From Bacteroidota bacterium (lineage in GTDB: Bacteria > Bacteroidota > Bacteroidia > JAFLBG01): DNA of 43,656 nucleotides. The translations under genes and the position numbers were made by a program. Each line of letters begins with the position of its first letter. Within the stretch, counting starts at the first letter, position 1. Under the pieces are notes generated by a model. That model worked only from the letters and a program-made list of their open reading frames with translations. It did not search any database and was not told the origin of the DNA. The stretch spans positions 1 through 43,656 of the forward strand of contig JAFLBG010000033.1 in NCBI GenBank assembly GCA_017303975.1, written 5' to 3'. Below are positions 1 through 43,656 of the stretch, piece after piece.

Positions 1-2
1 AT

Positions 3-2147
3 TTAAAGTTTGCAAATTCAAAAAAAAAGAAGCGAAAAAATAGAAAATTTTTCTCAGAAGTTCTGTTGGATTTTGGCGAACCGCCTGTATTATACGATTC
101 AGTGTTAACTAAAGGCACAACAAAACAACTAGAAAAATTTTATTTTAATAAAGGTTATTTTGATGCAGAAGTTAAGGACTCTACATATAAGAAGAATAAG
201 AAGGCTCGTGTTTTTTATCTTGTTTCGTCTAAAGAGCCTTATAGGATAGATACCATAACATATGCAATTGAAGATGAGCTTTTGGCTTATTATGTGTTTT
301 TGGATACAGCAAGTTCACTAATAAAGAAGGGGAACATATTTGATACTGATGTTTTGCAAAAGGAACGAGAAAGAGTAGGACGAGACTTGCTAAATAATGG
401 ATATTACAAGTTTGCAAAAGAATATATGTATTATACCGTTGATAGTTCTAGAAAGACACATACAATAAACATAACTATTGGGGTGAAAAATTATTCTGTT
501 CCGCATAAAAATATAAAAGATTCATTGCTCGAAATTCCACATCCCCGTTATTATATTAATCAAACCATAATCAACACAAACTATACCTCGCAACTTAATG
601 ACAATTCAGCGCCTGATACAATTCAATATTTAGATTTTGTATTTCTCTACAACAAAAAATTAGAATATAAACCAAGGAATATTCTAACAGCAGTATATGT
701 TCATAAAGGCGATTTGTATCAAATAAGCAATGTAGAGGCTACCTATAAAAGATTGTCGGAGTTAAAAGCATTTAAATTGGTTACAATTTCGTTTAAGGAA
801 GTAAGACCAGGTTATTTGGATTGTTTTATTTCGTTGTCACCAATAAACAAACAGTCGTTTACCTTAGAAGGAGAGTATACTACAACATCCGGAAACAATG
901 GAATTTCAGGCAGTTTTACCTATCAGAATAAGAATGCATTTAAATCGTTTGAGATATTTGAAATTAAACTAAGAGGAGGTATAAATAATCAGAAATTGAT
1001 TAATGAAAATGCGGCAGATAAAAATCAAAATCTAATAAAGTTTAATACAATAGAACTTGGTCCGGAGGCTAATATGGATATTCCCCGATTCCTATTGCCA
1101 TTTAGGGTAAATGCGTCAAAAAATTCAGAACCTAAAACTCGATTTACAAGTGCTCTTAATTATCAAGTGCGATCTGATTACGAGAGGTATGCAAGCAATA
1201 TCGCATTTGGATATAATTGGAAGGAAACTGCTCAAAAAAAACATACAATTAATCCGTTAGAGATTAGTTATGTTAAAATAGACAAAAAAGAAAGTTTCGA
1301 AACCTTTTTAAAAAACACTAACGATTTTTTAATATTAACAAGTTATACCGACCACTTTACTATTAGCAGTAGGTATGGATTTAATTATAACAGTCAAGAT
1401 TTAAAAAAGCAAAGTAAGAAGTACAACTTGTTTCGATTTGGACTAGAGTCATCTGGTAATACACTCCGATTGCTGAACAAATTAGCTAATTCTCCCAAAG
1501 ATACAAGTGGAAGTTACCGGCTTTTCAATGTTATTTATTCACAGTACATAAGAACAGATGCAGATTTCAGACATTTTAAAATTTTAAGCCCACAAAGAAG
1601 TATTGTATTTAGGGCTTATGCAGGGCTTGGGTATGCATTGGAAAACTTAAACGTATTACCATTTGAAAAAAGTTTTTTTGCTGGAGGAACAAATGGGATA
1701 AGAGCTTGGCGAGCAAGATCTCTTGGGCCGGGTTCGTTTCAGAGTGCAGCTCAAAGTGCTTACGATCAAATTGGAGATATTCAGTTAGAAACAAATATTG
1801 AATACCGATTTAAAGTGTATGGATTCTTAAATGCAGCTATTTTTGCAGATGCCGGCAATGTTTGGCTGAAGAGCCCTAATAGTAAGAGAGAAGGGGGAGA
1901 TTTTAAACTAGACACATTTTATAAAGAGATTGCCATTGGCGTAGGTACTGGTTTACGTGCCGATTTTACTTTTTTTATTTTTAGATTGGATGTTGGTGCA
2001 AAAGTCCGAGATCCTTTATTTGGTGAGAAAGGTAGGTGGGTTGCTAGAAATATGTTCGATAAGTCGTGGAAAGCTAAATACGCAAGTACGTATGGGTCTA
2101 AATATGATTTTTTTAATATTAACATCGGGCTCGGTTATCCGTTCTAA
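3..2147 (+). CDS. tamL: TamL-type BamA/TamA-family outer membrane protein, 5' end outside window
   Basis: Outer-membrane beta-barrel of the BamA/TamA (Omp85) superfamily, the form that in Bacteroidota is usually a lipoprotein called TamL, partner of TamB in envelope assembly. The frame is open to the left edge, so the signal peptide and lipobox are not visible. A TTG at position 66 could be read as a start, but the codons before it continue a typical TamL N-terminus (basic stretch, then GEPPVLYDS). POTRA-like segments follow (FNKGYFDAEV, LLNNGYYKF). The C-terminal barrel contains FFAGGTNGIRAWRARSLGPG, the family's equivalent of the substrate-lock VRGF/Y motif, and ends in aromatic F (GLGYPF). 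The next gene starts 36 bases downstream on the same strand. Family assignment is firm; the name tamL is by resemblance. Confidence 0.85.
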   Translation, partial: LKFANSKKKKRKNRKFFSEVLLDFGEPPVLYDSVLTKGTTKQLEKFYFNKGYFDAEVKDSTYKKNKKARVFYLVSSKEPYRIDTITYAIEDELLAYYVFLDTASSLIKKGNIFDTDVLQKERERVGRDLLNNGYYKFAKEYMYYTVDSSRKTHTINITIGVKNYSVPHKNIKDSLLEIPHPRYYINQTIINTNYTSQLNDNSAPDTIQYLDFVFLYNKKLEYKPRNILTAVYVHKGDLYQISNVEATYKRLSELKAFKLVTISFKEVRPGYLDCFISLSPINKQSFTLEGEYTTTSGNNGISGSFTYQNKNAFKSFEIFEIKLRGGINNQKLINENAADKNQNLIKFNTIELGPEANMDIPRFLLPFRVNASKNSEPKTRFTSALNYQVRSDYERYASNIAFGYNWKETAQKKHTINPLEISYVKIDKKESFETFLKNTNDFLILTSYTDHFTISSRYGFNYNSQDLKKQSKKYNLFRFGLESSGNTLRLLNKLANSPKDTSGSYRLFNVIYSQYIRTDADFRHFKILSPQRSIVFRAYAGLGYALENLNVLPFEKSFFAGGTNGIRAWRARSLGPGSFQSAAQSAYDQIGDIQLETNIEYRFKVYGFLNAAIFADAGNVWLKSPNSKREGGDFKLDTFYKEIAIGVGTGLRADFTFFIFRLDVGAKVRDPLFGEKGRWVARNMFDKSWKAKYASTYGSKYDFFNINIGLGYPF

Positions 2148-2183
2148 AATAAATTCATTAAATTCCTGTATCAAATTTTTTTA

Positions 2184-4241
2184 ATGGCTAGATATTTTTT
2201 GTTTGTGGTATTTTGTTTTTTAGTTACGCAAACACTTGCCGAACCTCAAATTATTGAATTAAAAAAGTCAACAACTGTTGTAAATATTGGTTATCCATAT
2301 TTGTCGGTTGCTAAAGAAGTTGTAGAGCCTACTTCACTAGCACAAATAAAAAGTTTACAGTACGAGCCTATTCTTTCCGAAGTGCCTAATTTTGGTTTTA
2401 GTCGTTCGGCTTATTGGTTTAAATTTTTTGTATATAATACTGCAAATGAACCAATCAGCAATTTCATTGAAATTAAAAATCCAAATTTAGATCAAGCCAA
2501 ATTAATTTATGTAAATGCTACAGATACTGTTGTCCAGAGTGCTGGAGACGCGTTTCTATTTGAGAAAAGAACAATAAAAGATAAGTATTTTCGATTTTTT
2601 GTACAGCTACCTCCAAGCTCTATTACTGAATTTTATATTTATGTAAAGAATAGTGGAGAGCAATTTCATGTGCCGTTATCTATTGGAAAGCCTACTTATT
2701 ACACACAACAATCAAGCAACGAGCAACTTATTTTTGGTCTTTATTTTGGATTAATTGCATTTGCTATTGCGTTGAATTTGTTTTTCTATTTGGTGTTGAA
2801 TAGCAGAACAACCTTGTTTTATGTAGCTTATTTAATTGGATTACTTTTTTTGCAATTATCCCTAACCGGACTCGGGTTTCAATATTTATGGCCGCAATCG
2901 GTTTATTTGGCTAAACATGCTAACCCTATTTTTGCGAATTTATCCGTGTTGTTTTTATTAGGATTTTCAATATTTTTTCTTGAATTAAAAAAAGAACTGC
3001 CTAAATTATTTGTTGTTTTTAAATACATAACTATTGTTGTTTTTGTCTCGTTGGTTTGTTCTATTTTGCCTTTTGAGGAAACATTTTTGGCTTCGGTTTA
3101 TGCAATAAATACAATCACATTTTTAGTAAATATTTTAATTCTTCCTGCAGCATATATAATATGGAAGCGAGGCTACAAGCCTGCACGTTTCTTTATTATT
3201 GCGTTTGTTATTTTAGTTGTTTTTGTATTCTTATTTATTCTTAAAAATGTAGGAGCATTGCCTCTAAATTATTTTACGGAATACGGAATTCAAATTGGTT
3301 CTGCTGCAGAAGTGTCGTTACTTACCCTAGCGGTTGTAGATCGATTTAAGCAGTTTAAGGACGATGCTTTTCAACGGCTAAAGGAACTGAATGAGATTAA
3401 AACCAAGGCTAATATTGAACTAGAGCTAAAGGTAAAAGAACGCACAAAGGAGATTAATCAAAAAAAGAAAGTAATTGAGGAAAAAAACGAAGAAATCATT
3501 AGTAGCATAAGATATGCTCAACGCATACAGTTAGCGCTATTAAAAGAAGAAACACACTTAGTTGATTTGTTACCAGAGCATTTTATTTTATTTAAACCCA
3601 AGGACATTGTGAGTGGCGATTTTTATTGGATTTCAGAGAAAGGAGATTGGTGGTATTTGGCTGTTTGCGATTGTACTGGACATGGAGTTCCTGGTGGTTT
3701 CTTAACTATGTTAGGGGTTGCGTTTTTAAACGAATTGGCAAGCTCTGAAAAGAGAATGCGTCCTGATGAAATATTAGGTGGTCTACGAGACAAATTTGTA
3801 AAGGAGTTGAAGCAAGTAGGCACGAATCAACAAACAAAGGATGGAATGGACATTTCAATGGTGTGTGTAAACAAAAAAACATTAGAAATGGAATGGGCGG
3901 GAGCAAATAATCCATTGCTGATTATTAAAAATGGAAGTTTATTGAAGTTACTGCCCAATAAGCAACCTATTGGTTTTTACGAAAATATGGTGCCATTTAC
4001 CTTACATAAACAGCAGCTTTCGAAAGGGGATTGTTTGTATTTGTTTTCTGATGGATATAACGATCAATTTGGGGGGCCTAAAGGCAAAAAATTTGGGTCT
4101 AAGCAACTTTCGGAAGTATTATTGAATGGTTTTATGTTGGATGCCAATAGACAAAAAGAACGTTTGATTGACGCCTATATTACATGGCAAGGAAACACGG
4201 AGCAAATTGATGATATTTGTATTATTGGTGTTAAGCTCTAA
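2184..4241 (+). CDS. 7TM-DISM sensor with SpoIIE-type PP2C phosphatase output
   Basis: Membrane signalling protein of 685 residues. Residues 1-19 are a signal peptide (cleavage after TLA), 20-175 form a 7TMR-DISMED2-like extracytoplasmic beta domain, about 182-385 contain seven hydrophobic helices (7TMR-DISM), 390-445 are a charged coiled coil, and 470-685 form a SpoIIE/PP2C-like Ser/Thr phosphatase. Metal-binding acidic motifs are visible: VSGDFYW, CDCTGHGVPGG, DGMDISM, LFSDGYNDQFGG and a terminal IDDICIIG. In this family the output usually dephosphorylates an anti-sigma-antagonist (STAS) partner; no such partner is in the window. It lies 36 bases after tamL on the same strand, which suggests co-transcription. 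Its stop faces the next gene, 5 bases away. Confidence 0.88.
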   Translation: MARYFLFVVFCFLVTQTLAEPQIIELKKSTTVVNIGYPYLSVAKEVVEPTSLAQIKSLQYEPILSEVPNFGFSRSAYWFKFFVYNTANEPISNFIEIKNPNLDQAKLIYVNATDTVVQSAGDAFLFEKRTIKDKYFRFFVQLPPSSITEFYIYVKNSGEQFHVPLSIGKPTYYTQQSSNEQLIFGLYFGLIAFAIALNLFFYLVLNSRTTLFYVAYLIGLLFLQLSLTGLGFQYLWPQSVYLAKHANPIFANLSVLFLLGFSIFFLELKKELPKLFVVFKYITIVVFVSLVCSILPFEETFLASVYAINTITFLVNILILPAAYIIWKRGYKPARFFIIAFVILVVFVFLFILKNVGALPLNYFTEYGIQIGSAAEVSLLTLAVVDRFKQFKDDAFQRLKELNEIKTKANIELELKVKERTKEINQKKKVIEEKNEEIISSIRYAQRIQLALLKEETHLVDLLPEHFILFKPKDIVSGDFYWISEKGDWWYLAVCDCTGHGVPGGFLTMLGVAFLNELASSEKRMRPDEILGGLRDKFVKELKQVGTNQQTKDGMDISMVCVNKKTLEMEWAGANNPLLIIKNGSLLKLLPNKQPIGFYENMVPFTLHKQQLSKGDCLYLFSDGYNDQFGGPKGKKFGSKQLSEVLLNGFMLDANRQKERLIDAYITWQGNTEQIDDICIIGVKL

Positions 4242-4246
4242 TCTGC

Positions 4247-4915
4247 TTATTTAAACTTAAAAACAATACCAGCACCACCTTGAAATCCGGGTAAGGAGGA
4301 TTTGAAATTTTCAGAAATCAAGTCTTTTAATTCTTGTTCTAAATTTGGGTCTTGAAGCAATAAATTATAATCGCTAATAGAAATTTTATACGTATTGTAA
4401 CCAATATTGAAGTACATCCCGAAATGGTTAGTAAAGTAAATGTTAAATAACAGCCGTGCTTTATAGTCAACCCCACTTAAATTAGCCTTAATGGTGTTGC
4501 TGTTTTGATTAAAGGAAAAATCAATAGGTTTAAATAATAAATACGATGGAGTAAGCGATAATTGCATATTAAATCTGTTCCTGTTGATAATGTACAAATT
4601 AATATTAGCTCCCAAAGCGGCAAATTTTCCGGAAACATTCCCACTTTCTCCTATTATAGACCAATTGCTCGGAGTGTAATTTGCTCCAATACTTAAAGGT
4701 TTAGCAATACCTAAATTTAATTCGATTGGAAAATTAGAGGTGAATATAGATGCATCACTAAGCGTATAAGAAGAAATGCCTGCTTTGCCTAGTTGAGCCG
4801 CATTTATGCCCGCATTTGCCCCAATATTGCCACTCACAGTTCCTAACTTGTTAGATTGGGCATTAATTGCAGAAAAAGTCAAAGCTAATACCCAAAAAAG
4901 AATATGTTTTTTCAT
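4247..4915 (-). CDS. Small secreted or outer-membrane beta-barrel protein, unknown function
   Basis: 222 residues starting with a clear Sec signal peptide (MKKHILFWVLALTFSAINAQ, cleavage near AQ-S). The mature part has short alternating hydrophobic/polar strands, many Asn, Ser, Gly and aromatic residues, and a terminal GGAGIVFKFK, which fits an 8-10-strand outer-membrane barrel or porin-like fold. I recognise no catalytic motif. It converges with the SpoIIE phosphatase gene (5-base gap) and lies 63 bases downstream of the ACP phosphodiesterase gene, which runs the same way. No hairpin terminator is visible at either end. The barrel assignment is inferred from composition only. Confidence 0.65.
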   Translation of the reverse strand: MKKHILFWVLALTFSAINAQSNKLGTVSGNIGANAGINAAQLGKAGISSYTLSDASIFTSNFPIELNLGIAKPLSIGANYTPSNWSIIGESGNVSGKFAALGANINLYIINRNRFNMQLSLTPSYLLFKPIDFSFNQNSNTIKANLSGVDYKARLLFNIYFTNHFGMYFNIGYNTYKISISDYNLLLQDPNLEQELKDLISENFKSSLPGFQGGAGIVFKFK

Positions 4916-4978
4916 TACAAAAATTTCAATAATAATAAACTAAATTAAAAATAACCCCTTGATAAAAAAATAAGTTGG

Positions 4979-5557
4979 TTAGCTATTTGAAAAATCCAGC
5001 GAAAAAATAACCGCTTCTTTCATAAATAAATCAAAATGAGAATCAATATCTGTTTTATTTAAGTTATAAATATCAATAGCCATATTTAATTCGTACGGAG
5101 CGTTAATTCGCTTAGTGAAATGGTATAGTGCTTGTCTAATAATATCCTCTTTAGCATAGGCTGCCGGTAAATTGTAAGCTTTCATATATCTTAAAAACTG
5201 TTGTTGTTCTACAGGCAAATTAGAGTACATGGACAAAATTTCGATAGTTGAATCTGAAAAATGTTGTAGTGGTTCATCCGAAAATTTCTCCCAATTTTTT
5301 GCGAGTAGGTAATCGTATAGAAAATCGAGTGCAATTCCCGAATACCTTTTTAAGTGAGGCTTTAGTAACTCTTTTGTTTGGGCAGCTATTTCGTGTGTGT
5401 CAATTAAATTATCCAGAGCTCTGTGCATTAGTATTCCTTTGCTTATTCCTGCAGGGTAGTTTGTATAGGCAATTCCTTTTACCGAATCGGCAATGTAATT
5501 GCCAATTAGTAAATCTTCTGATTTTCCTGCTAGAAAAAAATGGGCTAGATAATTCAA
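4979..5557 (-). CDS. acpH: Acyl carrier protein phosphodiesterase (AcpH family)
   Basis: 192 residues, about the size of E. coli AcpH (193). The family hydrolyses the 4'-phosphopantetheine arm from holo-ACP. Conserved motifs are the N-terminal MNYLAHFFLAG, then GNYIADSVKG, MHRALDNLIDTH (His/Asp cluster of the HD-like fold) and a C-terminal FMKEAV segment. The start is a TTG: it aligns with the family's MNYLAH start and no in-frame ATG lies upstream. The region to the divergent signal peptidase gene is about 110 bases and very A/T-rich. Family recognition is good; the physiological substrate in Bacteroidota is less certain. Confidence 0.82.
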   Translation of the reverse strand: MNYLAHFFLAGKSEDLLIGNYIADSVKGIAYTNYPAGISKGILMHRALDNLIDTHEIAAQTKELLKPHLKRYSGIALDFLYDYLLAKNWEKFSDEPLQHFSDSTIEILSMYSNLPVEQQQFLRYMKAYNLPAAYAKEDIIRQALYHFTKRINAPYELNMAIDIYNLNKTDIDSHFDLFMKEAVIFSLDFSNS

Positions 5558-5667
5558 TTGTTGGCTATAATTATTACAAAAAATATACTTATAATTAACA
5601 TCATTTAACTACTTACAATAAATAAAAAGTAAAAATATAAGTTTACTTAGCAAACAGATAAAAAATT

Positions 5668-7422
5668 ATGATTAATCAATATACAATACTTCTTTTCCTT
5701 CACATTGTTATGTGTGTTGGTTTATTCAAAATCTACCAAAAACAACAAATTGCAACCTGGAAGGCATTTGTTCCGTTTTATAATTTTATTCCTTGGCTTC
5801 AGCTTATTCAAAAGCCTTGGTGGTGGGTGTTTTTAATGATTGTGCCTGGGGTGAATTTTTTAATGATTGGCATTATGGCTCTTATGCTTGCAAAAGCGTA
5901 TTCCAATAAAAGTATTTTGAACCAAGCATTAGCACTGCTATTTCCATATTTTTATCTGTGTTATTTAGGTTTTGATGCAAATGCTAAATATGTTGGTCCG
6001 GTTGAAAAATCAAAGTTGCCGAAATCCGCAGTACGAGAATGGGTGGAGGCTTTAGTATTTGCTGTTGTAGCAGCTACTGTTATTCGTACTTTCTTTTTAG
6101 AGGCATTTACAATTCCTACTTCTTCACTCGAAAAGTCGTTAATGGTTGGCGATTATTTATTTGTAAGTAAAATGGCATACGGTGCAAAGGTTCCAAATAC
6201 ACCGTTGGCTTTTCCTTTTGCGCATCACACCTTGCCTCTTACAGAAACTACCAAATCATATTTAGAGTGGATTAAATTACCTTACTTGCGTTTGCCCGGA
6301 TTTGGAAACGTAAAGCGTAATGATTATGTGGTGTTTAATTATCCCGATGGAGATACGGTGGCGCTAGGTGCGCAAAACCAAAGCTATTACCAACTTTGTA
6401 GAGATTTTGGAAGAGCGAATGTTTGGAATCCGCAAAATATTAATCCTGCATCAGGACAACCTTTTGGAGGTATAGTAGCTCGTCCGCCAGATAAGCGTGA
6501 GAACTACGTAAAACGATGTGTGGCAATTGCCGGAGATAAATTTGAAATAAAGCAAGGCGATATTTACATTGATGATAAATTAAGCCCTATGCCCGAAAAG
6601 GCACAGCACCATTACACGGTAAAAACTAAAGGGTTTGTATTTATTGGCGTGCAAGCTAATCTGGATGGCTCGCAAACACCTCGATTCAACTTCCCGTTGT
6701 TGGATAAATTAGATGTGTATGTTACTGAGCTTAGAATTGAGGGAGCTTCGGGAGATACGATAATTTATACAATTAATATGCCTGCAGAAACTGCCGCAAA
6801 AGCAAAACAAATACCCAACGTCATTTCTGTAGAAAAACAAATTGATGCTGCAAATGAATATGCGCCTGAAATTTTTCCGCACAAACCTACTTACAAATGG
6901 AATAACGATAATTTTGGGCCGCTTGTTATTCCTAACAAAGGGCTTACAGTTAAAATCGACACTTCTAATATTTGCTTGTACGATAGATTAATAAAGAACT
7001 ACGAGAATAATGAATTGGAAATTAGAGAAGGTAAAATATACATTAATGGGAAGGAAACCAACAGCTATACATTCCAACTTGATTATTATTTTATGATGGG
7101 AGACAATCGTCATAATTCAGCAGATTCAAGGTATTGGGGGTTGGTGCCCGAAGATCATATTGTAGGGCGACCTGTGTTTATTTGGATGTCGTGGAAAGAT
7201 GCGCAACAAAATCCATTAAGTGGGAAACTAAATGTTGGTAAGCTGTTTTCATCCGAAAGCAAAGCCCGTTGGAGTCGCTTTTTTACATTTGTTAGTAGCG
7301 ATGGTATTTCTCGGTCGTATTTGCTGCATTTTATAGTTATTCTTGTTGGAATAAGAGGGTTTTCGTACATAAGAAAAAGACGCAAGAAAGATTCTAAACC
7401 GAACGCTACAACCAAATCCTAA
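5668..7422 (+). CDS. lepB: Type I signal peptidase with N-terminal membrane extension
   Basis: 584-residue S26A serine protease that removes Sec signal peptides at the outer face of the inner membrane. Residues 1-115 are an extra hydrophobic module resembling DUF5684 (aromatic motifs [10 protein letters not shown] and QKPWWWVF, with further membrane helices). The peptidase begins with the anchor helix at about 125-143, followed by box B with candidate nucleophile S153 in [10 protein letters not shown], and box D with candidate general base K282 in [11 protein letters not shown]. Box E is [15 protein letters not shown] final hydrophobic helix and a basic tail (RKRRKKDSK) close the protein. The residue after the nucleophile is Leu, where Met is usual. 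A second signal peptidase gene lies 75 bases downstream. Confidence 0.92.
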
Positions 7423-7428
7423 ATTTTG
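7420..7428 (+). promoter_or_regulatory. Candidate -7 promoter element of the downstream signal peptidase
   Basis: TAAATTTTG followed by CGTAT resembles the Bacteroidota -7 element (TAnnTTTG) with one extra base in the spacer. It overlaps the TAA stop of the preceding gene and lies about 70 bases before the GTG start of the second signal peptidase. The same downstream string TTTGCGTA follows candidate promoters at 31754 and 38226. No clear -33 TTTG is visible. Confidence 0.35.
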
Positions 7429-7497
7429 CGTATAAGTAAGTTGTTATACCATCTATTTATATTAGACCGGGATTAACAACGTGCTTAAAAAACAGAT

Positions 7498-8571
7498 GTG
7501 GTTAAAAAACTAAGAAGAATAATTACATATAGACAGTGGTTAAAAGCCACCTTCTTTGCATTCCTGGTGGTGCTTGTGTTGCGCACTTTTTTGTTCGAAG
7601 CATATACAATTCCAACTTCTTCAATGGAAAAAACATTGCAAGTTGGAGATTTTATTTTTGTAAATAAATTGAGCTATGGCGCAAGGTTGCCAATAACACC
7701 TTTGTCCATTCCATTTAGTCATCAATATATTCCTCTTTTAGGAATAAGGTCTTATTTGACTTGGATACAAAGTCCCTATTTTCGACTGCCTGGAATAAAT
7801 TCAATAAAGCGAAATGATATTATAGTCTTTAATTATCCGATGGAAACAGGTGTTCCAATTGACCATCGCACGCACTATATAAAACGTTGTATAGCATTGC
7901 CCGGAGATTCTATTGAGATTAACGAGAGCAAGGTTTTTGTAAATGATAGTTTGCTGGAATTGCCTGTTAACGCAGAGTTGAACTATATTATTAAAACGGA
8001 AAAAAAAGGACACTTTAATCCCGATTCATTTGCTATGATGGGAATTACCGATGGAGGTAGAATTTCAGGAAAAGGAGATTATATGTTTTCTCTTACAGAT
8101 AGTGCATTGAGTAGAGTAGCTCGAATGAATAATATAAAAGAAATAAAGCAGTATGTTGATAAACGTGGAGTTGCCAATGATATGGTATTTCCTAACGACA
8201 AAAAGTATTCATGGAACATAGATAACTGGGGGCCAATGAAAGTACCTAAAGCAGGTGATTCAACAATGTTAACACTTGAAAATTTGCCGTTGTTTTATCG
8301 AATTATTGTATTCTATGAAAAGAATGAGTTGGAAATTAAGTACGACTCTATTTATATAAATGGTAATGTGTCTTCGTATTATACGTTTAAAAAGAATTAT
8401 TATTTTATGTTAGGCGATAATCGTCACAGCTCTGCAGATTCAAGGTTTTGGGGATTTGTGCCTGAAGATCATATTGTAGGAAAGGCAGTTTATTTGTTTA
8501 CCTCAGTTGATAAAAGCAAATCTTTTTTTAAGAAGATAAGAAGAGAAAGAACTTTTAAAAGTATAGAATAG
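7498..8571 (+). CDS. lepB: Type I signal peptidase, second tandem copy
   Basis: 357-residue S26A peptidase without the N-terminal membrane module of its neighbour. Basic N-terminus and anchor helix (about 14-31) are followed by nucleophile S42 in IPTSSMEKTLQVGD, general base K129 in HYIKRCIALPGD, and box E GDNRHSSADSRFWG. It has the Met after the nucleophile that the upstream copy lacks. Start is GTG at 7498; the overlapping ATG two bases upstream is in another frame and stops at once. The two peptidases are clearly paralogous, sharing strings such as IVFNYP and DHIVG. Its stop lies one base from the stop of the convergent PolX-like gene, with no terminator between them. Confidence 0.92.
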   Translation: MVKKLRRIITYRQWLKATFFAFLVVLVLRTFLFEAYTIPTSSMEKTLQVGDFIFVNKLSYGARLPITPLSIPFSHQYIPLLGIRSYLTWIQSPYFRLPGINSIKRNDIIVFNYPMETGVPIDHRTHYIKRCIALPGDSIEINESKVFVNDSLLELPVNAELNYIIKTEKKGHFNPDSFAMMGITDGGRISGKGDYMFSLTDSALSRVARMNNIKEIKQYVDKRGVANDMVFPNDKKYSWNIDNWGPMKVPKAGDSTMLTLENLPLFYRIIVFYEKNELEIKYDSIYINGNVSSYYTFKKNYYFMLGDNRHSSADSRFWGFVPEDHIVGKAVYLFTSVDKSKSFFKKIRRERTFKSIE

Positions 8572-8572
8572 A

Positions 8573-10165
8573 TTATTTGTTTTTTAGAAACGAACTAATC
8601 TCATTCAGCGACATTGCATTTAGGCATGTTTGAGCAGAAACCATTCCTTTTCTAGCAACACAAACACCGTAATACATATCTTGGAATCCATCTTTTTCGT
8701 GCGCATCTGGATTGATGGAAATAAGTACATTTTTTTCAAGACAATAATTTATCCAACGCCAATCAATATCAAGTCGATGTGGGTTTGCATTTAGCTCTAT
8801 AACTACTTTATTGGCAGCACATGCATCAATTATTTTTTTATAGTCAAGCGGATAGCCTTCTCTGGAAAGCAATAATCGTCCACTCATGTGACCTAGTATT
8901 GTAGTATATGGATTTTCAATTGCTTTTAACAAACGTTTGGTTGCTCGCTCTTCATCCATTTTTAAGCTGGAATGCACTGATGCAACAACCATGTCGAATG
9001 TTTTTAATAATTCTTCCGGATAATCGAGTGGACCATCATTTAAAATATCGCTCTCTATCCCTTTAAAAATTTTGAATGGTTTTAACTTTTCATTCAAGAT
9101 ATCTATCTCGGCATGTTGTTTTAGAATTGCCTCTGGTTTTAAACCACCTGCATATACTGCTGTTTGCGAGTGATCACAAATCCCTAAATATTCATACCCT
9201 AATTGCTTGCAATGTGTGGCCATTTCTTCTAACGTGTGAATTCCATCGCTATATGTAGTATGGTTGTGCAAAACTCCTTTTAAATCGGTTGTCTCAATTA
9301 ATTTAGGAATAGAGTTTGTTTTTGCAAGTTCAATTTCATTGAGGCCTTCTCGTAATTCCGGTTCAATGTATTGTAAATTCAGCTGTTTGTATATTTCTTC
9401 TTCGCTTGCAAAATTTTTAGTCCCCAACTTGTTGTATTCGCTTTTTTCTAAATGCGCTGAAGTAGCTGTAGTTTCAAATAGGGTAGAGTGGAAGCTGTTT
9501 TGTGTGGCAGGTATAATATTTATTTTTATTGGAATAGATACGCTTGGTAATTCTATTGTATCTATCGATTCTACAACTATATCAATACTATTTATGATTT
9601 CGTTTTTACGTCTTATTTCTCCGGTTAGTTCAACTTTTTTGTGTTTTTTTCGTAATTCTTCAACTACACTGTTTGCAATAACTTCAGCGTGAGCATACAA
9701 AAATTTTCCCTTATTGGCTTGTATATATTCAATCGATTTTTTTACAGCTTCCTGTGTTTTGGTGCCAAAGCCTTTAAGTGTAATTAATCTATTTTCAATA
9801 CATGCATAGTACAGTTCTCCTACAGATTCTATTCCTAGGTCATTCCAAAGTGTTGAAACTTTCTTCGGTCCCAATCCCTTTATTCTCAATACTTCTAATA
9901 GTCCTGACGGAGTTTTTGAAAGAATTTCAGTAAGCTCGGCTAGTTGTCCTGTTCTATTTAATTCATCTATTTTAGCGGCAATACTTTTCCCAATACCTGG
10001 TAGTTTTTCTATTTCATCTTTTGTACTATTCTCAAGAGCTACAGGTTGTTTGTCAATTTGAAAAGAAGCATTGTTTAACGATTTTATTTTAAATGGATTT
10101 TCGTTATGTAATTCCATTAGCTGTGCTGTGAGCTTTATGGTGTCTGCTATTTCTGAGTTTGTCAT
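8573..10165 (-). CDS. polX: PolX-like protein: helix-hairpin-helix and PHP nuclease with eroded polymerase core
   Basis: 530 residues with the PolX architecture. Helix-hairpin-helix motifs lie at 57-66 (GIGKSIAAKI), 97-106 (GLGPKKVSTL) and 132-141 (GFGTKTQEAV), a palm remnant at about 157-290, and a PHP domain from about 297. PHP metal motifs are intact: HNHTTYSDG, CDHS, GIESDIL, ASVHSS, GHMSGR, ELNANP, NPDAHE. The family repairs DNA by gap filling plus PHP 3'-5' exonuclease or AP-endonuclease activity. The nucleotidyltransferase signature is eroded: TGEIRR replaces GSxRR and NSIDIVV replaces GDIDILV. The YFTGSK-like segment has become LFETTATS. It is therefore probably a DNA-binding PHP phosphoesterase rather than a polymerase. 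Confidence 0.87.
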   Translation of the reverse strand: MTNSEIADTIKLTAQLMELHNENPFKIKSLNNASFQIDKQPVALENSTKDEIEKLPGIGKSIAAKIDELNRTGQLAELTEILSKTPSGLLEVLRIKGLGPKKVSTLWNDLGIESVGELYYACIENRLITLKGFGTKTQEAVKKSIEYIQANKGKFLYAHAEVIANSVVEELRKKHKKVELTGEIRRKNEIINSIDIVVESIDTIELPSVSIPIKINIIPATQNSFHSTLFETTATSAHLEKSEYNKLGTKNFASEEEIYKQLNLQYIEPELREGLNEIELAKTNSIPKLIETTDLKGVLHNHTTYSDGIHTLEEMATHCKQLGYEYLGICDHSQTAVYAGGLKPEAILKQHAEIDILNEKLKPFKIFKGIESDILNDGPLDYPEELLKTFDMVVASVHSSLKMDEERATKRLLKAIENPYTTILGHMSGRLLLSREGYPLDYKKIIDACAANKVVIELNANPHRLDIDWRWINYCLEKNVLISINPDAHEKDGFQDMYYGVCVARKGMVSAQTCLNAMSLNEISSFLKNK

Positions 10166-10312
10166 TTTTTGGTTGCAAAGTTTAAAGTTCGAAAGTTGAA
10201 ATTTGATGTATTACTTCTTTTTCAATTGCCTAATTTATTGAAGTGTACGCGATTTTTTTACTGCAGTATAGATAAGTGCTTTATTCAATTTGCAGGAAAG
10301 TACGCTCTAAAA

Positions 10313-10354
10313 AAAACTAGAAGATAATTTTTGAATAAATTATCTTCTAGTTTT
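10313..10354 (-). terminator. Terminator downstream of sppA
   Basis: A perfect inverted repeat of 18-base arms (10313-10330 and 10337-10354) with a 6-base loop TTGAAT. Read on the minus strand it ends in eight T residues. It lies about 40 bases past the sppA stop, separating sppA from the PolX-like gene on the same strand. The rest of the 228-base gap shows nothing else clear. Confidence 0.82.
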
Positions 10355-10393
10355 CAGAATTTAAACTTCCTAAATGAGCAACTTGTAAACTAG

Positions 10394-12166
10394 TTACTCC
10401 ACTGTAATATCGTACTCCATTCTGGCCTGCACACCAGGTTTCATGTTCATTACTTCTTTTGCTTTTTTGTAGTAAATATAATTTTCTCCTAATTCGTTTT
10501 TCACAAATTTAGTAGTAACATCGCCAGAAAATTCTTTTACAAATTCTTCGAACGGATCTTTCTGTTTTGGAAGGTCTGTTATTTTGTACGTGTCTAATTT
10601 TGCTTTTTGTGCTGCTAGTGCAATTGCTTTGTCAATTCCGCCCAATTCATCAACTAATCCAATTCGTTTGGCATCTACACCACTCCATACGCGTCCTTGA
10701 CCAATACTGTCAACGTTTGCTTTTGTTATTTTTCTTCCATCGGCAACACGTGTTATGAAGGTATCGTATATACGTTCTATTTCATTTTGAATAATAGCTC
10801 CTTCCTCTGTTGTTACAGCTCTAAATGGAGTGCCTAAGTCAGAATACTTTCCAATTTTTACGGTATCAATATTGATGCCTAATTTATTATTGAATAAATT
10901 TTTCATATTAAACAACATTCCAAATACACCAATTGAACCGGTAATCGTATTTGGTTCTGCTACAATTGCATCTGCACCACAAGCAATATAATAACCTCCC
11001 GAAGCAGCTACATCTCCCATCGAAACCACAACCGGTTTTTCTTTTTTAGTAAGCATAACTTCTCTCCAAATAACTTCCGATGCAAGCGCACTTCCGCCCG
11101 GAGAGTTTACTCGCAACACAACTGCTTTTATAGAAGAGTCTTTTCTTGCCTTTCTAATTGCTTCCGAAATTCTATCGGAACCAATAGTTTCGTCATCCCC
11201 TTCACCACCTTGTATTTCGCCTACTGCATAAACAATTGCTATTTTGTCTTTTGTTTCTTTCTTGTCAGAATCTTCAAACTTAGAATACTTTTCTAAGCTA
11301 ACTGTACTAATCTTATCATCTTTTTTGATGCCTAATTTTTCTTTTAAATCATCTAGAAATTCGTCTTTGTATGCAAGCTTATCTGCCAGTTTGTATTTAA
11401 CTGCATCTTCCGGAGTTCTTATCAACAAGTCGTTTGAGATGGTTCTTAGTTCTTCAACACTTATTTTCCTTTCTTTTGAAACACCTTCTAATACATGAGT
11501 CCACAACGAACCTGCATATGTTCTTATTTGCTCACGATTTTCGGGTGTCATTTTATCGTGGTCAAAAGGTTCTACGGCACTTTTAAATTTACCATGTTTA
11601 AAAATTTGAGGTTGCACTTCTAATTTTTCTAACATGGTTTTAAAATACATAACCTGTGCTCCAACTCCTTTAAATTCAAGCATTCCGTAAGGGTTAAGAT
11701 AAACTTTATCCGATACCGATGCCAAGTAGTATGCATCTTGCTCGTATATTTCGCTGTAGCTAAAAATAAATTTTCCGGACGTTTTAAAATCAATAAGCGC
11801 ATTTCTAACTTCTTCCAACGTAGCCATTCTAGCCGGAATGAAAGATAAGTCTAAGAATATACCTTTTATTTTTTCGTCTGTTTTTGCATTTTTAATAGAA
11901 GCTAAAATGTCATTAAGTCCAACACTTTTATTGTCTTCCATTGACCCAAAATCAAAATTCTCGAAAGGGTTTTTGGAACTACGTTCTGGAATTTCTTTAT
12001 CTAGTTTTATGTGTAGTACCGAATTGTCTTTTGGTTTAAAGGTTTTGGTTTCTTCTGTAGAGCTTATTGCACTGGCAACAATTGCAATGCCGATAATAAC
12101 AACAAGAAAAAATGCAATAAAAAGTCCAATTATTGAACCTAAGCACGATGCGAAAAATTGTTTCAT
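10394..12166 (-). CDS. sppA: Signal peptide peptidase SppA, 67K type
   Basis: 590-residue membrane-anchored S49 peptidase that digests cleaved signal peptides. A single N-terminal helix (about 8-33) anchors it. Two tandem peptidase-fold halves follow, as in the E. coli 67K form. The catalytic dyad is recognisable: K195 in HGKFKSAVEPFDHD in the N-terminal half and S389 in GDVAASGGYYIACGADAI in the C-terminal half. RVNSPGGSALASE and NTITGSIGVFGML are also typical. It sits in the same region as two type I signal peptidases but in a separate transcription unit, divergent from folK. Confidence 0.95.
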   Translation of the reverse strand: MKQFFASCLGSIIGLFIAFFLVVIIGIAIVASAISSTEETKTFKPKDNSVLHIKLDKEIPERSSKNPFENFDFGSMEDNKSVGLNDILASIKNAKTDEKIKGIFLDLSFIPARMATLEEVRNALIDFKTSGKFIFSYSEIYEQDAYYLASVSDKVYLNPYGMLEFKGVGAQVMYFKTMLEKLEVQPQIFKHGKFKSAVEPFDHDKMTPENREQIRTYAGSLWTHVLEGVSKERKISVEELRTISNDLLIRTPEDAVKYKLADKLAYKDEFLDDLKEKLGIKKDDKISTVSLEKYSKFEDSDKKETKDKIAIVYAVGEIQGGEGDDETIGSDRISEAIRKARKDSSIKAVVLRVNSPGGSALASEVIWREVMLTKKEKPVVVSMGDVAASGGYYIACGADAIVAEPNTITGSIGVFGMLFNMKNLFNNKLGINIDTVKIGKYSDLGTPFRAVTTEEGAIIQNEIERIYDTFITRVADGRKITKANVDSIGQGRVWSGVDAKRIGLVDELGGIDKAIALAAQKAKLDTYKITDLPKQKDPFEEFVKEFSGDVTTKFVKNELGENYIYYKKAKEVMNMKPGVQARMEYDITVE

Positions 12167-12280
12167 TTGTGTGTTTGTTTAGTTTTTAAATTTAATATTT
12201 ACAACAATAATATTGTGATTGGATGTTGGTTTTATTTGGTAGTTGTGTGTTTTACAAAATGTATTTCTAATTTTGGTTGA

Positions 12281-12288
12281 CAAATATA
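12281..12288 (-). promoter_or_regulatory. Candidate -7 element for sppA
   Basis: CAAATATA on the plus strand reads TATATTTG on the minus strand, an exact TAnnTTTG match. It would start transcription about 105 bases before the sppA ATG, inside the 155-base divergent region shared with folK. No convincing -33 element is seen. Confidence 0.4.
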
Positions 12289-12321
12289 ACTGCTTAAAAG
12301 CTAATTACACTAATAAATTTT

Positions 12322-12828
12322 GTGAAAAACGACAGCCTAAATACTGTATATCTACTGTTAGGAAGTAATCTTGGAGACAAGCTTGCGTTTCTTAACGAAG
12401 CAGTTGTTAAAATTCAAGAACAAATTGGGCCGGTTGTAAAAAAATCCAGCATTTATAGAACAGCCGCTTGGGGCAATACTCAACAAGATGATTATTATAA
12501 TCAAGCAATTGAGATAAAAACATCTTTTGATGCACATCAACTTCTTGAAAAAACGCAAGCTGTCGAAGCTGCTTTGGGCAGGATTAGAACTCCAAATACT
12601 AAATGGATGCCGAGAACAATAGATATCGATATACTTTTTTTTAATTCAGATGTATTAGCTACTACCTTGTTGGTTGTTCCGCATCCACTTATTCAAGAGA
12701 GAAAGTTCGTTTTGCAGCCTTTAGAAGAAATTGCGCCAAATTTTTATCATCCCACTTTAAGTAAAAGAATAGCAGATTTAAATGCAGAGTTACCATTAGA
12801 GGGAGTTTTAGAGCCATTGCCGCAATAG
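12322..12828 (+). CDS. folK: 2-amino-4-hydroxy-6-hydroxymethyldihydropteridine diphosphokinase
   Basis: 168 residues. HPPK transfers pyrophosphate from ATP to 6-hydroxymethyl-7,8-dihydropterin in folate synthesis. Family motifs are YLLLGSNLGDK near the N-terminus, TAAWGNTQQDDYYNQAIEI, the catalytic segment WMPRTIDIDILFF with the metal-binding DxD, and PHPLIQERKFVLQPLEEIAP. Start is GTG, chosen because the family begins a few residues before the LGSN motif and no ATG is available. It is divergent from sppA; no other folate gene is in the window. Confidence 0.94.
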   Translation: MKNDSLNTVYLLLGSNLGDKLAFLNEAVVKIQEQIGPVVKKSSIYRTAAWGNTQQDDYYNQAIEIKTSFDAHQLLEKTQAVEAALGRIRTPNTKWMPRTIDIDILFFNSDVLATTLLVVPHPLIQERKFVLQPLEEIAPNFYHPTLSKRIADLNAELPLEGVLEPLPQ

Positions 12829-12908
12829 TGTTTTTTTAGTGGTTGAAATCCAGTCAACTATGTTAAAAGAATGTGAAAAAACTCCTTTTATATGTTAAAA
12901 ACATTGTA

Positions 12909-12916
12909 TAATATTG
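12909..12916 (+). promoter_or_regulatory. Candidate -7 element for the OmpA/TPR lipoprotein gene
   Basis: TAATATTG differs from TAnnTTTG at one base. It lies 24 bases before the ATG, giving a short leader without a Shine-Dalgarno sequence. Weak support. Confidence 0.3.
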
Positions 12917-12939
12917 CATCCGTATAATTAACACAAAAA

Positions 12940-14673
12940 ATGAAAAACTCTACTGGATTAAAAACAATAGCAATTGCTCTTAGCGGTTCTGTATTACTTG
13001 CTGGTTGCAATGGACTAGGCAAAATGGTGAAAAATGCACCCAAAGTTACTTACGAAGTGTCTCCAAAGCCATTGGAAATGCATGCAGATAGCGTAAAGGT
13101 TACTGTTTCGGGTAAGTATCCGGCTAAATTCTTTGCTAAAAAGGCAACTGTAGTAATTACTCCAACTCTTAAATATCAAGGTGGAGAAAAAACACTTAAA
13201 CCGATTACTGTATTGGGAGAAGCTGCTGAAGGATCAGGAACTAAAGTGTCCTATGCAAATGGCGGAAGCTTTATGTATAACGATAAAATTGCATATACTC
13301 CAGAAATGGCAAAATCTGAGCTTTTTGTAAAAGCAACAGGAAGCATGAAATCCAAAACAAAAGATTTTCCTGAGGTAAAGATTGCTGATGGTGTTGTTGC
13401 AACTCCGTTGTTAGTGAAAAGTGATGAGAAAGCAATAGCTGCAAAAGATAAATTTACGAAAACTGTTCCTGTTACTACAACTGGAAGCATATACTATACA
13501 GTTAATCAATCTACCGTTCGTCCTAATGAAATGAGCAATACTGAAATGAAAGCGGTAAAAGCTTTTATTGCAGAAGGTGTGGCAAAAGGATATACCTTTA
13601 AAAATGCAAACGTATCTGCTTATGCATCACCAGACGGAGAGCAAACCTTGAATGCTGACTTAGCTCAAGATCGTGCTAAATCTGGTATGAAGGCTATGAT
13701 GGGTGTGTTTGGAGACAAGAAAAATAAAGTAGAAGCTGCAACTGCAGAGTCTTTTTACAGCATTGTTACAACAGCCGAAGATTGGGAAGGATTTAAAAAG
13801 TTGATGGAAGCTTCTAGTATTGCTGATAAGGATTTGATTTTACGAGTTCTTACTATGTATTCTGATTTGGATATTAGAGAGAGAGAAATAAAGAACTTAG
13901 CTAAAACTTACGAGGAAGTTTCTAACGAGATTTTACCAAAATTAAGAAGAGCTGTTATTACAATAAACGGAGAACAGAACAGCAGAACAGACGACCAAAT
14001 TGCTAAACTTTCTACTACAACGCCTGATTCGTTATCAGTAGAGGAGGTTTTGTATGCTGCAAACCTTACAACAGATATGAATACAAAACTTTCTATCTAT
14101 AAAGCGGGAGAAAGATTGTATCCAAATGATTGGAGATGTATTAACAATGTTGGTTTTATCTATTTAATGCAAAATAAAGTAGGTGATGCACAAGCACAAT
14201 TTGAAAAAGCAAATAAACTAGTTACCGCGAATCCTATTGTATTGAATAACCTTGGAGCAACAGCTCGATTAAAAGGAGATAAAAAGGCAGCAATGGATTA
14301 TTATAAATCTGCTTCCGGTGCTGGTTCTGAAGTGGAATACAACATGGGAATTATCAATATTATGAATGGAGAGTATGCTGCTGCAGTTACAAATTTTGGA
14401 AGTACAAATTCTTTCAATGCTGCATTAGCTCAAGTATTAAATGGTAGTGCAAATAATGCATTAGCTATCATTGATAACTCGCCTGAAAAAGACATGGCTA
14501 TTTCTTATTACTTAAAAGCTATTGTTGGTGCGCGTTCAAATAACAATGATTTAATGATAAATAACTTGAAGTCTGCAATTAACAAAGACTCTTCATTAAA
14601 GGCAAAAGCAAAGGATGATTGCGAGTTCTTAAAGTATAGAGCTAACGCTGATTTTAAAGCTATTGTTGAATAA
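12940..14673 (+). CDS. Lipoprotein with OmpA-like and TPR regions, Bacteroidota family of unknown function
   Basis: 577 residues. The N-terminal signal ends in a lipobox (LLAGC, Cys23), so the mature protein is lipidated. Residues 35-180 are beta-rich (KVTYEVSPKPLEMHADSV). About 184-290 resemble an OmpA-like fold (VNQSTVRPNEM, VSAYASPDGEQTLNADLAQDRA). From about 365, TPR-like helices follow (NDWRCINNVGFIYLMQ, NPIVLNNLGATARLKGD). I remember this architecture as widespread in Bacteroidota but with no assigned role; an envelope scaffold is plausible. A strong terminator follows directly, so it is probably monocistronic. Confidence 0.75.
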   Translation: MKNSTGLKTIAIALSGSVLLAGCNGLGKMVKNAPKVTYEVSPKPLEMHADSVKVTVSGKYPAKFFAKKATVVITPTLKYQGGEKTLKPITVLGEAAEGSGTKVSYANGGSFMYNDKIAYTPEMAKSELFVKATGSMKSKTKDFPEVKIADGVVATPLLVKSDEKAIAAKDKFTKTVPVTTTGSIYYTVNQSTVRPNEMSNTEMKAVKAFIAEGVAKGYTFKNANVSAYASPDGEQTLNADLAQDRAKSGMKAMMGVFGDKKNKVEAATAESFYSIVTTAEDWEGFKKLMEASSIADKDLILRVLTMYSDLDIREREIKNLAKTYEEVSNEILPKLRRAVITINGEQNSRTDDQIAKLSTTTPDSLSVEEVLYAANLTTDMNTKLSIYKAGERLYPNDWRCINNVGFIYLMQNKVGDAQAQFEKANKLVTANPIVLNNLGATARLKGDKKAAMDYYKSASGAGSEVEYNMGIINIMNGEYAAAVTNFGSTNSFNAALAQVLNGSANNALAIIDNSPEKDMAISYYLKAIVGARSNNNDLMINNLKSAINKDSSLKAKAKDDCEFLKYRANADFKAIVE

Positions 14674-14688
14674 ATTCTAAATATACAT

Positions 14689-14725
14689 AAAACAAAAAGG
14701 CGACCATCGGTCGCCTTTTTGTTTT
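14689..14725 (+). terminator. Rho-independent terminator after the OmpA/TPR lipoprotein
   Basis: AAGGCGACC pairs with GGTCGCCTT around a three-base ATC loop; the stem extends through A and T runs and ends TTTTTGTTTT. It lies 16 bases after the stop codon and its end is 9 bases before the next ATG. The symmetric A/T flanks could work in both directions. Confidence 0.92.
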
Positions 14726-14733
14726 AAAGAGCA

Positions 14734-15444
14734 ATGCAAAAAAAGTATAAACATATTTTTTTCGACTTAGATGGAACTCTATGGGACTATGAAAAAAGCT
14801 CTGAGGAAACTATTTTAGAATTGTTCCATTTGTATGATTTGCAAAAGTATGTAGCGTTTCCTGCATTGCTCAAGAGTGTTATTGCTGCTAATGAATATAT
14901 GTGGCTCTTGTATCGCGAGAAAAGAATAACAAAAGACGAATTACGAAATATACGCTTTCAAAAAGCATTGTCTGATTTAGGTATTGATGATAACGAGTTG
15001 GCGAGCCAATTGAATTCGTACTATACAACCAACTGTAAGGAAAAATCGTATTTAATAGAGGGCGCGAAAGCAGCACTTGATTATTTGTCTGCTAAAAATT
15101 ATTCTTTACACATTCTGTCGAATGGCTTTGCAGATAGCCAACAAACAAAGCTTGTTAATTGTGGGATACGAGAATACTTCAGTACAGTAATAACATCCGA
15201 ATCAAGTGCATTTACCAAACCCCAAAAAGAATATTTTGAATTTGCAATGAGAAGGATAGGTGCAGTTAATTTAGAGTGCATAATGATAGGAGATAGTTGG
15301 GAAGTAGATATTATAGGCGCGCAGAATGCAGGAATCGAACAAATTTATTTTGTCAATAATAAATTGAAAGAGACATTAAAGCAGGTGTCCGATAACTGTA
15401 CATACACAATTCATCAGTTAAGTGATTTAAAGAGATTATTCTGA
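14734..15444 (+). CDS. HAD-superfamily hydrolase, YjjG-like noncanonical pyrimidine nucleotidase
   Basis: 236 residues. HAD motif I is FFDLDGTLWDY with the two catalytic Asp, motif II is HILSNGF, motif III Lys lies in SSAFTKPQKEYFEFA, and motif IV is MIGDSWEVDIIGAQNAG. The helical cap (about 20-95) and the YEKSSEETILEL start match the YjjG group, which dephosphorylates non-canonical or surplus pyrimidine nucleotides as house-cleaning. The specific substrate is inferred from subgroup resemblance; the HAD fold is certain. The ATG lies 9 bases after the upstream terminator, so any promoter must overlap that hairpin or lie within the preceding gene. Its stop is followed, 35 bases on, by the stop of convergent thiH. 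Confidence 0.85.
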   Translation: MQKKYKHIFFDLDGTLWDYEKSSEETILELFHLYDLQKYVAFPALLKSVIAANEYMWLLYREKRITKDELRNIRFQKALSDLGIDDNELASQLNSYYTTNCKEKSYLIEGAKAALDYLSAKNYSLHILSNGFADSQQTKLVNCGIREYFSTVITSESSAFTKPQKEYFEFAMRRIGAVNLECIMIGDSWEVDIIGAQNAGIEQIYFVNNKLKETLKQVSDNCTYTIHQLSDLKRLF

Positions 15445-15479
15445 TTGTTTAGATTGCTAAAAAATATTTAGGAGGTAAA

Positions 15480-16589
15480 CTAAGAATAAATTTTATCCCA
15501 ATCTTTCCAAACTATTTCGTAGCCATTTTTTTTAAGCATTTTTGCAATTTCTTCCGGGCTTCGCTCATCTGATATTTCAAATTGCTCTAAAGATTCTTTG
15601 TTGGTTGCATATCCCCCAGGATTGGTTTTTGAACCCGCACTGATTGAGGTAATACCAAGCTTAATAATATTGTCTCTAAATTTTTCCGTTTCGCGAGTAG
15701 AGATAGAAAGTTCTACATCCTCATCTAATAGGCGGTATGCGCAAATAAGTTGAACCAACTCTTTGTCTGTTACATTTATTTTAGGCTCTAAAACGCCTTG
15801 TGCCGGGCGCAAGCGAGGAAACGATATAGAATATTTTGTTTGCCAATAATTTTTTTGCAAATATTTTAAATGCAATGCTGTAAAAAAACTATCTACTCTC
15901 CAATCTTCTAACCCTAATAAAACACCTACACCAATTTTGTGAATGCCCGCTTTGCCTAATTTGTCAGGCGTTTCCAATCTATTGTAAAAGTTAGATTTTT
16001 TTCCCTTGGTATGGTGTAGCTTATAATCTGCTTGGTGGTATGTTTCTTGATATACCAATACACTGTAAAGCCCGGCATCGATAAGCTGCTGGTATTCTTC
16101 TTGTTCTAGTGGCTGAACTTCAATTGAAATTTGAGAAAATTTATCTTTCAATAAGTTAAATGCATTTAAAAAATAATCAACCGAAACATGCGATGATTCA
16201 CCCGTTACAAGCAATATGTGGTCGTATCCTAGTTTTTTTATTTCATCAGCTTCTCGCAATATTTGTGTGTCGGTAAGCGTAGTGCGTTTTATTTTATTAT
16301 GCAAACTAAAACCGCAGTATGTGCAAATGTTTTGGCATTCGTTCGATAAATACATGGGTATGTACATTTGCATTGTATTGCCAAATCGTTTTTGTGTAAG
16401 CTCTCGACTTTTATGCGCAATCGCTTCTAAATAATTTTCAGCAGCAGGAGAGAGTAGGGCTTTGAAATCTTCCAGTGTGATTTTTTCTTTTTGCAATGCA
16501 ACAACAACATCTGCTTTTGTTTTAGAGTAGATGCTTTGTTGGGTTGTTTCCCAATTGTACTGGTCGAATATGTGTTGGAATGTACTCAC
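15480..16589 (-). CDS. thiH: 2-iminoacetate synthase (tyrosine lyase), radical SAM
   Basis: 369 residues, the usual ThiH length. ThiH cleaves tyrosine to p-cresol and dehydroglycine for the thiamine thiazole ring. The radical SAM cluster motif is C85-x3-C89-x2-C92 in NECQNICTYCGF. ILLVTGESSHVS, IEVQPLEQEEY, YQETYHQADYKLHHTKGKK and SISFPRLRPAQG are family hallmarks. The related lyase HydG is longer with a C-terminal cluster domain not present here. No other thi genes (thiS, C, E, G, F) adjoin it, unlike the usual Bacteroidota thi operon, and no TPP riboswitch is visible upstream. Confidence 0.93.
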   Translation of the reverse strand: MSTFQHIFDQYNWETTQQSIYSKTKADVVVALQKEKITLEDFKALLSPAAENYLEAIAHKSRELTQKRFGNTMQMYIPMYLSNECQNICTYCGFSLHNKIKRTTLTDTQILREADEIKKLGYDHILLVTGESSHVSVDYFLNAFNLLKDKFSQISIEVQPLEQEEYQQLIDAGLYSVLVYQETYHQADYKLHHTKGKKSNFYNRLETPDKLGKAGIHKIGVGVLLGLEDWRVDSFFTALHLKYLQKNYWQTKYSISFPRLRPAQGVLEPKINVTDKELVQLICAYRLLDEDVELSISTRETEKFRDNIIKLGITSISAGSKTNPGGYATNKESLEQFEISDERSPEEIAKMLKKNGYEIVWKDWDKIYS

Positions 16590-16697
16590 CTAACTTTAGT
16601 TGTATTGCGTATTGCTTGATATTACCGCTACTATAAAGGTACTAAATAAATTTACTAGCTAGCAGTGGTTGGTATAAATAGAGAATTTGATAAAGAG

Positions 16698-17600
16698 CTA
16701 ATTAGCATGAATGATAACTAATTTATTGGGTTGCAGTTTTACTTTAATAGGGGCATCTCCTTTCAACTCGCCATCAATGTTTATGGTGGTATCGCCTTTA
16801 GAGGGGAGTATCTCAAACTCTTTTACTTTGTGAATCTTTACAAGAGGAGACAATACATGTTTACCGGCAAATATTTTAGGGAATAAGGAAAGCAATTGAA
16901 GAACAGAAACTTTTTTAATTAGCAGTACATCCACAAAACCATCGTTTACTAAGGCATTGGGGGCCATTTTCATTCCTTTGCCGGTATGTATTGTGTTGCA
17001 AGCTAATAAAAAGCACCAGTCATCTTCGGCTTGTGTATTGTCTAGTCGAATTTGGGCACGATAGTTTTTGTTTTTTATTATCTCTAGTATAGAAGCAATG
17101 TTGTACCGCGCAGACCCTGCTATTCGTAGCTTTTCAGCTGTTTTGTTTATGGTGGCAACTAATCCGTAACCAATTATATTAAAAGAATATATTTTTTGAT
17201 TGGATGTTTCAATTTCTAATATGTCTAGCGTTTGGGTATTTCCCTTTGTAAAAACTGCAATACTTTTTTCTAAATCTAAAATATTTAAATCGTGACAAAG
17301 TGAATTACCGGTACCGGCAGGGAATAAAAACAAAGGGGTAGTGTAGTTAAAGTTTGGATTGTTGCAAACACCATTTACAACCTCATGGAAAGTGCCATCT
17401 CCGCCAATTACACCTATTTTAGAATAAACAGAAAGGTCTGTTGAGGATAGATGTTTTATAATATGTCCTGCCTGTTTACTAACAAAAATAGCAACTAGCG
17501 TGTTGCTAGATTCGGTTGTTTTTTTTACATGATTAGCAAACGATACTCCGTTTCTTATTCCTGCAACAGGATTTACTATAAGTAGTATTGAGCTATTCAA
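16698..17600 (-). CDS. Diacylglycerol/lipid kinase family protein
   Basis: 300 residues of the DAGK catalytic family (YegS/BmrU/DgkB-like), which phosphorylate diacylglycerol or related lipids. Key motifs: NPVAG near the N-terminus, the nucleotide-binding GVIGGDGTFHEVVNG, PAGTGNSLCHDL, and ACNTIHTGKGMKMAPNALVNDGFVDV near the active site, ending in a beta-sandwich with INIDGE. Start is TTG, two bases after the ABC-F stop (TAATTTTG), which indicates translational coupling. No closer ATG fits the family start. Confidence 0.88.
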   Translation of the reverse strand: MNSSILLIVNPVAGIRNGVSFANHVKKTTESSNTLVAIFVSKQAGHIIKHLSSTDLSVYSKIGVIGGDGTFHEVVNGVCNNPNFNYTTPLFLFPAGTGNSLCHDLNILDLEKSIAVFTKGNTQTLDILEIETSNQKIYSFNIIGYGLVATINKTAEKLRIAGSARYNIASILEIIKNKNYRAQIRLDNTQAEDDWCFLLACNTIHTGKGMKMAPNALVNDGFVDVLLIKKVSVLQLLSLFPKIFAGKHVLSPLVKIHKVKEFEILPSKGDTTINIDGELKGDAPIKVKLQPNKLVIIHAN

Positions 17601-17602
17601 AA

Positions 17603-19213
<1,611 letters not shown>

Positions 19214-19226
19214 TTAATTATGGGCG

Positions 19227-19234
19227 CAAAGGTA
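19227..19234 (-). promoter_or_regulatory. -7 promoter element for the ABC-F gene
   Basis: CAAAGGTA on the plus strand is TACCTTTG on the minus strand, followed by CG: an exact TAnnTTTG match. It is 29 bases before the ABC-F ATG. About 15 bases further upstream is CTTTAG, a poor -33 candidate. Confidence 0.5.
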
Positions 19235-19336
19235 GCGCAAATTCTTTACTAAAGCTATATCTAGACAAGGCTAGTTAATAATGTATTTGTTTTTATCCTT
19301 TTTGATTTTCTAGCTTCAATTGTTGATATTTGATTT

Positions 19337-19456
19337 ATGGTTGAAAATATTGTAATTGGGTTGGCACTACTTTTAAGTGTAGTGTATTTTATAAAAAAGA
19401 TGATTCCTCGAAAGGTAAAGTCGTCCAAAAGTAAAGATTGTAGTAATTGCCATTAA
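19337..19456 (+). CDS. 39-residue Cys-containing membrane microprotein
   Basis: ATG to TAA encodes 39 residues: one hydrophobic helix (residues 4-19, IVIGLALLLSVVYFIK), a basic patch (KKMIPRKVKSSKSK) and a terminal CSNCH. The layout resembles the short FeoB-associated Cys-rich membrane proteins of Bacteroidota, but no feo gene is nearby. A strong terminator begins directly after the stop, on the same strand. This supports a real transcript here, although that hairpin also serves rplS from the other side. Function unknown; metal or redox handling at the membrane is a guess from CxxCH. Confidence 0.6.
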   Translation: MVENIVIGLALLLSVVYFIKKMIPRKVKSSKSKDCSNCH

Positions 19457-19490
19457 TAAAAAAAGCGCCTTAAGGCGCTTTTTTTATTAA
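19453..19490. terminator. Bidirectional terminator between the microprotein gene and rplS
   Basis: A near-perfect palindrome: an A run, then AGCGCCTTAAGGCGCT, then a T run. Because the arms carry matching A and T runs it can end transcripts from both sides. Its left edge overlaps the microprotein stop codon, and rplS ends 14 bases to its right. Confidence 0.9.
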
Positions 19491-19504
19491 TGGTTGTATT
19501 GATT

Positions 19505-19891
19505 TTAAGCAGTAGCTGTTGCTGCTTTAGTTGTTTCTTTATCTCTGTCGTATTTTTGCTCAATTCTAGCCTTTTTACCGCTTCTTCCACGCAGATAGAA
19601 AATACGTGCTTTTGTAACTGCACCTTTTTTGTTTACTTCGATTTTGTCGATATAAGGAGAGTTGATAGGGAAAATTCTTTCTACTCCAACTCCGTTAGAA
19701 ATTTTTCTTACTGTAAATGAGCGCACAGCTGCATCTCCACGAACCTGAAGAACAACACCTTGGTATTGTTGGATACGTTCTTTATCGCCTTCTTTAATTT
19801 TATAGTGAATGGTAACAGTATCACCAGACTTAAACTCAGGTAAACTAACTTTATGAGTTAATTTATTCTCTACGTATTTTAAAAGTTCCAT
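19505..19891 (-). CDS. rplS: 50S ribosomal protein L19
   Basis: 128 residues; L19 lies at the subunit interface. Recognisable features are [53 protein letters not shown] and [16 protein letters not shown]. It is slightly longer than E. coli L19 (115), with a Thr/Ala-rich tail. It follows trmD on the same strand by 75 bases, but an exact -7 element in that gap suggests an extra dedicated promoter. rpsP and rimM, often in this operon elsewhere, are absent. Confidence 0.97.
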
Positions 19892-19918
19892 TTTTAATCT
19901 ATTTTCTTATTAGGAGGG

Positions 19919-19926
19919 CAAATATA
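19919..19926 (-). promoter_or_regulatory. -7 promoter element for rplS
   Basis: CAAATATA (TATATTTG on the minus strand) lies 28 bases before the rplS ATG, between trmD and rplS. It is an exact TAnnTTTG match and would allow rplS expression independent of the upstream genes. Confidence 0.45.
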
Positions 19927-19966
19927 GAAAATGTTTTTGAAAATAAGAAAACTGCGGCTAATTAAT

Positions 19967-20641
19967 TTATTTCAATAATTCCGGTCTTCTTTGCTTGGTT
20001 CTTTCAATAGATTGTTCGTACCGCCAATTGTCAATGTCTTTTTCATGGCCGGAAAGGAGTATATCCGGTACTTTCCAGCCATTGTATTCTGCTGGTCGTG
20101 TATAAACGGGGGGGGCTATCAAATTATCTTGAAATGAGTCGGTTAGGGCAGAGGTTTCGTCCGAAATAACTCCAGGAATCACTCTAATTATGCTATCACA
20201 CAAAACCGCAGCGGCTAGTTCTCCGCCCGATAAAACATAATTTCCAATAGAAATTTCTCGAGTAATTAAATGTTGACGTACACGCTCATCCACACCTTTA
20301 TAATGACCACAAAGAATTATAATATTTTGCAATGTTGATAAGCTATTAGAGAGCTTTTGGTTTAATAATTCCCCATCCGGGCTCATGTAAATTACTTCAT
20401 CGTATTCTCGCTTCAACTTCAAATCTACAATGCAATTTGCAATAGGCTCCACCATCATTACCATTCCGGCTCCCCCACCAAAGGCATAATCATCTACACT
20501 TTTGTGTTTGTTGGTTGAGTAGTTTCGCAGGTTAACCAGGTTTATTTCTACTAGTTTTTTATCAATGGCTCGTTTTAGTATAGAGTGTTGAAAAGGGCTT
20601 TCGAGCAATTGCGGTAAAACTGTAATTATATCAATGCGCAT
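19967..20641 (-). CDS. trmD: tRNA (guanine-N1-)-methyltransferase TrmD
   Basis: 224 residues. TrmD methylates G37 of tRNAs using SAM bound in a trefoil knot. Diagnostic segments: [51 protein letters not shown], and the knot segment [20 protein letters not shown] followed by RVIPGVI; the C-terminus has [11 protein letters not shown] and ends [10 protein letters not shown]. Directly upstream, with 28 bases between, is a glycosyltransferase gene on the same strand. There is no clear promoter in that gap, so read-through from the glycan genes is likely. Confidence 0.97.
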
Positions 20642-20669
20642 ACGCTAAGTTACAAATATGGCGGAATTA

Positions 20670-21878
20670 TTACGAATTGTGCTTTTCAAGGAGATGTAAA
20701 ATTGTTTGGGCATTTTTAATCCACGTGTGATTTGAAAGAATATCTTGTTTTACTTTTCTGCCCAATCTTCTAGCTTCTTCGGGATTACTTAATAAGTATG
20801 AAATAGCATCTGTTAATTCGTTTTTAGATGCGGATGGGATTAAAAATGCATTTTTTTTATGCGTTAGCACATCTTGAATGGCAGAAGTGCTAATACTTAC
20901 AATAGCTTTCTCTAATACTCCATATTCAAATATTTTTACTGGAGAGCAGAAGTAATTGGTCTTGGCAAGTATGGTTATGTCCATACAATTTATGTGTGAA
21001 AAAACATCTGTGTGCTTTACGCTTCCTGTAAAATGAACATGTTGTTCAATATGTAACGATTGTGTTAGTTTTTTTAAGTCGGGTAGTATTTGCCCGTCAC
21101 CAACAATTAAAAGCGCTATTTGTGGGTGTTTGGGCAGCAGTGCAGCAAACGATTCAATTAGCAAATCTACTCCATGGTATGGAAATATAGACCCCACAAA
21201 TCCGATAACCGTTTTATTGCTAAGACGGTATTGATTGCGAATTTTTTCCTGTAAAACAACATCTATATTAATTAGAATTTCATTTATTGCATTGGGTACT
21301 ACAACAATTTTATCCGTTGTTTGGGTATATTGAGAGTAGTGTTTTTTTAGTGGAGTTGAAACTACCGAAACTAGTGTGCTTTCCTTTATTTGTCTTGATT
21401 CTGCAGTTATTGCTTTTTTCTTTAAAAGCGTGTCTACGCCTTCAAATTGAAGCATTTCTTCTAAGTAAGGTGCATTTATCTCGGTTACATGTTTTATGTG
21501 TGGAAATAGTTTTAAAACATTAAGTCCGGAAGTTTGCAAATAAGCACCTCTTTCATACACAATGTCTGGATTAAACTCTACAATTTTATCATGCAATAGT
21601 TTTTCCGCTGCTTTATCGAACTGAAGAAGCTTGTATTCTTTAAGTGTACGCCAGATTTTTTTAGGAACTATTTTTTTTATTGCTTTTTTTAGTCCAGACT
21701 CTTTTTGTGAAATATGTTTTTGATTTGTTTGAAGGGGCTTGTCTCCGCCCATAATTACGGGCAGTACATCATGCCCCAGTTCTTGAAAGGCATTTATCAT
21801 CTCACGAATATGCGTACCCGGACCTGATTGTGCATATAAACTTAATTGTGGGTGCGAGGAGTAATATAAAATTTTCAA
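20670..21878 (-). CDS. Glycosyltransferase, GT4-like
   Basis: 402-residue GT-B glycosyltransferase. The N-terminal domain starts MKILYYSSHPQL with a Gly-rich donor/acceptor loop (SGPGTHIREMINAF). The C-terminal domain carries VVPNAINE, IGFVGSIFPYHGVDLLIESF, LLIVGDGQILPDLKKL, and the nucleotide-sugar EX7E-type region SPVKIFEYGVLEKAIVS. Start is TTG, two bases after the upstream stop, indicating coupled translation. It belongs to the surface-glycan group with the SGNH-like, MBOAT and second glycosyltransferase genes. The sugar specificity cannot be read from the sequence. Confidence 0.88.
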   Translation of the reverse strand: MKILYYSSHPQLSLYAQSGPGTHIREMINAFQELGHDVLPVIMGGDKPLQTNQKHISQKESGLKKAIKKIVPKKIWRTLKEYKLLQFDKAAEKLLHDKIVEFNPDIVYERGAYLQTSGLNVLKLFPHIKHVTEINAPYLEEMLQFEGVDTLLKKKAITAESRQIKESTLVSVVSTPLKKHYSQYTQTTDKIVVVPNAINEILINIDVVLQEKIRNQYRLSNKTVIGFVGSIFPYHGVDLLIESFAALLPKHPQIALLIVGDGQILPDLKKLTQSLHIEQHVHFTGSVKHTDVFSHINCMDITILAKTNYFCSPVKIFEYGVLEKAIVSISTSAIQDVLTHKKNAFLIPSASKNELTDAISYLLSNPEEARRLGRKVKQDILSNHTWIKNAQTILHLLEKHNS

Positions 21879-21880
21879 GG

Positions 21881-22837
21881 CTACTTAGATGTATTTATTT
21901 GTTTAATAAATTCTTTGGATAAATAGTTAGTATAAATATTTGCTCCAACAGTATTTAGGTGGTCAATAGAAGCAAATAGATTTTTGTTATTCATTTCAAT
22001 AGGTTCTTTTATTAAGTATGTAACGTTATAGCTCGATAGCAAAAGTAGTTTTTTATTGTAATCATTTATGTAGTTTTCTGAGTAAAATTTTTTTAGTTCA
22101 AAAGTAGGTGTTTCATGCACAACAGGAGTTATTCCGGCATCTTTACATCTTTTTAATAATTGTATAAATCTCTTGTATTTTTCTTCATCAAAACTATATT
22201 TTTTGTATTGGGTGTATTTTTGTTCATTTTCTTTTTCCTCTAGATTGTTGTATGCGGAGTTGTTAGGAGAGTACCCTTTGTTTTTTTTCATTAATTCTTT
22301 CTTGATTGCGATTGCGCTCACGTCTGCTGAGTTGGTATTGAAAATAGTTTGGACTGACTTAAAGAAACTTTTTCGAATCAGTTTTATAAAATCGTGAAAA
22401 GAAATATAATCATTAAATAATAAGTATTCGTTACTCACAGAAGGAGTTAGGTATCTGTGAATAGGGTATAAATTCCATGCATCAGAATTTTCGCAGAATG
22501 TAATGGGGGTTACATTGAAAAAAATATACGTTGGATATTCCGCATGTGTTGAGAGGAAATTGGCAAGCAGTAATTCATAGTAGTTTACACCTGCCGATGC
22601 TACACCTAAATTATAGGAGTTTAATTCAGTAATCGAATCAAAAAGAGGAGTGTTTATTCCACAGTAACTAAATGACGGTCCAATAAATAATACATCTAAT
22701 TTACTAGTTGGCAATGATTGAACTCGAGCAATATTAAAATCATTGGGTGTTTGCAAATTGTCGAATTTCGAAACCGTATATATAAATACAGTAACGAGTA
22801 GGAATATCGCAGTTGTTTTATAGAGTAGTTTAAACAT
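21881..22837 (-). CDS. SGNH-hydrolase-like membrane-anchored protein, probable MBOAT partner
   Basis: 318 residues. An N-terminal helix (about 6-22) probably anchors a periplasmic domain. Residues 49-60 (VLFIGPSFSYCG) look like SGNH block I with candidate nucleophile S55, and DHLN at 292-295 with the following VGA resembles block V, which supplies the catalytic Asp/His. Such proteins (AlgJ/AlgX, DltD-like) complete O-acylation with an MBOAT partner, and the MBOAT gene lies 3 bases upstream on the same strand. The overall sequence is divergent, so function rests on these two motifs and the neighbour. Confidence 0.68.
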   Translation of the reverse strand: MFKLLYKTTAIFLLVTVFIYTVSKFDNLQTPNDFNIARVQSLPTSKLDVLFIGPSFSYCGINTPLFDSITELNSYNLGVASAGVNYYELLLANFLSTHAEYPTYIFFNVTPITFCENSDAWNLYPIHRYLTPSVSNEYLLFNDYISFHDFIKLIRKSFFKSVQTIFNTNSADVSAIAIKKELMKKNKGYSPNNSAYNNLEEKENEQKYTQYKKYSFDEEKYKRFIQLLKRCKDAGITPVVHETPTFELKKFYSENYINDYNKKLLLLSSYNVTYLIKEPIEMNNKNLFASIDHLNTVGANIYTNYLSKEFIKQINTSK

Positions 22838-22840
22838 GCA

Positions 22841-24277
22841 CTAAAACTGAAAGTATATAAAAGAAGTATCTTCTTCCATGTAGCCGAATAAAAAAATACT
22901 TGTTATTAATAAAAAATAGATTGTGTATCGCAGAGCCATATTCCTATCAAATTTTTTATTTAGTGTTTCGTTGTTTTTTAACCAATCAATTGTATAAAAA
23001 GCCACAGTAAGTAGCAAAAGTAAAGGTAATAGGAGCGAGCTTTCTAATTTTAATGGAGCAAAAACAGGTTGGCTTGCAAAAAGCTGCGATATGGCAATTG
23101 GCAACTCGAAAATCTTTGAAATAATAATGAATGCGTCTTCAAAATTAGGAGCCCTAAAAAATATCCAAGCTAGTGTTGTTAAATGAAATGTTAGAAATAT
23201 GCTAAGAAAATTTTTCTTGCTGAATAGCTTGTTAATTGGATATATTTTTTCTGCTACCGTAAATAGCCAATTTAAAAAGCCCCATATTATAAATGTCCAG
23301 GCTGCTCCATGCCACAATCCACTAATCAAGAAAACGATAAGTAGATTAATATACCATCTCCATTTACTAACCTTGTTTCCTCCTAATGGAATATATAAAT
23401 AGTCTCTAAACCAAGTAGAAAGAGAAATATGCCATCTCGACCAAAAATTACTGATGTTGTGTGCCAAGTAAGGAATATTAAAATTGTTCATCAAATTAAA
23501 ACCCATTACTCTTGCACACCCGATAGCGATATCGGAATAGCCTGAAAAATCACAATAAATTTGAAAGCTAAATGCGTATGCTCCAATTAATGCAGTTAGC
23601 CCATTTTGTTCATTAGGAGACGAATAAATAGTGTTTGCCAGAATACTTACATTGTCAGCAACAACCACTTTTTTGAACAACCCCCAGGTCATTAATTTTA
23701 GTCCACTTGCAGCAAGTGAATAGTTGAAGTTGTGTTTTGTGTGAAATTGATGCAGTATATTTTGAGGGCGCTCGATAGGACCCGCTACCAATTGCGGATA
23801 AAACATAACATAGAGCGAATAAATTCCAAAATGTTTTTCAGCTTTTTGATTTCCTCTATATACCTCAATCGTATAGCTCATTGCCTGAAAAGTATGAAAG
23901 GATAAGCCTATTGGCAATAGAATGTTTAAATAGGGTATAGGATTGCTTTTGCCTGCTAAGGATAAAAGAGTTGTAATGTTTTCGTTGAAGAAGTTATAGT
24001 ATTTAAAAATAGCAAGAACACCAATGTTTGCAATTAAACTTAGCGAAAGTAAAATCTTTTTTTTGGTCTTGTTGGGGGCATTCTCAATCCAGATACCTGC
24101 AAAATAATCTATGACAATCGTAAAGCCTAAAATTAAAATATAGATTGGTACAAATGCCATGTAAAAATAGCAGCTTGCCACCAATAGCCATACCCATCTA
24201 AATTTAAACGCAAGTGAAAAATAGATTAGTGTTACAATCGGAAAAAAAATAAGAAAATCGAATGAGTTAAATAACAT
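22841..24277 (-). CDS. MBOAT family O-acyltransferase, AlgI-like
   Basis: 478-residue polytopic membrane protein. MBOAT hallmarks: YFLAF-type N-terminal helices, FHTFQAMSYTIEVYRG, MFYPQLVAGPIERP, FQIYCDFSGYSDIAIGCARVMG, FWSRWHISLSTWFRDYLYIPLGG (conserved His283), and the catalytic-His segment SGLWHGAAWTFIIWG (His323). It probably transfers an acetyl or other acyl group across the inner membrane to an extracytoplasmic glycan, with the adjacent SGNH-like protein. No alginate polymerase genes are nearby, so it should not be called an alginate enzyme. Confidence 0.93.
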   Translation of the reverse strand: MLFNSFDFLIFFPIVTLIYFSLAFKFRWVWLLVASCYFYMAFVPIYILILGFTIVIDYFAGIWIENAPNKTKKKILLSLSLIANIGVLAIFKYYNFFNENITTLLSLAGKSNPIPYLNILLPIGLSFHTFQAMSYTIEVYRGNQKAEKHFGIYSLYVMFYPQLVAGPIERPQNILHQFHTKHNFNYSLAASGLKLMTWGLFKKVVVADNVSILANTIYSSPNEQNGLTALIGAYAFSFQIYCDFSGYSDIAIGCARVMGFNLMNNFNIPYLAHNISNFWSRWHISLSTWFRDYLYIPLGGNKVSKWRWYINLLIVFLISGLWHGAAWTFIIWGFLNWLFTVAEKIYPINKLFSKKNFLSIFLTFHLTTLAWIFFRAPNFEDAFIIISKIFELPIAISQLFASQPVFAPLKLESSLLLPLLLLLTVAFYTIDWLKNNETLNKKFDRNMALRYTIYFLLITSIFLFGYMEEDTSFIYFQF

Positions 24278-24286
24278 TAGTAGTTG

Positions 24287-25546
24287 TTAGTCAATAAGCA
24301 AATTTGAAATTTTTGTAGTTAAATTTTTTACATCATACGAACTAATATCATAATTTTTATTTGCAACGAGTTTCTGGTTTTTAAAGTCATTGTAAATTGT
24401 TTTGAGTGTATCTGAGATGTTTTCTCTGGTAAAGTGATATCCAAGCTGTTCTTTTAAAATATGTTCGCTCATCTTTCCTGGATTGCTGAATACAGCAATG
24501 GTCTTTTTTTGAGAAATATATTCGTAATATTTTGTGCTAAATGAAAAAGTTAAATCGTCCGTCAAGAATAGCATACATACGTCTGCTTCGTTTATTTTTT
24601 TATATACCTCTTTCAATGGAATAGTTGGGTAAAATGTAATGTTAGCGTGGTCTTTCTTTAACTCAATAATTTCTAGTGGAACAGTACCCCAAAAACTAAA
24701 CTCTAGGTTGGAGTAGGTGGCATTGTCATTTTTTTTTAGGTAGTCCAAAGCGGTTATTAATTTCTCAAAATGAGTAAGTGCTTTGTTGTAAAAAGTACCT
24801 GTAAAAACAAATTGTAGCTTTGGGTTCCTGCGGTCAATGGTTTGTGCAGTAGTAGGGTAATCCTCTTTGTCAAAGCCGTTTGTGATAGTATGAAATTGGG
24901 TAGTGTTGTTCGTGCAAATAGATTTAAAATAATTTGTCATTTCATCCGAAACACATATAATATGATTGGCGGTATTTATTACCTTTTTTTCCGCATCCAA
25001 TTCAAAAAGTTGTCTTTTTTTAGATAGCGATTCAAACCCGTATGCTGTTTTGTTTGTAGTCCAAGGGTCCCTGAAATCAACAATATAATTTAGATTATTG
25101 TTTTTTTCTTTTAGCTTACATAAGGTGTGAGCCATTCTAAAAGGAGCACAGCTTACAATAATGTTTTTTATATTTTTTTCTAAACAGATTTGTTCAACCT
25201 CCATTAAAAGTTGGTCTGTCCAAAAGCCTGATTTGTCATAATAATTACCCTTTAACAATAGTTTAGATTTTAATAACGACCATCTATATGCAATTTTTTC
25301 GACTACATTAGAAGGATTGATGCCTAAATAGCTCGGATATCCTGTGTTTCGGTAATATATTTTTTCTTTGTACTCGGCAATATCCTCAGTCCATTCGGAG
25401 TTTTTAGTGTTATTATTCTTGCTACTCAAAACAGTTATATCACAACCATTTCTATGTAAATATTTGCAAAACTTTGCCCAACGTCTACCTCCAATTCCTT
25501 CTGCGGGCGGAAATGTGTATGATATGATTAATGTATTTTTTGGCAT
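24287..25546 (-). CDS. Glycosyltransferase, GT4-like
   Basis: 419 residues with a GT-B fold. N-terminal TLIISYTFPPAEGIGGRRWAK is typical of wzy-locus glycosyltransferases; IVDFRDPW follows in the first domain. The C-terminal domain has FVFTGTFYNKALTHFEKLI and the nucleotide-binding FSTKYYEYISQKKTIAVFSNPG. It is the first gene of the minus-strand glycan run and is divergent from an acyltransferase gene across about 90 A/T-rich bases. The GT family is inferred from these motifs; substrate unknown. Confidence 0.83.
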   Translation of the reverse strand: MPKNTLIISYTFPPAEGIGGRRWAKFCKYLHRNGCDITVLSSKNNNTKNSEWTEDIAEYKEKIYYRNTGYPSYLGINPSNVVEKIAYRWSLLKSKLLLKGNYYDKSGFWTDQLLMEVEQICLEKNIKNIIVSCAPFRMAHTLCKLKEKNNNLNYIVDFRDPWTTNKTAYGFESLSKKRQLFELDAEKKVINTANHIICVSDEMTNYFKSICTNNTTQFHTITNGFDKEDYPTTAQTIDRRNPKLQFVFTGTFYNKALTHFEKLITALDYLKKNDNATYSNLEFSFWGTVPLEIIELKKDHANITFYPTIPLKEVYKKINEADVCMLFLTDDLTFSFSTKYYEYISQKKTIAVFSNPGKMSEHILKEQLGYHFTRENISDTLKTIYNDFKNQKLVANKNYDISSYDVKNLTTKISNLLID

Positions 25547-25635
25547 TCGTTTTTATCTTTCCTGTTAAAGATTCTATAAACATATACTTTTTCATTCACT
25601 TATTTTATGATTTTTTATGTAATTTCCGCCCACGA

Positions 25636-26718
25636 ATGAATAGAAATTTTGGATTAGATATAATTAGGGTAATTGCTCTTTGGATAGTATTGTTAGTTCA
25701 TGCAAACTATACAATTGATTCTTTAAATCCTTTTAGTTTGGGTGGTGTAGGTATGGAGCTCTTTTTTGTTTTGAGCGGATTTTTAATTGGAAATAATTTA
25801 ATTAGAGATTTAGGAAAAGACAATTCTTTAACACAAGTAAAAGCTTTTTTAGTAAAAAGGTGGTTTAAAACGCTCCCTCTTTACTATACAATATTAATTG
25901 TGAAATTTATTTTTACAAAAGGAGAAATAGGTTACAACATTATTTATTACTTTTTCTTTTTGCAGAATAATTTTTACGGGGTAAGTTTTTTCGGTGTAAC
26001 GTGGAGTTTAGTTATAGAGGAATGGTTTTATTTATTTATCCCTTTTTATTTATACTTGATTAAAAAGACTTCATCTCATAGAATCGTATTGGTTCTATTG
26101 TCTTTAGCTGTTTTGGGAAGCTTTATCCTTAGAATATATTTTGTGTTGTATAGAAATACACCATTCGAAGGATTAAATGCAAATGTACTTGTGCGTGCAG
26201 AACCTCTTATATTGGGTGTTATACTTGCATACCTGAATAATTATTTTAAATCCATTTATAAAGTTCTTGAGCATGTAGTTTTTTTTGTTGCAGGGTTGTT
26301 GATTATGTTTGGCTTTTTGCAATATTATACGAGTTTGAATAGTGTTGAAAATACAATCAATCAAAACGAGTTTGTTCGAATTATAATTTTTGCTGTAATG
26401 GGATTGTCAATAGCTCTTTGTACGCCTTACATGGCTACGTTTAAGGATTTTAGTACACATAATTTTGTGCGTAAACTTATTCATACGTTTGTTACAAAAT
26501 CAAGTTTATATACATATTCCATTTTCTTGCTGCATACTTTTGTTTATCATTATTCTTTTACCTACTTAACTACAGGTTCCCATTTAGTTGATTTTATAAT
26601 TGCGGTAGTTCTTACCTATTCAATCTCTTTCTTTTCTTATGAATATTTTGAAGAATATTTTTTATCTCTGCGTGGAAAAGTGATAGAACGAATGAAAACA
26701 AGGTCGGCTGTTAATTAG
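25636..26718 (+). CDS. Acyltransferase family 3 (OafA/YrhL-like) membrane protein
   Basis: 360-residue integral membrane acyltransferase with about ten helices. Family motifs: RNFGLDIIRVIALWIVLLVH (catalytic-type His), GMELFFVLSGFLIGNNL, RWFKTLPLYY, and FFGVTWSLVIEEWFYLFIPF. It probably O-acetylates a surface sugar and may act with the divergent glycan cluster. I chose the ATG at 25636: an earlier ATG at 25531 would add a non-family leader and overlap the divergent glycosyltransferase start. Its stop abuts, with no gap, the stop of the convergent VCBS-repeat gene. Confidence 0.9.
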   Translation: MNRNFGLDIIRVIALWIVLLVHANYTIDSLNPFSLGGVGMELFFVLSGFLIGNNLIRDLGKDNSLTQVKAFLVKRWFKTLPLYYTILIVKFIFTKGEIGYNIIYYFFFLQNNFYGVSFFGVTWSLVIEEWFYLFIPFYLYLIKKTSSHRIVLVLLSLAVLGSFILRIYFVLYRNTPFEGLNANVLVRAEPLILGVILAYLNNYFKSIYKVLEHVVFFVAGLLIMFGFLQYYTSLNSVENTINQNEFVRIIIFAVMGLSIALCTPYMATFKDFSTHNFVRKLIHTFVTKSSLYTYSIFLLHTFVYHYSFTYLTTGSHLVDFIIAVVLTYSISFFSYEYFEEYFLSLRGKVIERMKTRSAVN

Positions 26719-28941
26719 TTAGCGACTAATAATTAGTTTAGAATATTCAGGACGAGACAACGAATTATTTCTAAAAAAATAAATTCCACAAGAAAAATTA
26801 GATAGGTTTAAATTAACTGTTTCATTACAGTTTATTTTTATTTTTTGTAATGATACCCCTGTTATGGTGAGTAATTCAATTTCAGTGTTACTTGAGCAAA
26901 TTCCAATTTGTTTTATGGTTACTTCGTTTTCAGCAATAGTGGGGTAAACTATAAATGATTTAGTCGGTAAAGCCTTTGAACTCTCTACGGTTGTATTTAC
27001 GCCCCCCATATATAGCGCAACTCCTCCGGTATTTGTGCCTAATAGTAAATCGAGATAGTTGTCGTTGTTTAAGTCATTCAAGAAAGGTGCAGATTTTGGA
27101 CTTTCCCAAATGTCTAAATACATGGAGTCAATTATATTGAAGGTGCCACTTAAATTATTGCTAATGTTGTCATATACATATATGCTTCCGTATTCAGAGC
27201 CCACAAACAGTTTAAACGTATTACTTTGTTTAAAAAGAAAGGGTGTGCTTGACCCTACAATGGTTGTGATAGGCTTATTTACTTTTACATTACCAAAATT
27301 TTGTGATACTAAGGAAAAGGTTGCAACACTTGTACTGCCAATATTTTCGTAATAGTTCAAATTTCCACCTAATTCTCCAATTACCAAATCTAACAAGCCA
27401 TCTTCATTCGCATCAACCAGCTGTGGCGTTGCATTGCTACCTACATCTATACTTTGATAATTAGCCTGACTTAAAACAAACGATGCAGGATTAGAAGCTC
27501 CGGCTGTATTGGTAAATAGATTCAGTTTTCCGGTGCTTTCTCCAATAAGCATGTCTGTATCTCCATCTCCGTCTATATCTCCAAATGTAGGATGGATGCT
27601 TAGAAAATTATAAGCGCCAATAGAAGCATAATCGCGTGTAATTAAGTTGAATTTTGGATTTGTAGCAGTGCCGGTATTTTCATACAATGTTAAGGTAGAT
27701 TGAAAACCCCCACTTTGCTGAAAGTAGCCATAGTTTCCTATTACAAGGTCTTGTAAATTATCTGCATTGTAGTCGAATGTAGCAGGATGTGCATTTTCTC
27801 CGGCATCAATCATTCCATCTTGCAAAAAATTATCTTGGAGGTGGCTAAATGCTGTATTGTTAGATGTGCCTATGTTTTTATAAAGCCAAACACTTTTAAA
27901 ATTTTCTGAAATATTGGGTGCACTAGGTGTTACAATAAGATCGTTTAAATTATCATTGTCAATATCAACACTGTATCCTGTCGGAAATACGGATAAATTT
28001 ACGGCAACGGAGTTGGTAGGAAAGGTTGGTTGTTGCGCTATCATTTTAGCGCCACTGCTAGTTCCTCCATTGGTAAGCATTACAAGGTTTTTAAAAGAAA
28101 TGTCACCAATAATAAGCTCTTTGTCGTTGTCTCCGTCTAAATCTAAGGCAAGTAAAGAAGATCCTGCATGTTGCACTTGTTGTAAAAAATCAGAGGTGGG
28201 GACATAGTTCTTTTCAGGCGCTAAAACATTGAACGAACAGGTGTCATTCAATTGCACATTGTTATTAAAAGGGTTTTCGGAGAAATAACCCCAGCAGTTG
28301 TTTCTAAGCTCAAATGCCAAACTATCGCACGAACCATAAAGTTCTTTTGATAAATTTTTGTGGTATTCTACATAACTTCCTGCCAACTGAAATGTAAGTA
28401 CATCAATGTCTCCATCGCTATCTACATCTACAAGAGCGGGTATATCAACACTACTTACATATAGATTTAGAACGTTGTTAAACTGTTTCGATTTAACTTG
28501 CGATTTTACCAATGAAAACTGCAACCCTGATGATAAGCTAGAAGTGTTTTCATAAACAGCAAATCCGGCAATGGAGTAGGTAAAAATGTCTTCTTTGCCA
28601 TCACAGTTGTAATCTACTAGTAAAGCCCAATCGTGTAACGGAGGGAATTTAGTTTGAAACTGTGGAGCGTGCTTATAATTAGAAACTCCTATGCTGCCAA
28701 TATTGAGGTAGGTTGTAATTCTATTTCCACTTCTATCAAAAATGAATAAATCTTTTTTGCCATCTAAATCCAAATCAATGCTCGAAAATTGAGCGCTGTT
28801 AATACCTCCCGCCCACGCATTTTTTAATATAATAGAGTTTTCTTCCACCTTTATGGTGTCTTGGCGTGTAAAGAAAGGTTGGGCATAAGCCACCTCCACC
28901 CAAAGAAAAAATAAATACAAAAATCGGTTACAATATATCAT
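26719..28941 (-). CDS. Secreted FG-GAP/VCBS-repeat protein with T9SS type A sorting domain
   Basis: 740 residues. After a signal peptide (cleavage near AYA-Q, about residue 20), a beta-propeller-like region carries at least nine Ca-binding loops of DxDxDG type, such as DLDLDGKKDL, DVDSDGDIDVL, DIDGDGDTDMLIG and DLNNDNYLDLLLG. The last 85 or so residues (from about 655, FIVYPTIAENEVTI to YSKLIISR) form a Por-secretion/T9SS type A sorting domain. It is exported to the cell surface or medium by the type IX system. No binding partner is implied by its neighbours. No terminator separates it from the abutting convergent gene. Confidence 0.92.
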   Translation of the reverse strand: MIYCNRFLYLFFLWVEVAYAQPFFTRQDTIKVEENSIILKNAWAGGINSAQFSSIDLDLDGKKDLFIFDRSGNRITTYLNIGSIGVSNYKHAPQFQTKFPPLHDWALLVDYNCDGKEDIFTYSIAGFAVYENTSSLSSGLQFSLVKSQVKSKQFNNVLNLYVSSVDIPALVDVDSDGDIDVLTFQLAGSYVEYHKNLSKELYGSCDSLAFELRNNCWGYFSENPFNNNVQLNDTCSFNVLAPEKNYVPTSDFLQQVQHAGSSLLALDLDGDNDKELIIGDISFKNLVMLTNGGTSSGAKMIAQQPTFPTNSVAVNLSVFPTGYSVDIDNDNLNDLIVTPSAPNISENFKSVWLYKNIGTSNNTAFSHLQDNFLQDGMIDAGENAHPATFDYNADNLQDLVIGNYGYFQQSGGFQSTLTLYENTGTATNPKFNLITRDYASIGAYNFLSIHPTFGDIDGDGDTDMLIGESTGKLNLFTNTAGASNPASFVLSQANYQSIDVGSNATPQLVDANEDGLLDLVIGELGGNLNYYENIGSTSVATFSLVSQNFGNVKVNKPITTIVGSSTPFLFKQSNTFKLFVGSEYGSIYVYDNISNNLSGTFNIIDSMYLDIWESPKSAPFLNDLNNDNYLDLLLGTNTGGVALYMGGVNTTVESSKALPTKSFIVYPTIAENEVTIKQIGICSSNTEIELLTITGVSLQKIKINCNETVNLNLSNFSCGIYFFRNNSLSRPEYSKLIISR

Positions 28942-29061
28942 TCTTAGCGTTAAAATACCGTTATAAAAATTGCTTTACAAATTCTATTAACAAGTATAAG
29001 TTGAAATCTACCTGTCTCTTAGACAAAATGCTTAGCATAACACACCTAAATTTACTAATAC

Positions 29062-30174
29062 ATGCTGATGACTTCAAAAAAATATTATTGTTTCTTTTTT
29101 TTGTTTTGGATACTAGTGTCTATTGGTTTAGCGCAAACACCATCCAAACATAAGCCATTGTTTATCGAGCAGAAAAATTTAGACCCAAAATCGGTACAAA
29201 AGAATAAAACTCACGAGAAAGAAGTTTCGGCTGTAAAAAGAACATCCGTAAGGTTTGTGGTTTCAGATATTTCTAAGGGTACACCGCTTGATAGTCCGCC
29301 AACTATTGTAGATGAATTATCCGGAGAAAAAATAGAGCCAACTAGATTGAGTGATGGAGAGTATGATATTTTCATTGAGACTAATAAAATATACAAGGTA
29401 GAATGTAAGGTAGAAGGCTACAAACCCTTTGTTAAATCTGTAAACATAAGCAAAGAGGCAAAAGGAGAAGATAATCGGTTTCAACTAGAGCTTACCCCAT
29501 TTACCAAAAAAACATCTGTGAAAATTGTAGTAGTAGATGAAGTAAAAGCGCTACCTATTGATTATATGCCAACCGTTACAGATGAATTGACAGGAAAAAA
29601 AGCAGAAATAAAAAAGTTAGCAGATGGAGAATACGAAGTATATATTGAGAAGGATAAACTGTATAAAGTAGAGTGCAATGCCATTGGATACAAGGCTTTT
29701 GATAAACCTGTAAATATTAGTAAGGAAGTAAAAGGAGAAGACAACAGATTTCAAATTTTACTAACACCACTAAAAGTAGGAGAGAGTTTTATTCTCAAAA
29801 ACATCTATTTTCACCCCAATACACCGGTTTTTAAATCAGAATCAAATAAAGAACTTCAAAATTTGTATAAGTATATGGCTTCAAATCCGGAGGCTGTTAT
29901 TTCTATCGAGGGGCATACAAATTCCAACAGATACATAAAACGAGAAAAACGGAGAGCCGAAATGGGTGGCAAATGGGCTTTTCATGGCACTGCAAAAAAA
30001 TTATCAAAAAAACGTGCATCGGAAGTAAAAGATTTTTTAAATAAAAAAGGAGTAGAGCAAAAGCGTATTAAAACCAAAGGTTGGGGCGGAGATCAGGAAC
30101 TTTACCCTGAACCCAAGAATTTTCAAGAGAGTTTGAAAAACATGCGTGTTGAGGTACACATTTTAAAAATGTAG
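29062..30174 (+). CDS. OmpA-family protein with two tandem PEGA/CarboxypepD-reg-like repeats
   Basis: 370 residues. Signal peptide to about residue 24 (IGLAQ); an ATG two codons in (29068) is an equally good start. Two homologous beta domains at 61-147 and 151-237 are in exact 90-residue register (DGEY, YKVEC, KGEDNRFQ). An OmpA C-terminal domain follows at about 240-370 (ILKNIYFHPNT, IEGHTNSNR, LSKKRASEVKDFL, MRVEVHIL). The usual peptidoglycan-contacting Asp of GHTD is Asn287; the conserved Arg318 remains but is about 15 residues further away than usual. It opens the fimbria-like cluster and probably provides a wall anchor. An imperfect -7 (TAAATTTA) lies just upstream. Confidence 0.86.
   Translation: MLMTSKKYYCFFFLFWILVSIGLAQTPSKHKPLFIEQKNLDPKSVQKNKTHEKEVSAVKRTSVRFVVSDISKGTPLDSPPTIVDELSGEKIEPTRLSDGEYDIFIETNKIYKVECKVEGYKPFVKSVNISKEAKGEDNRFQLELTPFTKKTSVKIVVVDEVKALPIDYMPTVTDELTGKKAEIKKLADGEYEVYIEKDKLYKVECNAIGYKAFDKPVNISKEVKGEDNRFQILLTPLKVGESFILKNIYFHPNTPVFKSESNKELQNLYKYMASNPEAVISIEGHTNSNRYIKREKRRAEMGGKWAFHGTAKKLSKKRASEVKDFLNKKGVEQKRIKTKGWGGDQELYPEPKNFQESLKNMRVEVHILKM
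29242..29502 (+). repeat. First copy of a 270-bp in-frame repeat in the OmpA-family gene
   Basis: Encodes residues 61-147. Shares DELSG/DELTG, DGEYD/DGEYE, YKVEC and KGEDNRFQ with the second copy, in exact 90-residue register with no gaps. Confidence 0.85.
29512..29772 (+). repeat. Second copy of the 270-bp in-frame repeat
   Basis: Encodes residues 151-237. A third, more diverged copy of the same domain is in the next gene, before its OmpA domain (DELTGKEVA, YRVECTAIGYKPFEK). Confidence 0.85.
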
Positions 30175-30184
30175 TTAAAAGGAA

Positions 30185-31756
30185 GTGAAAAGAATTATAC
30201 AGATTTTTATTTTTTTGATGGTGCTTCAAGCTTCTATTTTGTATTGCCAATCCAATAAGAAAAAGTACGAAGGCACCGGCTCAGTATCAGAATTTGTAAT
30301 GCCTTCGCAAGCTAAGGTAATAGGTCATTTCGATTTGTTTTACGAAACTCAAATGCCCAATTTGCCAGACGATAAACGGTCTTTTTGGTATAAAATGGTG
30401 TTTAATAAAGATTGCTTTTTTAAGTTTAATTTGTTTCCTCTTCTTACTACAGACAGATACGATTTTAGGCTATATAAAATTCCCGAAAATTTAAATTTTT
30501 GTTATGCAATAACGGAAAATAAAATAGAATCAATTACAAATGTTAAAGTAAAACGAGAGTTTGCCGATTCGGCTCAATCAAAGGAGTTTAGAGCGGGACT
30601 AGTATATATAAAAGAGGTGCAAGTAAAACGAGGAGATGCAATTTATATTGAGATTGTAAATTTGTGGGGGAGTGATATTGGGCACATTATCGATTTTAAT
30701 ACCTGCGATTATTCATATGTCTTAAAAGCAACAAAAGAAGGAGCTCCTGTAATTAAAGCCGATAGTTCCAAGTTAGAAGCGTTCGATAAAGAGTTGAAAT
30801 CTAATTTAAGTGAAGGAATTGCTAACATCAAAGAAATTTTGTGCCCTGAAAATGGAAAGGTTATTCAATTGTCTTCAATAACCTTTAATCCCAAAGGGGT
30901 AGACATAATACCTAAATACTCATTAAACGGATATGAAAGTCAAACGTTACCCGGAACAAAAGCTATATTACCTGTAAAAACGGGTACTGCATCAATTTCT
31001 TCGGTAAAATTTAATACTCCGCCCAAGTCATCAGTAACTACCGAAACAGTTTCTGTGGCAAAAAAAGATTCTTTATTGTATAAGCCCGTGCGTATAAGGA
31101 GTAAAATTATTGACAGTATAAAAGGAGTTGCTGTTGATGTTGCAATTAAAATAATTGATGAGCTTACAGGTAAAGAAGTTGCCATTGCAAAAACTGGAAA
31201 GCCTGGAGAGTACTTATTCAATGTAGATAATACAAAAAAATACAGAGTAGAATGCACCGCAATTGGCTATAAACCCTTTGAAAAAACAATTGAAATAGCA
31301 GATGTAGTAACGAAAACAAATTCAAATATATTCAATCTGAAATTAGAGCCACTTACTGCCGGGCAAACATTTATTCTTCGAAATATCCAGTTTCATGCAA
31401 ATACATACGTAACAAAGTCGCAATCGAAACATGAGCTGGATAGATTGTATAAATACATGAAGGATAATCCAACTGTAATAATTGAAATTTCCGGACATAC
31501 CAATGGGAACAAAAAAATTGCTCCCGACCCGCTAAAAGCAAAGCTTGGAAAGGAATGGTCTTTTAGTGGAAGTAGCAAAAAACTTTCGTATTTGCGTGCA
31601 CTAGAAATAAAAGAGTACCTTACAAAAAAAGGAATAGACGGTAAAAGAATAAAAGTAGAAGGGTATGGTGGAAACAAACCATTAATACCTGATGCTAATA
31701 CGCAAGAGCAGATGCAAAAAAATATGCGAGTAGAGGTGTTATTGTTAAAAGCATAA
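30185..31756 (+). CDS. OmpA-family protein with N-terminal beta domain, paralogue of the preceding gene
   Basis: 523 residues starting at GTG, 10 bases after the preceding stop. Signal peptide to about residue 21 (ASILYCQ). Residues 25-240 form a domain I do not recognise (FDLFYETQMP, YDFRLYKIPENLNFCY); about 290-385 is a PEGA/CarboxypepD-reg-like domain related to the neighbour's repeats; 390-523 is an OmpA domain (FILRNIQFHANT, ISGHTNGNKK, KKLSYLRALEIKEYL, KNMRVEVLLL). It has the same Asp-to-Asn change and the same insertion length as its neighbour, so these predate the duplication. It is likely a second peptidoglycan-facing component of the cluster. Confidence 0.86.
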   Translation: MKRIIQIFIFLMVLQASILYCQSNKKKYEGTGSVSEFVMPSQAKVIGHFDLFYETQMPNLPDDKRSFWYKMVFNKDCFFKFNLFPLLTTDRYDFRLYKIPENLNFCYAITENKIESITNVKVKREFADSAQSKEFRAGLVYIKEVQVKRGDAIYIEIVNLWGSDIGHIIDFNTCDYSYVLKATKEGAPVIKADSSKLEAFDKELKSNLSEGIANIKEILCPENGKVIQLSSITFNPKGVDIIPKYSLNGYESQTLPGTKAILPVKTGTASISSVKFNTPPKSSVTTETVSVAKKDSLLYKPVRIRSKIIDSIKGVAVDVAIKIIDELTGKEVAIAKTGKPGEYLFNVDNTKKYRVECTAIGYKPFEKTIEIADVVTKTNSNIFNLKLEPLTAGQTFILRNIQFHANTYVTKSQSKHELDRLYKYMKDNPTVIIEISGHTNGNKKIAPDPLKAKLGKEWSFSGSSKKLSYLRALEIKEYLTKKGIDGKRIKVEGYGGNKPLIPDANTQEQMQKNMRVEVLLLKA

Positions 31757-31761
31757 TTTTG
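31754..31761 (+). promoter_or_regulatory. Candidate -7 element before the chaperone-like gene
   Basis: TAATTTTG, then CGTAT, overlaps the stop of the second OmpA gene, 50 bases before the chaperone ATG. A second TAATTTTG copy lies at 31777-31784. Either could start a transcript covering the chaperone and subunit genes. Confidence 0.4.
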
Positions 31762-31810
31762 CGTATTATTGAGTCTTAATTTTGTTGTGAAAAATCCAAT
31801 TTTATATAAT

Positions 31811-32743
31811 ATGAAAATGATGAATTTTAAAAGAAATCTAATTACTTCACTCTTGATTTGTGTTAGTGTTTTTGTTTTTGCTCAAGGAGCTGCAACTAAT
31901 AGTGCAGCGCAAGACACAACGAAGAAAAAATCTCGTTTTGGTCAATCAGAGAATTCTACACAAAAACCCGATTCTTTAATTACAGATATGGGAGTAGCAG
32001 TTTCTCCATCTTCTTTGCGTTTTAGAGCAAAGCCTGGTTCTACGGAAACTCGTTACGTTACTATAACAAACGACACCAAAAAATCTGAAAAATTTAAAAT
32101 CTCTTTTGCTGATTATGACATGAGTAATAAGGGAGCTGTAACACAAGTTCCATTTGGTAAAAACCACGAGTACGGATTAACGAAGTGGATTAGCGCTACT
32201 CCTAGTTTTGTGGAATTAAGACCTGGGCAAGCACAAAAAATTGCTATAACAATTAACGTTCCTGACGAACCCAATGCCTACAGGTCCGCATGGTGTTTAA
32301 TGATGGTGGATGAAACAACCGAAAAAAAATACATCACCCCTCCAAATGATGGCAAGTCGAATATGGTGATGGGGGTTATTCCGGTATTTGGATTTGGCGT
32401 TTATATTTTTCAGAACCCTCCGAATGTTAAAATAAATAAAGTAGAAATAACCAAATTCTATTTTAATTACGACAAGGAAAATAAATACGTGTACGTAAAT
32501 ACTAGAAATGTAGGTGATGGAATAGGTTTTTGTAAAGCCTATGTAGAGGTTAATAATTTGAATACCGGATACAAGGAGAAATTGTTCTTAAAACAGTTTA
32601 CCATCTTCCCTGGCATGGAAAGAACATTAGATTACCAATTGCCGGGTAACATTGGAAAAGGTAATTATATAGCCACAGCAGTACTTGATTTTGGTAGCGA
32701 TGAAGAAGTGGAAGCTGCAGAGTTAGAATTTAAAATAGAATAA
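31811..32743 (+). CDS. PapD-like two-domain periplasmic chaperone, probable fimbrial-type
   Basis: 310 residues. Start at 31811 gives a good signal peptide (MKMMNFKRNLITSLLICVSV, ending FAQ); an earlier TTG only adds a poor leader. After a low-complexity linker, domain 1 (about 60-205) reads like PapD-type chaperones: AVSPSSLRFRAKPGSTETRY then VTITND on the first strands, FVELRPGQAQKIAITI on strand F1, YRSAWCLMMV on G1, and IPVFGFGVYIF closing the domain. Domain 2 (207-310) is a second Ig-like sandwich with LPGN and YIATAVLDFGSD. It precedes two subunit-like genes and an usher-like barrel gene. I infer a donor-strand chaperone; a general Ig-like secreted protein is the alternative. Confidence 0.66.
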   Translation: MKMMNFKRNLITSLLICVSVFVFAQGAATNSAAQDTTKKKSRFGQSENSTQKPDSLITDMGVAVSPSSLRFRAKPGSTETRYVTITNDTKKSEKFKISFADYDMSNKGAVTQVPFGKNHEYGLTKWISATPSFVELRPGQAQKIAITINVPDEPNAYRSAWCLMMVDETTEKKYITPPNDGKSNMVMGVIPVFGFGVYIFQNPPNVKINKVEITKFYFNYDKENKYVYVNTRNVGDGIGFCKAYVEVNNLNTGYKEKLFLKQFTIFPGMERTLDYQLPGNIGKGNYIATAVLDFGSDEEVEAAELEFKIE

Positions 32744-32902
32744 TTTTAAAATTTTGTAACCTTATTGTATTGTTAGGAGTATAACAACACAAAAAAGGAA
32801 ACATGAATAGTTCTTAAAATAAAAACAGAAAAAAATCCTTAGAAAGTTTTTACTTTCAAAAAAATGTATATATTTACTGAATTCTTAACTAAAAAAAACA
32901 AT

Positions 32903-33754
32903 ATGAGAAATTTTACTAAATCATCTGCTCTTCTTGGTGCACTTGCACTAGCAGGCAGTTCGTTTGCACAATTGCAAGACGAAAAAAACGTAACCATTAC
33001 GATGGATTTACAACCGGTACTTCAATTAAAAATGGAAGGACCTGATCAGTTAGACTTTACTTTTGATGAAATCAGTGAGTATTATGCTGGTATCACAAAG
33101 TACGGAGCAACACAATTAAAAGTGAGTGCATCTGTATCTTGGGATTTATGGGCAGCTGGTTTATCGCAAGGTAACGTAGCGAACTTTTGTTGGGATAACC
33201 AAGTACAGTACCAAGCAGCAACAGGTGGTGTTGATGAAATTCCAATCACAGCATTGGAGCTTCACCAATTCCCTGCAAATCCTGCTATAGCTGCTACTTG
33301 TGCTAACACAATAGCTCAGTCTAGTGATTATAGCCGTCCTTTCCAAATTAGATCCGCGGCTAACGTAGTTTCTAGTAACAACACTATTTATGCACCAAGT
33401 CCTGCTTCTCCGTATTCTTCTCCTACCTCAACAGGGGTTTTGGGTACTTCTGAGAAATATATTGCAGGTGGAACAGGTACTATTGCTAACTGCCAAATAG
33501 CAGGTGGAAGTTATTTACTTAACTCTACAGCAACTTTAGCAGCAGGTAGCTACTACTACGTACTTGATTACAGAATTTTGCCAGGTTTACCGGTGGTATT
33601 CCCTGCGCATGATGATGCAACAACAATCAATACAACTGCAGCTTATGTAACTAACGCAGATGGCGCTACTACATTGATTGACACTGCAACTGACTATGCT
33701 CAGCCTGGTGTTTATACAATGTATGTAAAATACATCTTAACACAAGACCAATAG
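32903..33754 (+). CDS. Probable major fimbrial-type subunit, secreted beta-sandwich protein
   Basis: 283 residues; the ATG at 32903 is chosen because it directly precedes a clean signal peptide (cleavage after SSFAQ). The mature N-terminus QDEKNVTITMDLQPVLQLKM is an alternating strand like the donor strand of CFA/I-type pilins. It has a central Ser/Thr/Ala-rich region and ends PGVYTMYVKYILTQDQ, a terminal alternating strand with a penultimate-type Tyr as in chaperone-usher subunits. It is related to the next gene at both ends (LDFTFDEISEYYAGIT; LDYRILPGLP). The strong terminator just after it suggests a separately terminated, abundant product. The role is inferred from context. Confidence 0.62.
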   Translation: MRNFTKSSALLGALALAGSSFAQLQDEKNVTITMDLQPVLQLKMEGPDQLDFTFDEISEYYAGITKYGATQLKVSASVSWDLWAAGLSQGNVANFCWDNQVQYQAATGGVDEIPITALELHQFPANPAIAATCANTIAQSSDYSRPFQIRSAANVVSSNNTIYAPSPASPYSSPTSTGVLGTSEKYIAGGTGTIANCQIAGGSYLLNSTATLAAGSYYYVLDYRILPGLPVVFPAHDDATTINTTAAYVTNADGATTLIDTATDYAQPGVYTMYVKYILTQDQ

Positions 33755-33768
33755 GTATTAAAAATATT

Positions 33769-33804
33769 AAAAAAAGGGGTTGATTTTTCAACCCCTTTTT
33801 TTTT
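33769..33804 (+). terminator. Terminator between the two subunit-like genes
   Basis: GGGGTTGA pairs with TCAACCCC around a TTTT loop, preceded by an A run and followed by nine T. It begins 14 bases after the first subunit stop. In chaperone-usher operons such an intra-operon hairpin keeps the major subunit in excess. Confidence 0.92.
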
Positions 33805-33846
33805 GATATTTTCTATCAAATTAATTCTTCGTTAGACAAAAACAGT

Positions 33847-33854
33847 TATATTTG
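33847..33854 (+). promoter_or_regulatory. -7 element giving a possibly leaderless transcript for the second subunit
   Basis: TATATTTG is an exact TAnnTTTG match ending 6 bases before the ATG at 33861. With the usual distance to the start of transcription, the mRNA would begin at or next to the start codon. It would drive the second subunit and the barrel gene after the terminator. Confidence 0.45.
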
Positions 33855-33860
33855 TTACTA

Positions 33861-34508
33861 ATGATAAAGACGTACACAACCTTTTTTCTATTTGTTTGTT
33901 TTGTCTTCAAAATGTTCGCACAGCCTGCTTGTGTGGTTTCTCCTACAAGTTTTTGCAATCCTGTTGGAGGGGGCTCTGTTTACCTCATGTCCACTTCATC
34001 AAATGTAGATTTAACATTCGATTCTTTTGGTAAATTTGTTGGAGGTATAACTCAAAGTGGAGGAACTGTTCTAAAGTTAGCAATAACAGAAGCTGCAGCT
34101 CCCTGTAGATGGCAATTGCACGCAAATGTTGATAATGGAGGTGGGTTAACACCTGTAACAGAATGGGAGCTTATTACTCCTTATGGGGCTGCTGGACCAC
34201 CGCACCCTACCGTTGATTTATTAGATATGCGAATTCGTAACCAATGTAATACATCTCTTTCCGGAACTTCATTTGTTGATATTCCTAACATCAATCAAAC
34301 TATTGATATTGTTGAGAACCCTGGTGCGGATGTTTTGCCCGGAGCCGGTACATGTGCACTTAATCAAAATGTAAATACAGAAGGTACATACTTAACAGAT
34401 TATGGTCAGTATGCATTTACGGTAGATTACCGAGTATTACCAACATTAACCCTAAGGCCTGGTATTTATCAATTAACAGTACGGTATTGCTTAACAGAAG
34501 ATAACTAG
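33861..34508 (+). CDS. Probable minor fimbrial-type subunit, secreted beta-sandwich protein
   Basis: 215 residues with a signal peptide to about residue 20 (FKMFAQ). It is homologous to the preceding subunit gene: VDLTFDSFGKFVGGIT and the end VDYRVLPTLTLRPGIYQLTV followed by RYCLTEDN parallel that protein, but it lacks a 37-residue insertion present there near the C-terminus. Six Cys (24, 32, 82, 129, 165, 210) could form disulfides, unlike its neighbour. The next gene's GTG start follows its TAG with no gap, so the two are translationally coupled. An adaptor or tip subunit for the barrel protein fits this pairing. Confidence 0.6.
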   Translation: MIKTYTTFFLFVCFVFKMFAQPACVVSPTSFCNPVGGGSVYLMSTSSNVDLTFDSFGKFVGGITQSGGTVLKLAITEAAAPCRWQLHANVDNGGGLTPVTEWELITPYGAAGPPHPTVDLLDMRIRNQCNTSLSGTSFVDIPNINQTIDIVENPGADVLPGAGTCALNQNVNTEGTYLTDYGQYAFTVDYRVLPTLTLRPGIYQLTVRYCLTEDN

Positions 34509-37500
34509 GTGAAATTTTATTTCGTAAAAATAATCCCCCTTTGTTTTTTACTTGCTGTTTTTTCGGCATTGGGTTTGCATGCCCAACAACCTGTTACAAC
34601 ACCAACAGATAGTACCTCACAGCCAATTTCTTCAACTGCACCTACAACTGTTGATACAGCTGCAAAGCCAGCTCCTCCAAAGTTAAGAGGCAGTATGTTA
34701 AGAGGTCTGAAGCCAATTCCTGATACCATAAAAAAAATATTTGCTCGCTTTGATACACTTTCTATGAGTATTAGAGAGGGTGAAATTATTTCGAAAACCA
34801 TGAGAGTGGATAATAGAACCTCTAAAACCTTAGATTTTAGTGTAGATATCTCTTATCCCGCAGGATGGAAAACATTAAACAATAGAAAAAAACTATATAC
34901 TGTTTTGCCAGGAGATAGTTTGTTTGTTCCTGTTAGAATAATCCCCCACGGAAAGATTAGAGGAAATACGAAATATTTAATTAACGCATACATTCTTGAA
35001 AAGGATAGCACACCTGTAGCTACAGGTTATTTTTACACCTCTAGAGAGCGTGTTAGTTCATGGGATATATCTGTACTACCAACTGAAAAAATTTATTTTA
35101 AAAACAAAGACAATAGTTCGCACTTTAAGTTAAGTGTTATGAATACTGGTAATGAAGACCAAGAGCTATTGTTAGATATGGAGAATATCAGACAAGAGAT
35201 AATGATTACCGATACTACAGATAGAGTAATAAAAAAATCGATACACGATTTTAAGTTGAAACCCAATCAAGATACCATATTTGCATATAACGTAAAATAC
35301 ACTTCCGGACTTAGAAATTACAAAATCATAGATTCGGAAAATTACAGACCCAATAGCTCCAGCGAACAAAAAGTATATACCATATTTGCAAAAACGAGCG
35401 AACCTAAAATTAGAGGAGGTAGAGCATTAACAAAAGCAAAAAAAATAGACTTTGTAAAGTTGGGCGATAACCTAAAAGCAAATCAATATGGGTATTCTGT
35501 CTTCCCTATTATTATGGATGCCAATCTTACCAACATTTTAGGCGGCCAACCAATACTCAACTTAAATTTTAGAGGTAATTCAGTTTTGGAAAACGGAGCC
35601 TATCTAACCTATTTTTCTCAGTTTTTCTTTTCTAATTATTATTATACCAATCAATATTTAACATCAAGTTTTCATTATGTAGGTTATTTTAAAGAAAATT
35701 ATTTTTTTGAATTGGGAGATGTTGGAGGAGTTGGAGGTGGTGCATATTCTGTGCCAGGAAGAGGGATGACAGCTGGGTATAGGTTTCTACCACAACATAA
35801 AATAGCAGGTTTTTATACTAGAAGTCCTCGTTTTTTTGCCCCAACAAATAGAGACGGTTTTGGGTTGGTTTATTCATTTTTACCAACTTTCGGAAATTAT
35901 AATGTTGGTTATTCTAGAGCAAATAATAGTGCTACAAAATTGGTTTCTAATTACTTTAGTTTGAATGGTTCTTATAAAATTGCATCAAGACATTCTGTAA
36001 ATGCAGGCGGTGTTTTTGTAAATCATAAATCGTCTCAAACAGGAAATATTTTTACAAGATCAGGATTTCAGCTTTTTGGTGGCTATACAGGGTCTTACTT
36101 TGGTGATAGAAGAATGCGATCTAGTATTTCCGGTAGTTATATTTCTAAATTTTTTGACCCATATAATGGTGGTGATATGTTAATAGTAAACCATACAAGT
36201 AGCTATGCTCATAAAAAAGTTTGGAATTTTCAGTTGACAAATAACTATAATAACAGGAAATACATTTCTCTTTTAAATACTTCCAATCCCTATCAGCAAG
36301 TTAGACAGGAGAATATGATTAATGCGACACGAAGATTTGATTCAAGATTTGTTGGACTAGGAGCTTTTTATAATTTTTCAAGGTTCGATGCTTTTAGATT
36401 TCATACACGTGGTATTAATCTTAATGTTGGTAATTATGATTATGAAACGAATACGCTTGTTAGTTCGAATGCAATGGCTGGCTATACTCGTTCTATAGAC
36501 GAAAAGCCTACTCCGAAAGATTATTTTTTCTTTCAATTTTTTACATTAATGCGCTATAGAGTGTTAAGCGCAAATTTCAGATATACTTACGGAAATTTAA
36601 CTCCATATCAAAATGCATTGTTAAACGGCAGCATGTATCCACAAACAATAGCAGCTTCAGTTAATTATCAGTACCAGTTTAAAAATCCTCATTTGGTGCT
36701 TCAAAATTATATTAACTATACGTTCTTCAATACATTCAAACGACATAGTTTTGGATACACACCCGACTTGTTTTATTTTACAGATAATGGATGGCGATTT
36801 AGAGTAACTGCCGGTTTCTTTATTAGCAGCTCCAATGCATCTAGTGAGAGACAGTCGCTGAACTCTACAATTTCTGAGGGATACAAGGAATCTAAGAATC
36901 TTATAACGAAAAGTGTGCTATTGAATTTTGGTGTGCGCAAGGAGTTTGGTGTTCCAATTCCTTTTTCTAAGCGCAAGTTTTATTCAACTGATTTTGTCGC
37001 CTTTATTGATTTGAATGGAAATGGTAAAAAAGAAGTTGGCGAATATAACTTAGAAAATATTGTTTTAAAATTAGATAAATGGGAGGTTTTGACTAACGAG
37101 AAAGGAAAAGCCACTATAAAAAACGTTCCAACCGGTAATTACAAACTTAGTGCATTTTCGTTAGAGGAGTTAGAAGGCTATTTTCCAAATATAGAAGAAG
37201 AACTGGATGTTATAATAGATAGAGTAGGAGATAAGCATGTGCCTATACCATTTGTAAAGGGTATAAAGATATATGGTAAAGTGGTGCTAGATAGAGAAAA
37301 GGTTAGTGAGAATACAGATGTTACACCTATTGATTTAACTGGCATTAAGATAAGTGCCATGAATGGAAAAGTAATTCATACACTTACCGGAAAAGACGGA
37401 GAGTTTAATTTTTATGTTCCTTTCGGGAAATATACATTAAATATGGATGAAAATGTGTTAAGCGATAGATGGAAGATTTTGCAAAATAATATTGAGTTGG

Positions 37501-38087
37501 AATTAGACAAGAATACCGAGAGTTTGTTTATTACATTTTATATTGTAGAAAAGCGAAGAAAAATTAATAAAAAAACATTTGGTGCAGATGGCAAGCAAAT
37601 AGGCGATTCGTTGCTAACTGCCAAAAATGCTGCTGATAATGGTAAAGGAGGGAAAGGTGCAAAAGGAACTAAGGGTGGTAAAGGTGCGAAAAACGGTAAA
37701 GCAGGAGCTGATAAAAATGCCGCAGCCAATGCTACTAAAGGCGGGAAACAAAATGTTGACTACGATGTAATAAAAGACGCATTCTTGAAAGATTTACAAG
37801 ATGCAACTAAACTAAAAGGATTGGTTTATACCATTCAAATAGGTGCTTTCCAAAAGCCATTAAGTCCTGCTACATTTAAGGATTTAAAAGGATTGATGTA
37901 CGAACGTATTGACAATAATTTTGTGAGAATTTCCGGTGGTCAGTTTATCAGTGAATCTTCTGCTACAATTGAGCGAGATAACTTGATTCGTGTAGGCTTT
38001 GTAGATGCCTTTGTTTCTGCATACTACAATGGTAAAGTAATTAGTCTTCAAGAAGCTTCTCAGATTAAGAAAACACTTGTTAAGTGA
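34509..38087 (+). CDS. Usher-like outer-membrane barrel protein with Ig-like, SdrD-B-like and SPOR domains
   Basis: 1192 residues, GTG start immediately after the previous stop. Signal peptide 1-25 (HAQQ), Pro/Thr linker to about 60, two Ig-like domains (about 75-180, 185-300), then about 315-815 in short amphipathic strands rich in Tyr, Phe, Asn and Gly (LGDVGGVGGGAYSVPGRG), the size of a fimbrial usher barrel. Next come an SdrD-B-like domain (825-890, FIDLNGNGKKEVGEYNLE, VPTGNYKLSAF), a second such domain (915-1015), a Gly/Lys-rich linker (1040-1082) and a SPOR domain (1104-1177, YTIQIGAFQKPL). SPOR domains bind denuded peptidoglycan. No named family is recognised for the whole; an usher role is inferred from barrel size, flanking domains and gene order. 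Confidence 0.6.
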   Translation: MKFYFVKIIPLCFLLAVFSALGLHAQQPVTTPTDSTSQPISSTAPTTVDTAAKPAPPKLRGSMLRGLKPIPDTIKKIFARFDTLSMSIREGEIISKTMRVDNRTSKTLDFSVDISYPAGWKTLNNRKKLYTVLPGDSLFVPVRIIPHGKIRGNTKYLINAYILEKDSTPVATGYFYTSRERVSSWDISVLPTEKIYFKNKDNSSHFKLSVMNTGNEDQELLLDMENIRQEIMITDTTDRVIKKSIHDFKLKPNQDTIFAYNVKYTSGLRNYKIIDSENYRPNSSSEQKVYTIFAKTSEPKIRGGRALTKAKKIDFVKLGDNLKANQYGYSVFPIIMDANLTNILGGQPILNLNFRGNSVLENGAYLTYFSQFFFSNYYYTNQYLTSSFHYVGYFKENYFFELGDVGGVGGGAYSVPGRGMTAGYRFLPQHKIAGFYTRSPRFFAPTNRDGFGLVYSFLPTFGNYNVGYSRANNSATKLVSNYFSLNGSYKIASRHSVNAGGVFVNHKSSQTGNIFTRSGFQLFGGYTGSYFGDRRMRSSISGSYISKFFDPYNGGDMLIVNHTSSYAHKKVWNFQLTNNYNNRKYISLLNTSNPYQQVRQENMINATRRFDSRFVGLGAFYNFSRFDAFRFHTRGINLNVGNYDYETNTLVSSNAMAGYTRSIDEKPTPKDYFFFQFFTLMRYRVLSANFRYTYGNLTPYQNALLNGSMYPQTIAASVNYQYQFKNPHLVLQNYINYTFFNTFKRHSFGYTPDLFYFTDNGWRFRVTAGFFISSSNASSERQSLNSTISEGYKESKNLITKSVLLNFGVRKEFGVPIPFSKRKFYSTDFVAFIDLNGNGKKEVGEYNLENIVLKLDKWEVLTNEKGKATIKNVPTGNYKLSAFSLEELEGYFPNIEEELDVIIDRVGDKHVPIPFVKGIKIYGKVVLDREKVSENTDVTPIDLTGIKISAMNGKVIHTLTGKDGEFNFYVPFGKYTLNMDENVLSDRWKILQNNIELELDKNTESLFITFYIVEKRRKINKKTFGADGKQIGDSLLTAKNAADNGKGGKGAKGTKGGKGAKNGKAGADKNAAANATKGGKQNVDYDVIKDAFLKDLQDATKLKGLVYTIQIGAFQKPLSPATFKDLKGLMYERIDNNFVRISGGQFISESSATIERDNLIRVGFVDAFVSAYYNGKVISLQEASQIKKTLVK

Positions 38088-38225
38088 TATTTTCTTAACT
38101 ATTAATAGTTCGCCTAGATGTTTTCTAAAAATAATTATACTAAGATTTTAATATGTTTCGTATGCGTACATTAACCAATAATACCACGCTTAAAATATAA
38201 ATTAGGTTATTTCGCATTAACGGGG

Positions 38226-38444
38226 TATATTTGCGTACTTCTTTTGAAGATTGTATCACAATCTATTTTGTAACTTCTACTTGCAATTTGATCATTTTTA
38301 CACTTTTCTTAATTGAGTAATAGGTGTTTTACCATTTTTGGGCACTATAATGTCTACACTAAAAAAACATAGGTGTGGTAGTAATAATAAATAACAATTA
38401 ATCAATTGCCTTCTTGTATTAAGTGGGCGCAAAACAAAAACAAA
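38226..38444 (+). promoter_or_regulatory. Promoter element and long 5' leader of the cold-shock gene
   Basis: TATATTTG at 38226-38233, followed by CGTA, is an exact -7 match. It leaves a leader of about 205 bases before the cold-shock ATG, the kind of long untranslated region that regulates cspA-type genes by temperature-dependent folding. The rest of the 357-base gap (38088-38225) holds a 14-base palindrome AACTATTAATAGTT at 38097 and nothing else I can assign. Confidence 0.45.
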
Positions 38445-38633
38445 ATGAATAAAGGAACAGTAAAATTTTTCAACGATGCCAAAGGCTTCGGATTTATTAA
38501 AGGTGAAAACGGACAAGAAATATTTGTTCACGTATCAGGAATAAAAGAAGATATCCGTGAGAACGATCAAGTAACATACGATACACAAGAAGGTAAAAAA
38601 GGTCTTAATGCAGTAAACGTTTGTTTAGCATAA
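38445..38633 (+). CDS. Cold-shock domain protein
   Basis: 62 residues, a single cold-shock domain. Start at 38445 gives the family N-terminus MNKGTVKFFNDAKGFGFIKG; an upstream in-frame ATG adds non-family residues. RNP1 is KGFGFI and RNP2 is IFVHVS. It binds single-stranded RNA/DNA as an RNA chaperone. It is monocistronic, with a long leader and its own terminator. Confidence 0.95.
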   Translation: MNKGTVKFFNDAKGFGFIKGENGQEIFVHVSGIKEDIRENDQVTYDTQEGKKGLNAVNVCLA

Positions 38634-38650
38634 TTTATAGGCAAATTCTT

Positions 38651-38685
38651 AAAAAAAAGGCAACCCAATTGGGTTGCCTTTTTTT
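38651..38685 (+). terminator. Terminator after the cold-shock gene
   Basis: GGCAACCC pairs with GGGTTGCC around an AATT loop, flanked by eight A and seven T. It starts 18 bases after the stop. Confidence 0.93.
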
Positions 38686-38813
38686 ATAACAAAATTGTCC
38701 TTTCTTTAAGAGTATTTAGTATTAGTAATACTTTCAAACTAATTCAAAAAAACTAAAAGCCATTTTAGTTTTTAGTTGTAAATAATTGAATTTTTCAACT
38801 GTCTATTTAGGGT

Positions 38814-39656
38814 TTAATACATCATTCCTAAAAGTTGAGATAGCTTTTCTTTTAATTCAGTTCGAGCTATAATTTTGTCTAAAAATCCGTGCTCTAAAAC
38901 AAATTCTGATGTTTGAAAGCCTTTAGGCAAATCTTTTCCGATCGTTTCTTTTACTACACGTGGTCCTGCAAACCCAATCAGGGCTCCGGGTTCAGCAATA
39001 TTTAAGTCGCCTAACATGGCGTAGGATGCTGTAACTCCACCGGTTGTTGGGTCTGTTAACAAGGATATATAAGGAATTTTTTTCTGTGCTAAAACAGATA
39101 GTTTGGCTGATGTTTTTGCCATTTGCATAAGCGAATAAGCCGCTTCCATCATGCGCGCTCCACCCGATTTAGAAATTATTAGAAGTGGCGTTTTGTGTTC
39201 TATACAATAATCAATTGTTCTTGCTATTTTCTCTCCAACAACCGATCCCATCGATCCTCCAATAAAAGAAAAATCCATGCAGCAAATTGCTAAATCTCGA
39301 TTGTTTATTTTGCCAACAGCAGAGCGCAAGGCGTCTTTTAAATCAGTCTTTTTTTGGGACTCTTTAAGTCTTTCAGGATATTTTTTTGTGTCGGAAAATT
39401 GAAGTGGATCACCTGATGTAAGGTTTGGGTTTAGTTCAGTAAATTGATTATTGTCGAATAAAATTTCGAAATATTCTGCCGAGCCAATTCTATCATGGTA
39501 TCCACAATTAACACAAACGTATTTGTTGTGAATATGCTCATCGCTAGGAGTTATTTTTTTGCAAGAAGGGCATTTGTACCACAATCCTTCCGGAGTTTCT
39601 TTCTTCTCTTTGGTAGAAGTTGTAATACCTTCTTTTATTCTTTTAAACCAACTCAT
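38814..39656 (-). CDS. accD: Acetyl-CoA carboxylase carboxyltransferase subunit beta
   Basis: 280 residues. AccD carries the biotin-to-acetyl-CoA carboxyl transfer with AccA in fatty-acid synthesis. N-terminal zinc ribbon: CPSC at about 29-32 and CVNC at about 48-51. The crotonase-like core has [60 protein letters not shown] and [15 protein letters not shown]. Neither accA nor accBC is nearby. The next gene upstream on this strand, the aldolase, is separated by 156 A/T-rich bases. Confidence 0.97.
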
Positions 39657-39782
39657 AATTATACAAAATTCTAATTTCTAAATCCGAAACTCTAAACCTC
39701 ACAATTCAATTTTCTACACTCTATCTATAATTAATTCCAAACACTAAATTCTATTATCGTATTCGTTTTAGAATTTAGATAT

Positions 39783-39806
39783 TCGTATTTCGTATTTCGT
39801 ATTTTT
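39783..39806. repeat. Short tandem repeat of CGTATTT
   Basis: Three consecutive 7-base units CGTATTT (39784-39804), preceded by CGTATTCG at 39758. It fills the end of the accD-aldolase gap. Bacteroidota spacers often have such A/T-rich short repeats; no function is apparent. Confidence 0.6.
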
Positions 39807-39812
39807 TGCATT

Positions 39813-40871
39813 TTATGCAATTGTAACTTCTTTACTTAAGTACACATCTTGTATTGCATTCAAAATACTTACACCTTCTTTCATTGGCTTTTGAAATGCT
39901 TTACGACCCGAAATTAATCCTTGACCACCGGCTCTTTTGTTAATAACGGCTGTTGCAACTGCTTCTGCCAAGTCCGATGCTCCTTTTGATTCTCCACCCG
40001 AATTGATTAATCCCATTCTGCCCATGTAGCAATTAGCAACTTGGTAACGGCATAAATCTATTGGATGGTCACTCGATAATTCGGAATAAACTTTATCATG
40101 TGTTTTTCCAAAATTAACCGCTTTATAACCACCATTATTTGTAGGAAGTTTTTGTTTAATAATATCAGCTTGAATAGTAACTCCCAAATGATTTGCTTGA
40201 CTCGTTAAGTCAGTTGCAGCATGATAATCAATTCCGTCTTTTTTAAATCCATTGTTACGTAGGTAACACCATAATATGGTTGTCATTCCTAGTTCGTGAG
40301 CCATTTCAAATGCTTTTGCTACTTCTACAATTTGTCGAGACGATTCTGGCGAACCAAAATAAATAGTTGCACCCACCGCTACAGCTCCCATATTCCAAGC
40401 ATCTTTAATGGTGCCAAACATTATTTGGTGGTATTTATTTGGGTAGCTTAAAAATTCGTTATGATTTATTTTAACAATGAATGGGATTTTATGTGCGTAT
40501 TTTCTAGCTACGGAGCCTAATACCCCGTAAGTAGAAGCTACTGCGTTACAGCCACCTTCAATAGCCAGTTTTACAATGTTTTCCGAATCGAAATAAATTG
40601 GATTGGGCGCAAAAGAAGCTCCGGCCGAATGTTCTATCCCTTGATCGACAGGTAATATGGAAACATAGCCTGTATTTGCTAGTCTTCCGGTGCCATATAT
40701 CGATTGAAGGCTCCTTAGTACTTGAGGTGTGCGATTAGAGTCCTTAAAAATTCTATCCACAAAATCAGCTCCGGGTAAGTGAAGCAGTTCTTTTTTTATG
40801 GTTTTTGATTCGTGTTTTAATAAGAAATCGGCTTCTTTGCCTAATGTTTCTACAATTTTATTATACGACAT
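39813..40871 (-). CDS. fbaB: Fructose-bisphosphate aldolase, class I (FbaB/DhnA type)
   Basis: 352 residues. Class I aldolase of the archaeal/FbaB type, forming a Schiff base to cleave fructose-1,6-bisphosphate. Characteristic segments: [53 protein letters not shown], the Lys-containing DIIKQKLP, and [19 protein letters not shown] at 40892 would add seven residues, but the -7 element at 40892-40899 covers it and transcription should begin after it, so I use the ATG at 40871. Confidence 0.93.
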
Positions 40872-40891
40872 GCCTGTTATATTTTGTGGCA

Positions 40892-40899
40892 CAAACGTA
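40892..40899 (-). promoter_or_regulatory. -7 promoter element for the aldolase gene
   Basis: CAAACGTA on the plus strand is TACGTTTG on the minus strand, followed by TG: an exact TAnnTTTG match, 20 bases before the chosen ATG. Confidence 0.5.
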
Positions 40900-40982
40900 A
40901 GGAAATAATGTTAAATAGTAAAATCGATTATCTGTCTGAAAATCAAAGGTATGTCAATTAAAACAGGGCAAAGTGATGAATA

Positions 40983-43655
40983 CTACTTGATTAGGCTTAA
41001 AGTACCCGTTTTTTCCACCTTTTCTCCAGCTTTTGTGGTGCCAATAAACTTATAAGCAAAAGCTTGGGTATCTAGTTCTTTTTCTTGATACGTGCCGTCC
41101 CATTTCTCTTTTCCGGTTATGGTTTCAAAAACTTTTTCGCCCCAACGGTTATAAATTATGAAAATAAATTCACTAAAACATTCGTACCCTTTAATTTCAT
41201 AAGTATCGTTTTGTTTGTCTTTATTGGGTGAGAAGGCATTTGGCATAAACAGTTCTTTTTTGTTGCAATCAATTTCTATGGTTACTGTTACAGTAGAAAT
41301 GGAGCTGCATCCACTAACATCAGTAACAGTTACTGTATAAACTGTTGTTACTAAAGGCGTAGCCGTGGGATTTTGACAGTTGGTACAACTAAGCGAAACT
41401 GACGGAGACCATAGATAGGTGCCACCACCACTTCCGTTTAGAATAGTGGATCCTCCAGTGAGGACAGTTGTATTTGGACCTGCACTGGCAGTAGGTGCTG
41501 GATTTACAGTAACAACAACGGTTTCGATACCTTCACAAATACTCGCATTTTGACCACCAACAGTATATGTTGTGGTTGTAGTTGGCGTTACAGAAATAGT
41601 AGTTGTATTTGCTCCTGTACTCCACTGATAGCTACTTGCACCAAATGCACTTAATGAAACTGTTTTTCCTTCGCAAATGGTAGTGTCTGTGCTTGCAGTT
41701 ATTGTAGGAGTTGGTAATGCAGAAATAGGAAATTGTAGCATATCTAAACATCCACCTGCGTTTATCCCTACTAAGGTATATGTACTTCCGGAAGTAGGTG
41801 AAATAGTTAAGGTAGCACCGGATGTGGTACCAGATGGTGTAGCCCAAATATATTGTGACGCTCCAGAACCTGATAATGTTGAAGAACTTCCAATACAAAC
41901 AGATGTATTCCCAAGAACACTTACCGTTGGAGAGCTTACTGTAATCGCAACAGTAGAGGTTACTGCACATGAATTAGAACTAAGTGCCGTAACAGAGTAA
42001 ACTGTGCTACTAGATGGCGAAAATGTAATAACCGCCCCGGTAGTAGAAGAAATATTTGTATTCGGAGACCAAGTATAACTTGCGGCCCCACTTGCAGTAA
42101 GAGTAGTATTGCCTCCTGGGCAAATTTGTGTTAGCCCGCTAATTGTTACCGAAAAATTATCGATTGTAACCGCAACTGTTGCTTCTGCTGTACACGAAAA
42201 TGCACTTGTTCCAACTACTGTATAGGTTGTGTTGGCTGTTGGCGATGCAGTTACACTAGCACCCGAAGTAGTATTAAGTCCTGTTGATGGAGCCCAACTG
42301 TAGGTGTTAGCACCCGATGCGCTGAGTATGGTTGAACTTCCTTGACAAACAATGGCTGTACTTGGCAATGTAATTGTTGGGGATGGATTTACTGTTAATG
42401 TAAATACGGTAGAGGCAGAGCATCCTCCCGAGTTTGTTCCGGTTAGTGTATAGGTAGTTGTTGTAGTTGGAGACAATGTAACCGGAGAGCCAATGGTACT
42501 GCTTGTTGCGCTTGTCCAGTCGTAAGAACCTGCGCCTGCACCGCTTAAAGAAACGCCTATACCTTGACATGTAACCGGATTTCCAATAAGGCTTACACTT
42601 GGATTGGCAACTGTAATAGTAAGTGTGGTGCTACTGCTACACCCACTGCCATTGCTAGCAGAAAGAGAATAAACCGTTGTACTGGCCGGAGAAAAAGTGA
42701 CTACAGCCCCCGTAGTTGATGATATATCTTGATTGGGTGACCATGTATAAGTGCTTCCTCCGCTTGCTGTTAGGGTAGTTTGAGAGCCCGGACAAATATT
42801 TTGATTGCCCGATATAACAACATTTATGCTGCTTACACTCACGGTAACTACTGCTGTATTTACACAGCCATTTGAACCTATGCCTAAAACAGTATAGGAT
42901 GTGGTAGCAGATGGTGTTGCATTAACACTAGCCCCCGATGTAGTATTTAAACCAGTTGCAGGTAGCCAACTATAAGAAGTGCCGCCACTGGCTGTTAATG
43001 TTACGGTACCTCCGGAACAAGCCACTGTATTTGAGCTGACTGAAATGGTGGGTTTGGCAAGCACAGTAAATGTTTTAACAGTTGTGTTAGAGCCTGAAGC
43101 GTTGGTAGCGGTAAGCGAAGCGTTATATACACCCGCAGTGTTGTAGCAAATATTAGTTGGGTTTTGTAATGTAGACGAAGTAGGTGTTGCACCCGGGAAG
43201 CTCCAAGCCCAAGATGTTGGCGTATTGGTACTCATATCGGTATAACTAACGCAATTACCCTCGCACACAGAAGCTGCAGAGATACTGAAGTTTGCTACTG
43301 GAGGGGTTGATGTTACTGTTGTGCTTAATATTACATTATCTATCGCAAAAGAAGGGTCTGTCCCCACATTATTGCCATTATTTACCCACAGAAATCCAAT
43401 CTTGACATTTGCATTATTATTTGCAGAAGCAGGAAGTACAATTGAGTGCGAAGCCCATACTCCCTGACCCAAAAATAGGGAAGTTCCACAAGCACCTTCA
43501 TTGCCACAGCCGAATAAAAAATGTGCGCAGTTTACCGTTGCAGGTTTTCCTAAAGAAGACCATGTTGTTCCATCAAAGTAAAAAATTTCACCATAATCAT
43601 TATTACCTTCCCCTGCCATTAGGTATTCAAAGGTCAATGTTATATTTGTTTTCCC
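40983..43655 (-). CDS. Giant Ig/PKD-repeat adhesin-like protein with T9SS type B sorting domain, 5' end outside window
   Basis: The frame is open to the right edge, so the N-terminus is missing; the TTG at 43637 is only an internal codon. Numbering from it, residues 1-110 resemble a jelly-roll (FDGTTWSSLG, FAIDNVILS), 114-193 a PKD domain (CVSYTDMSTNTP, WAWSFPGATP), 196-787 eight Ig-like repeats of about 75 residues, mostly with one Cys pair each, and 791-884 the gliding-motility-associated/T9SS type B sorting domain (FMPNAFSPNKDKQNDTY, IYNRWGEKVFE, WDGTY). It is exported by the type IX system, probably as a surface adhesin or fibre. Repeats 1-3 and 4-6 are a duplicated block. Confidence 0.92.
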   Translation of the reverse strand, partial: GKTNITLTFEYLMAGEGNNDYGEIFYFDGTTWSSLGKPATVNCAHFLFGCGNEGACGTSLFLGQGVWASHSIVLPASANNNANVKIGFLWVNNGNNVGTDPSFAIDNVILSTTVTSTPPVANFSISAASVCEGNCVSYTDMSTNTPTSWAWSFPGATPTSSTLQNPTNICYNTAGVYNASLTATNASGSNTTVKTFTVLAKPTISVSSNTVACSGGTVTLTASGGTSYSWLPATGLNTTSGASVNATPSATTSYTVLGIGSNGCVNTAVVTVSVSSINVVISGNQNICPGSQTTLTASGGSTYTWSPNQDISSTTGAVVTFSPASTTVYSLSASNGSGCSSSTTLTITVANPSVSLIGNPVTCQGIGVSLSGAGAGSYDWTSATSSTIGSPVTLSPTTTTTYTLTGTNSGGCSASTVFTLTVNPSPTITLPSTAIVCQGSSTILSASGANTYSWAPSTGLNTTSGASVTASPTANTTYTVVGTSAFSCTAEATVAVTIDNFSVTISGLTQICPGGNTTLTASGAASYTWSPNTNISSTTGAVITFSPSSSTVYSVTALSSNSCAVTSTVAITVSSPTVSVLGNTSVCIGSSSTLSGSGASQYIWATPSGTTSGATLTISPTSGSTYTLVGINAGGCLDMLQFPISALPTPTITASTDTTICEGKTVSLSAFGASSYQWSTGANTTTISVTPTTTTTYTVGGQNASICEGIETVVVTVNPAPTASAGPNTTVLTGGSTILNGSGGGTYLWSPSVSLSCTNCQNPTATPLVTTVYTVTVTDVSGCSSISTVTVTIEIDCNKKELFMPNAFSPNKDKQNDTYEIKGYECFSEFIFIIYNRWGEKVFETITGKEKWDGTYQEKELDTQAFAYKFIGTTKAGEKVEKTGTLSLIK
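41715..42380 (-). repeat. Second copy of a three-domain super-repeat
   Basis: Encodes residues 420-641. All six Cys (431, 482, 506, 557, 581, 630) match the first copy at a constant 224-residue offset. Confidence 0.85.
42387..43052 (-). repeat. First copy of a three-domain super-repeat
   Basis: Encodes residues 196-417 with Cys 207, 258, 282, 333, 357 and 406. Shared strings with the other copy include GLNTTSGASV and ISSTTGAV. Confidence 0.85.
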
Positions 43656-43656
43656 G

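Follow-up and report, generated by a model that had tools for sequence, protein, structure and literature searches.

Chaperone-usher pili, as assembled by the Fim/Pap, CFA/I/ECP and Csu pathways, are specified by compact gene sets that include a two-domain PapD-like chaperone, secreted subunits with an alternating N-terminal strand, and an outer-membrane usher barrel such as FimD. Among the surface fibres of Bacteroidota, the type V (Mfa1/FimA) pili of Bacteroidales arise from lipoprotein precursors that are activated by a protease, and no chaperone or usher takes part. A donor-strand mechanism has been proposed for type V pili (PMC4789730). Archaic chaperone-usher systems are recorded in Proteobacteria, Cyanobacteria and Deinococcus-Thermus, with Bacteroidota not listed (PMC4654587), and we found no description of a chaperone-usher system in Bacteroidota in the open literature, outside which a report is possible. 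Here we describe a Bacteroidota gene cluster that very probably encodes a pilus assembly system of the chaperone-usher type.

The gene cluster and its conserved core

The analysed stretch of DNA (the window) is an entire 43.7-kb contig of a Bacteroidota genome. Six closely spaced plus-strand genes lie at 29062-38087, with position and strand as given for the six reading frames in the preliminary description. Their features are as follows:

29062..30174, plus strand: OmpA1, a secreted protein that combines two carboxypeptidase-regulatory-like repeats with an OmpA (peptidoglycan-binding) domain at its C-terminus (PF00691, E = 6.5e-14); accessory
30185..31756, plus strand: OmpA2, an OmpA1 paralogue with its own N-terminal domain (PF00691, E = 6.1e-12); accessory
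31769..32743, plus strand: CHAP, a periplasmic PapD-like chaperone of two Ig domains (hhalign, Foldseek)
32363..32413, plus strand: predicted G1 donor strand of CHAP, NMVMGVIPVFGFGVYIF, residues 199-215, a 17-residue strand in the model
32864..33754, plus strand: SUB1, the major subunit, a TLP-1 homologue (phmmer, profile)
32975..33028, plus strand: N-terminal extension of SUB1, QDEKNVTITMDLQPVLQL, the proposed donor strand, strictly alternating in 30 sequences
33707..33745, plus strand: C-terminal strand of SUB1, GVYTMYVKYILTQ, the proposed F strand at the edge of the open groove, a high-confidence predicted strand with an invariant PGVYTM
33852..34508, plus strand: SUB2, a minor subunit without donor extension and the proposed tip subunit (alignment of 35 homologues)
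34509..38087, plus strand: USH, an usher-like outer-membrane barrel flanked on either side by a pair of Ig-like domains (AlphaFold2)
34737..35300, plus strand: N-terminal Ig-like domain pair of USH, residues 77-264 (strand pattern of the model)
35370..36956, plus strand: barrel of USH, residues 288-816, about 28 long strands in the model
36978..37550, plus strand: C-terminal prealbumin/CarboxypepD-reg-like pair of USH, residues 824-1014 (PF17802/PF13620/PF13715 and strand pattern)
37806..38063, plus strand: SPOR-like domain at the USH C-terminus, accessory, matching similar C-terminal domains of relatives

The listed starts of CHAP (TTG), SUB1 and SUB2 (TTG) probably lie a few codons upstream of the real ones, because in-frame ATGs are found at the signal peptides; the true starts of CHAP and SUB1 are likely the ATGs at about 31811 and about 32903, respectively. 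Unlike the components of known chaperone-usher pili, no window protein matches a Pfam chaperone, usher or pilin family at the cut-off: CHAP gave sub-threshold matches only (best PF06030, WxL-interacting protein) and SUB1 and SUB2 gave none, while NCBIfam returned no family name for CHAP, SUB1, SUB2 or USH. As the subunit and barrel families match nothing in Pfam or NCBIfam, with the exception of the accessory end domains of the barrel, their members are probably listed as hypothetical proteins in current annotations.

Scanning 84,980 species genomes with a SUB1 pattern yielded 55 named loci in Bacteroidota, almost all of them in metagenome-assembled genomes. The preliminary description had envisaged a survey of gene-set co-occurrence across Bacteroidota, and the set proved to be conserved, with CHAP and USH both present at 29 of the 30 named SUB1-anchored loci that had enough flanking sequence. 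Gene order at these loci was CHAP-SUB1-SUB2-USH in 19 and SUB1-SUB2-USH-CHAP in 5, the rest being minor variants. Searching 60 genomes of the same class with USH revealed full-length or nearly full-length relatives in about a dozen genomes from different families, and around these relatives the set of CHAP, SUB1, SUB2 and USH recurs, intact where the relative is close and more diverged elsewhere. A search of genome contigs with a single CHAP protein gave no match and the alignment of all CHAP members was too diverse for searching, with SUB1 serving as the query instead. CHAP, SUB1, SUB2 and USH form a conserved core, and their association goes far beyond chance.

The two OmpA domains named in the preliminary description are both recovered by Pfam at the E-values listed above. 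The OmpA pair and the SPOR domain are confined to the closest lineages plus a few more, and by neighbour clustering an OmpA gene adjoins CHAP in those closest lineages only, with one OmpA2 orthologue lying upstream of CHAP in loci L031, L032, L047 and L048. The SPOR end is absent from most USH homologues, including the shorter ones; PF05036 (SPOR) matches 2 of 13 USH members, and the SPOR-like end matches other such ends in relatives. Peptidoglycan anchoring through the OmpA pair and the SPOR domain had been put forward as a feature of the system, and we rejected it as a core part since most homologous loci possess neither; both are lineage accessories.

Subunits and the TLP-1 filament

SUB1 and SUB2 are homologous (hhalign 99.7%), as had been suspected from their sequences, and carry ordinary signal peptides without a lipobox; they are larger than the subunits of known chaperone-usher pili. 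In 29 of 30 sequences, the stretch from the SUB1 cleavage site to an FxFD motif measures exactly 30 residues; it contains the strictly alternating strand V-T-I-T-M-D-L-Q (30 sequences), which resembles the alternating N-terminal strand of chaperone-usher subunits. SUB2 has no such strand, and begins with a variable, cysteine-bearing segment that is about ten residues shorter in many members; four cysteines are invariant across its 35 aligned homologues. At six distinct loci (L032 and L050 being one contig, counted once) the SUB2 gene is replaced by a SUB2-SUB1 fusion of 441-461 residues, with the SUB2 domain followed by the SUB1 domain. In such a protein the SUB1 donor strand follows immediately on the SUB2 domain, an order that would fit a SUB2 located at the tip and completed by the first SUB1.

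A comparison of SUB1 with FimA and EcpA by hhalign gave no match. DUF4402 was considered as the subunit family and rejected, with no Pfam match and no supporting paper found. Other fibre routes are established in Bacteroidota, namely type V (Mfa/FimA) assembly and the T9SS, and neighbouring genes in the window appear, judging from their sequences, to resemble T9SS cargo, such that SUB1 fibres might be exported by one of these routes with USH as an unrelated barrel. We consider this extremely unlikely: in addition to having no lipobox, SUB1 and SUB2 match no FimA/Mfa family in Pfam or NCBIfam, unlike the subunits of type V pili, no T9SS C-terminal sorting domain was matched by NCBIfam in SUB1, SUB2, CHAP or USH, and the two subunits stay beside the chaperone and USH across many families.

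The closest structural counterpart of SUB1 is TLP-1, a filament solved by cryo-EM (PDB 9ikj, 9ikk). SUB1 matches 9ikj by phmmer with E = 5.2e-38, and the SUB1 profile matches 9ikk with E = 1.3e-71 across the entire mature chain, N-terminal extension included; Foldseek aligns the SUB1 model to TLP-1 at 34% identity with a TM-score of 0.72 (normalised by target). Within TLP-1, the stretch NVTVTMDLQPVLQL is a candidate for the strand that would complete the neighbouring protomer under a donor-strand proposal (9ikj/9ikk). Each of the two PDB entries comprises 16 chains of one sequence, indicating that the chaperone is not a component of the shaft.

We next queried 395 genomes of the same class with TLP-1 and found relatives in 31 of them, at up to 51% identity. 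The closest of these (51%) is encoded in an intact CHAP-SUB1-SUB2-USH operon, and the same holds for nearly all the other relatives inspected. The operon family thus probably makes filaments of the TLP-1 type, and homology to TLP-1 supports an extracellular filament as the likely product of SUB1 in this organism as well. In the CryoSeek study, TLP-1 filaments were reportedly about 8 nm wide, and the TLP-1 sequence is said to have been read from the map of an environmental filament. To our knowledge no operon, chaperone or usher is known for TLP-1, nor is the maker of the filament. We take TLP-1 (TLP-1a/TLP-1b; 9ikj/9ikk) to be the pond-water filament of that study (Wang et al., PNAS 2024), and its best candidate maker is the present operon family.

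The chaperone CHAP

The PapD-like chaperone proposed in the preliminary description is well supported. An alignment of 45 CHAP sequences matched eight E. coli K-12 chaperones by hhalign at 91.3% (E = 9.3e-7) over the full length, covering both domains, and the CHAP half of the model described below retrieved YadV, FimC, CsuC, EcpB and CfaA by Foldseek at E = 1e-8 to 9e-11. The D1-strand proline, which is invariant in the chaperone superfamily (PMC4654587), is kept in 40 of the 45 CHAP sequences (alignment P76), where it aligns with the proline of TPPLF in the K-12 chaperones, and the terminal DFG of CHAP was aligned by hhalign with the DYG of the PapD family. In the G1 strand, the hydrophobic fraction at alternate positions reaches 0.91-1.0 across the 45 sequences. 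At the positions of the basic anchors that hold the subunit carboxylate in classical chaperones (PapD Arg8/Lys112), hhalign places non-basic residues in CHAP. Non-classical (alternative and archaic) chaperones share a conserved arginine, Arg89 of CsuC (PMC4654587), and a candidate for it, placed by sequence alignment rather than structure, occurs at alignment position 103 in 18 of the 45 CHAP sequences.

The top PDB relative of CHAP is the WxLIP of Enterococcus faecium (9i1y, 9i25; DUF916/DUF3324, PMC10599100), with a profile E-value of 0.001 spanning both Ig domains and a fold E-value of 9e-14, and at the family level PF06030 matches 8 of 12 CHAP members and PapD_N 2 of 12. These matches favour a WxL/WxLIP-like surface complex in which CHAP would be a permanent structural partner of the subunits and the barrel an anchor only. 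Such a complex is very unlikely, however, given the 91% match to the PapD profile and the single protein species in the TLP-1 entries, which leaves CHAP outside the shaft. Moreover, unlike WxLIP, CHAP has neither a WxL partner (Pfam finds no WxL family in SUB1 or SUB2) nor a C-terminal anchor, its chain stopping right after the second Ig domain with no membrane anchor in the sequence, and it is accompanied by a filament protein and an outer-membrane barrel, the latter being large, FimD-like and present at nearly every locus.

For a model of the chaperone with its subunit, CHAP, the spacer and SUB1, which share a frame, were folded with AlphaFold2 as one read-through chain with stops treated as residues, purely as a device. 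This chaperone-bound model has a pTM of 0.77, with 138 of 592 residues below pLDDT 50, located in the spacer, the SUB1 signal peptide, the SUB1 N-terminal extension and loops; a pTM of this size despite so many low-scoring residues suggests confident relative placement of the two folded bodies. The extension is unplaced in the model yet built in the chain of the TLP-1 filament, a difference that would fit donor-strand exchange.

The barrel protein USH and a proposed assembly pathway

The AlphaFold2 model of USH, computed without the linker and SPOR domain, has a mean pLDDT of 83.4 and consists of two Ig-like domains, about 28 long strands (residues 288-816) and two further Ig-like domains. Its eight top PDB matches by Foldseek are all FimD (E = 5.7e-13 to 1.6e-10 over about 800 columns), a whole-chain likeness to chaperone-usher pili for which TM-scores are low (0.31-0.37, target-normalised); PapC and unrelated barrels such as BtuB match at about 1e-6. 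In contrast to known ushers, USH has two Ig-like N-terminal domains instead of PapC_N, and the inserted Ig-like plug (60-80 residues) is not seen in the model. The preliminary description had expected a 24-strand barrel with a plug and counted a departure from it against its own reading; with about 28 predicted strands and no plug, the model does depart from it.

At the sequence level, the usher families PF00577/PF13954/PF13953 (or TcfC/CooC_C) match none of 13 USH members, PF00577 is absent from the source genome and 19 relatives, and PDB sequence searches with USH returned no usher. Comparing USH with the K-12 ushers by hhalign likewise gave no match, a comparison that accepted ushers of different classes also fail: the K-12 classical ushers and EcpC find each other poorly by profile, and profile comparison is therefore no fair test for an usher. 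EcpC, an accepted alternative usher, also has a carboxypeptidase-regulatory-like C-terminal domain.

These results bear on a further possibility, that CHAP and the subunits are chaperone-usher-like by descent and USH derives from another barrel family, its Ig-like domains being convergent. In its favour, no sequence link joins USH to ushers, the fold match of the barrel taken by itself is non-specific, and the model has Ig-like N-terminal domains and no visible plug. We nonetheless regard this origin as rather doubtful, since over the whole chain FimD outscores the other barrels by orders of magnitude in E-value, and since EcpC shares the CarboxypepD_reg-like C-terminal domain. On mechanism, a convergent USH is compatible with our preferred explanation, from which it differs on ancestry. 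The usher analogy, as drawn from the model, is functional and architectural, short of demonstrated family membership, and we conclude that USH would work like an usher with a barrel differing in detail. With no usher Pfam domain, about 28 strands and no plug, the system is classed as a chaperone-usher-like variant outside the described clades.

The central proposal of the preliminary description, a diverged chaperone-usher-like system, is upheld by conservation of the gene set, homology of the chaperone, the fold matches, and homology of SUB1 to a filament, and we hold with high confidence that CHAP, SUB1, SUB2 and USH together form a Bacteroidota pilus assembly system of the chaperone-usher type. 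For its operation we infer the following pathway. Subunits would reach the periplasm by their signal peptides, where CHAP would insert its G1 strand into the groove left open in the presumed incomplete Ig fold of each subunit. USH, with its presumably periplasmic Ig-like domains, would take up the CHAP-subunit complexes and thread the subunits out, while each newly arriving SUB1 would displace the chaperone strand in the preceding subunit with its own alternating N-terminal strand. SUB2, which has no donor strand, would initiate the fibre and occupy its tip, and the shaft would be a TLP-1-like polymer of SUB1. The OmpA proteins and the SPOR domain of this lineage may additionally tie the base to peptidoglycan.

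Taking these observations together, we lean toward the view that Bacteroidota possess a distinct chaperone-usher class beside the classical, alternative and archaic ones, with a larger, plug-less usher, that makes TLP-1 filaments. If true, an environmental structure that has had no owner, TLP-1, could be traced to a gene cluster and a phylum. A Bacteroidota version would also widen the evolutionary range of the chaperone-usher pathway and add an usher barrel that is built differently, and a gene cluster and host phylum for a solved filament family would make its function testable by genetics.

Proteins encoded near the usher-like barrel

L062, 13001-14563: secreted protein, about 520 residues long, that contains four stretches of FKBP-type prolyl isomerase
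L034, 12801-15911: M1-family peptidase-like protein near USH, the usher-like barrel gene

Secreted proteins of this kind are encoded in L062 and in nine more loci (L036, L056, L069, L077, L078, L083, L084, L089 and L097), immediately after USH or, in some loci, immediately before the PapD-like chaperone gene CHAP. The FKBP-type stretches were tested in L062, and we consider this protein likely to be a folding factor encoded together with the system. M1-family peptidase-like proteins, mostly of about 1000 residues, lie near USH in L034 and in seven more loci, all from one lineage; here the family likeness was tested in L034.

Solitary and tandem subunit genes

L156, 5753-6592 (contig C50, same genome as the window): second gene for the major subunit SUB1, solitary, with neither chaperone nor usher nearby
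L040, 11687-13080 and 16634-16999: divergent version of the system

Similar solo SUB1 copies were observed in L161 and L091, and all three are possibly alternative shaft proteins that use the main system. In L040, short, apparently near-identical subunit genes in tandem adjoin CHAP and USH, with no match to the minor subunit SUB2 in this locus.

Window surroundings and relatives of the chaperone

26719-28941 (-): secreted repeat protein
38088-38813: gap of about 700 bases between USH and an accD-like gene (-), with no ORF of at least 100 aa
40983-43637 (-): secreted repeat protein

Because the C-termini of both repeat proteins resemble T9SS-type sorting domains, T9SS export is, judging from sequence, probably also at work in this genome. 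The closest solved relative of the CHAP family is the WxL-interacting protein (WxLIP) of Gram-positive Enterococcus (9i1y, 9i25), which hints at an ancient connection between WxLIP proteins and pilus chaperones.

Follow-up and report, generated by a model that had tools for sequence, protein, structure and literature searches.

The question raised by this locus is what a protein built around an outer-membrane barrel is doing with a SPOR-type domain at its end. The gene lies in the window, by which we mean the whole stretch of 43,656 nucleotides that was analysed (contig JAFLBG010000033.1 of the Bacteroidota bacterium assembly GCA_017303975.1). A sequence-only reading had described its product as an usher-sized barrel followed by two SdrD-B-like domains, a Gly/Lys-rich linker and a SPOR domain. 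We conclude from computation that the barrel protein is probably the outer-membrane assembly platform of a Bacteroidota chaperone-usher-like pilus system. The larger finding is the operon context, which the sequence-only reading overlooked; the SPOR tail is accessory. What was computed is the gene set and its order, the homology between pil1 and TLP-1, the folds by structure prediction, which subunits have an N-terminal strand, the pil2-pil1 fusions, the hairpins and the SPOR relationship.

Results

The operon and its conserved gene set

The features of the operon are as follows.

29062..30174, + strand: first OmpA-domain protein, with a carboxypeptidase-regulatory-like domain, likely a peptidoglycan-binding accessory (PF00691, E 6.5e-14)
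30185..31756, + strand: second OmpA-domain protein (PF00691, E 6.1e-12)
31769..32743, + strand: periplasmic chaperone-like protein with two Ig-like domains (AlphaFold2, VIA-align, WxLIP_PGBD family matches)
32864..33754, + strand: pil1, major pilin-like subunit and TLP-1/TLP-2 homologue, likely start ATG 32903 (phmmer to 9ikj/9ikk)
33769..33802, + strand: terminator-like hairpin after pil1, a probable attenuator (15-pair stem and T-run)
33852..34508, + strand: pil2, pilin-like subunit without N-terminal strand, proposed tip subunit (homology to pil1 in relatives; motif absent)
34509..38087, + strand: barrel gene, probable outer-membrane assembly platform, usher-like (ORF, AlphaFold2 model, Foldseek, VIA-align)

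The core consists of the chaperone-like gene, pil1, pil2 and the barrel gene, in an order that is conserved across Bacteroidota. In 80 loci collected by pil1 alone, a chaperone was found in 76 and a barrel or a piece of one in 73, the commonest orders being chaperone-pil1-pil2-barrel (n = 52) and pil1-pil2-barrel-chaperone (n = 7). The chaperone is missing from 4 of the 80, among them L061 and L108, which have more than 2.5 kb upstream of pil1. Relatives of the second OmpA protein sit upstream of the chaperone in L038-L040, L056, L057 and L060.

A hairpin was detected in 33 of 68 pil1-pil2 gaps and in 7 of 8 pil1-pil1 gaps, and in none of 66 chaperone-pil1 gaps or 68 pil2-barrel gaps, against 5 of 1360 shuffled controls; by the criteria used it is absent from the other 35 pil1-pil2 gaps. 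A promoter scan was uninformative (35 sites, with 38.9 expected by shuffling).

Anatomy of the barrel protein

The ORF occupies window positions 34509-38087 exactly. It encodes 1192 aa from a GTG start and follows the pil2 stop codon without a gap. The product is predicted to comprise a signal peptide, two beta-sandwich domains, a 26-strand barrel, two C-terminal domains, a linker and a SPOR tail, of which the following were placed.

34737..35399, + strand: two N-terminal beta-sandwich domains, residues 77-297 (AlphaFold2 model)
35499..36956, + strand: transmembrane barrel, residues 331-816 (26 long strands in the AlphaFold2 model)
36978..37550, + strand: two prealbumin-like C-terminal domains, residues 824-1014 (SpaA above the Pfam cut-off; FimD alignments reach 1013)
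37608..37775, + strand: Lys/Gly-rich disordered linker, residues 1034-1089 (pLDDT <50; sequence)
37821..38042, + strand: SPOR-type domain, residues 1105-1178 (family profiles and predicted fold)

The AlphaFold2 model was built on a 68-sequence alignment (A5) that still contained one misassigned row (L124 15738-18527), and the whole chain reached a mean pLDDT of 80.7 and a pTM of 0.59. The barrel had earlier been proposed at about residues 315-815 with a strand count by structure prediction as the check, and the modelled boundaries and 26 long strands agree well with that proposal, as does the disordered linker. The two SdrD-B-like domains fared less evenly: the model does contain two beta domains behind the barrel (about 824-928 and 947-1014) and a post-barrel domain passes as the SpaA prealbumin-like fold (26.1 bits, Pfam cut-off 23.1), but SdrD_B itself stays below its cut-off in this protein (18.4 vs 29.7). 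A separate proposal, that the N-terminal part duplicates the chaperone, was rejected because its support was marginal (first domains: hhalign probability 38.6, E 3.2e-4; the rest lower).

The SPOR tail

Against Pfam SPOR (PF05036), the window barrel protein by itself gives no match at E <= 1, so the direct profile check named with the earlier SPOR call gives it no support. The call is recovered through relatives of the protein and its predicted fold. PF05036 is matched at E <= 1 by 16 of 23 C-terminal domains of the barrel family (best 7.5e-7), and a profile of these 23 domains picks up the CwlC SPOR domain (1x60, E 1.4e-5) and, at E 0.26, DamX (2lfv). The SPOR domain of CwlC was also the sole match when the barrel-family profile was searched against the PDB. 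Similar domains elsewhere in the source genome pass the Pfam SPOR cut-off, and residues 1105-1178 are modelled as a beta-alpha-beta-beta-alpha-beta fold. The assignment of the window tail as SPOR-type thus stands as a prediction from relatives and modelled structure.

Of the 67 full-length barrels, 19 carry a SPOR-type tail and 48 do not, and the barrel tree, from which L117 (a near-copy of L116) and L124 15738-18527 (by Pfam a PD40/TPR/SPOR protein) were left out, requires at least five gains or losses. The tail is therefore regarded as accessory. Its most probable role is that of a tether between the platform and peptidoglycan. SPOR domains recognise glycan strands without stem peptides and often localise to septa, which is the ground for the earlier suggestion that the tail directs assembly to division or remodelling sites. 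We consider that suggestion rather unlikely, though it keeps some weight: the tail is sporadic in the family, and the two OmpA proteins of the same operon would act as plain tethers. Because the tail-bearing barrel shares its operon with these two proteins, general wall anchoring is at least as likely as septal placing.

Pilin-like subunits

Searched with phmmer against the PDB, pil1 matches TLP-1/TLP-2 (9ikj, E 5.2e-38; 9ikk, E 9.0e-38; 16 chains per entry), presumably the filaments that the CryoSeek study described from pond water. Residues 38-293 align to residues 3-234 of the TLP-1 chain, which is nearly the whole chain and includes the N-terminal strand; since pil1 residue 38 corresponds to TLP residue 3, TLP residue 1 would fall at pil1 residue 36, about the expected mature start. 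A combined pil1 and pil2 profile matches the TLP chains at E 1.6e-37. Judged by sequence comparison, pil1 is homologous to the TLP-1-type filament subunit along the chain.

The N-terminus of pil1 is donor-strand-like, NVTITMDLQPVLQL, and this motif was found in 79 of 79 pil1 and 0 of 71 pil2 sequences. In relatives, sequence comparison shows pil2 to be homologous to pil1. At seven loci, the second pilin is a fusion of 441-461 aa with a pil2-like N-terminal half (E 1.2e-18 to 1.2e-9) and a pil1-like C-terminal half (E 2.7e-60 to 7.5e-45), and the donor-like strand sits at the junction. W-x-L-like motifs brought up WxL domains as a candidate identity for both pilins. It was rejected: the WxL domain (PF13731) has no match in the source genome at E <= 10, with a positive Lactococcus lactis control, and is not among the Pfam hits of 25 pilins.

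Likeness of the barrel to ushers

A PDB sequence search with the barrel protein returned nothing above chance for the barrel region. By structure, the first eight Foldseek ranks against the PDB are all FimD/PapC ushers (E 2.1e-12 to 7.6e-10), which, together with the chaperone and the two pilin-like genes alongside, bears out the earlier usher-type reading. In VIA-align, FimD aligns over residues 329-1013 (Z 15.0), a span that takes in the barrel and the two domains behind it, and among the rows listed ushers alone extend beyond the barrel through both domains to residue 1013. The usher alignments begin at 325-333, leaving the two beta-sandwich domains at 77-297 outside them.

Other results point away from the usher family proper. 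PF00577 was not matched at E <= 1 in 15 barrel-family members, and its best score in the source genome was 11.4 bits, in another protein (cut-off 27.1). Usher barrels have 24 strands; the 26 found here are a prediction. There is no plug domain: the longest inter-strand stretch in the window model is 20 residues, and barrel inserts in relatives are at most 10 residues, the exception of 28 being in the misassigned row L124 15738-18527. The plug is named as one of five usher domains in PMC3960871.

The top VIA-align match of the barrel is MtrB (6r2q_B, Z 20.2, residues 327-813), above every usher. A barrel with another ancestry, such as an MtrB-like pore or anchor of 26 strands, could on these grounds hold the base of a filament that exits otherwise, through a type IX system or lipoprotein-type assembly for instance, and the 26 strands, the missing plug and the lack of an usher-family match would fit such a protein. 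We nevertheless regard it as improbable given the usher ranks in Foldseek, the alignments reaching residue 1013, and a linked chaperone, tip/rod subunit pattern and gene order of the fimbrial-operon type. We read the system as one that operates like a chaperone-usher pathway, yet gives no usher-family match, has 26 rather than 24 strands and lacks the plug.

The chaperone-like protein

The chaperone ORF starts with TTG, and the probable protein start is an ATG at 31811-31820, ahead of the signal peptide. Its AlphaFold2 model (pLDDT 85.1) is closest in VIA-align to WxLIP (Z 15.6), followed by CfaA (13.7), CupB2 (13.7), YadV (13.2) and FimC (12.9). The operon thus has a PapD-like two-domain chaperone fold next to pilins, a likeness by fold only. 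The chaperone profile also hit C2 domains of synaptotagmin (best E 2.7e-5); as the fold searches pointed to WxLIP and pilus chaperones, these hits were set aside as chance or generic beta-sandwich similarity. In PapD, the chaperone anchor pair is Arg8/Lys112; no column that is basic in at least 60% of 76 sequences was found on the A1/G1 strand regions, with positions placed by eye.

The WxLIP_PGBD family (PF06030) scores 24.3 bits in the window chaperone, below its cut-off of 27.3, and is matched at E <= 1 by 12 of 12 chaperone-family members (best 2.1e-6). According to PMC10599100, WxLIP occurs in WxL clusters together with two WxL proteins, one small and one large, and a beta-hairpin is predicted to insert into WxL. 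A diderm WxL/WxLIP complex, in which the Ig-like partner is a lasting anchor and pil1 and pil2 form short wall-associated complexes instead of pili, would suit the structural rank, the family matches and the small-plus-large pairing, but is improbable, as TLP-1, to which pil1 is homologous, stands in the PDB as an assembly of 16 chains, the source genome has no WxL match, and the chaperone model ends in a strand (315-323) with its sole long helix (14-35) being the signal peptide, whereas WxLIP has a C-terminal membrane helix (PMC10599100).

Distribution

The barrel core is present in about 48 of 395 sampled class genomes (43 long matches and 5 partial, by reading of rows), and 11 further class genomes matched the SPOR part only. 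The pil1 profile was found in 2 of 395 phylum genomes, source genome included, so strict TLP-1-like pil1 is rare in an even sample of the phylum. In the distant sets L048-L051, barrel identity to the window barrel is 21-22% and the window pilins hardly reach the pilin genes, those of L048 and L049 being assigned by position and alignment only. Cultured carriers of the gene set are Flavicella marina, F. sediminum, Wenyingzhuangia heitensis and W. aestuarii. To our knowledge, no chaperone-usher pathway is known in Bacteroidota; a search of 296 sampled genomes of the phylum gave no PF00577 match at E <= 1e-5, so that no known usher competes in these genomes.

Discussion

In aquatic Bacteroidota, the barrel protein is likely to form the outer-membrane gate of a gene set for pilus building that is widespread and had not been assigned before; its main subunit is related to TLP-1, a filament observed by electron microscopy. 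We also think, with somewhat less assurance than for the platform itself, that the gene set is the assembly machine of TLP filaments: an independent or very early branch of the chaperone-usher type, in which the chaperone is closest in fold to WxLIP, the platform has 26 strands and no plug, and some lineages have a built-in peptidoglycan tether.

How the subunits are exported, bound by the chaperone, joined by strand exchange and passed through the barrel, and how the wall is bound, we infer as follows. Sec would export pil1, pil2 and the chaperone, whose two domains would hold each incomplete Ig-like subunit. Lacking an N-terminal strand, pil2 would be threaded first and become the tip, and each pil1 would then insert its own strand into the groove of the preceding subunit, so that a TLP-1-type filament passes through the barrel. 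If the terminator behind pil1 is leaky, it may keep the major subunit in excess. In the window lineage, the SPOR domain and its flexible linker, at the periplasmic end of the barrel, would tie the platform to peptidoglycan together with the two OmpA-type proteins.

Among the literature matches listed, judged by titles and abstract openings, none describes a Bacteroidota chaperone-usher system or a SPOR-usher fusion, in keeping with the earlier remark that no usher with such an end had been described; preprints and most subscription journals lay outside the scope of the search and a prior description is possible. Passages of PMC4793230 place ushers outside its survey, and a 2026 perspective states that such filaments could not be identified with certainty (PMC12967142). 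If our reading is true, Bacteroidota gain a chaperone-usher-like pathway, and the filaments of that perspective gain a producer and an assembly route. The cultured carriers make the gene set testable at once. The structural likeness of WxLIP to pilus chaperones would connect Gram-positive and diderm surface assemblies, and an assembly platform attached to the wall, as by the SPOR tail, would be unusual.

Comparison with known systems

With chaperone-usher pili (FimCDH, PapCDG and CfaA-type), the window system shares a compact operon, a two-Ig-domain periplasmic chaperone, an outer-membrane barrel with two C-terminal domains behind it, subunits with a conserved N-terminal strand and one without, and a hairpin after the main pilin gene. 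It differs in having no PF00577 match, 26 predicted strands and no plug, in that the Arg8/Lys112 pair was not seen, in an N-terminus of two beta-sandwich domains and, in the window lineage, in the SPOR tail and OmpA neighbours. Gram-positive WxL/WxLIP clusters resemble it in the chaperone fold, which is nearest WxLIP, and in the small and large partner proteins; the window system differs by a partner without membrane helix, the lack of a WxL match and the presence of an outer-membrane platform. The tail is like the SPOR domains of CwlC and DamX in its family-profile match to CwlC and its predicted fold, but it sits at the end of a barrel protein, whereas theirs belong to division or sporulation proteins, and the window copy alone falls below Pfam detection. 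Finally, the TLP-1/TLP-2 entries hold the subunit only, whereas the surrounding gene set and the proposed roles of chaperone, tip and platform were worked out in the present analysis.

A conserved operon

The operon lies on one strand, with its genes in this order from 5′ to 3′:

Two OmpA-domain proteins
Two-Ig-domain protein, the chaperone-like protein
32864-33754 (+), pil1, small secreted protein (major pilin-like)
33852-34508 (+), pil2, small secreted protein directly 5′ of the barrel gene
34509-38087 (+), barrel protein, 1192 residues encoded, its start abutting the stop of the preceding gene

A pil1 search, with one genome per species, confirmed 100 loci, of which the best 80 were compared. 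Their titles name Bacteroidota or its subgroups, save one Chlorobiota MAG, and cultured Flavicella and Wenyingzhuangia are among the carriers. A chaperone-like gene is present in 76 of these 80 loci and the barrel, whole or as a piece, in 73; in the 7 without a barrel, the sequence stops shortly past the pilins. The order is chaperone-pil1-pil2-barrel in 52, pil1-pil2-barrel-chaperone in 7 and chaperone-pil1-fused pilin-barrel in 5, the remainder being variants or pieces. Two of the 4 loci lacking a chaperone (L061 and L108) have space for one, and a different ORF, of 812 or 865 aa, occupies that position upstream of pil1.

Other loci show variations of their own. L064 carries two tandem pil1 copies, and in L124 a second ORF (15738-18527) called barrel by profile is read by Pfam as a PD40/TPR/SPOR protein. 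An FKBP-type prolyl isomerase-domain protein, perhaps a folding helper, lies just 3′ of the barrel in 10/80 loci (L070, L076, L085, L099, L101, L102, L105, L116, L117 and L129; identified by Pfam in L070, L105 and L116, with four domains each, and by phmmer elsewhere). In the window, the operon is adjoined by an FG-GAP repeat protein (26719-28941, minus strand) whose type IX secretion tail match scores 25 bits against a cut-off of 27, and elsewhere in the window two genes adjacent to each other, at 5668-7422 and 7498-8571, look type I signal peptidase-like by eye.

In a sample of 395 class genomes, 59 are matched by the barrel profile at 1e-20; for 11 of those the match covers the SPOR part alone, leaving 48 with the source genome counted. 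A close TLP-1-like pil1 is rarer than the barrel (2/395 genomes of an even phylum sample).

The probable main pilin and pond-water filaments

Residues 38-293 of pil1 align by phmmer to chain residues 3-234/235 of two 16-chain PDB entries, 9ikj (TLP-1, E 5.2e-38) and 9ikk (TLP-2, E 9.0e-38), and a profile of 25 pil1/pil2 members reaches both at 1.6e-37. We take TLP to stand for Tsinghua Lotus Pond and these entries to be fibrils of the CryoSeek paper of Wang et al., PNAS 2024, which reportedly names TLP-1a and TLP-1b. Judged by homology, the filaments that this gene set would build are likely of the pond-water type. A perspective describes the pond-water filaments of Wang et al. as not conclusively identifiable (PMC12967142). 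A second pil1-like gene in the source genome (L132:5753-6592, plus strand, contig C50; E 1.5e-100 to the pil1 profile) stands isolated among unrelated genes and is possibly an alternative main pilin.

pil2 as the proposed tip

A motif around NVTITMDLQPILQL, with a pattern composed after inspecting the sequences, lies just past the signal peptide in 79/79 complete pil1 proteins and in 0/71 pil2. In chaperone-usher pili a subunit that lacks the donor strand forms the tip; by this logic we propose pil2, which does not carry the motif, as the tip subunit. The second pilin of 7 loci is a protein of 441-461 aa with an N-terminal half resembling pil2 (E 1.2e-18 to 1.2e-9), a C-terminal half resembling pil1 (E 2.7e-60 to 7.5e-45) and a strand of the NVTITMDLQPILQL kind joining them, so that the pil2 domain is set immediately before a pil1 strand. 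It is possible that pil2 sits elsewhere than the tip.

A hairpin of 15 pairs followed by a T-run (33769-33802) stands after pil1. By our own hairpin definition, one occurs in 33/68 pil1-pil2 gaps, 7/8 pil1-pil1 gaps and 2/2 pil1-chaperone gaps. None is present in the 66 chaperone-pil1 gaps, though these are longer (median 127.5 nt), or in the 68 pil2-barrel gaps, whose median is 5.5 nt; mononucleotide shuffling of the pil1-pil2 gaps produced one in 5/1360 shuffles. This pattern fits production of the main subunit above the levels of the tip and platform.

The barrel protein and its SPOR tail

The AlphaFold2 model of the barrel protein (68-sequence alignment; pLDDT 80.7, pTM 0.59) is multi-domain and fairly confident, and its architecture bears out the layout of the sequence-only reading:

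Residues 77-297, two beta-sandwich domains
Residues 331-816, 26 long strands
Residues 824-928 and 947-1014, two beta domains
Residues 1034-1089, disordered linker
Residues 1105-1178, small alpha/beta domain

That reading had also named the tail a SPOR domain. For the window copy by itself the name found no direct backing, as Pfam SPOR gave no match at E up to 1, the very outcome that the reading had set as refuting it. The question is decided through its relatives: among 23 C-terminal domains aligned, 16 have a SPOR match at E ≤ 1, the strongest at 7.5e-7, their joint profile finds the SPOR domain of CwlC (E 1.4e-5; DamX, 0.26), and domains in the same genome resembling the window tail pass the SPOR cut-off. 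Scored as a length of 1100 or more, the tail is carried by 19 of the 67 full-length barrels on the tree, window included, all 19 present in the C-terminal alignment, and its distribution needs at least 5 gains or losses. Judged by these relatives' matches and this distribution, therefore, the tail is real, SPOR-related and dispensable in most lineages. It is best read as a putative tether to peptidoglycan in some lineages; septal placement is a possibility. The SPOR-like domains closest to it belong to large proteins (about 1600-2600 aa, such as L133:1-3150) found in many class genomes, often in several copies.

Comparison with chaperone-usher systems

The chaperone model (pLDDT 85.1) is closest to Enterococcus faecium WxLIP, with E 9.3e-13 in Foldseek and Z 15.6 over 231 residues (rmsd 7.3) in VIA-align. 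Pilus chaperones are the next-nearest folds: CfaA (Z 13.7, 199 residues, 5.4 Å), CupB2 (Z 13.7, 177 residues, 4.2 Å), YadV (Z 13.2) and FimC (Z 12.9). Since single Ig domains of unrelated proteins already score Z 12-13 across some 100 residues, the weight of the match lies in its two-domain span. The basic pair Arg8/Lys112 of PapD was not seen in the chaperone sequences here.

Searched with Foldseek, the barrel model has FimD or PapC in each of the first eight places (E 2.1e-12 to 7.6e-10). The TM-scores of these hits are low, 0.24-0.26 of the query. VIA-align places MtrB first (Z 20.2, 434 residues, 4.8 Å; barrel part only), and FimD (9fxs_D) aligns over residues 329-1013 at Z 15.0. Porins and siderophore receptors reach Z 13-16, and barrel likeness alone is therefore generic. 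Neither the barrel protein of the window nor any of its relatives has an insertion large enough for a plug. Usher-family matches were absent from 15 barrel family members and, with the threshold at E ≤ 1e-5 and E. coli serving as positive control, from 296 genomes of the phylum. By the comparisons above, the barrel should not be filed in the usher family. The usher reading rests on the barrel, the two C-terminal domains and the operon in combination, and on that basis the protein is probably the assembly platform of a chaperone-usher-like pilus system, the known system whose working the present gene set would resemble.
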